Below are positions 1-64,000 of a stretch of DNA of 64,000 nt, piece after piece; the first letter of the stretch is position 1, and each line of letters opens with the position of its first letter. The position numbers and the translations under genes are program-made. The notes below the pieces were generated by a model. It was not told the DNA's origin and ran no database searches. It was given only the letters and a program-made list of their open reading frames with translations. This stretch comes from Pyropia yezoensis (Eukaryota > Rhodophyta > Bangiophyceae > Bangiales > Bangiaceae): positions 6,810,375 to 6,874,374 of the forward strand of contig CM020619.1 in NCBI GenBank assembly GCA_009829735.1. The letters are read 5' to 3'.

Positions 1-2
1 CG

Positions 3-722
3 GTCATCATGCAGGAGCTGCGCAAGCTGCACGACGTGATGCAGCGGCTGGGCATCTCCATCGAGGCTTCCTGGTTGGCATCCGTCGCCAACGTGTGGGC
101 GGATGCGCTGTCTCGGCGGACGGACAGCGACGACTGGTGACTGCATCCCGGAGTGTACGAGGCATTGGTGCGGCGCTACGGCCAGCACACCGTCGACCGA
201 TTTGCCTCGCCCCTCAACGCTGTCTGCCCAAGGTTCAACACGCAGCTGCATGCGCCAGGAACGGAGGCGGTGGACGCCTTCGCGGTGTGGTGGGGGGGCG
301 CAGAGAACAACTGGATCAACGCCCCATTTTCGCAGGCCAGCAGGGTGCTGGACAAGGTCATCGCCGACAAGGCAACGGCCACTGTAATTCTTCCCGTTTG
401 GACGGCGCAAGAGTGGTGGGAGCCGGCGGTCGCTCGAGCGCAAGAGGCGTGGCTGTTGCCGCAAGTCGCAGGCATTTTTTCCGCGGGCCGCAGCCAGCGA
501 CCGGCCCCCCACCCCACATGGCGCGTCGCCGTGTTTCGTTTCGAGCAAGGCGGCCGCTCGGAGGAAGAGGTGCAGCGTCAACGCTCGGCGACGGCCCGCG
601 CTTACGCACGGGAGACGCGGAAGGGACTGCGCCTGGCCGCCGCTGGCGCCGTGACCAGAGCAAGGTCTTGGCGCGTGCCGCGCCCGGCGGCGGCGCTGAT
701 GGAGCTGCCGCTCGATTCCTAA
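3..722 (+). pseudogene. RT/RNase H C-terminus and downstream domain of a DIRS-group polyprotein, with in-frame stop
   Basis: One reading frame covers the end of the RNase H domain (…ANVWADALSRR…DDW, positions 3-137) and continues after a TGA at 138-140 into a conserved block (DRFASPLN, PGTEAVDAF, ENNWINAPF, ATVILPVW) up to a stop at 722. This block is the domain found after RNase H in DIRS-group retrotransposons. Because both sides of the TGA are in the same frame and both look conserved, the stop is best read as a mutation; CGA to TGA at a CpG would explain it. The 5' end is cut by the window. The 3' part overlaps the recombinase ORF in another frame, as in related elements. Confidence 0.7.
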
Positions 723-1648
723 GGCTTTGGTCTGTACGGCCGGGCACCGCGGACCGATACGGCGGGCTCTGGGCCGCGTTCGCCGCGTACTGTCGCAGCC
801 GTGGTGTGCGGGCGCTGCCCGCGACGACGGCGACGGTGGTCCATTACATTGGCTACCAGTGGCGGCGCAGCACCGTTGTGGCAGCGACACTGAAGCCGAT
901 GTTGGCTGCCGTTCGCAAGCGACACGTGGCAGCTGGCTTCGGCAATCCTTGCAATTCGGAGCTGGTCCGCGAAGCCAAGGCAGGATTTCGCCGAGCGGGA
1001 TTGACCTTTCGTCCTGACACCAGGCCGATCCGGATCCCTCTGCCGTCCGCCATTGCGTGGCGTCTTGCTCTCTTGGCTCCATACACCCCCATGCCCCTGC
1101 GCCACCGACTGACGGCCGTCGTGCTCCAGTTCTGGTGGCTACGCCGCGCCGCGGACATCACTCGACTCCGTCTTCAAGACGTCGAGTTGCCGGCCGATGG
1201 ACGCACGTGCTACCAAGTCCCAGACCACAAGACTGCGCCCCGTGACGGCCTCATTGCGCGAACGTTCCCGGCCGCGCCGCCGGGGCATCCTGACCTCCCT
1301 CGGCAACTGCTCGCTCGCGTCTTGTCGGACCGCCGCACAGCTGGAGCACGCAACGACGAGTGCATCTTCCCTCGCTGCCCAACAGCGGCAGCAAGCAAGC
1401 TCGTCACTGGCTGGCTGCGGGAAGGGCTTCAACGCCTCGGCGTTTCGGCTCCAGTGGGCACCGTCTTTGCCTCCCACTCTCTCAAGAAGGGTGGGGCGAC
1501 CTCGGCAGCCGCCGCTGGTGTGTCCCGCGGTGCCATTGCCGAGCTGTCCAACACATCGGAGCACACCCTCGCTGAGTCGTACATCTCGGCCCTCGCGGTG
1601 CCGTCGTGCTACGACCGGTATTTTTTCGGGCCTCTGCGCTCGGCCTGA
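518..1648 (+). CDS. Tyrosine recombinase of a DIRS/PAT-like retrotransposon
   Basis: Predicted 376 aa from the ATG at 518; the frame is open from before 95, so the start is uncertain and the conserved part begins near 715. It would integrate the circular DNA intermediate of the element in place of a DDE integrase. Visible landmarks: a core-binding-like N-terminal part (TADRYGGLWAAFAAYCRSRG), the first catalytic Arg in a WWLRRAADITRLRL motif, a HKT motif, the box-II segment SHSLKKGGAT, and a C-terminal Tyr in AESYISAL. The usual box-II pattern is HxxR; here the fourth residue is Lys (HSLK), which could reduce or abolish activity. The ORF overlaps the preceding polyprotein frame, a common DIRS-group arrangement. 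Identification as a YR is firm; the subgroup is not. Confidence 0.78.
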   Translation: MARRRVSFRARRPLGGRGAASTLGDGPRLRTGDAEGTAPGRRWRRDQSKVLARAAPGGGADGAAARFLRLWSVRPGTADRYGGLWAAFAAYCRSRGVRALPATTATVVHYIGYQWRRSTVVAATLKPMLAAVRKRHVAAGFGNPCNSELVREAKAGFRRAGLTFRPDTRPIRIPLPSAIAWRLALLAPYTPMPLRHRLTAVVLQFWWLRRAADITRLRLQDVELPADGRTCYQVPDHKTAPRDGLIARTFPAAPPGHPDLPRQLLARVLSDRRTAGARNDECIFPRCPTAAASKLVTGWLREGLQRLGVSAPVGTVFASHSLKKGGATSAAAAGVSRGAIAELSNTSEHTLAESYISALAVPSCYDRYFFGPLRSA

Positions 1649-1683
1649 GAGGGCCCTTCGCGCAGGCCCGTACTCGGTTGGGT

Positions 1684-1713
1684 TGGCATACGCGGCTCAC
1701 GCAGGTGTAACCC
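1684..1713 (+). repeat. 30-bp direct repeat, copy 1
   Basis: The sequence beginning TGGCATACGCGGCTCACGCA is repeated exactly at 2169-2198. It lies 35 bp after the recombinase stop and may be the first half of a split direct repeat of the YR retrotransposon. Confidence 0.85.
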
Positions 1714-2168
1714 CCACGTATCATGTCCCTGATTTGTCGGTTATAGGCTCCCCTTCTGGGCGTCGCCGGAATTGTTAGTTAGATTGAATGGACGGAGGCG
1801 CGGGCGACGGGTGATCCGTCTCGATCACCCCGTGCCGCTGCGGGGGGGAGGTGCCTCGGCGCCGGATACGCCGAGCACCGGCGGCCACACGCCGCCGCCG
1901 CCGTGGCAGCCACACCACGGCGGTGCCCTGCACCTCCCCCCGCCCCAGCGCCCCATAAGAGGCGACGCCGCCGCGTCCCTTCGCCTGGCCACTGGGTGCA
2001 GCACGTCCGCTGTTTTTCCGTCTCCCACCCGCCTCTCTGGTGGTTCCACGCATTGTGCGCCCCGTGCACAACCGTTGTTTTTCTGACTGACTATGTCAGT
2101 TTGTGTGTACGGGTGTTTCTTTTTCTTTTCTTTTCTCGGGGCCTCGATTATTAAAGTCAACACGTCGA

Positions 2169-2198
2169 TGGCATACGCGGCTCACGCAGGTGTAACCC
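2169..2198 (+). repeat. 30-bp direct repeat, copy 2
   Basis: Exact second copy of 1684-1713, 485 bp downstream. It probably marks the right end of the retrotransposon. It overlaps the 3' end of the GRF-like ORF on the other strand. Confidence 0.85.
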
Positions 2199-2637
2199 TA
2201 CGCTTCGAGACGGCGCCGTCGCCACAGTAGCACAAAGGGCAATCCGCCCACGAGTGCGCATCGCATGATTTGCAACGCCACATGGGACGACCATGGTTGA
2301 TCGTGAACTTTCGAACGTGCTGCAGGAACGTAGGGTCCCCACACTTCAGGCACGGAGGGGGCCCACCTGCCACATCGTCTGGGTAGACCAGCTCGGCACA
2401 ACTCTTCCCAGTGCGACCCGGTGGGAACCACAGCGGTGGACTCGCCGCGGTGGTGCCGCCGACAACCAGATCATCAGCATCGCGCACCCGTGCTACGACA
2501 CAACCAGAATGTCGAGAAAGGTCCGGCCGGTACTTGGAAAGAGCACAGGGACGAGTAGGCGTCACACTTGGAGAATCGCGAAAGGGATGACACTTCAAAG
2601 GCAGTAGCTGACCTGCAGCCGTCCATGCGACGAGCAT
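2182..2637 (-). CDS. Small protein with a GRF-like zinc finger
   Basis: Predicted 151 aa from the ATG at 2637; the frame is open further upstream without an ATG. The C-terminal half has CLKCGDPTFLQ, then NHGRPMWRCKSC and AHSWADCPLC. The spacing of Cys pairs around an N-x-G-R-x-x-W-x-C core and a trailing W-x-D resembles the GRF zinc finger of topoisomerase 3, APE2 and NEIL3 and of some transposon proteins, which binds single-stranded nucleic acid. No other domain is visible. The last residues are encoded inside the second 30-bp repeat copy, so the ORF may belong to the mobile element or may have been truncated by its insertion. It could be one exon of a larger gene. Function is not assigned beyond possible nucleic-acid binding. 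Confidence 0.35.
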   Translation of the reverse strand: MLVAWTAAGQLLPLKCHPFRDSPSVTPTRPCALSKYRPDLSRHSGCVVARVRDADDLVVGGTTAASPPLWFPPGRTGKSCAELVYPDDVAGGPPPCLKCGDPTFLQHVRKFTINHGRPMWRCKSCDAHSWADCPLCYCGDGAVSKRRVTPA

Positions 2638-2697
2638 GATGCACCAGGGCGCACTAAGCTGCCACACAGGCACAAGGGAACAAAAAGCAGCACCCAA

Positions 2698-5433
2698 CCG
2701 AGTGAAACAAAGAGAGCACCTGACAATGAATCAGCACGCCAACCCAGCGCCCCGCAGCGTCCACCAAGAGGGGGTCGTCAGCTGGCGCGTGCCAAGTGAA
2801 GAGTTACATGGCCAAGTGCGGTGTTCATCAGTCACGAGCCCTCTCACGCCATGCCCTCGACATGCGGGGAGCAGTCCTATCGCAACATACGGCAGAGAGG
2901 GAGCGTGAGAGTGCGAAGAGGGTGGTGAGGATGTCCCAAGCTCGACCGTGCACGAGGACGCACTATGTGCATTCACACCGCCGCATTCAGCAGGGACACC
3001 CCGCAGACCAGCCAGTCAGTGTCCCTGCCAAGGCAACCACCCTCTCTGAGATGATGTGGTCAAAGAACCAGGACACCAGCGCGGCCATTCGCGCCCCCCC
3101 CCCCCCCCTCATCCCGCCGTTTTCCTCAGTAACTGCAGGCGGCACGGCGTGGAATGGCCGCCCGTTGTCTCTGGCCTCGACGCCGGCCTGTCGCTGCATG
3201 CGCGTCAAACCGTGCAGCTACGCTGAGCCAGAGAGTGCTTGGCGCCAGCCCGCGGACATTGCGCAAGAGCAGCTGCTGTGAGATACCGCCGCGGGGCGGG
3301 GCGGTGTCTGAGCAACCCCCCCAGCTGCAGCCTGCCGGCTCCTCGCTGGTCATCGCACGGCACCGCCCCACGGGCGCTCTTCCATGTCGATTGCCTTTGC
3401 TTTCGTGTTACTCCTTCGGTTTTCAAAGTTCAAGGCTAAATATTTTGGTCGTTGATTGTTTTATATGTGTAAAGAGATCCCAATAAACAGTCCATCGCCG
3501 GTCACTCTCCCTCCCCCCCCCACTTCCACGCGGACGACGGCCAGGGCCTCCACCCAGAGGTGTGCGTGTGGGGTGCGGCTGCTCGTCACCGCTGGTGTAG
3601 CAGTAGCGGTGGCGTTGGCGGTGGTGGTGGTGGTGGCGTCGGCGGCGATGACGTCAGCGGCCGTTGACACCACCGCCACCCCGCCCGCGCGAGCCGCCAA
3701 CGGGACCGCCGCGGCGGCTGCCGCTCCGACGGCGGCCGCGGACGCGGCCGGCGGGACGGCTGTCTGCGCGGCGGCTCCGCGGGGGGATCCGACTACGTGG
3801 TCTCTTGTGTCGACCTCCATCGGCTCTGTGGCGACTCACGGGCAGCGCGGGAGCTGGAGGACCTGGCGGTGACCATGAGATTGGGGGAGGTGAAGGGCTT
3901 GGCCGCCCTGGCACCACTTCGGGCGCTCACCGCTCTGCGCTTGGCAGTCAGCGTCCTTGATGTGGGCCCTGCCCCCTGCTCGCGTGAGCCCTGGGCGGAA
4001 TTGCCAGCCCTCAAGCACAAGTCTTGTTCTGTCAACCAGGAGCAAGTTGAAGAGCCACTGTTACTGACCTCCGCGTCTATCATCAACTGGCTGCTGGCTG
4101 GCCTGTGCAGCTCCCCAGTTCACGCCCGGCGCTGTAGCCTCAACATCCTACTCTGCTGTCGTGACGCCCCCGAGGGGTCCCTTTTGCAGCACCGGCACCA
4201 CTCAGATAATACGCCTGGCCGTACGAGCCCCCGCCGCTATACCCCGACTGCTGACCCTACTGCTGTCGGGCCAAAGGCTGATGACTGGCCGTAGCTCTGT
4301 TGGCCATGGCCGTAGCTCTGCTGCTGGCCACTGTAGCCGCTCTGCTGCTCCGGTATGTAAAGACGGCTGTGTTGTGTGTGTCTTCTTTTTTTGCTTGATC
4401 CGGCCTCTTTGCCGCGACTCGGAGCGCGCGTGGGAGGGGGACGAAGAGGCTGGTGACGGCCATGCCCGCGGTGCTTCTTATCCTGATCTTCCTACTTGTC
4501 TTTCTGTCCGCCCGCCTGCGGTAAGCGCCAGGCGGTGCCGGGTCGCGGGCGCCCCGACGACGTCAGGCGTACGTACGGGCTAGCTGTGCGGTGAGTGCCC
4601 ACCTGGTGGGCGGCTGCCTGGTGGGGGCCGGCCGTGGACGACCGCTTCCGGGTCAAGGGCTTCCGCAACTTGTACGGGGTGGACTCGTCGGCCACCCTGT
4701 CCATCCCGCTGTCGGCCGGCACGATGGCGTCGGTGTGCTGTACAGGACGTGCTCGCAGAATACGCGGCGAAGAAGTCAAGGTGATCCGCGTTTTCGGCGT
4801 GGCGGGCGTCTGCGGCGACAGGAGAGAGAGGGAGACAGGAGGGAGGAGCGGCCCCGAACGGGGGCGCGTGCCGCACCGCAGTGGCGGTGGACCCCACCGA
4901 TGGGGAGTGGCCGTTGGGCTCTTGTCTGCGTGGTTGGTCTTGCCCGCGGGCGGGTGCTGCCCCCCGCCCGCCGCCCGCGGCGGCCGCCGGCGTCCGGGTC
5001 CGCCGCCGCCGCCGGCGGCCACGGCGGCGATTGGCTGGCCGACGCCCAATCTACCATCGTCCCGGTCGTGGGGTGGCGGCCGCGGCCGCCACCCGGCCGC
5101 GGCCGCCACCCCTCTTAGAGCAGTCACAAGCCACTTACATCGAGCAAGGACCCGGACCATAAGACTCTTTTAGTGCACACGTGGCGGGAGCGATAGGGTC
5201 GCTCCTCAAACGCCGTTTGGTCCACGTTGACAAGCCTATTCTTTCCGCGCCACCACCTCGCAGCGCAGGAGGGGCGAAAAAAAAGCAAGGGGGCAGCGGC
5301 CGCTGCCGGCGCGGCCAATGCCAGCGCGGTTGCCGGGGAGGGACACACCACGTCCGCGTCGGCGGGCAGCGCCCCTCCCCCCCGCCTTGCCAACCCGGCC
5401 CGCGCACCCCACTGGCGTCCGCCGTCACCCCAG
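2698..5433. other. 2.7 kb without a recognisable gene
   Basis: Several ORFs above 100 codons exist here on both strands but they are Ala-, Arg- or Pro-rich and overlap each other in the way GC-rich non-coding DNA produces. No conserved motif was found. The stretch includes a C12 run near 3098 and a GC-poor patch around 3410-3485. Confidence 0.5.
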
Positions 5434-8400
5434 TCAACGGCCGACCGTGCCGTCCACGGGTGCTGAGCGGGGGGGGGGGGGGATGGGGTGCCCACCCGGT
5501 GGGAGTGTGCGGCTGCTCGTGAGCGGCGGCGGTGGCGGCGACGGCAGCGGCGGCACCTTGCGACGGCGGCGGGGCGGGAGCTCGGCGGGGGGGGGTGTGC
5601 GCTGCGCCGCGCGGGGTGGACCCGCCTCTGCGCGCGCGCCGCGACCGCGCGCGACAAGACGACGGCGGCGGCGGGAGGGGGCGGCGGCGGCCAAAAACGG
5701 TGGGCAAAGGCGGCGGCGGCGGCGGCGGGCCTGCCCGCAGCAGGGCACGCAGCAGAGGTGCGGGACGGCACGACGCGGCCCTCCCCGCCCCGCCACACCG
5801 CCGCGGAGGGGACCCAAGGACATTGCCGCGTCACGCGGGCGGCGCCGCCACCGCCGCCGCCGGCGCGTCGGCGGCCGCGGCAGGGGCGGTGGGGTCCCCC
5901 ACCTTCTCCTCCCCCCCTCCCGCCCCCCCACCGTCTGCAGGTCGCGGCGGGCGGACGGCGGCCGCGTGCCCGCCCCCTCGCGTCGCCGCGGCGCCCCCCC
6001 CCCCCCCTTGGCAGCAGCGGCGCCCTCCCCCCCCGGGTCGGCCGACGGCGGTCGGCCGCGGCGGGGACGACCGCGGCGGCCGCCGCCGCCACCGCCGCCG
6101 CCCCCGCCGCCGCCGCGGACACGCGCCGGCGGCGGCGGGTCTGCGTCGGGCGGTGGCGGCGGGCGGGCGGCAACGTCGGCCGCCCGCGCCGCGGCGATGG
6201 CGCCCTCCCAGACGGCCGCGGCGGTGGCGGCGGCGGCGGTGGACGCCGCGGCGGCTGCGGCGGCGACCACGTACCGGTGGGTGGGGGGGAGGGGGCGGAG
6301 GTGCGGGTCCCGCCCGAGCAGCACAGGCACAGCGTACGGGGTGCGGCGGGCGGCCGCGGCGGGGGCGCCGCGGGCTGGCAGCCCCGTGGCTGCGGCGGCA
6401 GCGCAGCCGGGGCCAAGGGCGCCCTCCTCCTCCTCCGAGTCGTCCGAAAACCACGGCACGGGGACCTCGGTGAGGAGGTCGACGACGCCGCCCTCGGCGG
6501 CGGCGCGCGCCGCCTCGGCCTCCGCGCCCGCCGCGACGTTGTCGCGGACGTCAAACTCGTCTTCCGCCTCCTCGTACAGCTCGTTCTCGTCGAGCTCGGT
6601 AAACTCGGGTGCAAACGCCGACCAGTTCTCCGACGCCGAGCGGGACCACACGTACACGCCGCCGGTGCTAGCGCCAAGCGTCGCCAACACCGCCCGCCGG
6701 GGGTGCTGCGCGAGTGCCGCGACCGTCTCGCGGGGGCCCGCGAGGGAGCGCTCCAGCTCGTGCGCCGGCTGCCGCAGCACCAGCACCCGGTGGTCCGTGT
6801 CCGACGTGGAAGCCAGGATAAAGTCACCGTCAAAGGAAAAGGTGGCCGACGTGAACTGCACCCGGTTGATGCGGTCGTGAAAGGTGCCCGTCGGGGTCAG
6901 CTCCAGCGTGGGGGGGGGCGGGGGGAGCGCCGCGGCCGCGGCCGCGGCCGACGGCGCAGGCCCCCCAGGCGCCGGCGACGCGGCCGGCGTATCCGCCGGC
7001 GTGACTGCCGGGGTGCCAAAAGGCGATGGCGACGGCGACACCGACAGCGGGACGGGCGACGGGGAGGGCGCTCGCGACGGGGCAGCCGACGACGGTAGTT
7101 CCCCGCCGCCCGCCGCCGGGCTGGACGCCCTCCCCCCCGGCGGCGGCGGCGGCAGCGGCGGCAGCGACGGGGCAACAAGCCGGCTAGCGGCCGCCGCTCC
7201 GCGGCCGCCGCGGCGCCCTCCAGGGCCCCCACGGCCAGCACGCAGCGGGTCCAGCCCCGCCGACGAAAAAACGCGCAGGTAGCGGTCCCCGCAAACCGCA
7301 ACAAAGGAGTCGCCCTTGCGAGAAAATACGATGGAGCGGATGCCCATGGATAGCGGCACAGGCAGGCGAGCGGTGCCGACGTGGGCAACCAAACGGGGGA
7401 GGCGAGGAGGTTGTTGGCGCGCAGGCGCAGGTGCCAGCGGCGCGCCGCCGCTGGCCACCGCCGCTGTCCCGCCTGCATCGTTCCCCGTGTCCATCGCGTC
7501 CGTCCCCGTAGCGTCCCCATTGGGGACACCCACCCCAGACAGCAGGGGCGGCTTGGCACCACTGGCGGCGGCCTCACCGGCAGTCTTGCCGTCGGTGGGT
7601 GTGTCCCCCTTGGCGGCAGCCGCGTCGTCCCCCGCGGCAGCAGCGGTCGGTGCCCCCCCGCCACCCCCCAAGGCAAACAGGTGGACCACCCCCCCTACCG
7701 CCGCCCGCAGCAGGAGCTCCCCCCGGCGGTCCCACGCCAACGCCACGTCCGCGTGACGCTTGCCACGGCCGCCCCAGCCCGGCGCGGTGCCGCCACCACC
7801 AGGCGTCCCACCCGCACTGACCGTCTCTGCAGCCACCGTCAGCAGCTGCGCGCGCAGCGGGGCGGTGCCCGCCGGCACTGCTGCCGACGCGTCGGCGGCC
7901 GCGTCGGCGGTCGGGGCAGCGGCGGCCCAGCCGCCCGGGGTGTAGTCCACCACCACCCCGTCGCGGGTGACGCCCCACGCGCCGAGGCAGGCGGGCGGCA
8001 GCGGCGGCGGCGGCGGCGGCAACGCCGGCACAGTGCCTGCCACGACGGCGGGCGCGTCGCCCCCCCCCGGCCCCCCCGCGGCCCCGCCCGGCACCCCAAA
8101 CGCCACCAGCACGGGCGCGGCGCCAACGACGGCCACGGCAACCACCCCTGGCACCCGCGGGTGGGCCGCGATGCCCGCCACGACGCCATCCACGTGCACG
8201 ACGCCCAGCGTCGCCGCGTCCCCCACTGCCCACAGCCGCACCAGGCCGTCGGCGTGGGCGGAAAAGAGGTGCCGCCCGTCCCGGGGCGCCGCAAATGCCA
8301 CCGCCGTGACCAGGGCGGGAAACTCACCGGGCGGGGGGGTCGCAGGGGCTGATGGCGGCGCGCCGTCACCGCCCGCACCAGTGGGGGTCGACGCCGCCGC

Positions 8401-8736
8401 CTTCGCGGCAGCCCCGCCTGTGCCGCCGCCGCCGCCGCCACCGCCGCCGTCGCCGCCAGCGCGTTTGGCGGCGGCTGCCGCCGCCGCCCGAGCCGCCCGC
8501 GCCGCCTCGGCGGGGGGCGTTGGCGTGAGCAGCCGCGCCACGGAGCGGGTGTCAAAGTCCCAAACGATCACCGCACCCGTTGACGTGCCGACGGCGAGCA
8601 GGTTGCCCGTCCGGTTAAACGCCATGCACGTGCCGCGGGCGTCGGGGGTGGCGGTGGCGGCCTCCGTGTCGAGAAACTGCTCGATGGTGCCCATCAGGTC
8701 CCGCGACTCAAACGGGTTGAGCAGCGCCCGGTTCAT
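5434..8736 (-). CDS. RBBP5: RBBP5/SWD1 homologue, WD40 subunit of COMPASS (Set1/MLL) H3K4 methyltransferase
   Basis: Predicted 1100 aa, against about 540 in animals. The ATG at 8736 has a GCCACC context and is followed by MNRALLNPF. RBBP5 is a nuclear beta-propeller scaffold of histone H3 Lys4 methyltransferase complexes. N-terminal signature TCMAFNRTGNLLAVG and VIVWDFDTRSVARLL near residues 37-75; further blades include HLFSAHADGLVRLWAV, WDRRGELLLRAAVGGVVHLF and FSRKGDSFVAVCGDRYLRVF. The diagnostic block ENWSAFAPEFTELDENELYE and EAEDEFDV lies near residue 700; an acidic DDSEEEE patch follows. Extra length comes from Gly/Ala/Pro insertions between blades and a C-terminal third (after about residue 820) of Pro, Arg and Gly runs with no homology. 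That tail may result from a shifted frame in a homopolymer, so the true stop may lie earlier. Divergent from XPG. Confidence 0.9.
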   Translation of the reverse strand: MNRALLNPFESRDLMGTIEQFLDTEAATATPDARGTCMAFNRTGNLLAVGTSTGAVIVWDFDTRSVARLLTPTPPAEAARAARAAAAAAAKRAGGDGGGGGGGGGTGGAAAKAAASTPTGAGGDGAPPSAPATPPPGEFPALVTAVAFAAPRDGRHLFSAHADGLVRLWAVGDAATLGVVHVDGVVAGIAAHPRVPGVVAVAVVGAAPVLVAFGVPGGAAGGPGGGDAPAVVAGTVPALPPPPPPLPPACLGAWGVTRDGVVVDYTPGGWAAAAPTADAAADASAAVPAGTAPLRAQLLTVAAETVSAGGTPGGGGTAPGWGGRGKRHADVALAWDRRGELLLRAAVGGVVHLFALGGGGGAPTAAAAGDDAAAAKGDTPTDGKTAGEAAASGAKPPLLSGVGVPNGDATGTDAMDTGNDAGGTAAVASGGAPLAPAPARQQPPRLPRLVAHVGTARLPVPLSMGIRSIVFSRKGDSFVAVCGDRYLRVFSSAGLDPLRAGRGGPGGRRGGRGAAAASRLVAPSLPPLPPPPPGGRASSPAAGGGELPSSAAPSRAPSPSPVPLSVSPSPSPFGTPAVTPADTPAASPAPGGPAPSAAAAAAALPPPPPTLELTPTGTFHDRINRVQFTSATFSFDGDFILASTSDTDHRVLVLRQPAHELERSLAGPRETVAALAQHPRRAVLATLGASTGGVYVWSRSASENWSAFAPEFTELDENELYEEAEDEFDVRDNVAAGAEAEAARAAAEGGVVDLLTEVPVPWFSDDSEEEEGALGPGCAAAAATGLPARGAPAAAARRTPYAVPVLLGRDPHLRPLPPTHRYVVAAAAAAASTAAAATAAAVWEGAIAAARAADVAARPPPPPDADPPPPARVRGGGGGGGGGGGGRRGRPRRGRPPSADPGGEGAAAAKGGGGAPRRREGAGTRPPSARRDLQTVGGREGGRRRWGTPPPLPRPPTRRRRRWRRRPRDAAMSLGPLRGGVAGRGGPRRAVPHLCCVPCCGQARRRRRRLCPPFLAAAAPSRRRRRLVARGRGARAEAGPPRAAQRTPPPAELPPRRRRKVPPLPSPPPPPLTSSRTLPPGGHPIPPPPRSAPVDGTVGR

Positions 8737-9737
8737 GGTGGCCAACAGTGGGGGGGAGAGAAGCACAGGAGGCACTACAAGAGAGAAAAGAAAAAAGAGC
8801 CCAAGGAAGAGGGGAAGGGGGCGCGGAGGACGGGTGAAATGGGGAAGGCGGGCGACCCAAAATCGGCGAGGCGGCAAGCAGAGCAGCGGAGAGGGGGAGC
8901 GTTTGCCGGGCGCGTCCTAATGGAGAGGGGCGTCGCCAGCCGCGTGGCCGCAGCAGAGGGGGAGCCACCCGCCGTCACTAGCCGTCATGCGGCCACAGCA
9001 GTCCGTCGCACCGCAGAGTCCGTTAAGGCGGCCCCCGGGGGAAGCGGCACTCGCGGAGCGACGTCACTTGCGACGGGAACGCCCAGCCGCGACCACGAAA
9101 GGGCGGGAACCTCCGCGGGTCAGGAGAGGGGCAGGAGGGCGGGAGGAGCTGGGTCAAGGGGGGGGGGGGGGGGGGGGGGAAAGGGGGACAGGCGAAAAAG
9201 GGAGGGTGAACCTGCTGCAGGAAAAAGAAAGCCAAGGGTGAGGGGGGGGGGGGGTGCGACGGCGGCCGCGATGAGCGGCTACCGGCTTGCGGCGCCCAGC
9301 GGCGCGACTGGCCAGTGCGCCAGGCGTGGGCGCGAAGACGGGCGCTCACGTTACTCGACCATCGCCGAGCGCGGCGACCGTCCTTTGAAAACGGTGGAAA
9401 TTATTAGCTTCGATTCAAACAACGTACTGAATTGATAAGAGAGGAAAGTGTATCTCGTGCTCATTTACTTGATACTTACTTGCTGAATTCCTATGGACAT
9501 GAGGAGTATGTGGACTTGACTACTCGTCTTAGCGGCAGCTTGCAGGGTCCACCATGCTCGCTATGAACTGCAACGCCAGAGTGGCGCCACTGTGCCTCCC
9601 GTGTGCTCTGCTCTTCTTTTGCGTCGTGGCGTGACAGTCTCTGCTTCCGCCCTAGTCTTGCCTCCCCTCCGCCACTTGTTCCATACACCGCCTTGCCTGC
9701 TACCCCCCTTCCTTTGCTTCCTTCCCCGCGCGCCGCC
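8737..9737. promoter_or_regulatory. Shared intergenic region between divergent RBBP5 and XPG
   Basis: The two start codons are 1.0 kb apart and point away from each other, so both promoters should lie here. It contains a G22 run at 9158-9179, a G13 run near 9243, and a relatively AT-rich patch at 9395-9500. No TATA box or defined factor site is claimed. Confidence 0.5.
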
Positions 9738-10476
9738 ATGGGCGTCGCCGGCCTGTGGCAGCTGCTCTCCCCCGTCGGCCGCCGCGTCGACTCTGCCGAC
9801 GTGGGCGGCCAGCGGCTGGCGGTGGACGCGTCCATCTGGCTCACCCAGTTTGTCCGCGCCATGCGCGACGCGGACGGTGCCATGGTCCGCAACGCCCACC
9901 TCCTCGGCGTCCTCCGGCGGCTGACCAAGCTCCTCGCCCTCCACGCGCGGCCGGTGCTCGTCTTTGACGGCGGCACGCCCGCCCTCAAGCGAAAGACGCT
10001 CGCATCCCGCCGCGCGTCGCGCGCGCGGGCGGCTGCCAACCTGCGCCGCGTCGCCGAGCGGCTGCTGCTCGCGCAGCTGAAGGGGCGGGCGCTCAACGCC
10101 GCCTCTGCAGCGGCGGTGGTGCGGCGTGCCAAGGCGGGGAGGGGAGCGGGGGGGGGGGGGAAGGAACCTCTTGCCCTGCCCGCCGCGGCAGGCGGGGCGG
10201 CCACGTCGGCAACGGCCGCTGCCGGTGGTGGTAACGGGGAGGAGGAAGAGGAGGAGGAGGAAGCGGGAAGTAGGGGGGGGGGGGACCCAGAGGACCCACC
10301 GCGGGCGGCCGCCCTGCCGTCTGGACGGCCCCCCGCCCGCAACGGTGTTGCCGCCAATGGCGGCGACCCCACCCGTAACGACGCAGCGATCGCGGCGGCG
10401 CTGGCCGCGTCGCTCGACGCTGACGACGACGGTGGTGACGGCGACGGCGACGGCGGCAGCGGCGGCGGGGGTGGGA

Positions 10477-10508
<32 letters not shown>

Positions 10509-10736
10509 GGCGGCGGCGGGGAGGACGTGGACGCGTTTGATGCCCTCTCCGACCACCTCCTCCCCGACCGCGATGAGGACATTGACGCGGCGGCCCTGGC
10601 GGCCCTCCCCCCGTCGCTGCAGATTGAGGCGGTCCAGCGGCTGCGGCAGCGACGGCGAGCCGCCAACCGGGAGGCCCTGGTGGCTGCCATGACCGGGGGG
10701 GACAGCCGCGACGGAGACGCGGGTGGGGGCGGCGGC

Positions 10737-10767
<31 letters not shown>

Positions 10768-13700
10768 AGCAGGGCGGCGGCGGCACCGCCGACGGTCTCG
10801 TTGCCACCCCCGCCGCCGCCGTTGCCCCGACCGCCGGCGGGGACCGCTTTGGCCGCGGCCTCCGCGACCCGTCCGCGGCGGTGGCGGTGCTGCCAACGTC
10901 CGCGTCGGGCGCGGCGGGCGGGCGGGTGGACCCGGCGGCGTTTTCGCGTGCGCAGATTGCGGGCTACCTCGGCTCGGTGGCGCTCAACCGGCGCATCGCC
11001 GCCGCGCGGGCGGTCATCAATGACGCGGCGGGTGTGAGCCGCCGCATCGCGTCGGATGCGGGGCGGGAGTTTACGCTCGCCGCGACGCCCGCCGAGGACC
11101 CGCACCGCTTTCGGGTGGCCACGGGGGGCGGGGGGGGGTACCCCAGCGGCGGTTTTATCGCCGACGATGACGAGGAGGACACCGACGGCGGCGCTATGGA
11201 GAGGGTGGTGGAAGCGGCGGCTGCGCCGGGGGGGGGGGGTGGCCGGCGCGGCGGCCGCCCCGCCGGTCGGCCGCCGGCTGGCCCCGCCGCCCGCCGGCCG
11301 TCCATGGCGGCCGACGGGGGCCTCGGCTGGGCGTCCCGCGCGCTGGCCTCCCGCGCCGGCGCCAGCGACCCCGCCGCCGGTGCGGGGCGCTACGGCCCGC
11401 GTGGGCCCGCCATCACCCGGGGGGTGCTGGCGCTGCCGGGCGGGATGCGCGCGGCGGCGGTGGCGGCGGCGGCCGAGGACGGCGTCGTGGACGTGGACGC
11501 CTTGGGTGGTGGCGGCGGGTGGCCCAAGGTGGAGCCCAAGGTGGAAGAGGAGGAGGGGGCGGGGGAGGGCCAGAGTGACGACTCGGCCGACGATGTGGAG
11601 TGGGAGGAGGTGGCCGCCACCCCCGACGTGTCGGGACCAAACGGCACGGCGTCGACGGGGCATCCACCCGTGGGGCCCGCGCCGGCCGCCGCCGCTACCG
11701 CCACCGCCACCGCCCCCACCTCCGTTAGTGTGCTTCCCTCGGCGGTGGCAGCCGCCGCCGCCGCTGTCAACGACGAGGGCGGTGGGGATGATGACGGCGG
11801 GGACGAGGACCTGTGGGGTGACGAGCTGGTCTCCCTGTCCCCGCCGCCGCCTGCCCCGCCCGCAGACCGTGTGGGTGAGGCCACAGACGAGCCGCCGGTG
11901 GCGGTGGAGGCGGCGGCCGCCGACGCACCGCCGCCACTGGCCGACACGGACGACGCGCCGCCTGCCGAGGCGCCGGCCGCGGGCGGGGAGGGCGCCCCGC
12001 CAGCCGCACCACCACCACAACGCCCGCCGCCTCCCACCGCCGCAGCGGACGGCGCCGCGGCCGGGGCGCGCCGGCCGGGCACCGAGCCCCCCGCGGGCCT
12101 TGCCGACGACGGGGACAGCGACATTCAGCCCGTCGCACGCACGGCGCGCGCCCCCCCGCAACGGTCGGCGGCCGACGCGGCCGACGTCGAGGAGGTCCAG
12201 CCCGTCGGCCGCTCCCCGCGCGCCCCCCCCCCCTCGCCCGCGGCGCTAGCGCTGGTGGATGGGGAGCAAGTGGACGACATCCAGCCCGTCGTGCGCGTGC
12301 CGCCGCCGCGCCCCGTCCCCGCCGCCGCGCCCGCGGCGCTGGCGGTGGCCAACGTGGACGACGAGGACGAGATCCAGCCCGTCGTCCGTGCGCCGCCGCG
12401 TGCCGCCGCCCCCGCTGCCGCGCCCGCGGCGGGGGCGGCGGGCGCCAAGGCGGCGGCACCCCTCCCCCTGGTGGCGGCCGCCGCCGCCCCCCTCCGCCGC
12501 CGTGGCGCCGCCGCGGACGAAGAGTACGCGGCGTCACTGGCGGCCGCGCTGGCCGCGTCGGCTGCCGAGAACCCGGGGGGGGGTGGGGCGTCGCGCCCCA
12601 CGGGCGCTGGCGACCGCGCGGGTGGCATCGCCATTGACGTGGAGAACGACGCTGGCGAGTCGGGGGCCACCGCCGCCGCCGCCGCCGCCGCCGTTGCCAC
12701 CACCACCAAGGGCGCTGCCACCGCAGCGGAGGTCTCGGCCACGAAAGGGGGAGTGGCCGGGCGGGGGGAACCCGCGCCGGCACGGCCGGCCGCAGTCCTC
12801 AAGGACGACGACGACGCCTCACTGGACGCAGACGCCAGCCGTGACGCGACCGCGGCGGCGTCGGTCGCCTCGGATGATGACGACCGGGACGACGCGGCGG
12901 CGCTGCTGGCGCGCGCCGCCACCCTTGACGCGGCGGCGTCGACGGCCGGGGGCGCCTCCGCCGCCCCCCCCCCCCCCCCCGACGCGGCGGAGCTTGCCCG
13001 CCTCGGCGCCGACGCGGCCGCCGACGCGGCCGCCCTCTCCACCCGCCACCGCGCGCTGTCTGCGGCCACCGAGTCGGTCAGCGCCGAGATGACGCGGGAG
13101 GTGCAGCAGCTGGCCGCCCTGCTGGGCGTCCCGTACGTCACCGCGCCGATGGAGGCGGAAGCGCAGTGCGCGGCGCTGTGCACCGCCGGCCACGCCGACG
13201 CGGTCGTCACGGAGGATGCAGACGCCTTTCTGTTTGGGGCGCCCGTCGTGTACCGGCGGCTGTTTGCGGGGGGAGCCTTTGCCGAGGCGTACCGCGCAGA
13301 GGATATCGGCGCGGAGCTGGGGTGTGACCGTGCCAAGCTGGTGCTGCTGGCGCTCCTGCTGGGGAGTGACTATACCATGGGCGTGCACGGGGTGGGTACG
13401 TTTCGGTTGTGCCGTTGGGGCCGGGAGGGCAGGGGGCGCTTGGGGGGGGGGGGGGGGGGTGGGCGGGGGGGATGGCGTGGGCGTGGTGGGCGCGGTGATG
13501 AGATGCCGGCTGAGTGGGAACCGTGCCTAACGTGCGTGTGTCTGTTGCGTCCCACTGCGCTGTGTGCTCCCCCCTCTTGGATGCACTCCCGCCATACCAC
13601 TTTGCGGGCCGTGTGCCCCCGCTCGGCACACAGGCATTGTCAACGCGATGGAGATCCTCGACGCGTACCCCGACGAGGCGGCGCTGGCCGACTTTGCCGC

Positions 13701-14928
13701 CTGGGCTCGCACCGTCTCCCTGGCCGACGTGTCGGACGAGCCCCCCCCCCCCCCCCCCCCGCCGACGGACGGCGGCGCCCCCCTCTCCCCCGAGGCGGCG
13801 GCGGCGGCCAAGCGGGCGGCCTTTCGGTACAAGCACCGCCACATGAAGCGCAACTGGTCGGTCCCCCGCGCCTTCCCCGCCGCTCCCATCATTGACGCGT
13901 ACCTGACCCCCCACGTGGACGCTGCGCCCGGCGCCGACGGGCGGCTGGTGTGGGGCGAACCCGACGTGGACGGCCTGCGGGCGTTCTGTTGGGACAAGTT
14001 TGGGTGGGCGCCCGCCGCCGCCGACGCGGTGGTGGCCCCCGTGGTGGCCGCCGCCGCCGCCCGGCGGGCGGCGGGGGGGCAGACCCGCCTCGACGCCTAC
14101 TTTGTGCCCACCCGCTTTGCAAAGATCCGCTCCCGCCGGCTGGCCGCCGCGGTCGGCGGCCTGGCGGGCGCCGACGCTGCCGCGGCGGTGGTGGAGGACG
14201 CACCCGCTGCCGCCGCCGCTGCCGCCGGCGGCACCACGGGGACGGCGGCGGAGGGGGCGGCTGGCGGGGGGGGGGCGGGGGGAGACGCGGCAGGGGGGAC
14301 GCCCGGCCCGACCGGGCCGCCGCCCCGCAAGCGCCCGCGGCTCGACACCCCCGCGGAAGGGGGGACGGTCGCGGAGGTGCGGGCGGCGCTGCGGGCGAGG
14401 CGGCTGCCGACGGGGGGCAAAAAGGCGGCGCTGGTGGCACGCCTGCAGGCGGCGCTGCGGGAGGAGGAGGAGGAGGAGGAGGGGGAGGAGGAAGAGGAAG
14501 AGGCTTCTGCCTCAGAAGCGGCGGAAGAGGGGACTGACGCGGAGGACGTGAGAGAGGTGCAAGAGGCAGAGGGAGCAGGAGGGATGGAGGCGGAGGGGGC
14601 GGGCGGGAGTGACGCGGGCGGCGGCGGCGGCGTCAACGGCATCCCCGACGGGGCGGGTGGCGGACCGCCCCCGGGCGGGGACGGCGGCGGCCTCGCCGCC
14701 CACCGCCGGCGCCGCGGCCGGCGTGGCGGCGGGGGGGCCGCGGCGGCCGCCCGGGGGGCCCCCGCGGACGGCGGCGTCGTCAATGGGGAGGCACCGCCGA
14801 CCGTCGTGGGAGGCGTGGCGGCGGCGGCGGTGACAGCGGCAGCGGCGGCAGCGGCGGCGACAGGAGGCGCCGCCGCCCCCCCCGCTGCGGGCGTGACGAG
14901 GCGCCCGCGACGGTCGCGGCGGGCGTGA
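9738..14928 (+). CDS. XPG: XPG/RAD2 structure-specific endonuclease (ERCC5 homologue), one intron
   Basis: Two exons, 9738-13395 and 13634-14928, give 1650 aa. The ATG sits in GCCGCCATGG. XPG makes the 3' incision in nucleotide excision repair. The N domain starts MGVAGLWQLLSP; acidic metal ligands are D30 (AVDASIW) and D77 (VFDGGTPALK). The I domain (about 1116-1225) has EAEAQC, VTEDADAFLFG and GSDYTMGVHGVG, continuing across the intron into IVNAMEILDAYP. The C-terminal part has RNWSVPRAFP, a PIP-box-like QTRLDAYF near 1369 that could bind PCNA, and a SAP-like DNA-binding motif near 1463-1497 (VAEVRAALRARRLPTGGKKA). The long spacer has two UIM-like helices (near 220 and 935) and four [DE][IV]QPVxR repeats. 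Acidic C-terminal tail. Family assignment is firm. Confidence 0.93.
12117..12390 (+). repeat. Four [DE][IV]QPVxR motif repeats in the XPG spacer
   Basis: DIQPVARTARAPP, EVQPVGRSPRAPP, DIQPVVRVPPPRP and EIQPVVRAPPRA occur at residues near 795, 819, 848 and 878, each after an acidic stretch and followed by Pro/Ala-rich sequence. They look like a reiterated short linear motif, possibly a docking site, in the region that binds TFIIH in other XPG proteins. The partner is not known. Confidence 0.7.
13396..13633 (+). other. Intron of XPG (238 bp, GT-AG)
   Basis: The donor GTACGT at 13396 and the acceptor …CACACAG ending at 13633 join GVHGVG to IVNAMEILDAYP, restoring the conserved helix-hairpin-helix segment of XPG I domains. 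The splice falls after the first base of a Gly codon (phase 1). The intron carries a long G run. Confidence 0.88.
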
Positions 14929-15208
14929 CGGGCGGGCGGCCAACAAAACGACGCTGTCAGTATGGCGGGTGCAGCCACGCGAGCGCGCAATGGCGATGAA
15001 CCCCACGCACGGGTCGCCGCCCGCAAGGTGCGCACGCAGGCCCTTCCCCAACGTACCCCCCCCTCCATCTGTCACTGCCTACTCCCACCCGCTCCCCCCG
15101 ACTAACCACATCCCCCCCCCCCCCCTTGCCCCCCCGGCCCTCCCCCCCCCCCCTAGCCCCCTCCACCCTTCCCCCCCCCCCTTGCCGCCGTCTGCGCTGC
15201 CAAGGTGG
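14929..15208. other. Convergent 3' spacer between XPG and ORC1
   Basis: About 280 bp separating two stop codons of convergent genes. It is almost pure pyrimidine on the plus strand from about 15050 on, with many C runs. No terminator signal is recognised. Confidence 0.5.
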
Positions 15209-16025
15209 TCAGGCAGGAATCCCCCCCCCGCCCCCCCCCCCCGGTGCCTCCACCAGCACCCCCCCCCCCGCCAGCCGCCACGCGCGCTCCACATCATCCA
15301 CGCTGACGAGCAGCCCCACCCACCCCCCCCCCACCGGCCGTCGCCGCCCTCCACACCCACCACCCGCGACGCGCGCAGGCGGGCCACCGCCGCCGCCACG
15401 TCGTAGGCGCCCGGGGGGGCGGCGGCCCCCCAGCCGCCGCCCCCACCCCCACCCCCACCCCCGTCGACGGCGGCGCGGGAGGCGCGGGCGTGGAGTGCCG
15501 CGACGGCGGCGGGGAGGTCCCGGGCGGCCATGGCCGGCAGCCCCGACGCGCGGAGGCGCCCCGCCACCGCCGCGGCGGCAAGGAGCTCGGCGGGCGCCAG
15601 CGCCGCCAGGCTCGCCTCGGTCGTGGACGCGGCGGTCAGGTCCTTGGCCGCCCGCTGCACGTGCGCAACCGTGACGGTGATGGGGGCGGTGCCGGCGCCG
15701 CCAGTGCCGGCGCCGGGGGTGGTGGGGGGGACGGCAGCGGCGGCGGCGGCGGCGGCGGCGGTGGCGCTGGCGGCGGCGGCGGCAGCGGCGGCGGCGTCGC
15801 CCTCCACCAGCACCGCCTCCCCCCCTGCCCCCCCCGACGGCGGCGGCGGGGTGGGCGCCTCGTACACGGCGGCCGCCACGTCGGCGGCGGCCAAAATCGC
15901 TGTCGACTCGACCGCCACGTCCACCGCCCGCCGCGCAATCGCCAGCACCCGCCGCACGTCGCCCGAGACGGTCGCCACCTTGCGGGCGGCCATCTCCACC
16001 GCCGCCGGCACCCACACCACCGGCG

Positions 16026-16059
<34 letters not shown>

Positions 16060-18220
16060 AGAGCCGGCCGCCGCCGCCCCCCCCCCCGCCGCCCCCCCTT
16101 CCCCCGCCGGCGGCCGCGGGGGCCCCCCCCGGAGGGCCGACACGTCTGGCAGCGCCGCGCGGAGGATGGTGGTCAGCTGGGCGCTGGTGTAGGGCATGTA
16201 GATGAGCCGCCCGACGCCGAGGCGCGACGCGAGGCGGGGCAGCAGCAGCCGCTCGGGCAGGTCCATCGTGTTGCTAATGCCAATGACCGCCAGCGCCGAC
16301 GCGGACCGGGTGGGCCACTCGAGGAGGTCAAACAGCACCCGCGGGCGGCGGGTGACGAGTGCGTCCATCTCGTCAATGACCAGGATGGTCACCGTCGGAT
16401 CGTCCCGGTCGGCGCGGGACGCCCGGCCGGCCGCCCCAGCCGCCCCGCCCCCGCCGGCGGCCTTTTTCTTCTTCCTCCCCCCCGACGCTGCCGCGGCGCC
16501 GGCGGTGCCGCGGCCGGCGCCCCCCCCCCCACGGGGCCAGCGGGTGTGGAGGAGGGCGGCGGCGCGCCCCGGCGGGGTGCCCGCCACCCCACTCACCGCC
16601 TCGTAGAGCGCCGAGTAGGCGGCGGCCGGGTCGGGGAGTGCCATGCCATTCACCTCCACCACCCGCAGCGGCCGCGCGGGCGGCGCCGCGGGCGCCTGCA
16701 CCGCCTCGGCCAGCACCGCCCGGACGGTGGCGGTCTTGCCCGTCCCCGGCACGCCGGAAATGTACAGGCTCCGCCCCGCGGGGACGGGGGCGGTGGCGGC
16801 GGCGACAAAGTCCCGGAGCTCGTCCATCTCGGCCTCGCGGCAGGGCAGGGCGCCGGGGGAGGGGGCGCCCGCCCCCGCGGGCGCCGTCACCCCAACGTCC
16901 CCGTCGTACATGGGCGGGGGGGGGGGGGGGGGCCGGGGCGCGCGCCGCCGGGAGGGCGTCGTGGGGGGGGGGGGGGGGGGGGCGCCGGGTGGACCCCGCG
17001 CCGCCGCCGCCGCGGCGGCGCGGGGTGGCGGCGGCGGCGGCACGGCGGGCGCGGCCGCGGCCGCGGCGGGCGGGCCCGCCGTCGTCCCCGTCCGTGTCGT
17101 CGGCCGAGTCATCGTCGTCGGCTATCTCGACGGCCGGGTCGTCCGACGCGTCGGACGCGTCCACCACCCGCTGCCGCTTCCTCCGCGACCGCCCCCCCCC
17201 CGCGGCGGGGGCGCGCCGGGACGCCCGCGACCGCGGCGCCGACAGGGGGTGGCCATCGTCCTCGTCACTGCTGCCGTCGTCGGCGGCTGCGGCGGCCGCC
17301 GCCGCGGCGCGGCCGCCCCCGCGTCGCCGGTGGCGGGTCGTCAGCGCCTCGCCCTCGGAAGAGGAGGACGCCTCCCCGGCGCGCCGCCCCCCCCCCCGCG
17401 GACGCGCGCCGCGGCCGCCCTCCTCCTCGTCATCGTCGTCGTCCAAGCCGGCAGTCGGGTCGTTGAGGGTGGACGGTGTGCACCGGTGGGTGGCCTGGTC
17501 GTAAAAGTAGCGCACGTAGTAGTGGGTGCTGGCGGTGGCGTAGTTGTCGCCCACGAGGGAGCCAGCCGAGTCGACGCCGCTGCCGTCGCCCCCCCCCTCG
17601 TCGCTGGCACCCCCCGCCCCCGCCGCCGCCGCGGCCGCCGCCCGGAGGCCGGTGGTGGCCCCCCCCATCCCCCCCGGCTGGCGGCGGCGGCAGTAGACGG
17701 CGTAGGAGGAGACGGTGGCCTTGCCGACGAGCGAGTCCGCGTCCTGGTCGGGGTCCACGTGGTCGCTCTCGTACAGCTCGTCCTCCCCCGCCGGCACGGG
17801 GGGGGCACCCTCCATGTCCTCGGGCCGGTACAGCCACCGCACGTCGAGCGCCACGCCGCTGCCGGCGGCGGTGGTGGAGTCGTGAATGGCCAGCACCACC
17901 CCCACGTACGGCCGCCGCTCATTGTCCGACGGCCGCAGCAGCGCCACGTCTCCGACGCGCACCTCGTACGCCGTCGGGCCGCCGTCGCCGTCGCCGTCGC
18001 CACCGCCGTTGCCGTTGCGGTCACCGGCGCCACGGGCGCCGCGGCGGGCGAGAGTACCCCGGACGGCCGTGTAGTGGCGAAGGCCACGGCCCCGGTCACC
18101 GCGGGGCGGGCGGCACGGCGACAGCGGCACCCACCGCACGTCCTGGGCAAAGGGGAAGTGGAAGGGGCCCTTATGGATGCGCCCCGGGGTGGGAGGGGGG
18201 GGGGGGCGCCCTTTGCCCAT
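15209..18220 (-). CDS. ORC1: Origin recognition complex subunit 1 (BAH + AAA+ ATPase), frame broken at homopolymers
   Basis: ORC1 binds replication origins and, with CDC6, loads MCM helicases. From the ATG at 18220 (MGKGRPPPPP) the first frame encodes a BAH domain (VRVGDVALLRPSDNERRPYV, LDVRWLYRPEDMEG, DELYESDHVD) and an acidic/basic linker. The frame then changes; the second frame gives the AAA+ module: Walker A GVPGTGKT, EVNGMALPDP, Walker B LVIDEMDAL, sensor-1 GISNTMDLPERLLLPRLASR. A second frame change before the end gives LLVSVDDVERAWRLAGG, the expected last helix of the winged-helix domain, with a stop at 15209. The shifts coincide with C/G runs at 16963-16982 or 16916-16932 and at 15323-15332. 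Sequencing or assembly length errors are the simplest cause; small introns or real frameshifts are alternatives. Identity is firm, exact structure is not. Confidence 0.87.
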
Positions 18221-18702
18221 GATGAGAGGTTGGTGGCGGCGGGAACGGGGAAGAAGAGGATGGGGGGGGGGGGAGTAGACACAGGGAGGGGGGAAAGGGG
18301 AAGGAGAACGGTAGGGGGAGAAGGGGGGGCGGAGGTAAGGCCGGTGACGTTGAGAGAAGGGGAGAAGAATCCGTGCGGGGAGAGAGAGGCGGGGGGTGAC
18401 AGCTGCGTCCCGTCGGCGCCCCAAGGGCGCGTGTGGCGGGAGGCAGGAAGGCCTTCCTGTTGCCCCACCACAAGGGGGGGCAACGAGTCGATGGTCGCCA
18501 ATCGAAAGCACGAGGCGTGGGCTGCCGCCAAAGTGGTGGTGGATCAAGAATCTTGATCCACCACCATAATTCAATGAATATCCCTTCTCTGGGGAAACAG
18601 TCCCCCAGGTGAGCCGGATATCAATATGGCGCTGGATCATCAATGAAGTACTTTCATAACCAAACGATTATTAAGGCGCTAGTGTCTATTCTACCAGAAA
18701 AG
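18221..18702. other. ORC1 upstream region, changing to AT-rich DNA
   Basis: From 18221 to about 18530 the DNA is G-rich (probable ORC1 5' leader and promoter). After about 18530 composition drops abruptly toward AT, starting at a perfect palindrome. No ORF is supported. Confidence 0.4.
18534..18566. repeat. Perfect 16-nt-arm palindrome
   Basis: TGGTGGTGGATCAAGA, one unpaired A at 18550, then its exact reverse complement. It sits exactly where GC-rich flanking DNA turns AT-rich, so it may mark the edge of an inserted sequence. Confidence 0.85.
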
Positions 18703-19005
18703 AGGATTAATTAATCCGGTCCTGAAGATTGTTTAATCTTCAGTGAAACATGCGTTTCTGACCCAGTGGAGGCCCGACGAATGGCCCCAATCCATGGTGA
18801 TCCTGGTCGTTGATTGGGTGTCGCTGTCGGAGCGGCCCCACGAAGCGCTTTAGGCCGCTCACAGCTGCGTCGTGCATCCCACGTGTTAACAAAATGCGCT
18901 GATTCCAAAGCTGTTTTCAGAATGAGCAGGCGATCTCGGGAAACATCCAAAAAAGAACGTCCCAAATCGGATTAATCAATGCGAAAAGGATTAATTAATC
19001 CGGTC
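18703..19005. mobile_element. 303-bp AT-rich segment bounded by identical 19-bp repeats (possible small non-autonomous element)
   Basis: The same 19 bp (AGGATTAATTAATCCGGTC) occurs at 18703-18721 and 18987-19005. Its core GGATTAATTAATCC is itself a palindrome, so the ends read as both direct and inverted repeats. Just inside the left copy is a hairpin, CTGAAGATT-loop-AATCTTCAG. No coding capacity. A MITE-like or solo-repeat element is an inference. Confidence 0.45.
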
Positions 19006-19144
19006 AGTAGAATTGACACTAGCACATCATGCTGTGCAATATACTGTATCTACTGTGCACCCCTCTCCACCCTTGTCTCCCACCTCCGCCGTTCCCCATC
19101 GCCGTGGTCACGCTCCGTCGTCCCCCCCCCCTCCTTGGCGCACC

Positions 19145-20188
19145 ATGCCGCCCCAACCGCCCGCCCCACTGCTGCCTGCCCTTGCGGTCTTGACGGCCCT
19201 GACGGCAGCGGCGGTGGCGCCGCCGGCCGCCCCCGCCCGCCCCTCCGCGGCGCTCTCCTGGCCGTGGCCGTTTGGGGCGCGCGGCGGCGGCGGCGCTGCC
19301 GCCGCGGCGCCCCCCCCCCCCCCGGGCACGCTGGTGCTGTGGGGGGGCGGCGGCGGCCCGCGGGCGACGGGGTCCTCCAAGTCCCCCCCCGTCGCCCCCG
19401 CCTTCCTCCCCCCCGTCGCCATCGTCGCCGCGGCGGTCGCCGACACCACCGCCGCCGCCGTGGACCGCGGCGGCACCCTCCACGTGTGGCGCACCGCCGA
19501 CAGCGGGCGGGCGGGCGTGCGGCGGGGGGCGGCCGCCGTGGGGGGGCTGGGTGGGGTCGTCGACGTGGCCGTCCGCTGGGCCGACGGCGCCGTCTTTGCC
19601 GTCACCCGCGACGGGGGGGTGTACCGGGTGCCGCCGCCGACGCCGCGGGGGGGGGGGGGGGGGGTGGACGACACGGCGGGCGGGTGGGGCGGTGGTGGCA
19701 AGGGTGGGGCGGCCACCGCCACCGCCGCCACTGCCACCGCCACTACTACCGCCGCCGCCACCGCCGCCGCAGGGGCGTTCCCCCTCCTCCGGCCAGAGCG
19801 GCTCGGCGGCGCCGCGGCGGCCACCCCCGTTGTGGCGGTGGACTGTGGGGAGCGCCACTGCGTGGCGGTCACGGCGTTTGGGGGCCTCCTCGGCTGGGGG
19901 GGACGACACCGCCGGGGCGCTCAGCGGCCACCGGCGGCGGCGGCGGCCGGTGACGGCGGCGGGGGCGGTGGTGGCGGCGGCGGCCCCGCCGGCGGGGGAG
20001 GTGACCGTCCCCGACGGGGCGCCGGTGGGGCTGGCGCCCCCGCCGGCGGCGGGGCGGGTGGTCGCCGCGTCGGCGGGGGGGGGGCACACCCTGGCGGCGC
20101 ACGCCGACGGGGGGGTGTCGGCGGCGGGCTGGGATGACTGGGGGCAGCTGGGCGTCACCGCCACCCCGTGGGCACCGTCGCCGCCGCC
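19145..20188 (+). CDS. RCC1-repeat protein, 5' part, frameshifted and cut by an assembly gap
   Basis: The ATG at 19145 begins MPPQPPAPLLPALAVL, a hydrophobic, signal- or transit-like N-terminus. RCC1-type beta-propeller blades follow: GTLVLWGGGG, TTAAAVDRGGTLHVWRTAD, GAVFAVTRDGGVYRVPPP, VVAVDCGERHCVAVTAFGG. At the G7 run 19896-19902 the frame changes; the next frame continues in register with DDTAGALS and then AASAGGGHTLAAHADGG and GWDDWGQLGVT, a clear blade. One extra G would explain this. The gene runs into the N gap at 20189 and its 3' part is not on the far side, which is retroelement. RCC1 propellers serve as exchange factors or organellar proteins (RCC1L type); which applies here is not decided by the sequence. 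Confidence 0.65.
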
Positions 20189-20547
20189 NNNNNNNNNNNN
20201 NNNNNNNNNNNNNNNNNNNNNNNNNNNNNNNNNNNNNNNNNNNNNNNNNNNNNNNNNNNNNNNNNNNNNNNNNNNNNNNNNNNNNNNNNNNNNNNNNNNN
20301 NNNNNNNNNNNNNNNNNNNNNNNNNNNNNNNNNNNNNNNNNNNNNNNNNNNNNNNNNNNNNNNNNNNNNNNNNNNNNNNNNNNNNNNNNNNNNNNNNNNN
20401 NNNNNNNNNNNNNNNNNNNNNNNNNNNNNNNNNNNNNNNNNNNNNNNNNNNNNNNNNNNNNNNNNNNNNNNNNNNNNNNNNNNNNNNNNNNNNNNNNNNN
20501 NNNNNNNNNNNNNNNNNNNNNNNNNNNNNNNNNNNNNNNNNNNNNNN
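20189..20547. other. Assembly gap (359 N)
   Basis: Unsequenced. Left of it is the middle of the RCC1-type gene, right of it the middle of a retroelement integrase, so both the gene's 3' end and the rest of the element must be missing or the gap is mis-sized. Confidence 0.99.
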
Positions 20548-21346
20548 CCCAGATGCGGAGGTACAGGCTCCAGGCAGCGTCGGCCGTCTCACCGTCGCGC
20601 ATAAAGGCACCTGCGTTAAAGCCCGTGTCCTTGTCCACCACATGGAGAACCGGCTCACTCTCCAGCCACATGAGGTCGACCAGGACGGTCCTGTCGAACA
20701 CGATGTCCTCCGCGGGCAGCGCTACGCGGAAGCGGGTCGGCTCCTTGGCCAGCCGTTGACACGTGTCACAGGTTGCGGTCACCTCCTCCAGCCGGCTTAG
20801 GGTCTCCTTGTTGGCGTGTGGGTCGTTGTCCTGCCGCAACACAGCGAACAAACGCTCAGGTGCTGGGTGAAAAAAGTGGCGATGGAGTCGCTCCGCCTCC
20901 ACCATGGTGTACAGGGTGTCACGACTCCACTCGAGGAAAACATGCCCGTACTTGCGCGTCACGGGGACCGACAACTTGTAGGCGACGCATAACAGCTCAT
21001 TGGTCGCGGTGTTGACGTACATCTGGTTCGCGTCCAGGGCATCGAGGCCAAACAGGAACGGTACGCTGACGTCGACCACGTCCACGTCCATAGGTAAAAA
21101 TTGGTCACCAGCCAGCGGCACACGGATTGACAACACACCCAGACTGGGGTAGTCCAAGCCACGGAACCGGAAGGCGGCGTTCTTGGGCTCCGCCAGGTGC
21201 AGCTCCTTGCCAGCAAAGTGCGCGAAGGCGGCTGCCTGCCGGCGGCCAATAACGGTCCGCTCCGCCCCGGTGTCCAGGCATGCGCCAAGAAACACGTTCG
21301 TATCAGCGGCGGCAGCTAGCAGGCACTCTGACACGTTGGCCTCCAC
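20548..21346 (-). CDS. Retroelement Pol, protease and integrase N-terminus (partial)
   Basis: About 266 aa visible; it runs into the N gap. The aspartic protease motif is LDTGAERTVIG. After about 130 residues an HHCC-type zinc site (LHRHFFHPAPERLF…ATCDTCQRLAK) leads into an integrase-like start, VLVDLMWLESEPVLHVVDKD, where the Asp of VDLMW would be the first of the DDE triad. There is no ATG at the beginning: the frame stays open upstream and overlaps the end of gag in the -1 frame, so expression by frameshifting or as a Gag-Pol fusion is likely. A pyrimidine tract followed by CAG just upstream could also be a splice acceptor. Sequence relation to classic copia integrases looks distant. Confidence 0.65.
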
Positions 21347-21402
21347 GTCGGCGCGGGGCGGCCGGCCCGGACGGCGTCTGCAAATGGAGGAAAGGCGACG
21401 AG

Positions 21403-22941
21403 TTATTCCTTCATCGCAAAATCCGCCTTAGTGTCGGTGTCCGCCGCGCCTGCATTGGGGGCGCCGCCGCGCGACGCCAACAGAGCGTCAAACAGCTGGC
21501 GGTCATCCTCATCGCACCTCCCGGATCCACCGTCCTCGTCCTCTGCCTCACTGGTGCGCACACCAATCAGAATGGCGTCCAGTTGAGTGCATAGCTGGCA
21601 TAGCACGGTGGCGGCCGAGGCCTTGCCCGAGTCCTTCTTGGAGTAGTACTCGAGCCGGCGCTGGGCTGCCGTGGACGTGTCAATCGGGCGGGGACAGTCC
21701 TTCATAGTGTGCCCAGCGTCATCGCAGTTGAAGCACCCCATGATTGACAGCGGGTCCACACCACTCGAGCGGGAAGGGGCAGCTGTCCGCTTCACGCGGC
21801 CAGCTGCCATGCCGCGACTGGGGCGAGCGTAACGACCCTGGCCAGTAAACAGGATACCGGGAACGTCTTGGGTTGCGGGCGGGCGGTGCCCAGATGCGCT
21901 CGCGTGGGCCACTGCCAGTCGCGCCTCCTTGTGCAGGTGCGGCGCGGCCTCCAGCTCTCCATAAAGCTGCTGAAAGGTAAGGCCATGCGTCGCAATCCGG
22001 CTCAGCGGCTCAGTCGCCCACGGGCTACCGACCACAGCGTTCCTCAAAGACTCAACCTTGTGAGCATCTCCCTGGTGGGAGCGGGGCACCTGCGGCGCGA
22101 GCTTGGTGATCGTCTTGTAAGTTTGCTCGAGCGCCGCCGCTTCCGTCACCCCGTCGCTCAGCAGCGTGCTCATGCGGTAGCCCACTAGGTAGTTCTTGAC
22201 CCGGTTCTGGCGCACAATAGAGTTGTACTCGGTGCTCACCATGTCAACAGCCTGGCTGAACGACGTGGCATAAGACTGCACCTTGTCGAGATAAAACCGC
22301 TTGGCGTCTCCGCTGAGGATGTTGTGCATGTACTGGAAGCGCTGCTCCTGGCTGAGGTCGTAGTCTCGGGCCACCTGCTGGTGCTCCGCTACATACTCCA
22401 TCCAGGCCTCCCCAAGGTTGCCAGAGAACTTTGACGACGCATCCCGAAAGCGCATGGCGATGTTATGGGCCGTGCGATCACCAGCAGAAGACGATGCGTC
22501 GCCGCGGCGGGCAGGCGACGGAGGTTGGCTGGCCACCGCACTCGCGCCCACGCGACTCCCAGCTGCGACGAGGTCCGAGGCCAGCTGGTTAGCGGCTACG
22601 CGGTCCTCCGGGTCGACGTAGAGTGACGTAGCTCGCGTCATAATAACTCGATGTGAAGAGTGCTGCTGCAGGTTGGCGCCGTGCCCATCGAGCCACTTGC
22701 CCAGCTCGCGGTGGGCGTACGGTAACGTGGCAATGTCGGTCCCAAAGAGGACCGCGGGCGGAAACAGGTCGGCCACAGCAGCCTTCATCTGCTCGCCAGA
22801 TAGGGTGGACTCGCGCACCTCCGCCTCAACCATGCGGACAGAGGAAATAAACCCCATCTGCTCGACAGACAGCATGGCGGGATCGGCCAGTGGCATAAAA
22901 TTTGTGGCGGGGGGCGAGTTGTTGCCCGACGGGTCTGTCAT
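21403..22941 (-). CDS. gag: Retroelement Gag with one CCHC zinc knuckle
   Basis: 512 aa from the ATG at 22941. It should form the capsid and bind the element RNA. A helical middle region (DASSKFSGNLGEAWMEYVAE, YDLSQEQRFQYMHNILSGDA) resembles retrotransposon Gag capsid segments that end in an LSG-x-A motif, and the C-terminal part carries a CX2CX4HX4C knuckle, CFNCDDAGHTMKDC. An acidic tail (SEAEDEDGGSGRCDEDDRQL) follows. Codon use is clearly less GC-biased than in the host genes nearby. The ORF is intact, which suggests a fairly recent insertion. Pol follows in the -1 frame. Confidence 0.75.
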   Translation of the reverse strand: MTDPSGNNSPPATNFMPLADPAMLSVEQMGFISSVRMVEAEVRESTLSGEQMKAAVADLFPPAVLFGTDIATLPYAHRELGKWLDGHGANLQQHSSHRVIMTRATSLYVDPEDRVAANQLASDLVAAGSRVGASAVASQPPSPARRGDASSSAGDRTAHNIAMRFRDASSKFSGNLGEAWMEYVAEHQQVARDYDLSQEQRFQYMHNILSGDAKRFYLDKVQSYATSFSQAVDMVSTEYNSIVRQNRVKNYLVGYRMSTLLSDGVTEAAALEQTYKTITKLAPQVPRSHQGDAHKVESLRNAVVGSPWATEPLSRIATHGLTFQQLYGELEAAPHLHKEARLAVAHASASGHRPPATQDVPGILFTGQGRYARPSRGMAAGRVKRTAAPSRSSGVDPLSIMGCFNCDDAGHTMKDCPRPIDTSTAAQRRLEYYSKKDSGKASAATVLCQLCTQLDAILIGVRTSEAEDEDGGSGRCDEDDRQLFDALLASRGGAPNAGAADTDTKADFAMKE

Positions 22942-24105
22942 GTTGAAGATGTGATGCGGCTGCTCGGTCACGAGGTAGTCGTTGGTAGAACAATAGTAGT
23001 CACAGGTCCCAATTCACCGATGCGCGCAGGTCGACCACCCAGCGCCTGCCTCCACCCTGCCTCACCACGCCAGTCCCCCGAGACACCCTGTCAGGGTTGC
23101 GGGCGTCCGTACCCAAGCCTACCCGGCGCTCCGGTGTTACCCAGGTGGGGTCGTGACGTAGACCTTGTGGTACGTCCTCGTACGCTCCCCCGTGGGTTTC
23201 TAGACAGGCCTTCCGACCCCAGGCCCCCACGGCTTCACGACTCGGTACCCCCCTTAGTTCAAGTCCCCTGGGGGACCTGCGAGGAGAAACAGGATAGAGA
23301 CAAACACTAGGCAGTCGCCCGCTCACGCACCGGTTCTCTCTCTCTCTCTCTCTCGCCAGTACAGGTGATTCGCGAATGTGGCAGTATTGGCAGAAATCGT
23401 ATCAGACTCACGGCCTGCTACCGACCGCGGATCTGTGTAGATGGGGCAGCCGACGTCCGTGCACGCCCCAGACACAGCAATCCAAGAGTCCTTCTTCTTC
23501 GTCGCTCGATATCTCCCCCCTCGCAATCGTGCCCTCGGCGCGCTGTGCCCGCCCTCATGTAGGGCCGGCGCAGCCCCCCCACGCCAGGGCACGCACACGG
23601 GCCCGCACGGGCACCCCCCCCCACGCATGGCCCCCTCAGGCATGCGGGCGCGCACACACACTCACGGGCCAAGCCCCCCCCTCGTGCACGCACAAAAAAC
23701 GCAGGTGCGCGCACGCAACGGGCCTGGGATACGCACGGGCGACACCCTCCACACACGTCGACAACAGGCCAGCAGGGGCACGGCCAGCACACCGTCGACG
23801 CAGGGAATCTCGCCCCGGAGGCGCCATTCAGCCACCCCCGCGTGACACGCAATCACCGACGTCGTGCAATCTCGGCCAACCATTGGCCATCATCGGACAG
23901 CCCATAGCCGCGGCCGCAAGCACACTGCAGCCGCGTTGTAATCAGCCACAGGTACCACGGATATCCAAGTTTCATGAATATACATTTTGACGCTAGAACA
24001 CAAAATCTACTTTGGCTAGCTTTTTTCGCTAGTTTAGCAGTCGTTTCCGGCTACAGATGGGAGGAGGGGGGCACGGCGGGCAAAGGTGGAGGCCATGGGT
24101 TGCGG
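22942..24105. other. Upstream region of the copia-like element and flank
   Basis: Should contain the 5' leader and LTR of the minus-strand element, but no second copy is available for comparison. It includes a CT dinucleotide run at about 23335-23354 and AT-richer DNA after 23940. The small ORFs here show no conserved motif. Confidence 0.4.
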
Positions 24106-24107
24106 TA

Positions 24108-24122
24108 CAGTCATGACCCGGT
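24108..24122 (+). repeat. Left terminal inverted repeat
   Basis: CAGTCATGACCCGGT, inverted copy at 28727-28741. Preceded by TA. A close variant with one change occurs at 39375. Confidence 0.88.
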
Positions 24123-24367
24123 CATATGGCACCCTTGCGCTCTTTGTAGCCCCCGTTCCAGCGATGCAGTGTCGTGGCGTCAGCTCGCAGACGTCGCCGG
24201 CTCGCCGGCGATCGTTCCCCCTTCCACTGCGATCACTGTGAATTCAAGCCCAAAATCATTGTCGATCGCGTGATTCTGAGGCCAAGCTCGACTACATGCG
24301 TTCTACATGTCGGGTCGACGGCATGCAGCAGGGCCCAATTCTGTACTTGACTTGTTTGTGGATGACG

Positions 24368-27300
24368 TCACGTCTGCTGCCGCGAGCCGGGGCGACTCCA
24401 AGTCAGGGCGGATCCGTGCAGCGGGCCATTCGACTTAGCGGTGACTGTGTCGGACCAGCCCCCCCCCCTTCCACCCCCCCCAACCTTTGCAACCTGTGCC
24501 GCCCCCCCCCCTCCACCCCCCCCAACCATTGCGGCTCCTACCCCGACTCCCCCCCTCTGATGGAAGTGGCGCACACAGGGAACACGTCCGAAAATGAAAA
24601 AAGAAAAGCCGGTTTTTCTGTCGCCGGTGGACGATGTGCCGTCCTCCATGCCCTCCAAGGCGTCCGCCCCCCGCTCCTCAAACACGATCGCGTCCACAGT
24701 AGCAGCCCTAACGCCCTCATCGTCCTCTCTTGTCAGCCAGTCCTCGACAGCAATTTCCCTCTCAGGCCCAGGGGCATCCCCAAAAGCTCGCTCCCCAAAC
24801 CGACAGCCGGCCATCAAAGTGACTACCGATGTCACGTCCGAGTGCAGCGATCTCGAGGAGGTGCGGTACTCGCTGTGGACTGCGGCGACGTCCATTGAAA
24901 CTGCAGCTGGCAAAATGGCCGACTTGAGCCAGCAGTGGGCAATCGTAGATGGCTCGACGGCATTCCACTGCGTCAGCACAATCTGTGCCGCGGCTTGTAG
25001 ATGCGCCGCCGCCCCATCCCGGACACCACGGATCTCAGCCGGCGGGGCACGGGGGCGAGAGCGCCGGCCACTCGGTAGATCAGAATCTGGGGCCGTGGCA
25101 GTGGGCCAGTCGGACGGCCAACCCCAAATTCCCGGTCCGGCCGCAGCGGAACCAGATCTGGAAGCGCCGTCACTCGCAGCTGCCACAGCAGAATTTTCAT
25201 CGGCAAGAGGCAGCCCCACCGCCACCGTATCCTCCCCGCCTCTGTCAGCCGTGCCCGCCGCGGTCGCTCCGGCTCCCACGGGTGCAATCGGGGTGGCGTT
25301 AGAAGTGGTGGCCGCCGGGCCAGCCAGACGAGAAGTGCGCCGGACCGTGGCCCGCAGCACACTCATTTCCGCCGCCGTGACCGGTGCCGGCGGCGATTCC
25401 TCGCATGGTTCCGCTTCAGTCGAGGGCCACAAACCGTTGGCCGTGAGCCACCGACTGTCACGCGGCACCGCTGGGGGCACCGTCGCTGGGGACGCCCCCG
25501 CCACTGGGAGTCCATCGACCCCCGCCGCTGGCCCGCACTCCAAAACCGCCGCCGCCACTGGGGCGCCGCTTGGGCCCGCCACGCTAGCACTGGCCGGCCC
25601 CGCACCCACCACAGGGGGCCTCCTTGGTGCCGCAACGCCCGGCGCGGATGCGTCGGCCACACCTGCAGCCGCCAATGGCGCGCCGCTTGGGCCCGCCACG
25701 CGAGCAATGGCCAGGCCTTCCACCGCCACGGGGGGGCCCGCCACGCCCGGTGCTGCCCCGATGGCCGCATCCGCCGCCGCCACTGCCGCACCAAACGCGC
25801 TCGCCAAGCCAGCAACCGATACCGGGAGGCCGTCTCGCCCCGCCGCTGCCACTGGCGCGTCGATTGCACCCGCCACGCCAGCAACCGCCACCGGGAGGCC
25901 GTTTTGCCCCGCCGCGTCTCCAGTAGCCCCACCCGCCGCCGTCTCAGACGGTGCTGTAGCGTAATGGAACCCAGGTTCCCGAAACCACAAACCACAAACA
26001 CTCACACAGAGACCACAGTCTGAAGCCCAGGAAGGAACAGGTAAGAGCCCTCGCTGGTCCACTCGCCCGCCACGATACGAGGCAAAGGTGAACAGGACAA
26101 AAGCCCGAGGGAGAAGGAACCCAAAGCACTGTTGATTTTACAAGATGGCCCCGGGGAGAACCCCGGAGCACCCCTCAAGAACCTCCCCCCCTGGCCCCTC
26201 CAGGGGCCCAGAACGAGGCCCCCAGAGGGCGCCCCCAGCGGGCCAAGTGCCAGCAAGGCACCGGCCGCTCATCGGGCCAACACACGAAAAGCAAGCGAAA
26301 TCTCCCCACACACAAATGTCAATCCCCGAAAAAACCCAGTGGGAAAAAGGGGAAAGACACGAAATCACGCAAGGAAAACAAATGCGAAAAATCAAACAAA
26401 TAACCCGAAGGTCAGTATGCCCCAACCCGGCACGTCCTCCGCTCCGGGGGAACCAATCAGGGCACCGGGCGTGTCGCCACTGCCCCGGGCCACCGATGCA
26501 GGGATCCCAAGCCAGCACGTGGTTCAGCGTAACGCTACCAGCCGGGTCCCAAGTCAGCCTCCCGGGTCCCAACGGTACCTGAGGGCCACAACGCCACAGG
26601 TGCGGCCGCGCGCGGCGGCTGGATGCCCACACAGGATGGCCGGTCACGTGCGGTACCTGCGGCCGGCGCCGCGCCCGCCGCTGGTGGCGCTTCGTTGACG
26701 GCTGCCAAGTTGAAAGCAGCGACAACCAGGCCCAACAATCGTCTCTTGTATTGCCTTTGTAGGCACGCGATGATGCCCAGGTCCCGTGGCTGGTAGACGG
26801 AGGTGCAGTTGGGGGGGAGCGCGATGAACTTGACCTGCTCGCTCTCGAGGTCGTCGTGGGCTCCGCAATTGTCCGACAATAAAGCCACGGGAAGAGTAGT
26901 GTGCGCCCGAACAGCGGAGAGGAAGACCGTCTCAAACCAAGACTTGAAGATGACCGCGTCCATCCACGCACTCTTTTGCGAGAAGTACGGAAGTGGGCAT
27001 GGGCGGCGAGGGGGCTTGAAGCATACAGGTTGCTTTGCCTTGCCGATCATCGCAACCGGGATCTTGTGGCTCCCCGTCGCGTTGCACGCCAGGACGAGAG
27101 TTACACGATCTTTCGCCTTCATAGCATTCGTGCCGCGTGCCTGCCGCCGTCCGCCAGCCTGCACGTACGACCGGTTGGGGATGCACCGGTAGAAAAGCCC
27201 AGTCTCGTCCATGTTGTATATCCGCTCCGCCGGGTAGGCCTCGAGTTCCGCGCGTATCTCGGAGATGCGCTCAGCCGCTCCCTCCGTATCCGCTGACCCA

Positions 27301-28169
27301 CCCTGGCCCTAAAGCGCGATACTGCGCAGGTCGTTGCGCTTCGCCCAGTTCTGCACGAAGTGGCGAGAACCCTTAAAGTTTGCCACACCCTGCTCCGCCT
27401 CAATACGCTTCGCCCTCGCCTCGAGAAGAGCGCCGGATACCGGCACGTGCCGCGCGCCCAGCCGCTGGAGGGTCGCGTACCACTCCCACAGATCCTTGGA
27501 GATCTGCTCAAAGTATGAGCGTCTCCAGCGAAAGGACGATGGGTCCTCAGCCGCAGCTGCCCGGCGATTGTAGTCGGCCCGCTTTTTGTAGATGCCTCTT
27601 GCGGCCGACCGACTGATGTTGAGCGGAAAGATGGCGAGCGTCTCGGTCCACGAGTGACCCGCGTCCTTGACCGCAATCAGTGAGAGCTTGTCACTCAAAG
27701 AAATGGGCGTCCGCCTTTTTCGGATAGGACTCAACCGTGGGCGCTCAGTACCTCGCCCTAGCCCTGGCTCGCCTCGCCCAGCCGCCTGGTCGCCCCGCTC
27801 TGCCCCTCCGCCGTCACCCGTCTCAGCAGCTCCCCTGCCGCCCCGCCCACCGTGCGTGTTGCCCTGGTCAACCCCACCGGAGCTAGGTTGACCGACCGGG
27901 GCCGCTCGCGCCTCAGACGCCGTCCGCTGCTCCCTGAGGGGGCCTGCTCCCCAGGGTACGTCCGACAGGTGCATGGGGTCCCCCCCCAGAGCCGTGGTGG
28001 TGGCTGCTGTTGCTGCGCGAGCGGCAATCTTGATGACCCGCACCGTCTCACGGGACGGGTTTGGGCAGACCTCCTCTGCCGCGGCCGCCGCCGCCGCGGA
28101 GGCCAGCTCGCCCACCCGCTGCCATTCTGATAGGATCTGGGAAGGGTCTGGGGGGGGGGGTGGGGTCAA
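24368..28169 (-). pseudogene. Pogo/Tigger-like transposase (HTH + CENP-B-like + DDE_1), interrupted
   Basis: Three parts. The N-terminal ORF (28169-27309, no ATG at its start; first in-frame ATG at 27974) has an Ala-rich leader, an HTH-like segment (PISLSDKLSLIAVKDAGHSW) and a CENP-B-like region (VSGALLEARAKRIEAEQG). A TAG at 27309-27311 interrupts it; the same frame continues through YNMDETGLFYRC (first catalytic Asp), PYFSQKSAWMD, LLSDNCGAHDD (second Asp) and PPNCTSVYQPRDLGII to about 26656. The C-terminal part resumes in another frame below about 25065 (QIVLTQWNAVEPSTIAHCWL, then VEDWLTREDDEGVRAATVDA), ending at 24368. It aligns block by block with the transposase at 37036-38957. A CAG/GTACCG donor at 26656 suggests the 1.6 kb between is an intron; an insertion is the alternative. 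Confidence 0.75.
25550..25950. repeat. Ala/Gly/Pro-coding minisatellite inside the transposase gene
   Basis: Diverged units of roughly 60-75 bp containing GGCGCG, CCCGCCACGC and CCGGGAGGCCGT recur across this stretch. On the minus strand they stay open in the frame of the C-terminal transposase exon and would code repeats such as GPSGAPVAAA and DGLPVAVAG. They may lie in an intron or be translated as an insertion. Confidence 0.5.
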
Positions 28170-28683
28170 CTACGACAGAGGCGCAGAGGGTAGCACAAGC
28201 ACACAAGAGAACAAACTGAAAAACAAACGCGCACAGGGCAATATCCACTGCGAATATATATATAATATCCATTGCGAAGAGGAACACCGCCAAAAAGAAA
28301 AAAAGCAACGGGAACGGGGTACCTACAAATGGTCGGCGACCCTAGCCCACAACATACAACGGAAAATAGAAACCGCGTGAGGCACACGACAGATCCCGCG
28401 GCATTCACCCCCCAAGCATGTAACCTGTCCCAGCACCGTCGAACGGCGCCCGCGCGTGCGATACAAACGGTAGGAGAAGCACCAGGGTGAGGATGGTGGG
28501 GGTGGCCGCTGGGGTCGACGTCGCTGGGGTCGAGGATGCTGGGGTCCGACGGCGGGTGCACCTGTGGCCCCCGATTCCGTGCCCTCTTGCTCTCCTCGTA
28601 ATTCCATTCCATTCGATTGCACTGTATGCCGAACGATCGCAGAGACTGGCGATCGAGACCTTGAAGCAGGACGGTTGCGATGC

Positions 28684-28718
28684 TCCCAGTTATATGGCAG
28701 GGTGCCATATAACTGGGA
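28684..28718. repeat. Subterminal perfect hairpin of the Tigger-like element
   Basis: TCCCAGTTATATGGCA, loop GGG, then the exact reverse complement, 23 bp inside the right end. A degraded version is present near the right end of the derivative at 40230-40270. Possible transposase-binding or fold-back structure. Confidence 0.85.
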
Positions 28719-28726
28719 CGCTTACA

Positions 28727-28741
28727 ACCGGGTCATGACTG
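28727..28741 (-). repeat. Right terminal inverted repeat
   Basis: ACCGGGTCATGACTG followed by TA, the exact reverse complement of 24108-24122. Confidence 0.88.
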
Positions 28742-28743
28742 TA

Positions 28744-29903
28744 TGGTGCGGGGGGGGTGACGTCGGAAAAGGATGCAGACAATTTGGTGCGAGGAGCCAC
28801 TTTTCGACAGGGCTGGCGACTGATGGACCCCATCTCACGAACAGTTTCCCATCACTTCCCGTTCTCGCCCCCCCCAGACAGTCGCGGAGAGCGGCGCCGG
28901 CTGGCGCCCCTCTCCGCGACCGCGGTCACCACGTGTGCGTCATTTTGACGATTCGTGTGTGCTTCGTGTCAGTTTCGTTCCCCCCTTTGCACCCGAAGTG
29001 TCAGTATTGCACAGAAGTCTTTGTCACCGAGAGACTGCGGTGAAAGCATTGGTTCTCAGCTTGACCACATTGACACAGCTCAGCCAACCAGGAGAGCCGG
29101 TGGCCTGTGAACCCCTACAGATCGTCGCACCCAAGACGCCGACTGAACAATGTATTTTGACGTTGGCCCGCGCCATCAATCAGGCCCCTCGGGAGGGAGC
29201 GGAACACGTGAAAGCAGCGCGTGCAGACTGCAGCACGGCTACGCTTCGCATGCAAAGTTGATGGATCTCCCAACGCCCGCCAGCTTGGCAGATTCTGGTT
29301 GGGCCGGCACGTGCGCCCCCGCTGGGCCCGTCGCAGGTTGGCAGAACCAGTAAACGCTGCGTGCACCCGCGCCAGAGCCCTTTCGCCACACGCGCATGGG
29401 AGGGCGCGGCCGCACGCGCGTCCCCGGCTCGACCACGGACATACCCTGTGTCCCATAACGGGGGCGGGTGGGTGGTGGAGGGATGGCCCCCGCGGAGGTA
29501 GGCCACGCTGGCAGCCCCCGGCCAGCAAGGGCAGCGCGCCTGCTGGCTGCAAAGCGCTGATGCGCCGAGCTGCCTCCGCCGCCGCCCCCCCCCCCCCCCC
29601 AGTGCTTGGAACACGCCCATGCGATTCCCCCGCACGTGACGGGTGGCTCGGCCGCCGCCGGCGACCGCGTCCATCGGTGGCACGTCAAGAGCGTGCCGGC
29701 GGGAGGCGGAGGGTGGTCCTCTCTCCCCGAGGTAAGCCGTCCCGTCGGCTCTCCCCGGCTTGGAACCTGCCCGTCATATCACCACCCTACTCCCCACCTT
29801 GCATCCTCTGCCCTCCCTCACCCCCCCTCACCACCTTCCACGCTCCCACGTCCCCCCCCTCCCCCCCCCCCCCCCTTTGTTTTTTCTCTTTTTTTGCTCC
29901 ACC
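28744..29903. other. 1.16 kb without a supported gene
   Basis: Flank of the DNA transposon and probable upstream region of the next gene. It contains a C16 run near 29585 and a strongly pyrimidine-rich leader from 29800 to 29900. Small ORFs lack conserved motifs. Confidence 0.4.
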
Positions 29904-31142
29904 ATGACGAGCAACCTCCCCTTCTTACAGCCCTGCTGGGACCTGGGCCTCCCCCCCCCCCCGCCGTCGGTGGGCGACGACCTGGAGCTGCTGCTGGACG
30001 GCGCCTACGCCTACCCCCCCCCCGACGCCCTCGACGACTTTTGGGGGGACTTTGGGGCGGCCGCCCCCGCCGCCGCCGTCGATGCGTGGCCGGCCGGCCG
30101 CGACGCGGCCGCCGCGGCCGCCGACGCGGACGTGGCCGCCGCCGCCGCCGTTGCCGCCGTCGAGGCAGCGCTGCGGCTGCCCGCCACCCCGGCCGGCCCC
30201 CCCGCGGTGCCGCCGCCGGCGGCCGCGGCCGCGCCGCCCACTCTGGCCGCTGCCGCCGCCGCCGCCGCCGAGGCGCCGCCGCTGCGGATTCCCCCCCCCC
30301 CCAACCCCGGGGTGCCCACCCCCGCTGCCACCCCCACCGCTGCCGCCGCCGCCCCCACCGCCACCTTTCTTCCGCCCGCCCGTCCCGCCGCCGCCCCCGC
30401 CCCGCCCGCCCCCGTCCACTGCTGGCGGGGCCCCGCCGGCCTGCCAGCGGCCACCATCCAGCGGGCGGTCGCCCGCGTGGCCGCCGCCAGCCTCTGCCGC
30501 ACCGCCGCCGCCACCGCAGCCGCCGCGGCGGCGGCGGCGGCGGCTGTGGAGGCGGTCCCACGGGCGGCCGCCACGGCGGCGGCCACGCCCATCGCGGCGT
30601 CGCCACCGCCCCCGTCGGGGCTGCCGGTGGGGTGGCTAGAGGCGTGGGAGCCGACGACGCCGCCCCCCCTCTCCATGCCCGTCGCGCCCCCACCGTCGAC
30701 GCCCGCCCCCGCTGGGGTGTACGCCGTATCCGACGCTGACGCCGCTGCCGCCGCCGCCGCCGCCGCCGTCGACGCCGCCGCCGCTGCCACCCCGACCGTG
30801 CCGTCGCCCGGCGGCTGGGCGCCCACCCCGTCGGTGTGCAGCGCCGTGTCGGACGAGCCCCCCCCCCCACGGGCGACACCCACCGCCACGTCGACGGCGG
30901 TGGGGGACGACGCCAGCCGGGCGGCCGCCCCCTGCCGGCTGCAGCGCGCCGCCAAACGGGCGGCCGGGGGGGCCCCACGGGGGGGGGTGGTGGCGGCCAC
31001 CGCCGCCGCCACGGGGCGGCGGCAGCGGGACGGGCCGCGCGGCGGGGTCGGCGGCCGGCGGGAGATTGGCAAGGGGCGGCCGCGTAGGAACGGGCGGTTT
31101 GTAAAGGCCGCGTCCACGGAGGCGTGGAGGAGCGGCCTGTAG
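29904..31142 (+). CDS. Ala/Pro-rich protein with acidic N-terminus and CCT-like basic C-terminus (putative regulator)
   Basis: 412 aa from the ATG at 29904 (ACCATGA). The N-terminus has an acidic-hydrophobic pattern, VGDDLELLLDG and DALDDFWGDF, of the kind found in activation domains. The middle is mostly Ala and Pro runs with a short conserved-looking segment (LPAATIQRAVARVAAASLCR). The C-terminus is basic and ends GRPRRNGRFVKAASTEAW. The RPRxxGRFVK core matches the end of the CCT domain of plant CONSTANS/TOC1 proteins, but the first half of a CCT domain is not evident, so this is only a suggestion of a DNA-binding regulator. Base composition matches the host genes nearby. Reading one long frame through so many homopolymers supports it as a real gene, though GC-rich DNA gives open frames easily. 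Confidence 0.5.
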   Translation: MTSNLPFLQPCWDLGLPPPPPSVGDDLELLLDGAYAYPPPDALDDFWGDFGAAAPAAAVDAWPAGRDAAAAAADADVAAAAAVAAVEAALRLPATPAGPPAVPPPAAAAAPPTLAAAAAAAAEAPPLRIPPPPNPGVPTPAATPTAAAAAPTATFLPPARPAAAPAPPAPVHCWRGPAGLPAATIQRAVARVAAASLCRTAAATAAAAAAAAAAVEAVPRAAATAAATPIAASPPPPSGLPVGWLEAWEPTTPPPLSMPVAPPPSTPAPAGVYAVSDADAAAAAAAAAVDAAAAATPTVPSPGGWAPTPSVCSAVSDEPPPPRATPTATSTAVGDDASRAAAPCRLQRAAKRAAGGAPRGGVVAATAAATGRRQRDGPRGGVGGRREIGKGRPRRNGRFVKAASTEAWRSGL

Positions 31143-32297
31143 GGTGGTGGGCCCGCGCTGGTAGGTGGGTTTGTCTGTAGGGTGGTGTGTTGTATATATG
31201 ACTATGTACTGTACAGGTCAAAAACGGTTTGCCGTTCCGGCGTCTCTACCTGCAGTTGAGTGTGAAACCCAACCCTCACCCTACACCTACAGTTGAACGT
31301 GGACGGGGACGTCCTGCGCCGCTTGCGCTCGCAGGAGCACACACCGCCGTCCCGCCCCTGCCACCCGAATCTCCCGTTGCCGCTGCGCAAGACAGATGGT
31401 GAGGAGCGGCACTCTTGGGGGGGGGGTGGGGGAGGGAGGTGGAGAGACTCTGGCGACTGGTGCCCGCGGCGTGGGGCAGACTCGCGTGGTGGTGGGCGTG
31501 GCAGCGGAAAGGACGCCAGGGACGGCTGTCGAGCGGGCGGTGACGCCCACCACCAGCGGGGGAGGCTACCGTGGAGGTGGCGGTGGTGGTGAACGCAGCG
31601 GCGCCGACAACTTGCGCGAGAGAGAGAGAGAGTGATAGACAGAGAGTGGGGGGGGGGGGGGGGGGATGGGGGGGCGTGCGCGACGACGGTGTTTCACCCC
31701 CCTCTCCACGACCATCCCTCTCCCCTTTGCTGCCACCACGCCGGCACGGGGGGGCACCCGTTGCGCCGGCCACCCCTGCGGGGTGTGGCGTGGAGCAGCC
31801 CCCGCCCCCCCCCCCCGACTACCACCAGTCCCCGCGCGCGCGTGTCGGCAAACCTCGAACGCGTCTGCAAACGCCGAGGAGGGGGCGGCGGCCGCGTTGA
31901 GTGCGGTCGGGACGCGAAACGCCTCTAAGCTCTCCACTGGGTGTTATTGGTGCCCCGTGTCCCTGGGAAACGGTGTACATGTACACACAGCGGTCCAGGG
32001 CACTGCGCACCTCTGTGACCTTTGGTCGCTGGTCTCTTGGCCCTTCCCGCACCCCATTGCACAGTTTCGTGTGGCTCCTTCCCAACCGCTCTGACTCTCT
32101 GCGTGAAGACTTTGAGAGGGCGCGGGGGGGGGGAGGCGGGGAGGGAAAGGCGGGGAAGGAGGGGGGCAACAACGGGTGTGGGGGTAGCCAATACAGCCAA
32201 CAAAGAGAAAAGGGGGGGGGGGATGACAGTCTGCGTATTACTGAGGCGCCTCACCCCCACCCCCAAACGGTGCCTCACACCCGCCCTCGGTGGCGCG
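31143..32297. other. 1.15 kb spacer, simple-sequence rich
   Basis: Convergent 3' region between the putative regulator and the lipase gene. It contains TATATATGA near 31192, a GA run at 31618-31633, a G17 run near 31650 and further G runs at 32127 and 32211. No gene recognised. Confidence 0.45.
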
Positions 32298-35200
32298 TCA
32301 CCCCACCCCCGGGGGCGCCCCCCGCGCCGCCGCCGCCGCCGTATAGGCGGCGGCCGTCTCCAGCGGCGGCAGCGGCCGCAGGCGCGCCGCCCGCCGAGGC
32401 GACGCGGCCACCGCCGCCTCCCGCGCGGCGGCGCGTGCCGCCCCCACCAGCCGCGCCCACCGGCCGAGCACGGGGGCGGGGACGGCGGGGCGCGCGGCGG
32501 CTGCGGCGGCCGGCCGCCCCGCCAGCCGCCGCCACCAGCACCGCCGCCGCCGTCGCCCGTCGGCCACCACCGCAGCGCGGAGGGGGGTGGCGCCGGCGGC
32601 GCCGGCGCCGAGGCGGGCGGCCAGCCCCACCCGCGGCGCCGCGTCCACGTCCGCGTCCCAGGTGAGGCACGGCAGGCGGAAGCGCGGCGGCCGGGGGGGC
32701 CCCAGCAGGCCCACCGACGGGGGCGGAAGGGTCCACCGCCAAAAGAGGCGCCGCCGGGCGGAGCGGCCGCCCCAGCGCGCCACCCCCACCGCCGACAGCG
32801 CCAGCATGTACGCGCCGCGGCTGTGGGCGGCCAGGCTGGACGGGCCCCCGTGGAGGGCCACCCCCGCCACCGCCAGGGGGTCGATAAACAGGTCGCCGCC
32901 CAGGTCCAGCAGCACCGCCGTGCCCGCGTGCGCGTAGGGCCGCCAAAAGGGGACGGTCGTGATCACATCCCGGGCGACCATGCAGCGCCAGTGGATGGGG
33001 ACGAGGCTGTTCAGGAGCGCCGCCCACGTCGAGTCGCCCACCTTTGGCGCCCCAAAGGTGGTTACCCCCAGCCACGGAGGGCGGGGGGGGGCCGCGGGGG
33101 GGGGGCGCCGCCGGAGGGCCAGCGAAGCGAGAAGAGTGCGCTCCCACCCTTCGCTGCCAGTGCCTCCCAAGCCCCAGCTGCTGCTGGCGCTGGGGCCCAC
33201 GCTGTCGGTGGGGCCACCGCTAACGCCGGCGGCGGCGGCGGCGCCACCGGGGCGGGCCGAGCGACGGCCCACGACGGCAATCACCGCCGCAGTCATTCGG
33301 CGGAGCGGCACGTCAAGGCCGTCAGTGGTAGAGGGGGCCCCACTCCCCCCCGACCGCAGGCTGTCGACAGAGGACCACGGTGGCAGCGGCCGTGGCGGGG
33401 AGGGCGGCCGCGTCAACGGTTGGGACCCAACGCCAGACGCACACCCTGACGGCGCCGCCGCCTGCCCCCGTTGCTCCACGGCGGAACCCGCCCCCCGCCC
33501 GTTGGCCAGCCCGGTGGCAGCATCTAGGATGGCAAGGTCCGCGGCGGCCAGGCAGGCGAGCGCGCCCCCCAGGGAGTGTCCCGTCAGGTGCCAGGGGAGG
33601 TGCGGGTGGGCGGCACGGAGGGAGAGAAAGTGGGCACGCACCTCGTCACGTACCGCCGCGTAGGCGGTGGAAAAGCCGGCGTGCACACGGGCAGCCGCCC
33701 ACTGGCGGGGGCGGTCGGCCACGTCGGGCGCCGCCCCTGTCGTGGCCGTAGGGGCCGGTAGAGGCCGCACGGGCACGGCGGCCTCAACGTCCCGAGCACC
33801 ACCGGAAGCGCGGGCACCGGTGGGTGCACCCGCTGCCGCGAGGGGGGGGTTGGTGGGACCCCCCGCCGCCTCGTCGGCGGCAGCCTTGGCAGCGGCCGCT
33901 GCAGCGGCGGCGGCTGCCTCGAGCGCCACCCCCGAGTCCATCCCCAGGGCCGCCCCCAGCGGCACCAGCGCCGCCGTCGCGTCCGTCCGCACATTCGCCA
34001 CGCTGGCGGTCCCCCGAAACGAGATGACCAGTCGGTCCGGGAGGGCCACAAAGAGCACGTACGTGTCCGTGCCCGGGTGAAAGATGCGGGCCACCGACAC
34101 AAGGGGCTCTGGGCACCGCCACGCAACGGAGGGGTGGAGGTAGGGCGTCGGCGGGGGAGGGAGGGTGTAGGCCAGCCAGGCCATATTTAGCAGCTTGGCG
34201 GCGGTGGTGAGGGTAAACGTCCCGGGGTGGAGGACCACCCGCCGTTGGGTGGGGGGGAGGACGGGGGGGGCAACTGCCACAGGCGGACGGCCGGGAAGGC
34301 GACGGCCGGGCCCTCGGCCGCCGTGCCCTGCGAGCCTGTCGTCACGCCCGTGTGGAAAGAGGTAGTCAAAATCCTCGCGTAGCCGCGTGCGGTAGGCCGG
34401 CGGTCGCGCCAGGGCGCCCGAGAGGGACGTCCCCTCTCCCCTTCTCCAGCCCGAGCCGAGTGACCTGTCTTCAGAGCTGGCGTCCTCCGCCCAGTCGCCG
34501 ACGCCCCCAAAGCTGCTATGGCTGCTGTCTGACCCCCCCCCCCAGTCGCCGCCCCTCGCCATGTCCTTGGTAGCGACGGGGCGAGGCGGGCGCGAAAAGA
34601 CTGCGCGCAGCGAGATCACATGGGGGGGCATGGCCAGCACCGCCTCAACCACCGCGTACGTGGCGACGAGCAGCCGAAACGGCGCCTCATGGCCGAGGCC
34701 CTCAACGAGGGGCAGCAGCAACCCAAAACGCTGACTGAGCATAAGCAGCCCAATGGGCGGCGCCACGGCGGTCAGGAGGACGCACAGGAACGAGGCGGCG
34801 GCCATGCGGGTGGCGTGGAGGAGGAAGAACCGGTGGGCGACTCGTTTGGAGCGCGTACGCGCAAAGGAGGCGCGGCGGAGGGTAGCTCCCGTCATCGCCG
34901 TCTCCCAAAGGAAGACGCCGACCAGCAGGGCCTCGTACGCCAGCACTCCCAGCGCGACGCCCAGCGCCCGCGGCTCTTCACGCAGCGGCACCGCCACCGC
35001 CAGACGGAGGAGGTAGGCCACACTCGCTACGGGAAAGACACTAAAAATGACCTTGGGGTAGGAGAGGGCGAAGAAGGCGGCCGCTCGCGCGGCCACGTGG
35101 CCAACCAGCAGCACCGTGCGGGGGCCGTAAAAGGAGAGCCGCTGGCGGGAGCCGTGGAGCTTGCGGTGGGAAGCCACCGACGTGGACCCGTACCAGAGGA

Positions 35201-36425
35201 CGAAGGCTGCAAACGCCAACCCCCCCATGGAGATAATGGCTTGCAGCACCGGGTTATCAGTGGCAGAGGAGTCATTCCCGCTGTCCTCCACAGTGCCTCC
35301 CTTCTCAAACGTTGCAAAGTCCCGGAAGAAGGACATGCCCTCCACCTCTGCAAACGGCACCGCGTGGATGGCGGCCGCCCAAAGGAGGACGAGAGTCCAC
35401 GTCTGCTCATCCGCCCGGCGCGCAGCCGGCACTGCCCAGACGTGGTAGGAGAGGGCCACGGCGGCCGCCACCGTAGCGGCGCATGCGGTGGCACCCAGGG
35501 CCACGTGGAAGACCACCACCGCGCCGGGGAAGAGGGTGACAGTGACGGTCCCGCTCGTGAAGAAGGCCGGCCATGTCACCGAGTAGATGTGGCTCACAAT
35601 GATGAGCACCACCGTGTAAATGACGGCAGCGGCATAGGCAACGGTCGCCACCTTGAGGAGCCGCGCCAGCGCCGCCGAGCTCAGCGTCTCCAACAACGTC
35701 CGGGGGGCGGCCGAGTCGCCCCCGCGCAGGCGCGTCTGGTCATCAGGGAGGTCCGTATCCTCATCGGCAGACGACCACGCATCGTCAGCGGCAGCGTCGG
35801 CAGCGTCCATGGCAGCAGCGTCAGCCGCAGGGTCAGCCGCAGCGTCGGCGGTGGGGCTGGCCGCAGGGCCGGCGGCAGCGTTGGCGGTAGCGTCGGCGGC
35901 AGCGTCCGCGGCAGCGTCGGCGGCAGGGGCCGTGGTGCCGCCGCCCCCGTCGCCGCTGCCGTCGCCAACATTGTCAATGGCTGCTGGAGCAGACGTCGGG
36001 GGCCCGTCGGGAGCGCCGGGGCACGTCCCCCCTCCCCGCCCCCCCGCCCCCCCCCGCCCCCCGTTGCCACCACTCTCCCCCCCACCGCCACCGCTGTCGT
36101 GCGCGGGAGCCCCCCCCCCCTGGCCGCCAGTGGCGTGCACAAAAGTGTCGATAAAGAGAAGAGCGTCTGTGGGCGTACGGGCGTCCCTGTGGTCGTGGGC
36201 GGTGCCCCCACTCGCCGCCCCCTGCGCCCCGGTGGCCGTCCACTCGTCGCCCCCCCCACCCCCCCCCTCGCCCCCGCTGGCGGCAGAGGCGGCGCCCACG
36301 GCGGCCACCACCTCGGCCGCCACAGCCGCGTCCCCCCCTGTCCCTGCCGTGGCCGCCGCGCCGCCGCGCGTGATGGCCGCAACGGGCGGCGCCGTGGCCG
36401 CCCGCAGGAAGCGGCTCAGCGGCAT
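32298..36425 (-). CDS. Class-3 lipase with N-terminal multi-pass membrane domain (diacylglycerol-lipase-like)
   Basis: 1375 aa from the ATG at 36425 (MPLSRFLRAAT); the frame is open further upstream but that part is low-complexity. After a long Ala/Asp-rich region, hydrophobic helices begin near residue 260 (VAYAAAVIYTVVLIIVSHIY) and continue to about 600, so the protein is probably an integral membrane enzyme. The lipase domain follows: LVISFRGTASVANVRTDATA, then the nucleophile elbow LTGHSLGGALACLAAADLAI with Ser near 950, VTTFGAPKVGDSTW, a likely catalytic Asp in DLFIDPLAV near 1180 and His in AAHSRGAYML near 1203. All three triad positions are present. It would hydrolyse acyl-glycerols or related lipids. 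Large insertions separate the strands. Membrane helices plus Lipase_3 is the layout of DAG lipases; substrate is not determined. Confidence 0.88.
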   Translation of the reverse strand: MPLSRFLRAATAPPVAAITRGGAAATAGTGGDAAVAAEVVAAVGAASAASGGEGGGGGGDEWTATGAQGAASGGTAHDHRDARTPTDALLFIDTFVHATGGQGGGAPAHDSGGGGGESGGNGGRGGAGGRGGGTCPGAPDGPPTSAPAAIDNVGDGSGDGGGGTTAPAADAAADAAADATANAAAGPAASPTADAAADPAADAAAMDAADAAADDAWSSADEDTDLPDDQTRLRGGDSAAPRTLLETLSSAALARLLKVATVAYAAAVIYTVVLIIVSHIYSVTWPAFFTSGTVTVTLFPGAVVVFHVALGATACAATVAAAVALSYHVWAVPAARRADEQTWTLVLLWAAAIHAVPFAEVEGMSFFRDFATFEKGGTVEDSGNDSSATDNPVLQAIISMGGLAFAAFVLWYGSTSVASHRKLHGSRQRLSFYGPRTVLLVGHVAARAAAFFALSYPKVIFSVFPVASVAYLLRLAVAVPLREEPRALGVALGVLAYEALLVGVFLWETAMTGATLRRASFARTRSKRVAHRFFLLHATRMAAASFLCVLLTAVAPPIGLLMLSQRFGLLLPLVEGLGHEAPFRLLVATYAVVEAVLAMPPHVISLRAVFSRPPRPVATKDMARGGDWGGGSDSSHSSFGGVGDWAEDASSEDRSLGSGWRRGEGTSLSGALARPPAYRTRLREDFDYLFPHGRDDRLAGHGGRGPGRRLPGRPPVAVAPPVLPPTQRRVVLHPGTFTLTTAAKLLNMAWLAYTLPPPPTPYLHPSVAWRCPEPLVSVARIFHPGTDTYVLFVALPDRLVISFRGTASVANVRTDATAALVPLGAALGMDSGVALEAAAAAAAAAAKAAADEAAGGPTNPPLAAAGAPTGARASGGARDVEAAVPVRPLPAPTATTGAAPDVADRPRQWAAARVHAGFSTAYAAVRDEVRAHFLSLRAAHPHLPWHLTGHSLGGALACLAAADLAILDAATGLANGRGAGSAVEQRGQAAAPSGCASGVGSQPLTRPPSPPRPLPPWSSVDSLRSGGSGAPSTTDGLDVPLRRMTAAVIAVVGRRSARPGGAAAAAGVSGGPTDSVGPSASSSWGLGGTGSEGWERTLLASLALRRRPPPAAPPRPPWLGVTTFGAPKVGDSTWAALLNSLVPIHWRCMVARDVITTVPFWRPYAHAGTAVLLDLGGDLFIDPLAVAGVALHGGPSSLAAHSRGAYMLALSAVGVARWGGRSARRRLFWRWTLPPPSVGLLGPPRPPRFRLPCLTWDADVDAAPRVGLAARLGAGAAGATPLRAAVVADGRRRRRCWWRRLAGRPAAAAAARPAVPAPVLGRWARLVGAARAAAREAAVAASPRRAARLRPLPPLETAAAYTAAAAARGAPPGVG

Positions 36426-37035
36426 GGGCGTTCGCCAGAGGGGGGGGGGGGGGAGGGGGCGGGAAGGGGGGAAGGCGGGGGGTGGGAGTGAGCCAGGGGG
36501 GTGGGGGGGGGGGGGGGCAGAAGCGCGGCCGTCGTCAGCTGGAGGGGTGCTGACGATGATGATGCGTAGGGGGGAGGGCGGACGGCAACGCCCACCCACG
36601 TCGGCGGCGGGAGCGGAGGCACCGCGGCTCCTCCTCCCCCACTCCGCGCCCGGAGTGTGGGTACCGCGCCCGGAGTGTGGGTAGGGCGACTGTCTGGACC
36701 CGCACCTTGACCGTGCCAGGCCTCTTCCTCGCGAGACTGCAGCAGGTGCTAGTACAGAGCGTCCTGGGTCATATGCGGGGGTCATCCAAGAAGGTAGCCC
36801 TCTTCAATGCGGACAAACGACAAGGATTGTGAGGCCGGTGTCGTTGTCGAAGCGGATTTCCAAGAATAGTTACAATCAAATTGAGACAGAGTCGAGAGAA
36901 GTTGGCCTTTTCTCGGCAATTTTGGGGACGACCCTTGGTCAAGTCCGAACCGGCATCCGCCAGTCTGAGGGAGGTGACCATGTCTTGCACACAAAGAACC
37001 AACACCTTAGCGGCATACCATCCCTCGAAGCAGAC

Positions 37036-38957
37036 TCACTCGTCATCCCCTTCCTCGCTCAACACCACCATGTCCACTGTGGCACCAATGGCCTCACAGT
37101 CGTCCTCTGCATTCAACCACAGTCTCGCCGCCTCCTCTCTGCCAGCGTGGCTAACCCTATCAAACTCGTCTGCCAGAGAGGTGTTTGCCATAAGGGAGAT
37201 GATGTCAGAGACATCCATGTGCACGTTGTCAAATGCAGGCGCAATACCGTGCACGGTACGCCGCGCCTCTGCCACAGTTTCTACTGGCAGCACGTTGGCC
37301 TTCAGCCAGCAATTGGCCAAGTGCTCGGTGGGAATGGCCCACCACTCCTCGTCGATGATTCTTGCGGCGTCGAGCAAGTGGGCCTGGCCTCCTTGCTCGA
37401 GCCCACCCCCACGTGGCACGACGGCGGGTGGGCCTGCCGACGCCATGAGATCGTTGAGCTTTTGGACCACGTGCTGCAAAAGACGAAACTTGTACCGACG
37501 CTTCAGCGCCGCGGTGACCCCTGCGTCAAGCGGCTGGTACAATGCCGTGGTATTTGGTGGTAGTTCAATGATGGTCACTTGTGGGTCCGAAATATCCCCG
37601 TGACAGCCAAGGTTGTCCATAATCAAGAAGACGTGGCTCCTTGTCCGACGCTTGATGGCTGGGAGGAAGACCTCTTGAAACCAACTTTGGAAGACATTCG
37701 TGTCCGTCCATGCCGACTTCTGGGAAAAGTAAGGCAGAGGGCACCGGTTACCACCCCCAGTGAAGCACAATGGCTGAACAGCTTTATCAATCATAGGAAC
37801 CGGCAGCTTGTGCGTCCCGTTGGAGTTACAGCACAGCGTCAGCGTCACACGATCCTTGCTCTTCATCGCCTTGGACCTCCTCTCGAGACGTCGGTCTGCC
37901 GACGGCACATAGGACCGGGAAGGGAGACAGCGGTACAGCAGACCCGTCTCGTCCACGTTGTAGACGAAATCTGGGTCCACTCCTTCCAGTTGACGGCGAA
38001 TCTCGGCCATCCTCGTTGCCGCCTCTTCTACGTCGGCAGATGCGCCAGACCCGTGAGGCGCCACGTTGGTCCAGCCATTCCGTCTGGCCCATCCCTGAAT
38101 GTAGCCATTCGAAGCAGAGAAGTTGGTAACACCGAGAGAGCTCGCAATTTCCAAAGCCTTGCATCTCAGAATAGCCTGGGAAAGCGGCACACGCTTGCGG
38201 CCGCGATCCCGCAGAGCCGTGCACCAGGCTAACAGCTGTGCATCAACAGCAGGGTATGCGTCGGCCTTCGCTGTCACCTGGGTCGCAGGCGCGCCGGCTT
38301 CTGCTCTCGCGACAAGCACTGTCCGCTGTTGGTAGATCTTTACCAGGGCGCTCTGGGAGTAGCGCCGTCCCAACTGGTCGTGGATGAACGGCCACGCCTT
38401 GCCGGCTGCTCTCCACTGATTCGAAGCTTGGTCTCGAGAGTGATAGAAGATCTTTTACGTCTACCCTCCGCTACGTCTCGCACCGGCGCTCGGGAAGAAG
38501 GAGGTGATGACAACACGGCGTGCGCAGTGATCGCTGCAGCACGAGCAGCCTGCCGCACACCGTCAGACAGGTTCGCCGATGCGTCCGGGTTGTGGTGCAA
38601 CAGTGAGGCCTCCGCGGCCGCCGCCGCAACTCGAACGACTCTTGCGATTCCCGCCGACGCTGGTCCGCTGGTGCCGACACTTGGCACGTGCTCCGGGCCG
38701 CCCGATGACAAAGGCGCGGCCATGCCGGCTGCACCCGTCGATGATCCGTCCAATCCGCCTCCCTGGCCCGTCGCGCCACCAGGCGCGGAGGCCATCAAGT
38801 GGGAGATATGGTCGCCCGACGAAAGAGGGTGGGGGGAAGTCTCGTGATGGTGGCGGATCGTAGGAATCGACGCCTGCCCGGATGAAATATCTGCAGTGGA
38901 AGCACACGAGATTGGATGAGGAAGAAAGCAGCGCCCGTGCAGACAAACGGAGCACAC
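37036..38957 (-). pseudogene. Tigger/pogo-like transposase with one frameshift
   Basis: The N-terminal frame (38957 to about 38420) has an Ala-rich leader like the first element and the HTH start RRKRSSITLETKLRI. The reading then continues in another frame with NQWRAAGKAWPFIHDQLGRR and SQSALVKIYQQR, so one base has been gained or lost near 38420. The remainder to 37036 is intact: VPLSQAILRCKALEIASSLG (CENP-B-like), YNVDETGLLYRC (first Asp), PYFSQKSAWTD, FLIMDNLGCHGD (second Asp), PPNTTALYQPLDAGVTAAL, then LDAARIIDEEWWAIPTEHLA and a C-terminus ending in an acidic LSEEGDDE. No long insertion is present, which makes it a useful template for the interrupted copy. It would bind the element ends and cut and paste DNA. 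Confidence 0.82.
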
Positions 38958-39176
38958 GAGGCGCGCGATCGCGAGGGAGGTGGAACGGCACGGTTACTGG
39001 GGTGGTCGGACGCAGGAGCCGTGGTACGGGCGGCGGACTGACGTTCCTGTGTGACCACATCGGCAATTGGTTCTGGTCACAGGAGGTATGTTTCGGGGCG
39101 TGTGCCAGAGTTCTTGCTTCGTAGCAAATTATGTCCATAAGTGCGGATCTTCTTGGTCGGGCCCTCGTGCGAGTGC

Positions 39177-39211
39177 GGCTGGACTATATACGGCCCGTAT
39201 ATAACCCAGCC
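39177..39211. repeat. Subterminal hairpin of the second Tigger-like element
   Basis: GGCTGG … TATATACGG-C-CCGTATATA … CCAGCC: an inner near-perfect palindrome inside outer 6-bp arms. Its position near the element's right end parallels the hairpin at 28684-28718. Confidence 0.7.
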
Positions 39212-39374
39212 AGATAAAAGCCCATAACTACAGTACATACTGAAGCAGGATCCCCTCGCACGGCCTTGGGTCACCTGTCGTCGGCTCCTCTTCCCGAGGT
39301 ACAGCATTTTCTATTCTGGTCAACTCACGGAGAAAACTACCATACTCTGGAGGGCGGCGGATGCACCCACTGTA

Positions 39375-40290
39375 CAGTCACGACCCGGTTATATGGCACC
39401 CTTGCGCACTATGTAGCCCCCCTTCCAGCGATGTAGAGTCCTTGCGCCGGGGCCCAAGAAACGCCGTGTGTCCCCGTCTGACTGGCGATGGTTCTCGCTT
39501 CGACGGCGATCACAGGTACTGTCGATCGCGTGAATCTGACGCGGACCGGACTGCTAGCTTTCGGACGACCGCACCGAGACGTATCCAATTCTGTATTTTA
39601 GACGCAGTCGCAGAAGGGCCGGGACGTCGTCCACAAAGCAGTCTTGGCAGAACCGCCCAGCAACTCGAGCAGTGAATAATGGGGAACACCCACGCTCCAC
39701 CTGCCCAAGCGCGGCAGCATCTTGTAATTCTGGACCCCTCTGTTGCTGCGCCTTCTTGGCAGCTGGGACTCGTGTACACACGCACGAGGGAAGCGGCAAA
39801 AAGAAGAGAAATGAGTCACTCATTGTCGCTGCCGGGCGATGCACCGCCGTCACTGCCACCTTCGACAACTCTCCTACAACTTCAGTCACATTCGTGTCTA
39901 CCGTCGCAGCCATCACCCCCTCTTCGTCCTCACTTGTCAGCGAGCCCTCCACAGCCAGCTCCGTTCTGGACACCGGGGTGTCCCTAAACACTTGCTCAAA
40001 GCAGATACCGCAGATGTTACGCATGCGCATGTAAATGCCGTGAGGGATCGTAAACTGCTAAATTGCGCCATTGCGGGTGGCACATGTGGGCGGAGAAGCG
40101 CCCAAGAAGCCCCGTATGGTCCCCCCAATCGTACCGCCAGGCTCTTCCTGTAATATAATTACATCAATTTGTGCAGTGTGACGGACGATCGTTTGGAGAG
40201 GCGATCGACTCCTGCGAGAACGGCCGCAACGATACTCCCAGTTATACGGCAGGGTGCCATAAATCTAGGAGTCATATAACCCTGCGAGCT
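39375..40290 (-). mobile_element. Deletion derivative of the first Tigger-like family
   Basis: TA-CAGTCACGACCCGGT at 39373 matches the left end of the 24108-28741 element with one change in 15, and similarity continues (ATATGGCACCCTTGCGC, TTCCAGCGATG). At the right, GATCGTTTGGAGAGGCGATC and CTCCCAGTTATACGGC match 28640-28700, but the terminal repeat itself is missing. Only about 0.9 kb remains, including a relic of the transposase C-terminus. Confidence 0.75.
39554..40030 (-). pseudogene. Relic of Tigger-like transposase C-terminus
   Basis: The stretch AVEGSLTSEDEEGVMAATVD corresponds to AVEDWLTREDDEGVRAATVD in the 4.6-kb element, followed in both by a hydrophobic FLFF/FSFF segment. The catalytic domain is absent, so the copy cannot move by itself. 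Confidence 0.65.
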
Positions 40291-40487
40291 CCCAGCCCGC
40301 GGTTGGCTCATGGCCTTGTTGTCACTCTGTTGCTCTTGTCTCCATGAGACCAAAGTCGGGGAACTGCAATACATGTACCTCCTGTACAGTAAATACACGA
40401 GCGGCAGCTGCCTCACGGTGGGGGCACCCACCCAGCCGAGCAGTGCTGAGCTGTGCGCACTACCCAGGGGCTTACACCCCGCGGGAA

Positions 40488-41102
40488 ATGGGAGGCCACT
40501 TGATGCGTCCACCGTCAGCCGCGCCGCACCTTGGGCCGACAGCCGTGCCGGAGGTGGACCCGCGTCCCACCCACGAGCGTGGGCCCGGCCCCTTTGGGGA
40601 GGTCGTGCCGCTCCTGAACCAGGAGTGGCCGTACCCCCACCCGCGACCGTGTCTGGCCACGACGCGTTGGGCGTCTCTGGACCCGCGGCGTATTGCCAAG
40701 GTGTGGCGGAATTTTCGCCTGTTCTACCCAGACCTTCTTGAGGTCCCGTTGGCTGAAGCCACCGACTACCCCTGCCTTCGTTTTGCGGAGGAGTGGAAGC
40801 TGCGTCGGGAGCTGCAGGACATTGTCGACCGGCCGCCTTTGGCGGTGGAAATGGCCCGCAAGGCGGGTCTGGAATACTACCCAGGCTCGCCCCCCGTTCC
40901 GGGGGTTGACGACCCTGGCTTTTTCCTGCGCCCCGCCTTGGCGGAGCGGCGCTTCCGTGTAATTCATGGCGTTATCGCCAAGGAGGAGCAGAAGGAGGTG
41001 GAGGCCTTCTCCGTCCCCGACCGTATTAAGTACTTCCCTGTGAGGAACCACCCACAATTGGGCAGCCCTCAACGTACTCGTGATTGTGTCAGCGACCCGT
41101 GA
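40488..41102 (+). CDS. Hypothetical protein, no recognised family
   Basis: 204 aa from the ATG at 40488 (MGGHLMRPPS); the frame is open from 40344, giving 252 aa. The composition is that of a normal globular protein rather than the low-complexity style of the host genes: WASLDPRRIAKVWRNFRLFY, TDYPCLRFAEEWKLRRELQD, PGFFLRPALAERRFRVIHGV, SVPDRIKYFPVRNHPQLG. No signal peptide, membrane helix or metal site is visible. It sits between a transposon relic and an LTR element, so it could be a captured or mobile-element gene, or an exon of a host gene. I do not recognise it. Confidence 0.4.
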   Translation: MGGHLMRPPSAAPHLGPTAVPEVDPRPTHERGPGPFGEVVPLLNQEWPYPHPRPCLATTRWASLDPRRIAKVWRNFRLFYPDLLEVPLAEATDYPCLRFAEEWKLRRELQDIVDRPPLAVEMARKAGLEYYPGSPPVPGVDDPGFFLRPALAERRFRVIHGVIAKEEQKEVEAFSVPDRIKYFPVRNHPQLGSPQRTRDCVSDP

Positions 41103-41786
41103 AAACCAATAGGGCGAAAGGTTGCGGGGAAGAGGATGGAGAGGGTGGCAGTGGTGGGTCTGGGGAAGAAGACGGCGCGACGTCGGTGGTGATCGAGGGG
41201 GGTTCAAAGGGTTAAGGTCGTCTTTGGCCTGTGTCTGTGGTTGCCCATCCGGTCTCCCCCGGTGGCACCGACACCCACGCACTATGTACTCGCGTCGGGG
41301 CACCCGAGGTGCCCCAAAGCATGCGTTTCCCCGTCGAGCCGCCGGTAGGCACAAGACGGCCCAAAAACAAAGCATGGCTCACAAAACAAAGCATGGGCGG
41401 GCGTGCGCACTAAAGAAGTGCAGCCCCAGTTTGCCCCAAACGAAGGGGTCCGGCGTGTGGCGCCTAGTGCGCCGTCCCAGCCGGCCCCCGATGCCAGTCG
41501 GTCCGAAAGTTCGAGAGGCGTGTAAGCACGGTTCGGTCGAGTCGACCGAGTCGGCCTGCCGGCTAACCAGTCACATCGCTGCAATGCTGCAGCGAGGACG
41601 TTCTAACGGACTCGCCAGCTGTGGCAGATGTGGCTCGATTTAGGTGCTGACGGTGGCGCCTTTCGACAGGCCATGATGGGTTGTCGATGGCTGCTGTCGT
41701 GCGGCCAGTAGACACCGTGAGACAGCGGCTGACTGTTCTTGAGTCTGGAAGGTACACCGCGTCATGCCCCACAATACAAGGCATTG
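41103..41786. other. Spacer before the Ty3/gypsy element
   Basis: About 680 bp with no supported gene. ACAAAGCATGG is repeated at short distance (41371 and 41385), and GGTCGAGTCGACC near 41533 is a palindrome. Confidence 0.4.
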
Positions 41787-42149
41787 TGTAGCAATATGGT
41801 TGGCCGTATTGTGACCCTAATATTAGGGGGGCTACTTCTAATCCTTGGCTTTCAATTTGATAGTCCGTACTGGTCACGGTATCTATAAGTTATGTATGAC
41901 CAGAGGGACTTGCATCTTGGGGTGGAGGGTAGTTAGTAGTGTCTCCGAGGGTTTATAACGTGGGGGCCGGCGACGAATCCACCGCCGGCCAAGGCAGAAC
42001 AACAAACCCCTCCCATTTGGGCTCCCATCTTGGTCCCGTGGCTTGCGCTCCAAGGACAGCAACCTTGGCCTCCCGGTGACGTTGGTGTCGATCCCCCTTG
42101 GTGAGTGTTCCCTGAGAGTGGACGTGCGACGGATTCCTATTGTGCTACA
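41787..42149 (+). repeat. 5' LTR of family 1 (363 bp)
   Basis: TGTAGC…GCTACA, with TG/CA ends. It contains a TTTATAAC promoter-like site near 41951. Matches 52353-52715 closely. Confidence 0.92.
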
Positions 42150-42374
42150 TAGGTGGAGCAGCAGGGGACGGGTTTCCGTCACCCGTGTGGTGACGCCGTC
42201 TTCGGCCCTGGCACACGGATAGGGATCCGGTCCTTTTCTTGTACTCGTGGTGTTGCGATCTGATCGATTGTGTTGAGTTTCTTCCTTTGACTGTGATCTA
42301 CTGTTACTCTCCCCAATCTACCCCCTCGCTCTCTTATTCGTGGTGATAGTTACGTCGGTTGACTGATTGTGACT

Positions 42375-44557
42375 ATGTCTACCCAAGAGACGGGGAACGT
42401 TCAAGATGACGGATCGGCGTCGACGCCGACTCCGGAGGTGACTACGGGAACCGGAATCGGGAACCCGATCGACAACATTGAGACGCCAATGCTTTCCGGT
42501 GCCGGATCGACGTTTGGCACGGCTCGGACGGCAGGAGGCGGGGGCCCGCCTCATCTGTCATCGACCGACCTCACTCCGCCGCCTCCTTCACCAGGGGATT
42601 CCCTCATGGCATCATTGGCCCGCATCGAGGCCCGGTTTTCCGGACTCGACGCTCGTCAAGAGCGGACGGAGGACGCAATGGCAGTGCTGATGTCAACACG
42701 CCACACGACGGGACGCCGTCGTGTTCCTCCCACACCGGTACGGCTTGAACCGGCCGGACTACTTTCGGAGTCCACCGGGGTCGACCCCGGCGCAGCAACT
42801 CCCGGACAGCCCCCGGACACAATGGGGTATGGATCCGACTCGTCGGCAGAGTTGGAACGGAGTCACACGGAGCGATACACTCGGAGCACCCGAAGCGGAC
42901 TCCGCAGACACGACCCGGCGGATACTTACGCCGGTGGAGAGTCGGTTATTGGGGGAGGGGGTACCCTCTCACAGTACCCCCACGACGAAGGAGGCCAGGC
43001 AACTCGGGTTCCTGAGGTGCCGACGCCCGAAGTACCATCTTCAGTGGTGGAAGCCATGACCGCGCAGGTAACTGCGAGCCTACTGAAGCGGATGAAGTCC
43101 GATGAGTTTGCTCATCAACTGGCTAAGCGACTGGATATCCAGGACGCTGACACGGAGATCGTCAACGAGGTCTTCCGGTCGGTTCTTACTCCGGAACGTT
43201 ATCGCTTGGAGGACCGTTCTACCACCGTATCGGAGTCGATGCGCAATACGTCGCATCGGGCGATCCGCTCTATGCAGACCCTTATGAAGGGAGTCCCTAT
43301 GTTCGGGGGGCCGAACGGACGCCCGTTGGCAGTCATCGGCTTCTTGACTAGCGTCAAGGCAGCCGCGGACAAGGCCCTCGTTAACGAGGGGCTGGCCCTG
43401 GAGATCCTCCCGTTCTTTGTTGATGAACGGGTGCGAGGCATCCTTCGCCAGGCATCCCCGATGCCGGGAATGAGGGTTGCGGCCACCCCCATGGATTACC
43501 GTGGGATTCTCATGGAGCTGCTGAGCAGTTACCTCAGTGAGGACAAGTGCGAGGACCACTACCGGGCCCTGTGCACTGCCACCGCCCAGAGCTGGGAGGA
43601 TGAGGAGATGTTCGGACGACGGATTCAAGAGCTCGACTACGAGCTGGGGAAGCTCCTCGGAGAAGGGGAGCTACGGGCCATCCTGTTCGCAGGAGTACCC
43701 AACTACGTGCGGATATCCGCACGGGGCGCCAACACGGCACGGACGAACTTCAGTCGACTGATGCATATGTGCAAGTCCCTGAGGGAAGCCTACCGGGTGC
43801 TTCACCCGGAGTGTGCTCTTGCCTCAAAGCCCAAGGGTGAGGGGAGCAAGCTCAATCTTACCCCGGTACCGAGGCAAGACAAGATGGAACGGAAGGCCGC
43901 ACCGGTACTGGTGGCTACCGATTACGCCCCCACGGGCGAGGAGGAACCACTGGTTGACCAGCAGGGCCACCTGCTGTTACCGGCTACGCCGGTGATCGAT
44001 GAGCAAGGTACGGTAGCGTACATCGCTCCGGCGGGGACCCAGTTCCAGGTCAGCGAGGGCACGGGACGTCGCGTCCCGTACGTACGGACTACGGGGTACT
44101 CCCCGGTGACGGGTAACCCTCACCAACCCTTGCCAACATGGGCGGTGCGCACGGAGGCACCTCGCAGATCGCGGGCCGACCCAACCGGTTGGGGGAGTCC
44201 ATGTTCCGGTTGACCCAAGGACCCAAGGCCTACCAGGGAGCAGGCACTCGGGCGCCCGAGGAAGGCAACCGCAGCTACGGGGCTACCCCGATGCGAACTC
44301 AAGTGGGGACCGGCACGTCCGGATGTATGTTGTGTGGGGATCCCCAGCACTGGGTGTCTTCCTGCCCACTCATCCCCGAGGAGTCTCGGCGGGCAGCGGC
44401 GCAACGCAAGGCATCCACGGGGGGGTATCCCGCCAGAGCACCCGGACCCGCACCGGGTAGGCAGCCAGCTCCAGGTGGAGTACTGGCCGTCGAGGAGGCA
44501 CCTCCTCAGCCGGATGTCCCGGCGGACAGCACCCTACCAAGGGCGGGAAACGAGTAA
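42375..44557 (+). pseudogene. gag: Family-1 Gag with zinc knuckle, one frameshift
   Basis: From the ATG at 42375 the main frame runs to 44213 and codes a Ser/Thr-rich N-terminus, a helical middle (VTASLLKRMKSDEFAHQLAK) and a capsid-like segment (ILMELLSSYLSEDKCEDHYR, EMFGRRIQELDYELGKLL, LRAILFAGVPNYVR) typical of Ty3 Gag proteins. The CX2CX4HX4C knuckle CMLCGDPQHWVSSC lies in a different frame that ends at 44557, so an indel near 44190 separates capsid and nucleocapsid in this copy. It would package the element RNA. Confidence 0.72.
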
Positions 44558-44595
44558 GAGGAAGGATTACCGGGGGGCGCTGGGGTAACCCAAGC

Positions 44596-47500
44596 ATGCC
44601 ACCCCGGAGTACCGCGGGGAAAGCCCCACGGCGAGCGCGTTTGAGCCGGCGCCGCATCAGTCCCCGGGTACACCTTCCGGCCCCGACGACACGGAGTCAG
44701 GGGAATGATGAGAATCCCCCGATACCGGGAGGCGAGGACGGGATGCCCCGTCACGTTGAACCAGCCAAGGGCCCTGTCCAGGATGCCCGAGGAACACCGG
44801 ATATCGGTGTGGGACATGTGCTGTTTACCTTGGAGAACTTCAAGGTATCAGCCACACTGGGGGTTCACCCCCAGTCGACACGATCGTACTACCCTGTACT
44901 GGATACAGGGGCTGGACCCAACCTTATCCGGAAGGACACCCTCCCGGACAAGTGGCTTCCGCGAGTCAGAGTGACTCGGGGACCCACCATCAAGGACGCG
45001 AATGGTCGCCTCATTCGTACGACCGCAGCGATGTCGCTGCGGGTTACCATCGGGGAACTCACCACGGAAGTCGACTTCCTGGTGTGTGAGACCCTATCGG
45101 TGCCCTGCATATTGGGATGCACCTTCATCAACGTTCACGTGGATGCAATCCGGCCAGGCCGGAGGACCGTCGAGCTTCAAGAAGCCGACGGGACGAAGCG
45201 AGGACACACGGCTATCGTCAGGGACCTGACGCTACAAGGGAGCCACGTTAACGTGGCTGAGGTGTACGCAAGCGTCGAGCCGAAGACACTTCGGTTGGCC
45301 AAGCGAACTCGCTTTGAGCCGTTGTCGGAGGCAGTCCTCCCGGTTAACTGCGACCTCGCAGGCATCTGCAGAGTCCGGTCCAACCTGCGGACATACAAGC
45401 GCCATGGGTTGACCATGGCCAACGGTCTCATAGACCTCCCAGCAGGAGGGTCGTCCCTCCTAGTGATGGCGAACTATCGCCGTAAGGCAGTCACCCTCCC
45501 GAAGGGAACTATCCTCGGGATTGCCGAGCTCTACGAAGGAGATATCCTTACCCCTGACAAGGAAGGTCAAGTGGAACCACTTGAGGTGCTGGCGGCCGCC
45601 GAGACCACCGAGCGACAGCAACCCGATGACGGGAAGCCTAACCCATCGGCGCCTTCGGCGGACATGCCGGCAAAGGTTCAAGAAGCACTGAAGGCCCTGG
45701 CCGAGGCTGACCTCGACCACCTTCCCCCTTCGGTAGCCGAAGGGGTACGACGGATGCTAAGAAAGCATGACGTCATGTGGACAGGCGGGGCCTTGGGTAC
45801 CATTGGGGCAACCCAACATCGTATAGACCTGGTACCAGGCGCACGCCCCGCCCGGTCACAACCGCACCGAGCGGGACCTATGCAACGAGAGATCGTTGAT
45901 GGAGGAGAAGTGAAGAGGATGAGCGAAGCGAAGGTGATACGACCTTCGATGTCAGAGTGGGGTGCCCCAGTCGTTATCGTACCGAAGAAGGATCAAACCC
46001 CTCGGTTTTGCATCGATTATCGACGCCTCAACTTGGTTACCAAGAAAGACTCATACCCTTTACCAAGGATGGATGAATGCATCGACTCCCTGGGGGAAGC
46101 TACGGTGTTTACCACCATCGACTGCAATGCCGGATACTGGCAGATCCCAGTGGCGGACGAGGATATCCCCAAGACGGCGTTCGTCTGTCACAGTGGAGTG
46201 TACGAGTTCCTAAGGATGCCCTTCGGATTGTCCAACGCCCCCGCTACATTCCAGCGGGCTATCGACATTATACTGTCGGGGGTGAAGTGGCGTAACTGCC
46301 TAGTGTACCTCGATGACGTTATCGTCTTCTCGCGTAACATGGATGACCATGTGCAACATGTTGACGAGGTACTCACCCTCTTGCGGAACGCCGGGGTAAC
46401 CCTGCGTCTGAAGAAGTGCGCCTTCTTCCAACAGACGGTCGAGTATCTGGGCCACCAGATAACCCCTGGTAAACTAGGGGTACTCGAAGCCAATACCCGG
46501 GCACTCCGGGATGCCCGGTTCCCTAACACCCAGACACAGCTCAAGAGCTTCCTGGGAATGTGCAACGTATACCGACGGTTCGTCAAGGACTTCGCTCGGA
46601 TAGCTAAACCGTTAACGGCTCTTACGAGCAGTACCTTGCCCAAGGTACTCCAAACCCCTTCGCCTAGCGAAGAGGAGGCATTCGAGTCGCTGAAGCGAGC
46701 CCTACTATCCCCACCCGTCCTTGCGTTACCGCACAGACGGGGTACCTTCGTCATCGATGTCGATGCGTGCGACACCCAAGTGGGATGCACCCTGTTACAG
46801 GGAGAGACGTTGATCGGTTCCGATAACGTTATCCCGGACCTACGTCCGGTAGGGTACTTCAGCCGGACACTCAACCCGGCTGAGCGTAACTATAGTGCCA
46901 CCGAGCGTGAGTGCCTCGGAGTCATATGGGCTGTGCAACTGCTCCGTCCATACCTGGAGGGCTCCAGGTTCACCGTGAGGTCCGACCACGAACCCCTACG
47001 ATGGCTCCTCAACCTTGGTGACAAGGATTCCGATAACCATGGGAGGCTAGCCCGATGGAGGCTGAAGATGGCCGAGCACGACTACCGCACCGTGTATAAG
47101 GCTGGGTCAACCCACCACCTCGGAGACGCGTTGCCTCGACTCGACACCCCGAGCGGGGATACCCGCCCGGTGGACGAGGACATCCCGGTGGTACCGGTCT
47201 GCGTGGTGGGTAACGCCACCCAAGGTATGGTTGACCATACCATGGCACACCGAGCATGCCCACTGACCCTCGCGGACTTCCGCGAGGCACAGGCCAATGA
47301 CGACGACTGTAGACGTCATCGCGCTAACCTCCTGGCCGGTACGGCCGGCATCTTCTCCGAGAATGAAGACGGACTCATATATCGGCGGGCACTCGCCGAT
47401 GGACGACATCAAGTCGTGGTTCCCGTGTCCTTACGGCAAGCCGTCATGGAACGAGAACACGAGAACCCTACAGCCGGACACCCGGGGGGTTCACGTATGT

Positions 47501-48465
47501 TTGCAGCAATGCGAAGGTTCTTCTACTGGCCAGCAATGGCCGTCGACGTGGTCGACCACGTAAGGGGATGCCACCCCTGCGCACGGAATCGAATGAGTCT
47601 TCATAGGCGGGCATCCGCTGTGAAACTGTTCCCCCCGGATGGACCCAACGAGCAAGTCGCTATCGACATACTCGGACCGCTTCCGGTAACGGAAGAAGCG
47701 AACAGGTACATCCTGGTCATGTCGGACCGCTTTACTAAGCTGTCACGGGCAGTAGCAATCCCGGACGATACGGCCTACACCATCATGAACGCAGTGGCTG
47801 ACCACTGGATCAGTGCTTACGGAGTAATGAAGCAACTCCTCTCCGATAACGGAGCAAACCTTACGTCAGCATTCTGCACTAAGGTCCTGGGCATGTTCGG
47901 TATCGAACCCCGTCGGGCATCCGACTACCACCCGCAGTCCAACGGGCAAGTGGAGCGATTCAACCGCACCATCGTCAAGATGCTCCAATGCTACGTGGCC
48001 GAGCACACGAACACTTGGGACAGGCTTCTGTCCGTACTTACCCTGGCATACAATGCCAGGCCACATCGGAGCACAAACATCGCCCCACTGGAGTGGGTCA
48101 TGCCACTAGGGGTCGGTAACCTGACACTGCCACCCGGCAGGTGCACGCGGTATGATACACCGAAGGGCCGACCGGCCGAACGCATCCACCTAGCTTGGTT
48201 GGCCAAGCTATCGTGGATGATTCCTAAGCTCAAGGGTGCCCTTGACAGAACACAACTTCGAAACAAGAAGAACTTCGACGCCCGACTACGGGTGCGCAAC
48301 GCTACCCTGATGACAGGTGACTGGGTCTACATCAGACACCAGAAGTTCCGAGGGAACAAGCTTATGCAACCGGTCAAGGAACCGTACCAGATCTTACACA
48401 GAGATGATCACTCTGTCATACTGCACTCCGATACGGAGAACAACGCATCAACCTCAACGATGTGA
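44596..48465 (+). CDS. pol: Family-1 Pol: protease, RT, RNase H, integrase
   Basis: 1289-codon ORF in Ty3/gypsy order. Protease: VLDTGAGPNLIR. RT: FCIDYRRLNLVTKKDSYPLP, FTTIDCNAGYWQ, MPFGLSNAPATFQR and the catalytic YLDD in LVYLDDVIVFSRN. RNase H: FVIDVDACDTQVG, YSATERECLGVIWA, FTVRSDHEPLRWLL. Integrase: HHCC zinc site (HENPTAGHPGG…CHPCARN), then D in VAIDILGPL, D in LLSDNGANLTS and E in NGQVERFNR. The frame closes at 48465 just before the chromodomain because of a one-base deletion near 48440: the inverted copy reads through the same place. The protein is otherwise intact from protease to integrase. No ATG is needed at the beginning if translated as a fusion with Gag. Confidence 0.92.
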   Translation: MPPRSTAGKAPRRARLSRRRISPRVHLPAPTTRSQGNDENPPIPGGEDGMPRHVEPAKGPVQDARGTPDIGVGHVLFTLENFKVSATLGVHPQSTRSYYPVLDTGAGPNLIRKDTLPDKWLPRVRVTRGPTIKDANGRLIRTTAAMSLRVTIGELTTEVDFLVCETLSVPCILGCTFINVHVDAIRPGRRTVELQEADGTKRGHTAIVRDLTLQGSHVNVAEVYASVEPKTLRLAKRTRFEPLSEAVLPVNCDLAGICRVRSNLRTYKRHGLTMANGLIDLPAGGSSLLVMANYRRKAVTLPKGTILGIAELYEGDILTPDKEGQVEPLEVLAAAETTERQQPDDGKPNPSAPSADMPAKVQEALKALAEADLDHLPPSVAEGVRRMLRKHDVMWTGGALGTIGATQHRIDLVPGARPARSQPHRAGPMQREIVDGGEVKRMSEAKVIRPSMSEWGAPVVIVPKKDQTPRFCIDYRRLNLVTKKDSYPLPRMDECIDSLGEATVFTTIDCNAGYWQIPVADEDIPKTAFVCHSGVYEFLRMPFGLSNAPATFQRAIDIILSGVKWRNCLVYLDDVIVFSRNMDDHVQHVDEVLTLLRNAGVTLRLKKCAFFQQTVEYLGHQITPGKLGVLEANTRALRDARFPNTQTQLKSFLGMCNVYRRFVKDFARIAKPLTALTSSTLPKVLQTPSPSEEEAFESLKRALLSPPVLALPHRRGTFVIDVDACDTQVGCTLLQGETLIGSDNVIPDLRPVGYFSRTLNPAERNYSATERECLGVIWAVQLLRPYLEGSRFTVRSDHEPLRWLLNLGDKDSDNHGRLARWRLKMAEHDYRTVYKAGSTHHLGDALPRLDTPSGDTRPVDEDIPVVPVCVVGNATQGMVDHTMAHRACPLTLADFREAQANDDDCRRHRANLLAGTAGIFSENEDGLIYRRALADGRHQVVVPVSLRQAVMEREHENPTAGHPGGSRMFAAMRRFFYWPAMAVDVVDHVRGCHPCARNRMSLHRRASAVKLFPPDGPNEQVAIDILGPLPVTEEANRYILVMSDRFTKLSRAVAIPDDTAYTIMNAVADHWISAYGVMKQLLSDNGANLTSAFCTKVLGMFGIEPRRASDYHPQSNGQVERFNRTIVKMLQCYVAEHTNTWDRLLSVLTLAYNARPHRSTNIAPLEWVMPLGVGNLTLPPGRCTRYDTPKGRPAERIHLAWLAKLSWMIPKLKGALDRTQLRNKKNFDARLRVRNATLMTGDWVYIRHQKFRGNKLMQPVKEPYQILHRDDHSVILHSDTENNASTSTM

Positions 48466-48734
48466 CACCTGCTCCGAAGCCGGAACAGCCTCAGCCGGTA
48501 CCGGCTGGGTTGCTACATGAAGCTCTTATAACCCACCGGTCAGAGGACCCGGTGGGACCGGATGGGATTCCATACCAAGTAGAGAGCGTGGTCGGACACA
48601 CCGACCCGGACCTACCAGGACCCTGGTACGTCAAGGTTATGTGGGTCGGATACGACTCACCCACCTGGGAACAGGCGGCGAATATACCCCGCCAACTCCT
48701 CATGCCTTACATGAGGCGACGACGCCTACTGTAA
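48466..48734 (+). pseudogene. Detached integrase chromodomain of family 1
   Basis: In the next frame after Pol: PYQVESVVGHTDPDLPGPWY, VKVMWVGYDSPTWEQAANIP. The W…W-x-G-Y…T-W-E pattern is that of the chromodomain that follows integrase in chromoviruses and directs insertion to marked chromatin. Separated from integrase by a one-base deletion in this copy. Confidence 0.8.
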
Positions 48735-49184
48735 CAACCCAACCGACACCGACTTCGGCTGTTGGGGGGTGAGACTTATACCTACTGAGTAGGGTGTCAC
48801 ATGGACTCGGCAAGACTTAGGTTAACTAAGTTGGAGCGGACTTAGGCAAACTAAGTAAGCTACTTACTTTTACAAGTTTACTTGAAGGAGATGACTAACT
48901 CCGATAATCTCAAAGTAACCTAAGGCTTACACCAAGGTAAACCTTCAGCCAGGAGGCAAGTGACGGACCAAGAAGGTTGACCTTCATGAGTATTAACCAA
49001 CCAGGATGGGTTGGGGGAGGCGGAAAAAAACCGAGGCAAGCCACGACTAAGTCAAACGGGGTACTCCCCAATGGCAGGCATTGGTATCATGCAAACGCCC
49101 TAGCGGGGGATGAGTTCATACTCACTACTACCCGGCCACCATAAGGGTTACCGGGGCCCTCTCCCTCACAAACAATAGCACTCC
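48735..49184. other. Convergent spacer between pol and the antisense ORF
   Basis: AT-richer than its flanks and full of CTAAGT/ACTTAG words that can pair with each other (48820-48930). This should hold the 3' ends of both transcripts. The equivalent in the inverted copy (54023-54535) has a 24-bp tandem repeat with the same words. Confidence 0.6.
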
Positions 49185-51767
49185 TCAGTGGGTAGACCCA
49201 CTGCCCGAGGGAGGCCACTCACGCGTAAGCGCGTATACTTCCGTGCTCCACCGGTCGGCTATCTCACGACGGTCAATCACCCGAGTTACCTCGGTGCATA
49301 GCTGGACGAGGGTGCTGCGGCCAGCCTCCACGTCCTCCAGAGCTGTCTGGAGGCGGTCAAGCACACCACCGAAGCAACGCGCTGACCCAACCAGCGCAGC
49401 ACCTGGGGGGATATCCCCCCAGCTAACAGAGAGACCCTCCCGCATTGCGCGGGCAACAAGGGCGTCAACGCCCTCATACCAGACACGGGGACCCCCGTCA
49501 TGCATGACAGGGGCGGGAGGTGACACTGGCGCAGCCAGAGGAGCCACAGGAGCCGACACGGCCACCACCGGAGCCGGTGGCGCCTGATATGAGGCCCGGT
49601 AGGACCCCACAGAAGGGGCTCCACCGTAACCCCGGCGGGGCTCCGCCCGACGACGGGACATCTCACGCTCCCCACCCGCAGAGCCCCACTCTTGGGGACG
49701 GTGGCCAACCGCCGCCGGTGTCGCGTTACCGAACCACGGGGCAAGGACCTGAAGAGGGTCATGGATAACCATGGGAATACCCAGGTCAGCAACAGCCTCG
49801 GTGGACGCCCACCCATGGCAACTGGGCTCACCCGGCTGAGTACGCCGGATACGCAACGAGTGACGAGGCAAGGGAGCAGCCCCAGCCTGCGGGTCCCGGT
49901 ACGGGGGAAGGGCCAACACCCCAGCCCAGTTCACGGCATCGTGAACAGCCAGCAGGGCCTCGAACTCCCGGGCCAACCCGGTCTTGGCGGCTATCAGGTC
50001 CACGCCCAACTGCGCGATGTGCCGACGGACACCCGTCGGAAGATGAAACAGGCGCCCCTGCCGGCGGACGGACAGCAAGAAGGAGGAAGCCTGCCCGAGG
50101 GTAACCTCAAGGGTGAAGGTACCCTGCAACGGGTGGACCGGCCGGGAGGCCAACACACTCCCGAAGTATCGGAGACAGGAGCCGGTGTCAAACCGGAAAG
50201 CAGGGGCGGGTTCCCACCCCTCCTGCCACAGAGGCGGGCGCACGGGAGTGTATACCGGCGCACGACCGTTGCCGGTCTGCAACGCACACGTTATATCGGT
50301 GCGGAACGCATCGGCCATGACACCATGGTTACGTCGCCAGCTCGACGCCGACTTCAAACCCGCCATAGGCGGGTAGGGAGCCGTCAACGACAGATACGGG
50401 GATACCCCCGTGTAATAATCAAAGTCGGGATACCGACCGGTATCACCCACCGTCTCCCCAAACGCAACCGGCTCCGCCGCCGCCGCAATCCTGTAGCACA
50501 ATAGGAATCCGTCGCACGTCCACTCTCAGGGAATACTCTCCAAGGGGGATCGGCACCAACGTCACCGGGAGGCCAAGGTTGCTGTCCTTGGAGCACAAGC
50601 CACGGGACCAAGATGGGAGCCCAAATGGGAGGGGTTTGTTGTTCTGCCTTGGCCGGCGGTGGATTCGCCGCCGGCCCCAACGGGCTCCGCCGCCGCCGCA
50701 ATCCCCCGTGCACTAGCCGGGTAGTCAACCTCCCGCGGCAACGCGGGAGCAATCAGGTCGCATACCCCGAAGGCGGGGTCGAGGTAGACCTCACCCCGTC
50801 CCACCCGGGTGCGCCAGAGCTGCGCATGCCGGTCGTCCGGCTGACTCAGGATCCAATGGTGTTCCACCCGCACCGCGTTCGGCTGGTTGACCAGCCGCAC
50901 CAACTCCCGCTCCCAACTCGGGTCCACCTTGACGCGCCGGGAGGACTCTCCACGGGGATGGGGCAGGTGGAAGTCCACCCGCATCCGCCCATTGGACTCC
51001 ATTGACTCTTGCACAGTCAGGCCGCGAACCCGAGCCACCAAGTCGGACATCGACATGGCGGGTTGACCCGCCGCCACGGCGACGCCGCCACCCAACGGGG
51101 CAACCCGGGCAGGACCAGGAAGAATCGGGGGCGCCGGGGGAAGCCCCACCGGCAGATGGACCGGTGCCGGAGGTGCACGGGGCCGAGGAGGAAGAAGAAG
51201 GGCGGGCGCCCGCCCGGAGTAACTAGCGGAGTCCACTGCCATCGGTGTAGACCCACCTTGACCACCAGACGCCCGCGGCACCGCGGGCAGAGCAACGCCG
51301 CCACCCGAGCCCGACGGGGGCACCTCGGGGGCAGCAGGGGTAGACCCGTCACCCGCAGCCGCGGATGAACCACCCGGGCGGGCACCCGCGCCGTCTTGAC
51401 CCGCCGTCTCGGTCGGGGTGCCACCATAACCGCCCGACACGCCGGCAACGCCGTCTTGAGGTAGAGCCGCGCCGGCACCGGCGACAGGAGCCATCCGGGC
51501 CGCCGGAGGAGTAGGGGTAGACGCAGCAGCTACCCGCGGTTGCCCGCCACCCGACGGAGCCGTCGTGCCGCTGCACACGGACGACAAACCGCCCGGAGCA
51601 CCGTCCGGAGCCACGCGAACGGTCACCCGGTCGCCCTCGTCTTCGGACGAGCTCGCCAAGAAACACTCGGCGGCAGTGGCAGAGACGGGAACGTCGTCCA
51701 CCATCACCTCCCCCTCCTCCTCAAGCAGGAGGTCGTCCTCACCCCCGGGTACCTCGGGGTCCGACAT
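49185..51767 (-). CDS. Family-1 antisense ORF (unknown protein), interrupted by an LTR fragment
   Basis: Starts at the ATG at 51767 (MSDPEVPGGEDD) and would code about 789 aa without the interruption. N-terminal third: acidic then Pro/Gly/Ala-rich; then a folded-looking segment (MRVDFHLPHPRGESSRRVKV, SWERELVRLVNQPNAVRVEH), the region around MADAFRTDITCALQTGNGRA and IAAKTGLAREFEALLAVHDA, a second Pro-rich stretch, and a helical C-terminus (FGGVLDRLQTALEDVEAGRS, VTRVIDRREIADRWSTEVYA). It lies opposite to pol, between pol and the 3' LTR. A 213-bp insertion (187-bp LTR fragment plus duplicated flank) keeps the frame but adds a stop at 50562-50564. The same kind of ORF occurs at the same place in the second family (59192-61311). 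No catalytic motif or known domain is recognised. Other gypsy elements carry antisense ORFs, but I cannot link this one to them. Confidence 0.7.
50492..50678 (-). repeat. Antisense 187-bp LTR fragment inside the extra ORF
   Basis: Reverse complement of the 3' half of the family-1 LTR, ending exactly at the LTR terminus (TGTAGC on the plus strand at 50492). It is flanked by a 22-bp direct repeat (GGCTCCGCCGCCGCCGCAAT plus CC) at 50470-50491 and 50683-50704. Confidence 0.88.
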
Positions 51768-52337
51768 GGTGCAACCGGGGTAGCAGGGGCGCCCCGTGCA
51801 GAAAAGCCGAGGCCGGCTCGACCCGGTACAGAGAACGCTCGCACGGACGAGCCAGGGAAGCGCGGGCACCCGCGCTTATAACCACACAGTTCAGCACGAG
51901 CGATACGGCAGCGCGGGACGCCCCGCGCCAGCCGGGCTACGAGGGCGCTCCACCCAGGCACCTGGACTGGAGCCACGCCCCCTCCACACGGGGTAACCAG
52001 GGGGGTCACCCCCAACCGCTCCCACGCAACGCGGGCAACCCCGCCACCCACTCAATCGTCTCACGAGAGGGGCTCCCCTACCACCAGACACCTGGTGGCG
52101 GATCCGCTTGCACACCCCTCGGAAAGGGGGGTCGTGAACAGAAACCCGCATCGGGAAATTAACGGTCCGGAAAACGGATCGTGTGTGTACCACACAAAGG
52201 GGGGCACCCCCCTCAGGCAACCTCGAAAAGGGGTGTCTGTCGCGACAGGGCGCAAAGCCCCACCCGACTGGTTAACGGTCACGCGACCCACTTACATTCG
52301 GTAACCCGAATGCAACTCGACCCGAGGACGGGCCGAA
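51768..52337. other. Region between the antisense ORF start and the polypurine tract
   Basis: About 570 bp; must contain any promoter for the antisense ORF. Several short inverted and CG-rich words (GGGGTGTC, AACCCGAATG) but no ORF of note. Confidence 0.45.
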
Positions 52338-52352
52338 TCTAAGGGGGCGATA
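52338..52352 (+). promoter_or_regulatory. Polypurine tract before the 3' LTR
   Basis: TCTAAGGGGGCGATA directly precedes the LTR start TGTAGC at 52353. A purine run at this place primes plus-strand DNA synthesis in LTR retrotransposons and shows that this LTR is the 3' one of the left element. Confidence 0.65.
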
Positions 52353-52715
52353 TGTAGCAATATGGTTGGCCGTATTGTGACCCTAATATCAGGGGGGCTA
52401 CTTCTAATCCTTGGCTTTCAATTTGAGAGTCCGTACTGGTCACGGTATCTACAAGCTACGTATGACCAGAGGGACTTGCATCTTGGGGTGGAGGGTAGTT
52501 AGTAGTGTCTCCGAGGGTTTATAACCAGGGGGCCGGCGGCGAATCCACCGCTGGCCAAGGCAGAACAACAAACCCCTCCCATTTGGGCTCCCATCTTGGT
52601 CCCGTGGCTTGTGCTCCAAGGACAGCAACCTTGGCCTCCCGGTGACGTTGGTGCCGATCCCCCTTGGTGAGTATTCCCTGAGAGTGGACGTGCGACGGAT
52701 TCCTATTGTGCTACA
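52353..52715 (+). repeat. 3' LTR of family 1 (363 bp)
   Basis: TGTAGC…GCTACA; close match to 41787-42149. It is followed directly by GGATTGCGGCGG, the same junction that follows the antisense LTR fragment at 50492 when read on the minus strand. Confidence 0.92.
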
Positions 52716-54022
52716 GGATTGCGGCGGCGGCGGAGCCGGTTGCGTTTGGGGAGACGGTGGGTGATACCGGTCGGTATCCCGACTTTGATTATTACACGGG
52801 GGTATCCCCGTATCTGTCGTTGACGGCTACCTACCCGCCTATGGCGGGTTTGAAGTCGGCGTCGAGCTGGCGACGTAACCATGGTGTCATGGCCGATGCG
52901 TTCCGCACCGATATAACGTGTGCGTTGCAGACCGGCAACGGTCGTGCGCCGGTATACACTCCCGTGCGCCCGCCTCTGTGGCAGGAGGGGTGGGAACCCG
53001 CCCCTGCTTTCCGGTTTGACACCGGCTCCTGTCTCCGATACTTCGGGAGTGTGTTGGCCTCCCGGCCGGTCCACCCGTTGCAGGGTACCTTCACCCTTGA
53101 GGTTACCCTCGGGCAGGCTTCCTCCTTCTTGCTGTCCGTCCGCCGGCAGGGGCGCCTGTTTCATCTTCCGACGGGTGTCCGTCGGCACATCGCGCAGTTG
53201 GGCGTGGACCTGATAGCCGCCAAGACCGGGTTGGCCCGGGAGTTCGAGGCCCTGCTGGCTGTTCACGATGCCGTGAACTGGGCTGGGGTGTTGGCCCTTC
53301 CCCCGTACCGGGACCCGCAGGCTGGGGCTGCTCCCTTGCCTCGTCACTCGTTGCGTATCCGGCGTACTCAGCCGGGTGAGCCCAGTTGCCATGGGTGGGC
53401 GTCCACCGAGGCTGTTGCTGACCTGGGTATTCCCATGGTTATCCATGACCCTCTTCAGGTCCTTGCCCCGTGGTTCGGTAACGCGATACCGGCGGCGGTT
53501 GGCCACCGTCCCCGAGAGTGGGGCTCTGCGGGTGGGGAGCGTGAGATGTCCCGTCGTCGGGCGGAGCCCCGCCGGGGTTACGGTGGAGCCCCTTCTGTGG
53601 GGTCCTACCGGGCCTCATATCAGGCGCCACCGGCTCCGGTGGTGGCCGTGTCGGCTCCTGTGGCTCCTCTGGCTGCGCCAGTGTCACCTCCCGCCCCTGT
53701 CATGCATGACGGGGGTCCCCGTGTCTGGTATGAGGGCGTTGACGCCCTTGTTGCCCGCGCAATGCGGGAGGGTCTCTCTGATAGCTGGGGGGATATCCCC
53801 CCAGGTGCTGCGCTGGTTGGGTCAGCGCGTTGCTTCGGTGGTGTGCTTGACCGCCTCCAGACAGCTCTGGAGGACGTGGAGGCTGGCCGCAGCACCCTCG
53901 TTCAGCTATGCACCGAGGTAACTCGGGTGATTGACCGTCGTGAGATAGCCGACCGGTGGAGCACGGAGGTATACGCGTTTACGCGTGAGTGGCCTCCCTC
54001 GGGCAGTGGGTCTACCCACTGA
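52716..54022 (+). pseudogene. Inverted copy of the C-terminal half of the antisense ORF
   Basis: Codes nearly the same residues as 49185-50491, with a few substitutions (for example LTAPYPP to LTATYPP, SVSWGD to SDSWGD, REWPP context ALTR to AFTR). It begins immediately at the LTR end with no ATG, so the N-terminal half is missing. The intact frame suggests recent duplication. Confidence 0.75.
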
Positions 54023-54535
54023 GAAGTGTTATTGTTTGTACGGGAGAGGGACCCGGTGGCCCTTATGGTGGCTGGGTAGTAGTGAGTCTAAACTCATCCC
54101 TTTCGGGGGCATTGCTTGCCTCTGTTTGTTGCCCTGGGGAGTACCCCTTCTGGCTCAGTGGTGCCTTGCCTCCCGTCCAAGTTCTTCCGGTTGGTTCATG
54201 CTTGGGGAGGTCATCCTCCCTCACTATGTGTCTTGGCTGGGGGAGGTCATCCTCCCTTGTAAGCCCCCTAGTTACTTCGATATTATCGGAGTTAGCCTTT
54301 ACCTTTAAGGCAACTTATTAAGGTTCAGGTTTTGTTTAGTTACCTAAGCTTGGCTGGACTTAGTTGCCTAAGCTTCGTTGGCTTAGAAACCTAAGTCTGA
54401 TTTGACTTAGAAACCTAAGTCTGATTTGACTTGGAAACCTAAGTCTGCCGTAACCATGTGACACCCTACTTAGTAGGTATAAGCCTCACCCCCCAACAGC
54501 CGAAGTCGGTGTCGGTTGGGTTGTTACAGTAGGCG
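54023..54535. other. Convergent spacer in the inverted copy
   Basis: Homologue of 48735-49184. Contains three copies of a 24-bp unit at 54382-54447 and a duplicated GGGGAGGTCATCCTCCCT word near 54210 and 54241, each a small palindrome. Confidence 0.6.
54382..54447. repeat. 24-bp tandem repeat, almost three copies
   Basis: Unit CTTAGAAACCTAAGTCTGAT plus TTGA, at 54382, 54406 and 54430 (third copy with one change). Each unit holds ACTTAG/CTAAGT arms that can form a hairpin. Confidence 0.8.
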
Positions 54536-57500
54536 TCATCGCCTCATGTAAGGCATGAGGAGTTGGCGGGGTATATTTGCCGCCTGTTCCCAGGTGGGTG
54601 AGTCGTATCCGACCCACATAACCTTGACGTACCAGGGTCCTGGTAGGTCCGGGTCGGTGTGTCCGACCACGCTCTCTACTTGGTATGGAATCCCATCCGG
54701 TCCCACCGGGTCCTCTGACCGGCGGGTTGTAAGAGCTTCATGTAGCAACTCAGCCGGTACCGGCTGAGGCTGTTCCGGCTTCGGAGCAAGTGTGATATCA
54801 TTCACACTGATGCGTTGGATCTCCGTATCGGAGTGTAAGATGACAGAGTGGTCATCTCTGTGGAGAAATTGGTACGGTCCCTTGACCGGTTGCATGAGCT
54901 TGTTCCCCCGGAACTTCTGGTGTCTGATGTAGACCCAGTCACCTGTCAACAGGGTAGCGTTGCGCACCCGTAGCCGGGTGTGAAAGTTCTTCTTGTATCG
55001 AAGTTGTGTTCTGTCAAGGGCACCCTTGAGCTTCGGTATCATCCATGATAGCTTGGACAACCAAGCTAGGTGTATACGTTCGGCCGGTCGGCCTTTCGGT
55101 GTATCATACCGCGTGCACCTGCCGGGTGGCAGTGTCAGGTTACCGACCCCTAGTGGCATGACCCACTCCAGTGGAGCGATATTCGTGCTCCGATGTGGCC
55201 TGGCATTGTATGCTAGGGTGAGTACGGACAGAAGCCTGTCCCAAGCGTTCGTGTGCTCGGCCACGTAGCACTGTAGCATCTTGACGATAGTGCGGTTGAA
55301 CCGCTCCACCTGCCCGTTGGTTTGCTGGTGGTAGTCGGATGCTCGACGTGGTTCGATGCCGAACATGCCCAGGACCTTAGTGCAGAATGCTGACGTAAGG
55401 TTTGCTCCGTTGTCGGAGAGGAGTTGCTTCATGACTCCGTATGCACTGATCCAGTGGTCAACCACTGCGTTCATGATCGTGTATGCCGTATCATTCGGGA
55501 TGGCTGCCGCTCTTGACAGCTTAGTAAAAGCGGTCCGACATGACCAGGATGTACCTGTTCCCTTCTTCCGTTATCGGAAGTGGCCCGAGTATGTCGATAG
55601 CGACTTGCTCGTTGGGCCCATCAGGTGGGAACAGTTTCATGGCAGACGCCTGCCTATGTAGACTCATGCGGTGACGTGCACAGGGGTGGCATCCCCTTAC
55701 GTGGTCGACCACGTCGACGGCCATTGCTGGCCAGTAGAAGAACCTTCGCATTGCTGCGAACATACGTGAACCCCCCGGGTGTCCGGCTGTGGGGTTCTCG
55801 TGTTCTCGTTCCATGACGGCTTGCCGTAAGGACACGGGAACCACGACTTGATGTCGTCCATCGGCGAGTGCCCGCCGATATATGAGTCCGTCTTCATTCT
55901 CGGAGAAGATGCCGGCCGTACCGGCCAGGAGGTTAGCGCGATGACGTCTACAGTCGTCGTCATTGGCCTGTGCCTCGCGGAAGTCCGCGAGGGTCAGTGG
56001 GCATGCTCGGTGTGCCATGGTATGGTCAACCATACCTTGGGTAGCGTTACCGACCATGCACACCGGTACCACCGGGATGTCCTCGTCCACCGGGCGGGTA
56101 TCCCCGCTCGGGGTGTCGAGTCGAGGCAACGCGTCTCCGAGGTGGTGGGTTGACCCAGCCTTATACACGGTGCGGTAGTCGTGCTCGGCCATCTTCAGCC
56201 TCCATCGGGCTAGCCTCCCATGGTTATCGGAATCCTTGTCACCAAGGTTGAGGAGCCATCGTAGGGGTTCGTGGTCGGACCTCACGATGAACCTGGAGCC
56301 CTCCAGGTATGGACGGAGCAGTTGCACTGCCCATATGACTCCGAGGCACTCACGCTCGGTGGCACTATAGTTACGCTCAGCCGGGTCGAGTGTCCGGCTG
56401 AAGTACCCTACCGGACGTAGGTCCGGGATGACGTTATCGGAACCGATCAACGTCTCTCCCTGTAACAGGGTGCATCCCACTTGTGTATCGCACGCATCGA
56501 CATCGATGACGAAGGTACCCCGTCTGTGCGGTAACGCAAGGACGGGTGGGGATAGTAGGGCTCGCTTCAGCGACTCGAATGCCTCCTCTTCGCTTGGCGA
56601 AGGGGTTTGGAGTACCTTGGGCAGGGTACTACTCGTAAGAACCGTTAACGGTCTAGCTATCTAAGCGAAGTCCTTGACGAACCGTCGGTATACGTTGCAC
56701 ATTCCCAGGAAGCTCTTGAGCTGTGTCTGGGTGTTAGGGAACCGGGCATCCCGGAGTGCCCGGGTATTGGCTTCGAGTACCCCTAGTTTACCAGGGGTTA
56801 TCTGGTGGCCCAGATACTCGACCGTCTGTTGGAAGAAGGCGCACTTCTTCAGACGCAGGGTTACCCCGGCGTTCCGCAAGAGGGTGAGTACCTCGTCAAC
56901 ATGTTGCACATGGTCATCCATGTTACGCGAGAAGACGATAACGTCATCGAGGTACACTAGGCAGTTACGCCACTTCACCCCCGACAGTATAATGTCGATA
57001 GCCCGCTGGAATGTAGCGGGGGCGTTGGACAATCCGAAGGGCATCCTTAGGAACTCGTACACTCCACTGTGACAGACGAACGCCGTCTTGGGGATATCCT
57101 CGTCCGCCACTGGGATCTGCCAGTATCCGGCATTGCAGTCGATGGTGGTAAACACCGTAGCTTCCCCCAGGGAGTCGATGCATTCATCCATCCTTGGTAA
57201 AGGGTATGAGTCTTTCTTGGTAACCAAGTTGAGGCGTCGATAATCGATGCAAAACCGAGGGGTTTGATCCTTCTTCGGTACGATAACGACTGGGGCACCC
57301 CACTCTGACATCGAAGGTCGTATCACCTTCGCTTCGCTCATCCTCTTCACTTCTCCTCCATCAACGATCTCTCGTTGCATAGGTCCCGCTCGGTGCGGTT
57401 GTGACCGGGCGGGGCGTGCGCCTGGTACCAGGTCTATACGATGTTGGGTTGCCCCAATGGTACCCAAGGCCCCGCCTGTCCACATGACGTCATGCTTTCT

Positions 57501-58433
57501 TAGCATCCGTCGTACCCCTTCGGCTACCGAAGGGGGAAGGTGGTCGAGGTCAGCCTCGGCCAGGGCCTTCAGTGCTTCTTGAACCTTTGCCGGCATGTCC
57601 GCCGAAGGCGCCGATGGGTTAGGCTTCCCGTCATCGGGTTGCTGTCGCTCGGTGGTCTCGGCGGCCGCCAGCACCTCAAGTGGTTCCACTTGACCTTCCT
57701 TGTCAGGGGTAAGGATATCTCCTTCGTAGAGCTCGGGAATCCCGAGGATAGTTCCCTTCGGGAGGGTGACTGCCTTACGGCGATAGTTCGCCATCACTAG
57801 GAGGGACGACCCTCCTGCTGGGAGGTCTATGAGACCGTTGGCCATGGTCAACCCATGGCGCTTGTACGTCCGCAGGTTGGACCGGACTCTGCAGATGCCT
57901 GCGAGGTCGCAGTTAACCGGGAGGACTGTCTCCGACAACGGCTCAAAGCGAGTTCGCTTGGCCAACCGAAGTGTCTTCGGCTCGACGCTTGCGTACACCT
58001 CAGCCACGTTAACGTGGCTCCCTTGTAGCTTCAGGTCCCTGACGATAGCCGTGTGTCCTCGCTTCGTCCCGTCGGCTTCTTGCAGCTCGACGGTCCTCCG
58101 GCCCGGCCGGATTGCATCAACGTGAACGTTGATGAAGGTGCATCCCAATATGCAGGGCACCGATAGGGTCTCACACACCAGGAAGTCGACTTCCGTGGTG
58201 AGTTCCCCGATGGTAACCCGCAGCGACATCGCTGCGGTCGTACGAATGAGGCGACCATTCGCGTCCTTGATGGTGGGTCCCCGAGTCACTCTGACTCGCG
58301 GAAGCCACTTCTCCGGGAGGGTGTCATTCCGGATAAGATTGGGTCCAGCCCCTGTATCCAGTACAGGGTAGTACGATCGTGTCGACTGGGGGTCAACCCC
58401 CAGTGTAGCTGATACCTTGAAGTTCTCCAAGGT
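54536..58433 (-). pseudogene. Inverted copy of family-1 pol, with one nonsense codon and one frameshift
   Basis: Protease and RT are read from about 58433 to 56664, where CGG of the other copy has become TAG (56661-56663). The same frame continues through RNase H and the integrase zinc site to 55521. An extra A near 55527 (TAAAAGCGG against TAAAGCGG) shifts the frame; the rest of integrase is read from 55474 and here joins the chromodomain without a break (SDTEIQRISVNDITLAPKPE), ending at 54536. Gag and the beginning of pol are missing; similarity to the full element stops at 58433. Confidence 0.88.
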
Positions 58434-59191
58434 GAGTGTGGTATAAAACTCGATCCTTTCAGACACGTGTCAATATCCCTCGGGGGAAAGGGACAGGTAA
58501 CACAGAAAGGGGAACTACGAGAATGGTATGCCTGTTGCCTCACGTGCCTGCTCGCAGAGCAAACAGATACGCACGGTAGTGCACACGGGGAAGAGGAAAG
58601 CAAACGCGCAGTTGTCTTTTTCCTGAGGGCGCGGGCCAAGGGCGCCTCGCTGTCCCTCTTAACGTGCATCTGGGGGAGCCTCGGCACGTTGGCCAGGTAG
58701 CCCCCCCATAACCCCGAGTGGCCCCGACCCGAGTCTAACCTCGTCAGGTCGGGGGCCACTATCACTACTAATTCTATTCCCACTCACTAATCTCACACTC
58801 AAATTCTCTCAAATCAAGTCCCTCACAAGTATGCAAAAACCCATCAGCAATCCCTCTCTCACGTATGGATAGCGTAGTCCACCGCATCCCAGTGCCGGGC
58901 ACGGGCCACGGCCGCCAACCATCACCACACGGCGGGCGTGTTCTGGCACCTGGTGCCCTCTGGTTGTAGTCCCGGGTCGGCGCCAAGTCGGGGCCAGGGA
59001 TGCTACATAGCTCCCTCCCTAGTCCGGCACGTCCTCGGGCCGAACCAGGTGCCACCGTGCACAGCCTCGAGCACGTCCACACCGTTGCCGAGGTCGAGCG
59101 TCTTCACCCTGGTCACGATCACCTGCTCCGGTTCTCTGCCCCCCTTCTCTCCTTCACCTTGGCCCTCGCGTTCCCCCGGAGTCTGGACGTC
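58434..59191. other. Junction region upstream of the second family's extra ORF
   Basis: Unrelated to family 1. Contains TATAAAA at 58442-58448 on the plus strand. It probably includes the 3' LTR of the minus-strand family-2 element and the promoter of its antisense ORF, but the partner LTR is outside the window, so limits cannot be set. Confidence 0.4.
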
Positions 59192-61311
59192 ATGTCCAGT
59201 TCCGAGATCCAAGCTGGGCCCGTGGTTCCGGCGGCGAGTGTTGCGGAGGAGAACTCGGGTAGTCGCGCCCCTCTCCTGCCTCCGGTTCCTCGGGTGTCGA
59301 TGTCGGCGCCGGTCGCCACGGCGGGGACGGATCGGGTTCCCCCGGCTTCTGTGATGCACCCGGTCGAGACCCCCCCGGTGGGTCTCCCGGAGATGCTTCT
59401 TGGGCAGGACCCTCTGGCGGCCCGGCGTTACTCCACGGTGGTCGGCAACGCCGGCGCGGCCCAGTGCCAGCAGGATTGCTTGGACCTCTGGCGCAAGGAA
59501 CTCCAGCGCGGGGTCTTGACAGAGATGGATAAGGCTCGTCTTCACACGGCGGACCAGATGCGCCTGGCACAAGACCGTTCCCAGAGCTTCTCGGGTTCCT
59601 CCTGGGTTGCTCGTCTGGAGGATCTCCCCTTCGCGCTGGTGCTGGATCTGCCCTTGACCGAGCGTCGCGTGTCCGCGTCCGTTCTCCGGTGGCCGGAGGA
59701 GGAAGGGTACGTCCACCGGGCGCTCAAGGTCTGGGACGAGGCGCTCAAGGGGTCGGGGAGCCTGAACTGCGACCCCCGTCCGAGCATGGTCGCTCTGGAG
59801 CCGCCTTTCCTGACCCGGAAGTACTCCAAGTTGTCACCGGCACGGGAGCAAGGCGAGCGACGCGGCCGCCAGCGTGACTTCCTCGTGAGCTGCAACCATC
59901 AGGAGTTCTGGAAGCTGGATAAGGCTAACCGGGCGGCGTACTACCCCAAGGTCATCCCGCAGCAGCAGGAAGTCGAGATCCCGGTCTTGTTTGCTCCTTC
60001 CAGCATCCCCTTCGCCTGGTACTTCTTGGACGCCTTGACTCAGGCGTCGATCAAGGGCTTCTCCCACTCGATCCCGTACATGATGTACACGTCCGAGATG
60101 ACAGTCTTGGCGGCCAACCACTGGCTTCACGAGGTCTTGGTGTCCAACCGGCTTTGGTTTCTCCCTGACCTCCTGATGGTCTGGATTGTCGACAAGTTGA
60201 CCGTCGACTTCCTGTGCAGCCAGGACGAAGATACAAGGGGCTCTTCCAGGCGATGATTGACTTCCGGCGTCTGGTGCCGGTGCATGACCGGAACTTCTTG
60301 AACGCGATTGCCGACCAGAACCGCCCGCGTCGGGATGGCTTCGGTTGGGCGCAGGTGGTCTACCAGTTTTCTCCGGCCAAGGTGCAGCTGGCGACGCCGC
60401 TTCCGGCGTGGCCGCAGCTAGGTAGCTTTCCTGCCCCGGCCGCCCTTGATCTTCTGCCAGTTGGGCCGCCGGTGCAGGAGTCGGGATGGGCCGCGGCGGT
60501 CGGTCAGGCGTCTGCGGCGGCTCCGCTTCCTCCTGTTGCACCTGTCGCCCCGGTGGCCTCGCCTGAACCGTCGCCGGCGCGTTCACGCCCTGTTCCGGCT
60601 GTGCCGGTACTTCAAGCTCCTCCGGCACCGCGCCTGTCTGCGGCGAGTCTGGGGGTGACCGTGCGGTCGCCTACCACTCCGGCCGCTCCGCCTCGGACGC
60701 CTTCTTCCAACGCCGGCGGCGCTGTGCCTCCGCTGGAGTTGGGTACTCCGGCTTCGGGGGCCGTTGTGGACCGTCCGGTGGTGTCATCCTCTGGGCGGTT
60801 CGAGAATCCGGCGCCGACTCTGCGCCTTACCCGCTTCCAGGTGCCTGACTGGTACCAGATCCAAGGTGGTCCGACATGCGACCAGTACGACGTCGGTATG
60901 ATTGAAGACCAGCTGGGTCGTCTTCCGGTGCAGGTTGAAGGCGTTGGGTCCTCCCTTGTGCTGGGTACTTACGCCAGCGTCTTGAACAACGTGGTCGACC
61001 GGGTGTTTGCTTGCGCGGACAGCGGCCAGATGTCGAACAGCCCGGTGGTTGGCGAACTTCTGGCGACATTGACGCGGCATGGCTTGGCCCAGCAGTGGTC
61101 AGAAACCATCACTGGCTTCCAGGGGCGCCGACGGGCATATCTGGATGAGCGGGAGCCCCCGGCAACTACCGGTACTACTCCGATGGCGTCATACCGGGAT
61201 GCACCGCGTCCACCGCACTACGTCATCCCGTCTTACTCCGGTTCCCGTCGTGCCGCGGAGGCAGCGCTGGAGGACACTCCCGCGGCTCAGCGTCCGCGCC
61301 GGGAGAAGTAG
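59192..61311 (+). CDS. Family-2 antisense ORF (unknown protein), one frameshift
   Basis: From the ATG at 59192 (MSSSEIQAGPVVPAAS) to 61311, about 706 codons, with a frame change near 60235 (…DFLCSQDE then GLFQAMIDFRRLVPVHDRNF). Layout parallels the family-1 ORF: Pro/Ser-rich N-terminus, a segment with FALVLDLPLTERRVSASVLR, a hydrophobic helical middle (FAWYFLDALTQASIKGFSHS, LVSNRLWFLPDLLMVWIVDK), a long Pro/Ala-rich linker (about 60400-60800), and a C-terminal helical part (LGTYASVLNNVVDRVFACAD, LLATLTRHGLAQQWSETITG) ending in a basic RPRREK. The WSETI/WSTEV ends and the preceding VVDRV/VLDRL helix look alike in the two families. Function unknown; no enzyme motif seen. It lies between pol and the presumed 3' LTR, opposite in direction to pol. 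Confidence 0.65.
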
Positions 61312-61453
61312 TTGGAGGCAAGGAGGGTGAGGGTCTTGGGAGAAGCGAGGAGGGAAGAGGCGGAGAGAAGGGTTGCCCGAGCGGGTGCTTGTTTTCCTTG
61401 ATTGTTCCATGCTTGTATTGCGTGTTCTCCTTGATATACCCGTTCCCTTCTTC

Positions 61454-64000
61454 TCAATCCTCTTGTTCCGCATCCGTTGCGGATGAACTCGGCTCGTCCC
61501 GAGGGTCTTGGTTGGCCCCATCCTCTTGGTCCTCCTCCGAGTCCGACTCCAGAATCTTGCCGGCTCTGGCCACTGGAGTGCCCTCTATCCCGTTCCGTCG
61601 CGTGTAGGCACAGACATCCGCGATGGGTAGCCGGTTTGAGGGTTCCCAGGTATCATCTGCCGGGTTAAAACCGAACCAGCGTACTCGCAGGTACAGGCGG
61701 CCGTCTCTCCAGGCATGGTCCACAAACTTGACGTAGACATATTCCCGACCTTCTTCTTGGGATGGCCAGGGTACTGCGGCCCGCTTGCGCCGGGTCAAGT
61801 CCCGTTGGCTTGGCGGTGGAGCTCGGGTGACATGGTCGCTGCTCACGCGGTACGGGGAGCCATCCACGTCTAGAAGAAAGGTCCAACCGTCCGTATTCAG
61901 GATCTCATAAGGTCCATCCGTCTTCGAGTCCAGCTTCCCCCGGGTCTTGCTATGGTTGTCCACAAAAACCCAGTCGCCACCACCCAGTTCCTTGTTCTTT
62001 TCCCGAACGCCCTTATCATAGCCCCGCTTGTATCGCTCCTGGGTCTTCGAGATTGACTCCTTGACTCTTGGGAGCAGGAGCTTCAGTTGTTCCAGGAACT
62101 CATCCTTTGCCTTGGGACCTGACTTCAGTGCAGGCAGGAGACCGTCTGGTATTCTTTCCAGAAAGAAGTTGGTCAGCCGCCTTGGGGTGACAAAGTCGAG
62201 TGGAGCGACCCCCGTTGTCCGGTGAACTCGGGAGTTTTAGGCTAGAGTGAGGACAGCCAGGAGCTCGTCCCAGTCTTCTTGGTGCTCCTCCACGTAGTGC
62301 CGTAGCATGTCTACTAGGGTCCGGTTGAATCGTTCCACCTGACCGTTCGTTTGAGGGTGGTACGTCGTAGTGTACAAGTTCTTGATGCCCATCAGGTCAC
62401 AGACTCCTTAGAAGAACAGGGATGCAAACTGGGGACCGTTGTCGGTTAAGACGGAGTCTGGAGGGCCATAGGCAGCTATCCAGTATTCGCAGAAGGCTGA
62501 CGTGACATCCAGAGCCGTGATGATCCTCAGCGGGATTGCTCGAGTGAACTTGGAGAACCGGTCACATATGATGAGCAGCTATATGTTGCCACTGGATGTT
62601 TCAGGTAGGGGCCCCAGGATGTCCATGCTTAAGCTTGCAAAGGGCTCCGCCGCAGGGAATAGGCGTAGCTTAGAAGTCTTCTTCCTCTGGGACAACCGGT
62701 TCCTTGCACACGAGACACAAGCCTCCAGGTACTTATGGACGTCACTGGCCATGGTTTCCCAGTAATAGTGTCGTCTCATGGAAGCATACATCCGATTGAT
62801 ACCAGGATGTCCGGCCTGGGGAGACGAGTGCTCCAGGCGTAGGATGTCAGCTCGTAGGCCCCGGGGTACGTAGACTTGAGTGGCCCCATCGAAGGGTGAC
62901 ACCCGTACTAGGAGTCTGTCCGTAGACTCGGAGAAACGACTGTTCCGGTTCAGGTCCATTTGGTGGCGAAGCTCCAAGCATTGAGGATCCGTCAGTTGTG
63001 CCTCCAGCATCCGGTGAATGGTCACCGGTTGATGAGCTTCAGGTGTCTCATACAGGGGAGCGTGCCAGCCACGTCCGACATTCGGGAGGATGAAGCAAGG
63101 TATTTCCTCCGGGATAGGACCGGTATCGGCTGCAGGAGTCTCCAGCCGGGACATGGTGTCGGCGCAGTGGTGCTCCCTCCCTGCTCTGGTGCACACCTTG
63201 TACTTGAACTCCGAAAGGCGTAGGCGCCACCGGGCGACCCTTCCTTGACTGCTGTCCATACATAGCAGCCACCTTAGGCTGGCGTCGTCCGTCCGGATGA
63301 GGAACTCTTGTCCTTCAAGATATGGCCGTAACAGGAAGCAAGCCCAGACGACTGCCAAGAACTCGTGCTCGGTCGTGGAATAGTTCTTCTCAGCTGGAGT
63401 CAAGACGCGACTGTAGGAGCCTATCGGGAGAAAGTGCCCATCAGGTTGCTGCTGGAGTAGTGAGCACCCCACCTGGACGCCACAGGCATCCGTCTCCAGA
63501 ACAAACTGGCCCTCCCGCTTGGGTAACGCCAGTACTGGAGTGGTGGTCAGGCGCTTCTTGAGCTCTTCGAAGGCCGCGGTCTGCTTCTCGTCGAACACCG
63601 GGAGTTGTGCGGGAAGCTTCTTGCTGGTCAGCTTGGTCAGTGGCCGGGCAATCAGAGCATAGTCCCGTACGAACCGGCGATAGAAGTTGCACATACCCAG
63701 GAAGCTCTTGAGTTCCGTCTGGGTTTTGGGTTGCCGTGCATGCCGGAGGGCCTTGATGTTCTTCTCATTGACTCGGAGCTCCCCGGGACTCAGCACATGC
63801 CCCAAATACTCCACCTCAGTCTCAAACAGGTGGCACTTCTCGGCCTTGAGGGTAACTCCAGCCTTGGACAGGAGGGCCAGGACCTCCCGAAGGTGCTCCA
63901 GGTGTTCCGCTGGGGTCTTGGAGAAAACGATAATGTCATCCAGGTAGACCAAACATGTTCTCCACCTTAGCCCGGACAGGATGATGTCGATGGCTCTTTG
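61454..64000 (-). pseudogene. pol: Family-2 Pol: RT (part), RNase H, integrase, chromodomain; three nonsense codons
   Basis: One frame runs from the window edge to 61454. RT: MVYLDDIIVFSKTPAEHL, YLGHVLSPGELRV, LKSFLGMCNFYRRFVRDYAL. RNase H: FVLETDACGVQVGCSLLQQQ, YSTTEHEFLAVVWACFLLRP, FLIRTDDASLRWLL. Integrase: zinc site (HSSPQAGHPGINR…CVSCARNRLS), D in LSMDILGPLPE, D in SVLTDNGPQFAS, E in NGQVERFNR. Chromodomain: YVKFVDHAWRDGRLYLRVRW and FGFNPADDTWEPSNRLP. Stops at 62581-62579 (TAG), 62410-62408 (TAA) and 62239-62237 (TAA) are in frame, with conserved sequence on both sides; the first and last stand where Tyr is expected. The rest of RT, protease and gag lie outside the window. Confidence 0.88.

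Follow-up and report, generated by a model that had tools for sequence, protein, structure and literature searches.

Antisense ORFs in gypsy elements have, as the initial annotation of this DNA noted, a precedent in plants, where additional ORFs lying antisense between pol and the 3' LTR (aORF-3R) comprise Grande gene23, RIRE2, Retand ORF4 and PvRetro13, with Boty as a fungal case beside them; the roles of these plant genes behind pol remain to be determined (PMC7264820). For Retand TRP28 (Transposase_28, PF04195), a nucleic-acid-binding regulator has been suggested (PMC11963269), and bdelloid rotifer LTR retrotransposons have gained varied ORF3s in a modular way, which different elements have in common (PMC5408684). 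In the present study, we analysed a window of Pyropia yezoensis DNA (the whole stretch of 64,000 nucleotides) together with related copies across the genome, and we established, with near certainty, that a genuine protein-coding gene kept by selection lies antisense and tail-to-tail with pol in several gypsy lineages. The class of antisense ORF is already known from plant aORF-3R; these proteins and their cassette pattern were not found in the portions of the literature searched.

The red algal ORFs (aORFs) resemble aORF-3R in being antisense to gag-pol and situated between pol and the 3' LTR (families 1 and 2; Table 1), and Retand shares the strand, the place and a long region from pol to the 3' LTR (PMC11963269). 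The ORF opposite pol had been described as a single continuous frame in both families: its place and orientation stood, while its continuity did not, both window copies being broken. In element A of family 1, the full N-terminal frame of aORF1 covers 51875-50562 (-), 437 codons, and the LTR fragment lodged inside the gene is missing from the intact copies L004 and L006. In element B, the frame opens within the LTR, and aORF1 sequence proper starts just past it. The window copy of aORF2 consists of two overlapping frames in different phases; intact copies, L012 among them, have a single frame here. The starts quoted at 51767 and 59192 are indeed the methionines of the two proteins. The gag-like ORF of element A had no Pfam Gag match, and an LTR repeat was seen at the far side in two of four family-2 sister copies. 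Setting these elements apart from those bearing aORF-3R are the red algal host and the weak chromodomain-like tails: Chromo matches fell below the curated cut-off in families 1 (E 0.075, sister copy), 2 (2e-4 in the sister copy L012, which gave rve at 5.6e-12) and 4 (2.5e-4), and the match was clear in family 3 (1.1e-15).

Table 1. Features of the family-1 and family-2 elements in the window.
Feature	Position	Strand	Basis or remark
5' LTR, element A (family 1)	41787..42149	+	TGTAGCA...TGCTACA, edges +/- few bases; blastn self-comparison, 96.7% to 52353-52715
gag-like ORF, element A	42369..44213	+	open frame; named from position 5' of pol
pol, element A: protease, RT, RNase H, integrase, chromodomain-like tail	44596..48465	+	Pfam RVT_1, RT_RNaseH, Integrase_H2C2, rve, gag-asp_proteas
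open frame of 446 codons for the C-terminal part of aORF1: bulk of conserved core, Pro-rich linker, C-terminal domain	49185..50525	-	
inverted LTR fragment inside aORF1, element A	50492..50682	-	96.9% to 41959-42149; carries two stops
open frame for the N-terminal part of aORF1, beginning at methionine 51767: acidic start, region rich in Pro/Ala/Gly, core start	50562..51767	-	
3' LTR, element A	52353..52715	+	blastn self-comparison
aORF1 C-terminal part, element B (second family-1 copy, inverted, N-truncated)	52682..54022	+	98.8% to 49107-50678; open frame
pol of element B, split into several frames	54436..58433	-	96.9% to 44827-48823
left edge of family-2 element (outer end of 3' LTR) and leader upstream of aORF2	58437..59191	+	homology to three family-2 copies starts at 58437
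open frame for the N-terminal part of aORF2, beginning at methionine 59192	59192..60256	+	within frame 58970-60256
aORF2 C-terminal open frame, other phase: Pro-rich linker, C-terminal domain	60214..61311	+	within frame 60169-61311
family-2 pol end: integrase C-terminal part, chromodomain-like	61454..62236	-	convergent with aORF2

Occurrence in most copies (family 2 and the aORF4/5 elements) and conservation at the protein level are further points of likeness to aORF-3R. Among the 112 aORF2 matches listed, at least 92 of the 147 family-2 integrase ends have an opposite-strand aORF2 directly behind pol and none (0/147) has a same-strand one, which puts the ORF behind most of the family-2 pol ends sampled; one of the 55 pol ends lacking a listed aORF2, when fetched, proved to possess it as well. 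Further gypsy elements carry antisense ORFs (aORF4 and aORF5), convergent in 17 of 27 matching RT hits at a distance of 3.6-4.8 kb and on the same strand near none of the 27. The convergent layout was also seen in all 20 of the loci L021-L040, themselves selected by aORF. Among the best-scoring genome copies, 87 of 96 for aORF1 and 99 of 112 for aORF2 were stop-free (9 and 13, respectively, with an internal stop), figures to be read with most copies analysed having been chosen by aORF protein score, which favours intact ones (L047 being the sole exception), and with family 1 sampled by aORF alone. The single copy of another gypsy family, L041, has too little space behind pol for a long aORF, so not every gypsy element in the genome needs one. 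Relatives were found in Pyropia vietnamensis for aORF1 (45-59% identity) and for aORF5 (41 and 52%).

With 66% GC and 124 ORFs of at least 150 aa, the window is full of long ORFs, and ORF length by itself is therefore weak evidence. This richness, together with the broken state of both window copies, is what could be said for the aORFs having stayed open by chance in DNA of high GC content, or as a side effect of some other constraint. However, in 5/5 aORF comparisons the aORF frame alone of the six was stop-free and had the lowest omega, the aORFs lie clear of pol without overlap, and the substitutions are those of a protein: variants common to several of 12 distinct aORF2 copies were 43 silent and 11 replacing, and an aORF2 copy selected by pol showed 16 replacing vs 40 silent changes (917 vs 346 sites), with omega of 0.14-0.18. 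We hold the chance explanation to be next to impossible and, in our view, already refuted. The function at the protein level proposed in the initial annotation was upheld by dN/dS well below 1 for aORF2, for the aORF5 core (0.12-0.19, three pairs) and for aORF1 between subtypes (0.30-0.39 in 11 pairs, with third-position excess), reaching about 0.1-0.25 in aORF1 core residues 301-540 (two 1a-1c pairs); six close pairs inside family-1 subtypes gave 0.30-0.75. The same selection bears on the idea that the antisense transcript is the key, forming dsRNA with the 3' end of the genomic RNA to tune silencing, with the protein secondary. Antisense transcripts are capable of such action (PMC7264820), and the convergent layout is repeated in the loci seen; nevertheless, selection on the amino-acid sequence is not explained by an RNA role alone, and we consider this reading improbable, although a protein role and a dsRNA role may coexist.

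As for the proteins themselves, a segment order common to both families had been claimed, and it holds in part: both aORF1 and aORF2 have a Pro-rich linker and probably share a C-terminal domain, whereas the acidic start is strong in family 1 and weak in family 2 (net charge of the first 60 residues, -15 vs -2). The linker is basic in family-5 P0010 (+13 per 60 residues) and in family 4 (as much as +20), slightly so in family 1 (+6) and family-5 P0013 (+5), and not in family 2. Kinship by profile between families 1 and 2 was likewise supported in one region: the C-terminal ~60 residues beat the decoys (0/150 shuffles matched the score, with pairwise support in 2/4 sequences), while the core did not (23/150 shuffles reached the score) and the full-length HMMs gave no similarity above decoys. 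On profile evidence, aORF4 and aORF5 are one family (hmmsearch 8.5e-19; best decoy 0.71). In an AlphaFold2 model of P0010, a helical core spanning about 30-198 is predicted with fair confidence, and C-terminal helices at 513-536 and 541-570 with low confidence. No membrane segment was detected in six aORF proteins (best 19-residue Kyte-Doolittle mean 1.21-1.54), which, with the antisense position of the gene, makes an Env-like or membrane protein scarcely conceivable; rotifer ORF3s include identified enzymes and one env, in contrast to the soluble antisense proteins here (PMC5408684).

The initial annotation recognised no family for this protein, and this was borne out in Pfam, NCBIfam and PHROG, where no family matched the aORF proteins and none supported nucleic-acid binding, and comparison with the PDB gave no credible structure match and no clear fold. 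No plant aORF domain was found here, and one genome holds at least three mutually unlike groups, unlike the aORF-3R situation. Retand differs too, being a non-chromovirus (PMC11963269), and PF04195, assumed to be in the library, was absent from the Pfam matches (E <=1) of aORF1, aORF4, aORF5 and the window aORF2 pieces. That aORF1, aORF2 and aORF4/5 are so unlike would suit capture of a host or viral gene, or the remnant of another mobile element, with an old biochemical activity kept, and more than one capture would then be possible. Against capture stand the missing database and structure matches and the lack of relatives of aORF1, aORF2 and P0010 in viral contigs, and we regard it as rather unlikely.

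Cassette exchange, another difference from aORF-3R, came to light in family 1. The identity profile of subtypes 1a vs 1c runs at about 95% before aORF1, 72% across it and 90% after it, and dS in three 1a-1c pairs was 0.67-0.76 in the aORF vs 0.11-0.24 in pol. The aORF and pol trees conflict (a single 1c clade in the pol tree was not rejected, p 0.138), and subtype 1b is a recombinant. Very probably, the family-1 aORF has been swapped between sister elements as a cassette with edges near the ORF ends; pol is nearly unchanged across swapped copies, as is the LTR-side leader in most copies compared. It is conceivable, though we doubt it, that the antisense protein determines specificity and can be exchanged as a module, much as a locus for immunity or self-recognition would, on behalf of the retrotransposon. 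If so, its target (the element's RNA, a factor of silencing or restriction, or rival elements) would differ between sister elements or hosts, and for that reason old alleles would be retained and reshuffled onto near-identical pol backbones.

Our overall explanation, a selected antisense gene, exchanged as a cassette in family 1, whose product is a soluble accessory regulator acting in trans, is offered tentatively, at slightly under an even chance. An antisense promoter within or beside the 3' LTR would yield the aORF mRNA, and the product would be soluble, its N-terminal region of low complexity leading into a helical core, then a linker rich in Pro or in Arg/Ser and, at the C-terminus, a hairpin of helices. 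Its likeliest target, in the nucleus, would be the RNA of its own element or the preintegration complex, a role much like that proposed for plant aORF-3R, and a cassette swap would alter the interaction and leave the replication machinery untouched. An RNA- or DNA-binding regulator is possible, with the balance somewhat against it: the basic linkers of family 4 and P0010 would suit such a role, and the lack of one in family 2 speaks against it. In its outline of a helical core, a linker rich in Pro and a hairpin of helices at the C-terminus, the aORF protein, which diverges faster than pol, resembles assembly proteins, so it could also be a maturation factor or a structural partner of the particle, whether associated with the nucleocapsid or Gag-like as a second such protein. 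But a separate gag-like ORF is already present, the aORFs have no Gag-type Pfam match, antisense expression would uncouple the protein from Gag, and the PDB comparison gave no clear fold; we judge such a role unlikely.

What matters is that in a compact genome several unlike gypsy lineages keep an antisense gene under clear protein-level selection, and the natural allele swaps point to the aORF as a module for interaction. Full-length cDNA has been sequenced from P. yezoensis, a farmed seaweed (PMC7423979), so that aORF transcription is directly testable. LTR elements dominate the repeats of this species (PMC7423979), and for this reason the aORF protein, if it regulates its element, would bear on the growth of the genome.

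The antisense open reading frame (aORF) that lies opposite pol, between pol and the 3' LTR, is a gene under selection. Its length was discarded as evidence, since long frames arise often by chance in DNA at 66% GC, the composition of the window, where 124 ORFs of at least 150 aa were counted in 64 kb. The initial annotation had placed such a frame in both gypsy families; the frames are real and the methionines quoted for them agree with the starts of both proteins, but both window copies are broken, that of family 1 (aORF1) by an LTR fragment and that of family 2 (aORF2) by a frame change between 60169 and 60256. Element A, the family-1 copy, runs in the order gag-like ORF, pol and opposite-strand aORF before its 3' LTR.

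Family-1 and family-2 features in the window
Feature	Position	Content	Basis
Family-1 element A	5' LTR ~41787 to 3' LTR ~52715	pol with RT, RNase H, integrase	Pfam
Inverted LTR fragment splitting aORF1 of element A	50492-50682		
Second family-1 copy (element B), inverted and truncated, adjoining element A	52682-58433		
Family-2 element, beyond element B	left edge near 58437		

Element B begins right where the 3' LTR of element A ends, and the inner LTR fragment of element A shares with element B an LTR/aORF junction (50462-50692 and 52690-52740), which reflects either a nested history or an assembly effect. The genome holding the window comprises 107.5 Mb in 11 contigs, and a run of 359 N occupies window positions 20189-20547. 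Two family-2 copies lie within the pol of family-1 elements, at points separated by about 60 bp (window 58148-58437; locus L037:558-785); the site may be a hotspot for insertion, or a nested insertion may have been copied.

Outside the window many copies are intact. Internal stops were found in 9 of 96 scored family-1 copies (over ~434 matched residues) and in 13 of 112 scored family-2 copies, rates that are flattering because these copies were the best-scoring ones of longer candidate lists; the commonest open frames measured 825 and 909 codons for family 1, and 779 for family 2.

In all of twenty loci of 10 kb each (L021-L040), picked by their aORF matches, the aORF was convergent with pol. 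Among the family-1 loci four aORF subtypes were distinguished, with aORF protein identities to 1a of ~97 (1a), ~82 (1b), 61-65 (1c) and ~47% (1d). In the 11 between-subtype pairs computed (Nei-Gojobori), dN/dS over the aORF was 0.30-0.39, and third codon positions changed at roughly double the rate of first and second positions. The tightest part was residues 301-540, with omega of 0.09-0.25 in two 1a-1c pairs, although a 1d pair reached 0.59 in one window. Within subtypes, six close pairs gave 0.30-0.75, as expected of dying copies. As a control, all six frames of these alignments were compared: only the aORF frame was stop-free, with the lowest omega, in all five aORF comparisons; the second-lowest belonged to an antisense frame with the same wobble position, a pattern that pol shows as well.

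The aORF2 of a family-2 copy selected by its integrase differed from four comparison rows, two of which (L012 and L037) are the same copy, by 35-44 silent and 16-17 replacing changes, for 346 silent to 917 replacing sites (omega 0.14-0.18). Among 12 distinct copies, 11 of them found via the aORF protein, a choice favouring intact copies, variants common to at least two copies were 43 silent and 11 replacing, and singletons 56 silent and 43 replacing. The core of aORF5, a further antisense ORF, gave omega of 0.12-0.19 in three pairs. A dN/dS well below 1, which the initial annotation named, along with a shared fold, as support for a real gene, was obtained for aORF1 between subtypes, for aORF2 and for aORF5. 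Base composition by codon position was similar in order to that of gag and pol.

The gene is present in families 1, 2 and 4 and in the aORF5 elements of P. yezoensis. Among the 112 aORF2 matches listed, aORF2 stood directly behind pol on the opposite strand at no fewer than 92 of 147 family-2 integrase ends, and on the same strand at none. The remaining ends, 24 plus a group of 31 with identical integrase score, fell outside those 112 matches; L047, the one fetched of the 31, carries an open aORF2 (96% identical). The absence of the ORF from most other copies, which would have counted against a gene, is contradicted in family 2. Family 3 (one copy, L041) showed no long antisense frame in the stretch of fewer than 900 bases from the pol end to the next gag-like ORF. 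The 31 ends share score and identity (570.4 bits, 96%; genome G000), suggesting a recent burst of one lineage.

From the RT matches listed in the genome search, the post-pol regions of two further families, 3 and 4, were fetched. Family 3, with its clear chromodomain (1.1e-15; L041:1-504, + strand), is on this one copy a natural comparison group for aORF-bearing families. In family 4 (L042) the antisense frame (aORF4) spans 995 codons; the pol tail of this family holds a chromodomain-like stretch (E 2.5e-4) and then a Dam N6-adenine methyltransferase domain (PF05869, 1.5e-7; L042:2-1189, + strand), which is unusual at the end of gypsy polyproteins. The family-4 aORF core matched 56 genomic places, 6 at 90-100% identity and the others at 24-35%; the latter we named aORF5, set apart from family 4 by aORF identity (~28%) and distance from RT (3.65 vs 4.80 kb). 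Of the 27 RT matches whose profile range (1-205) fits this type, 17 had aORF4/5 convergent on the opposite strand 3.6-4.8 kb off, and in no case did it lie on the same strand; another two were paired with a neighbouring tandem element. A joint aORF4/5 profile matched 17 proteins, and aORF5 relatives occurred in Pyropia vietnamensis and other public assemblies. In a search of 5.8 billion proteins, with ~8000 candidates scored per query, aORF1 retrieved three P. vietnamensis hypothetical proteins (45-59% identity) and two close sequences, and aORF2 one protein (98% identical). By these matches, aORF families 1 and 5 are present also in a second Pyropia species.

Within family 1 the aORF has very probably been exchanged as a cassette. 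Between the 1a copy L033 and the 1c copies L028 and L026, identity is 95-100% as far as ~180 bases short of the aORF start and 89-90% over the following 100 bases, drops to 62-86% across the aORF, and is again 85-97% from ~150-250 bases past its end; through pol, L033 and L028 mostly stand at 0.90-0.98. The leader is less alike in the 1c copies L032 (0.46-0.57 just upstream) and L031 (0.86-0.90). Since dS in three 1a-1c pairs is 0.67-0.76 in the aORF vs 0.11-0.24 in pol, the contrast reflects a different history and not protein selection; 1d shows no such conflict, because dS is high in both (aORF ~1.3-1.5, pol ~1.15-1.3). Subtype 1b is a recombinant within the aORF: copy L036 resembles 1c in its N part (0.88-0.97) and 1a in the remainder (0.90-0.98), the change falling near reference position 2800-3000, and for the first ~100 bases past the aORF it resembles 1c once more (0.98). 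The trees are consistent with such recombination, as the N part rejected 1a+1b (p 0.004) and the core plus C-terminus rejected 1b+1c (p 4e-5); in the pol tree 1a and 1b fall among 1c copies, but a single 1c group was not rejected (p 0.14). Template switching during reverse transcription would be the simplest source of these swaps.

Nothing in the aORF sequences names a function. In agreement with the initial annotation, which recognised no family, the proteins scanned matched none in Pfam, NCBIfam or PHROG, those searched had no credible PDB sequence match, and aORF1, aORF2 and the family-5 protein P0010 had no relatives in viral contigs. Hydropathy of six aORF proteins revealed no membrane segment. 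In family 4 the linker, rich in Arg/Ser and RGG, is strongly basic and reaches +20 per 60 residues; in family 5, the linker of P0010 is basic (+13) and that of P0013 only +5, family 1 has a small basic patch (+6), and by the same measure family 2 has no basic linker. Our preferred reading, tentative and rated below even, is that the product would be a soluble accessory regulator whose target is element RNA or the preintegration complex; the main rivals to such a regulator are that the protein serves as an assembly partner, or that the transcript plays an antisense-RNA role.

The class has precedent, as the initial annotation stated for plants, and is already known from plants and fungi (PMC7264820). 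The nearest counterparts are the antisense aORFs of plants; according to PMC7264820 and PMC11963269, some localise to the nucleus, others are suspected to carry DNA-binding domains, and it has been proposed that they act as regulators in the way of retroviral accessory proteins. In the literature searched, the P. yezoensis proteins and red-algal allele swapping were not met. The cassette pattern itself suggests that the exchanged part is the part meeting something variable.
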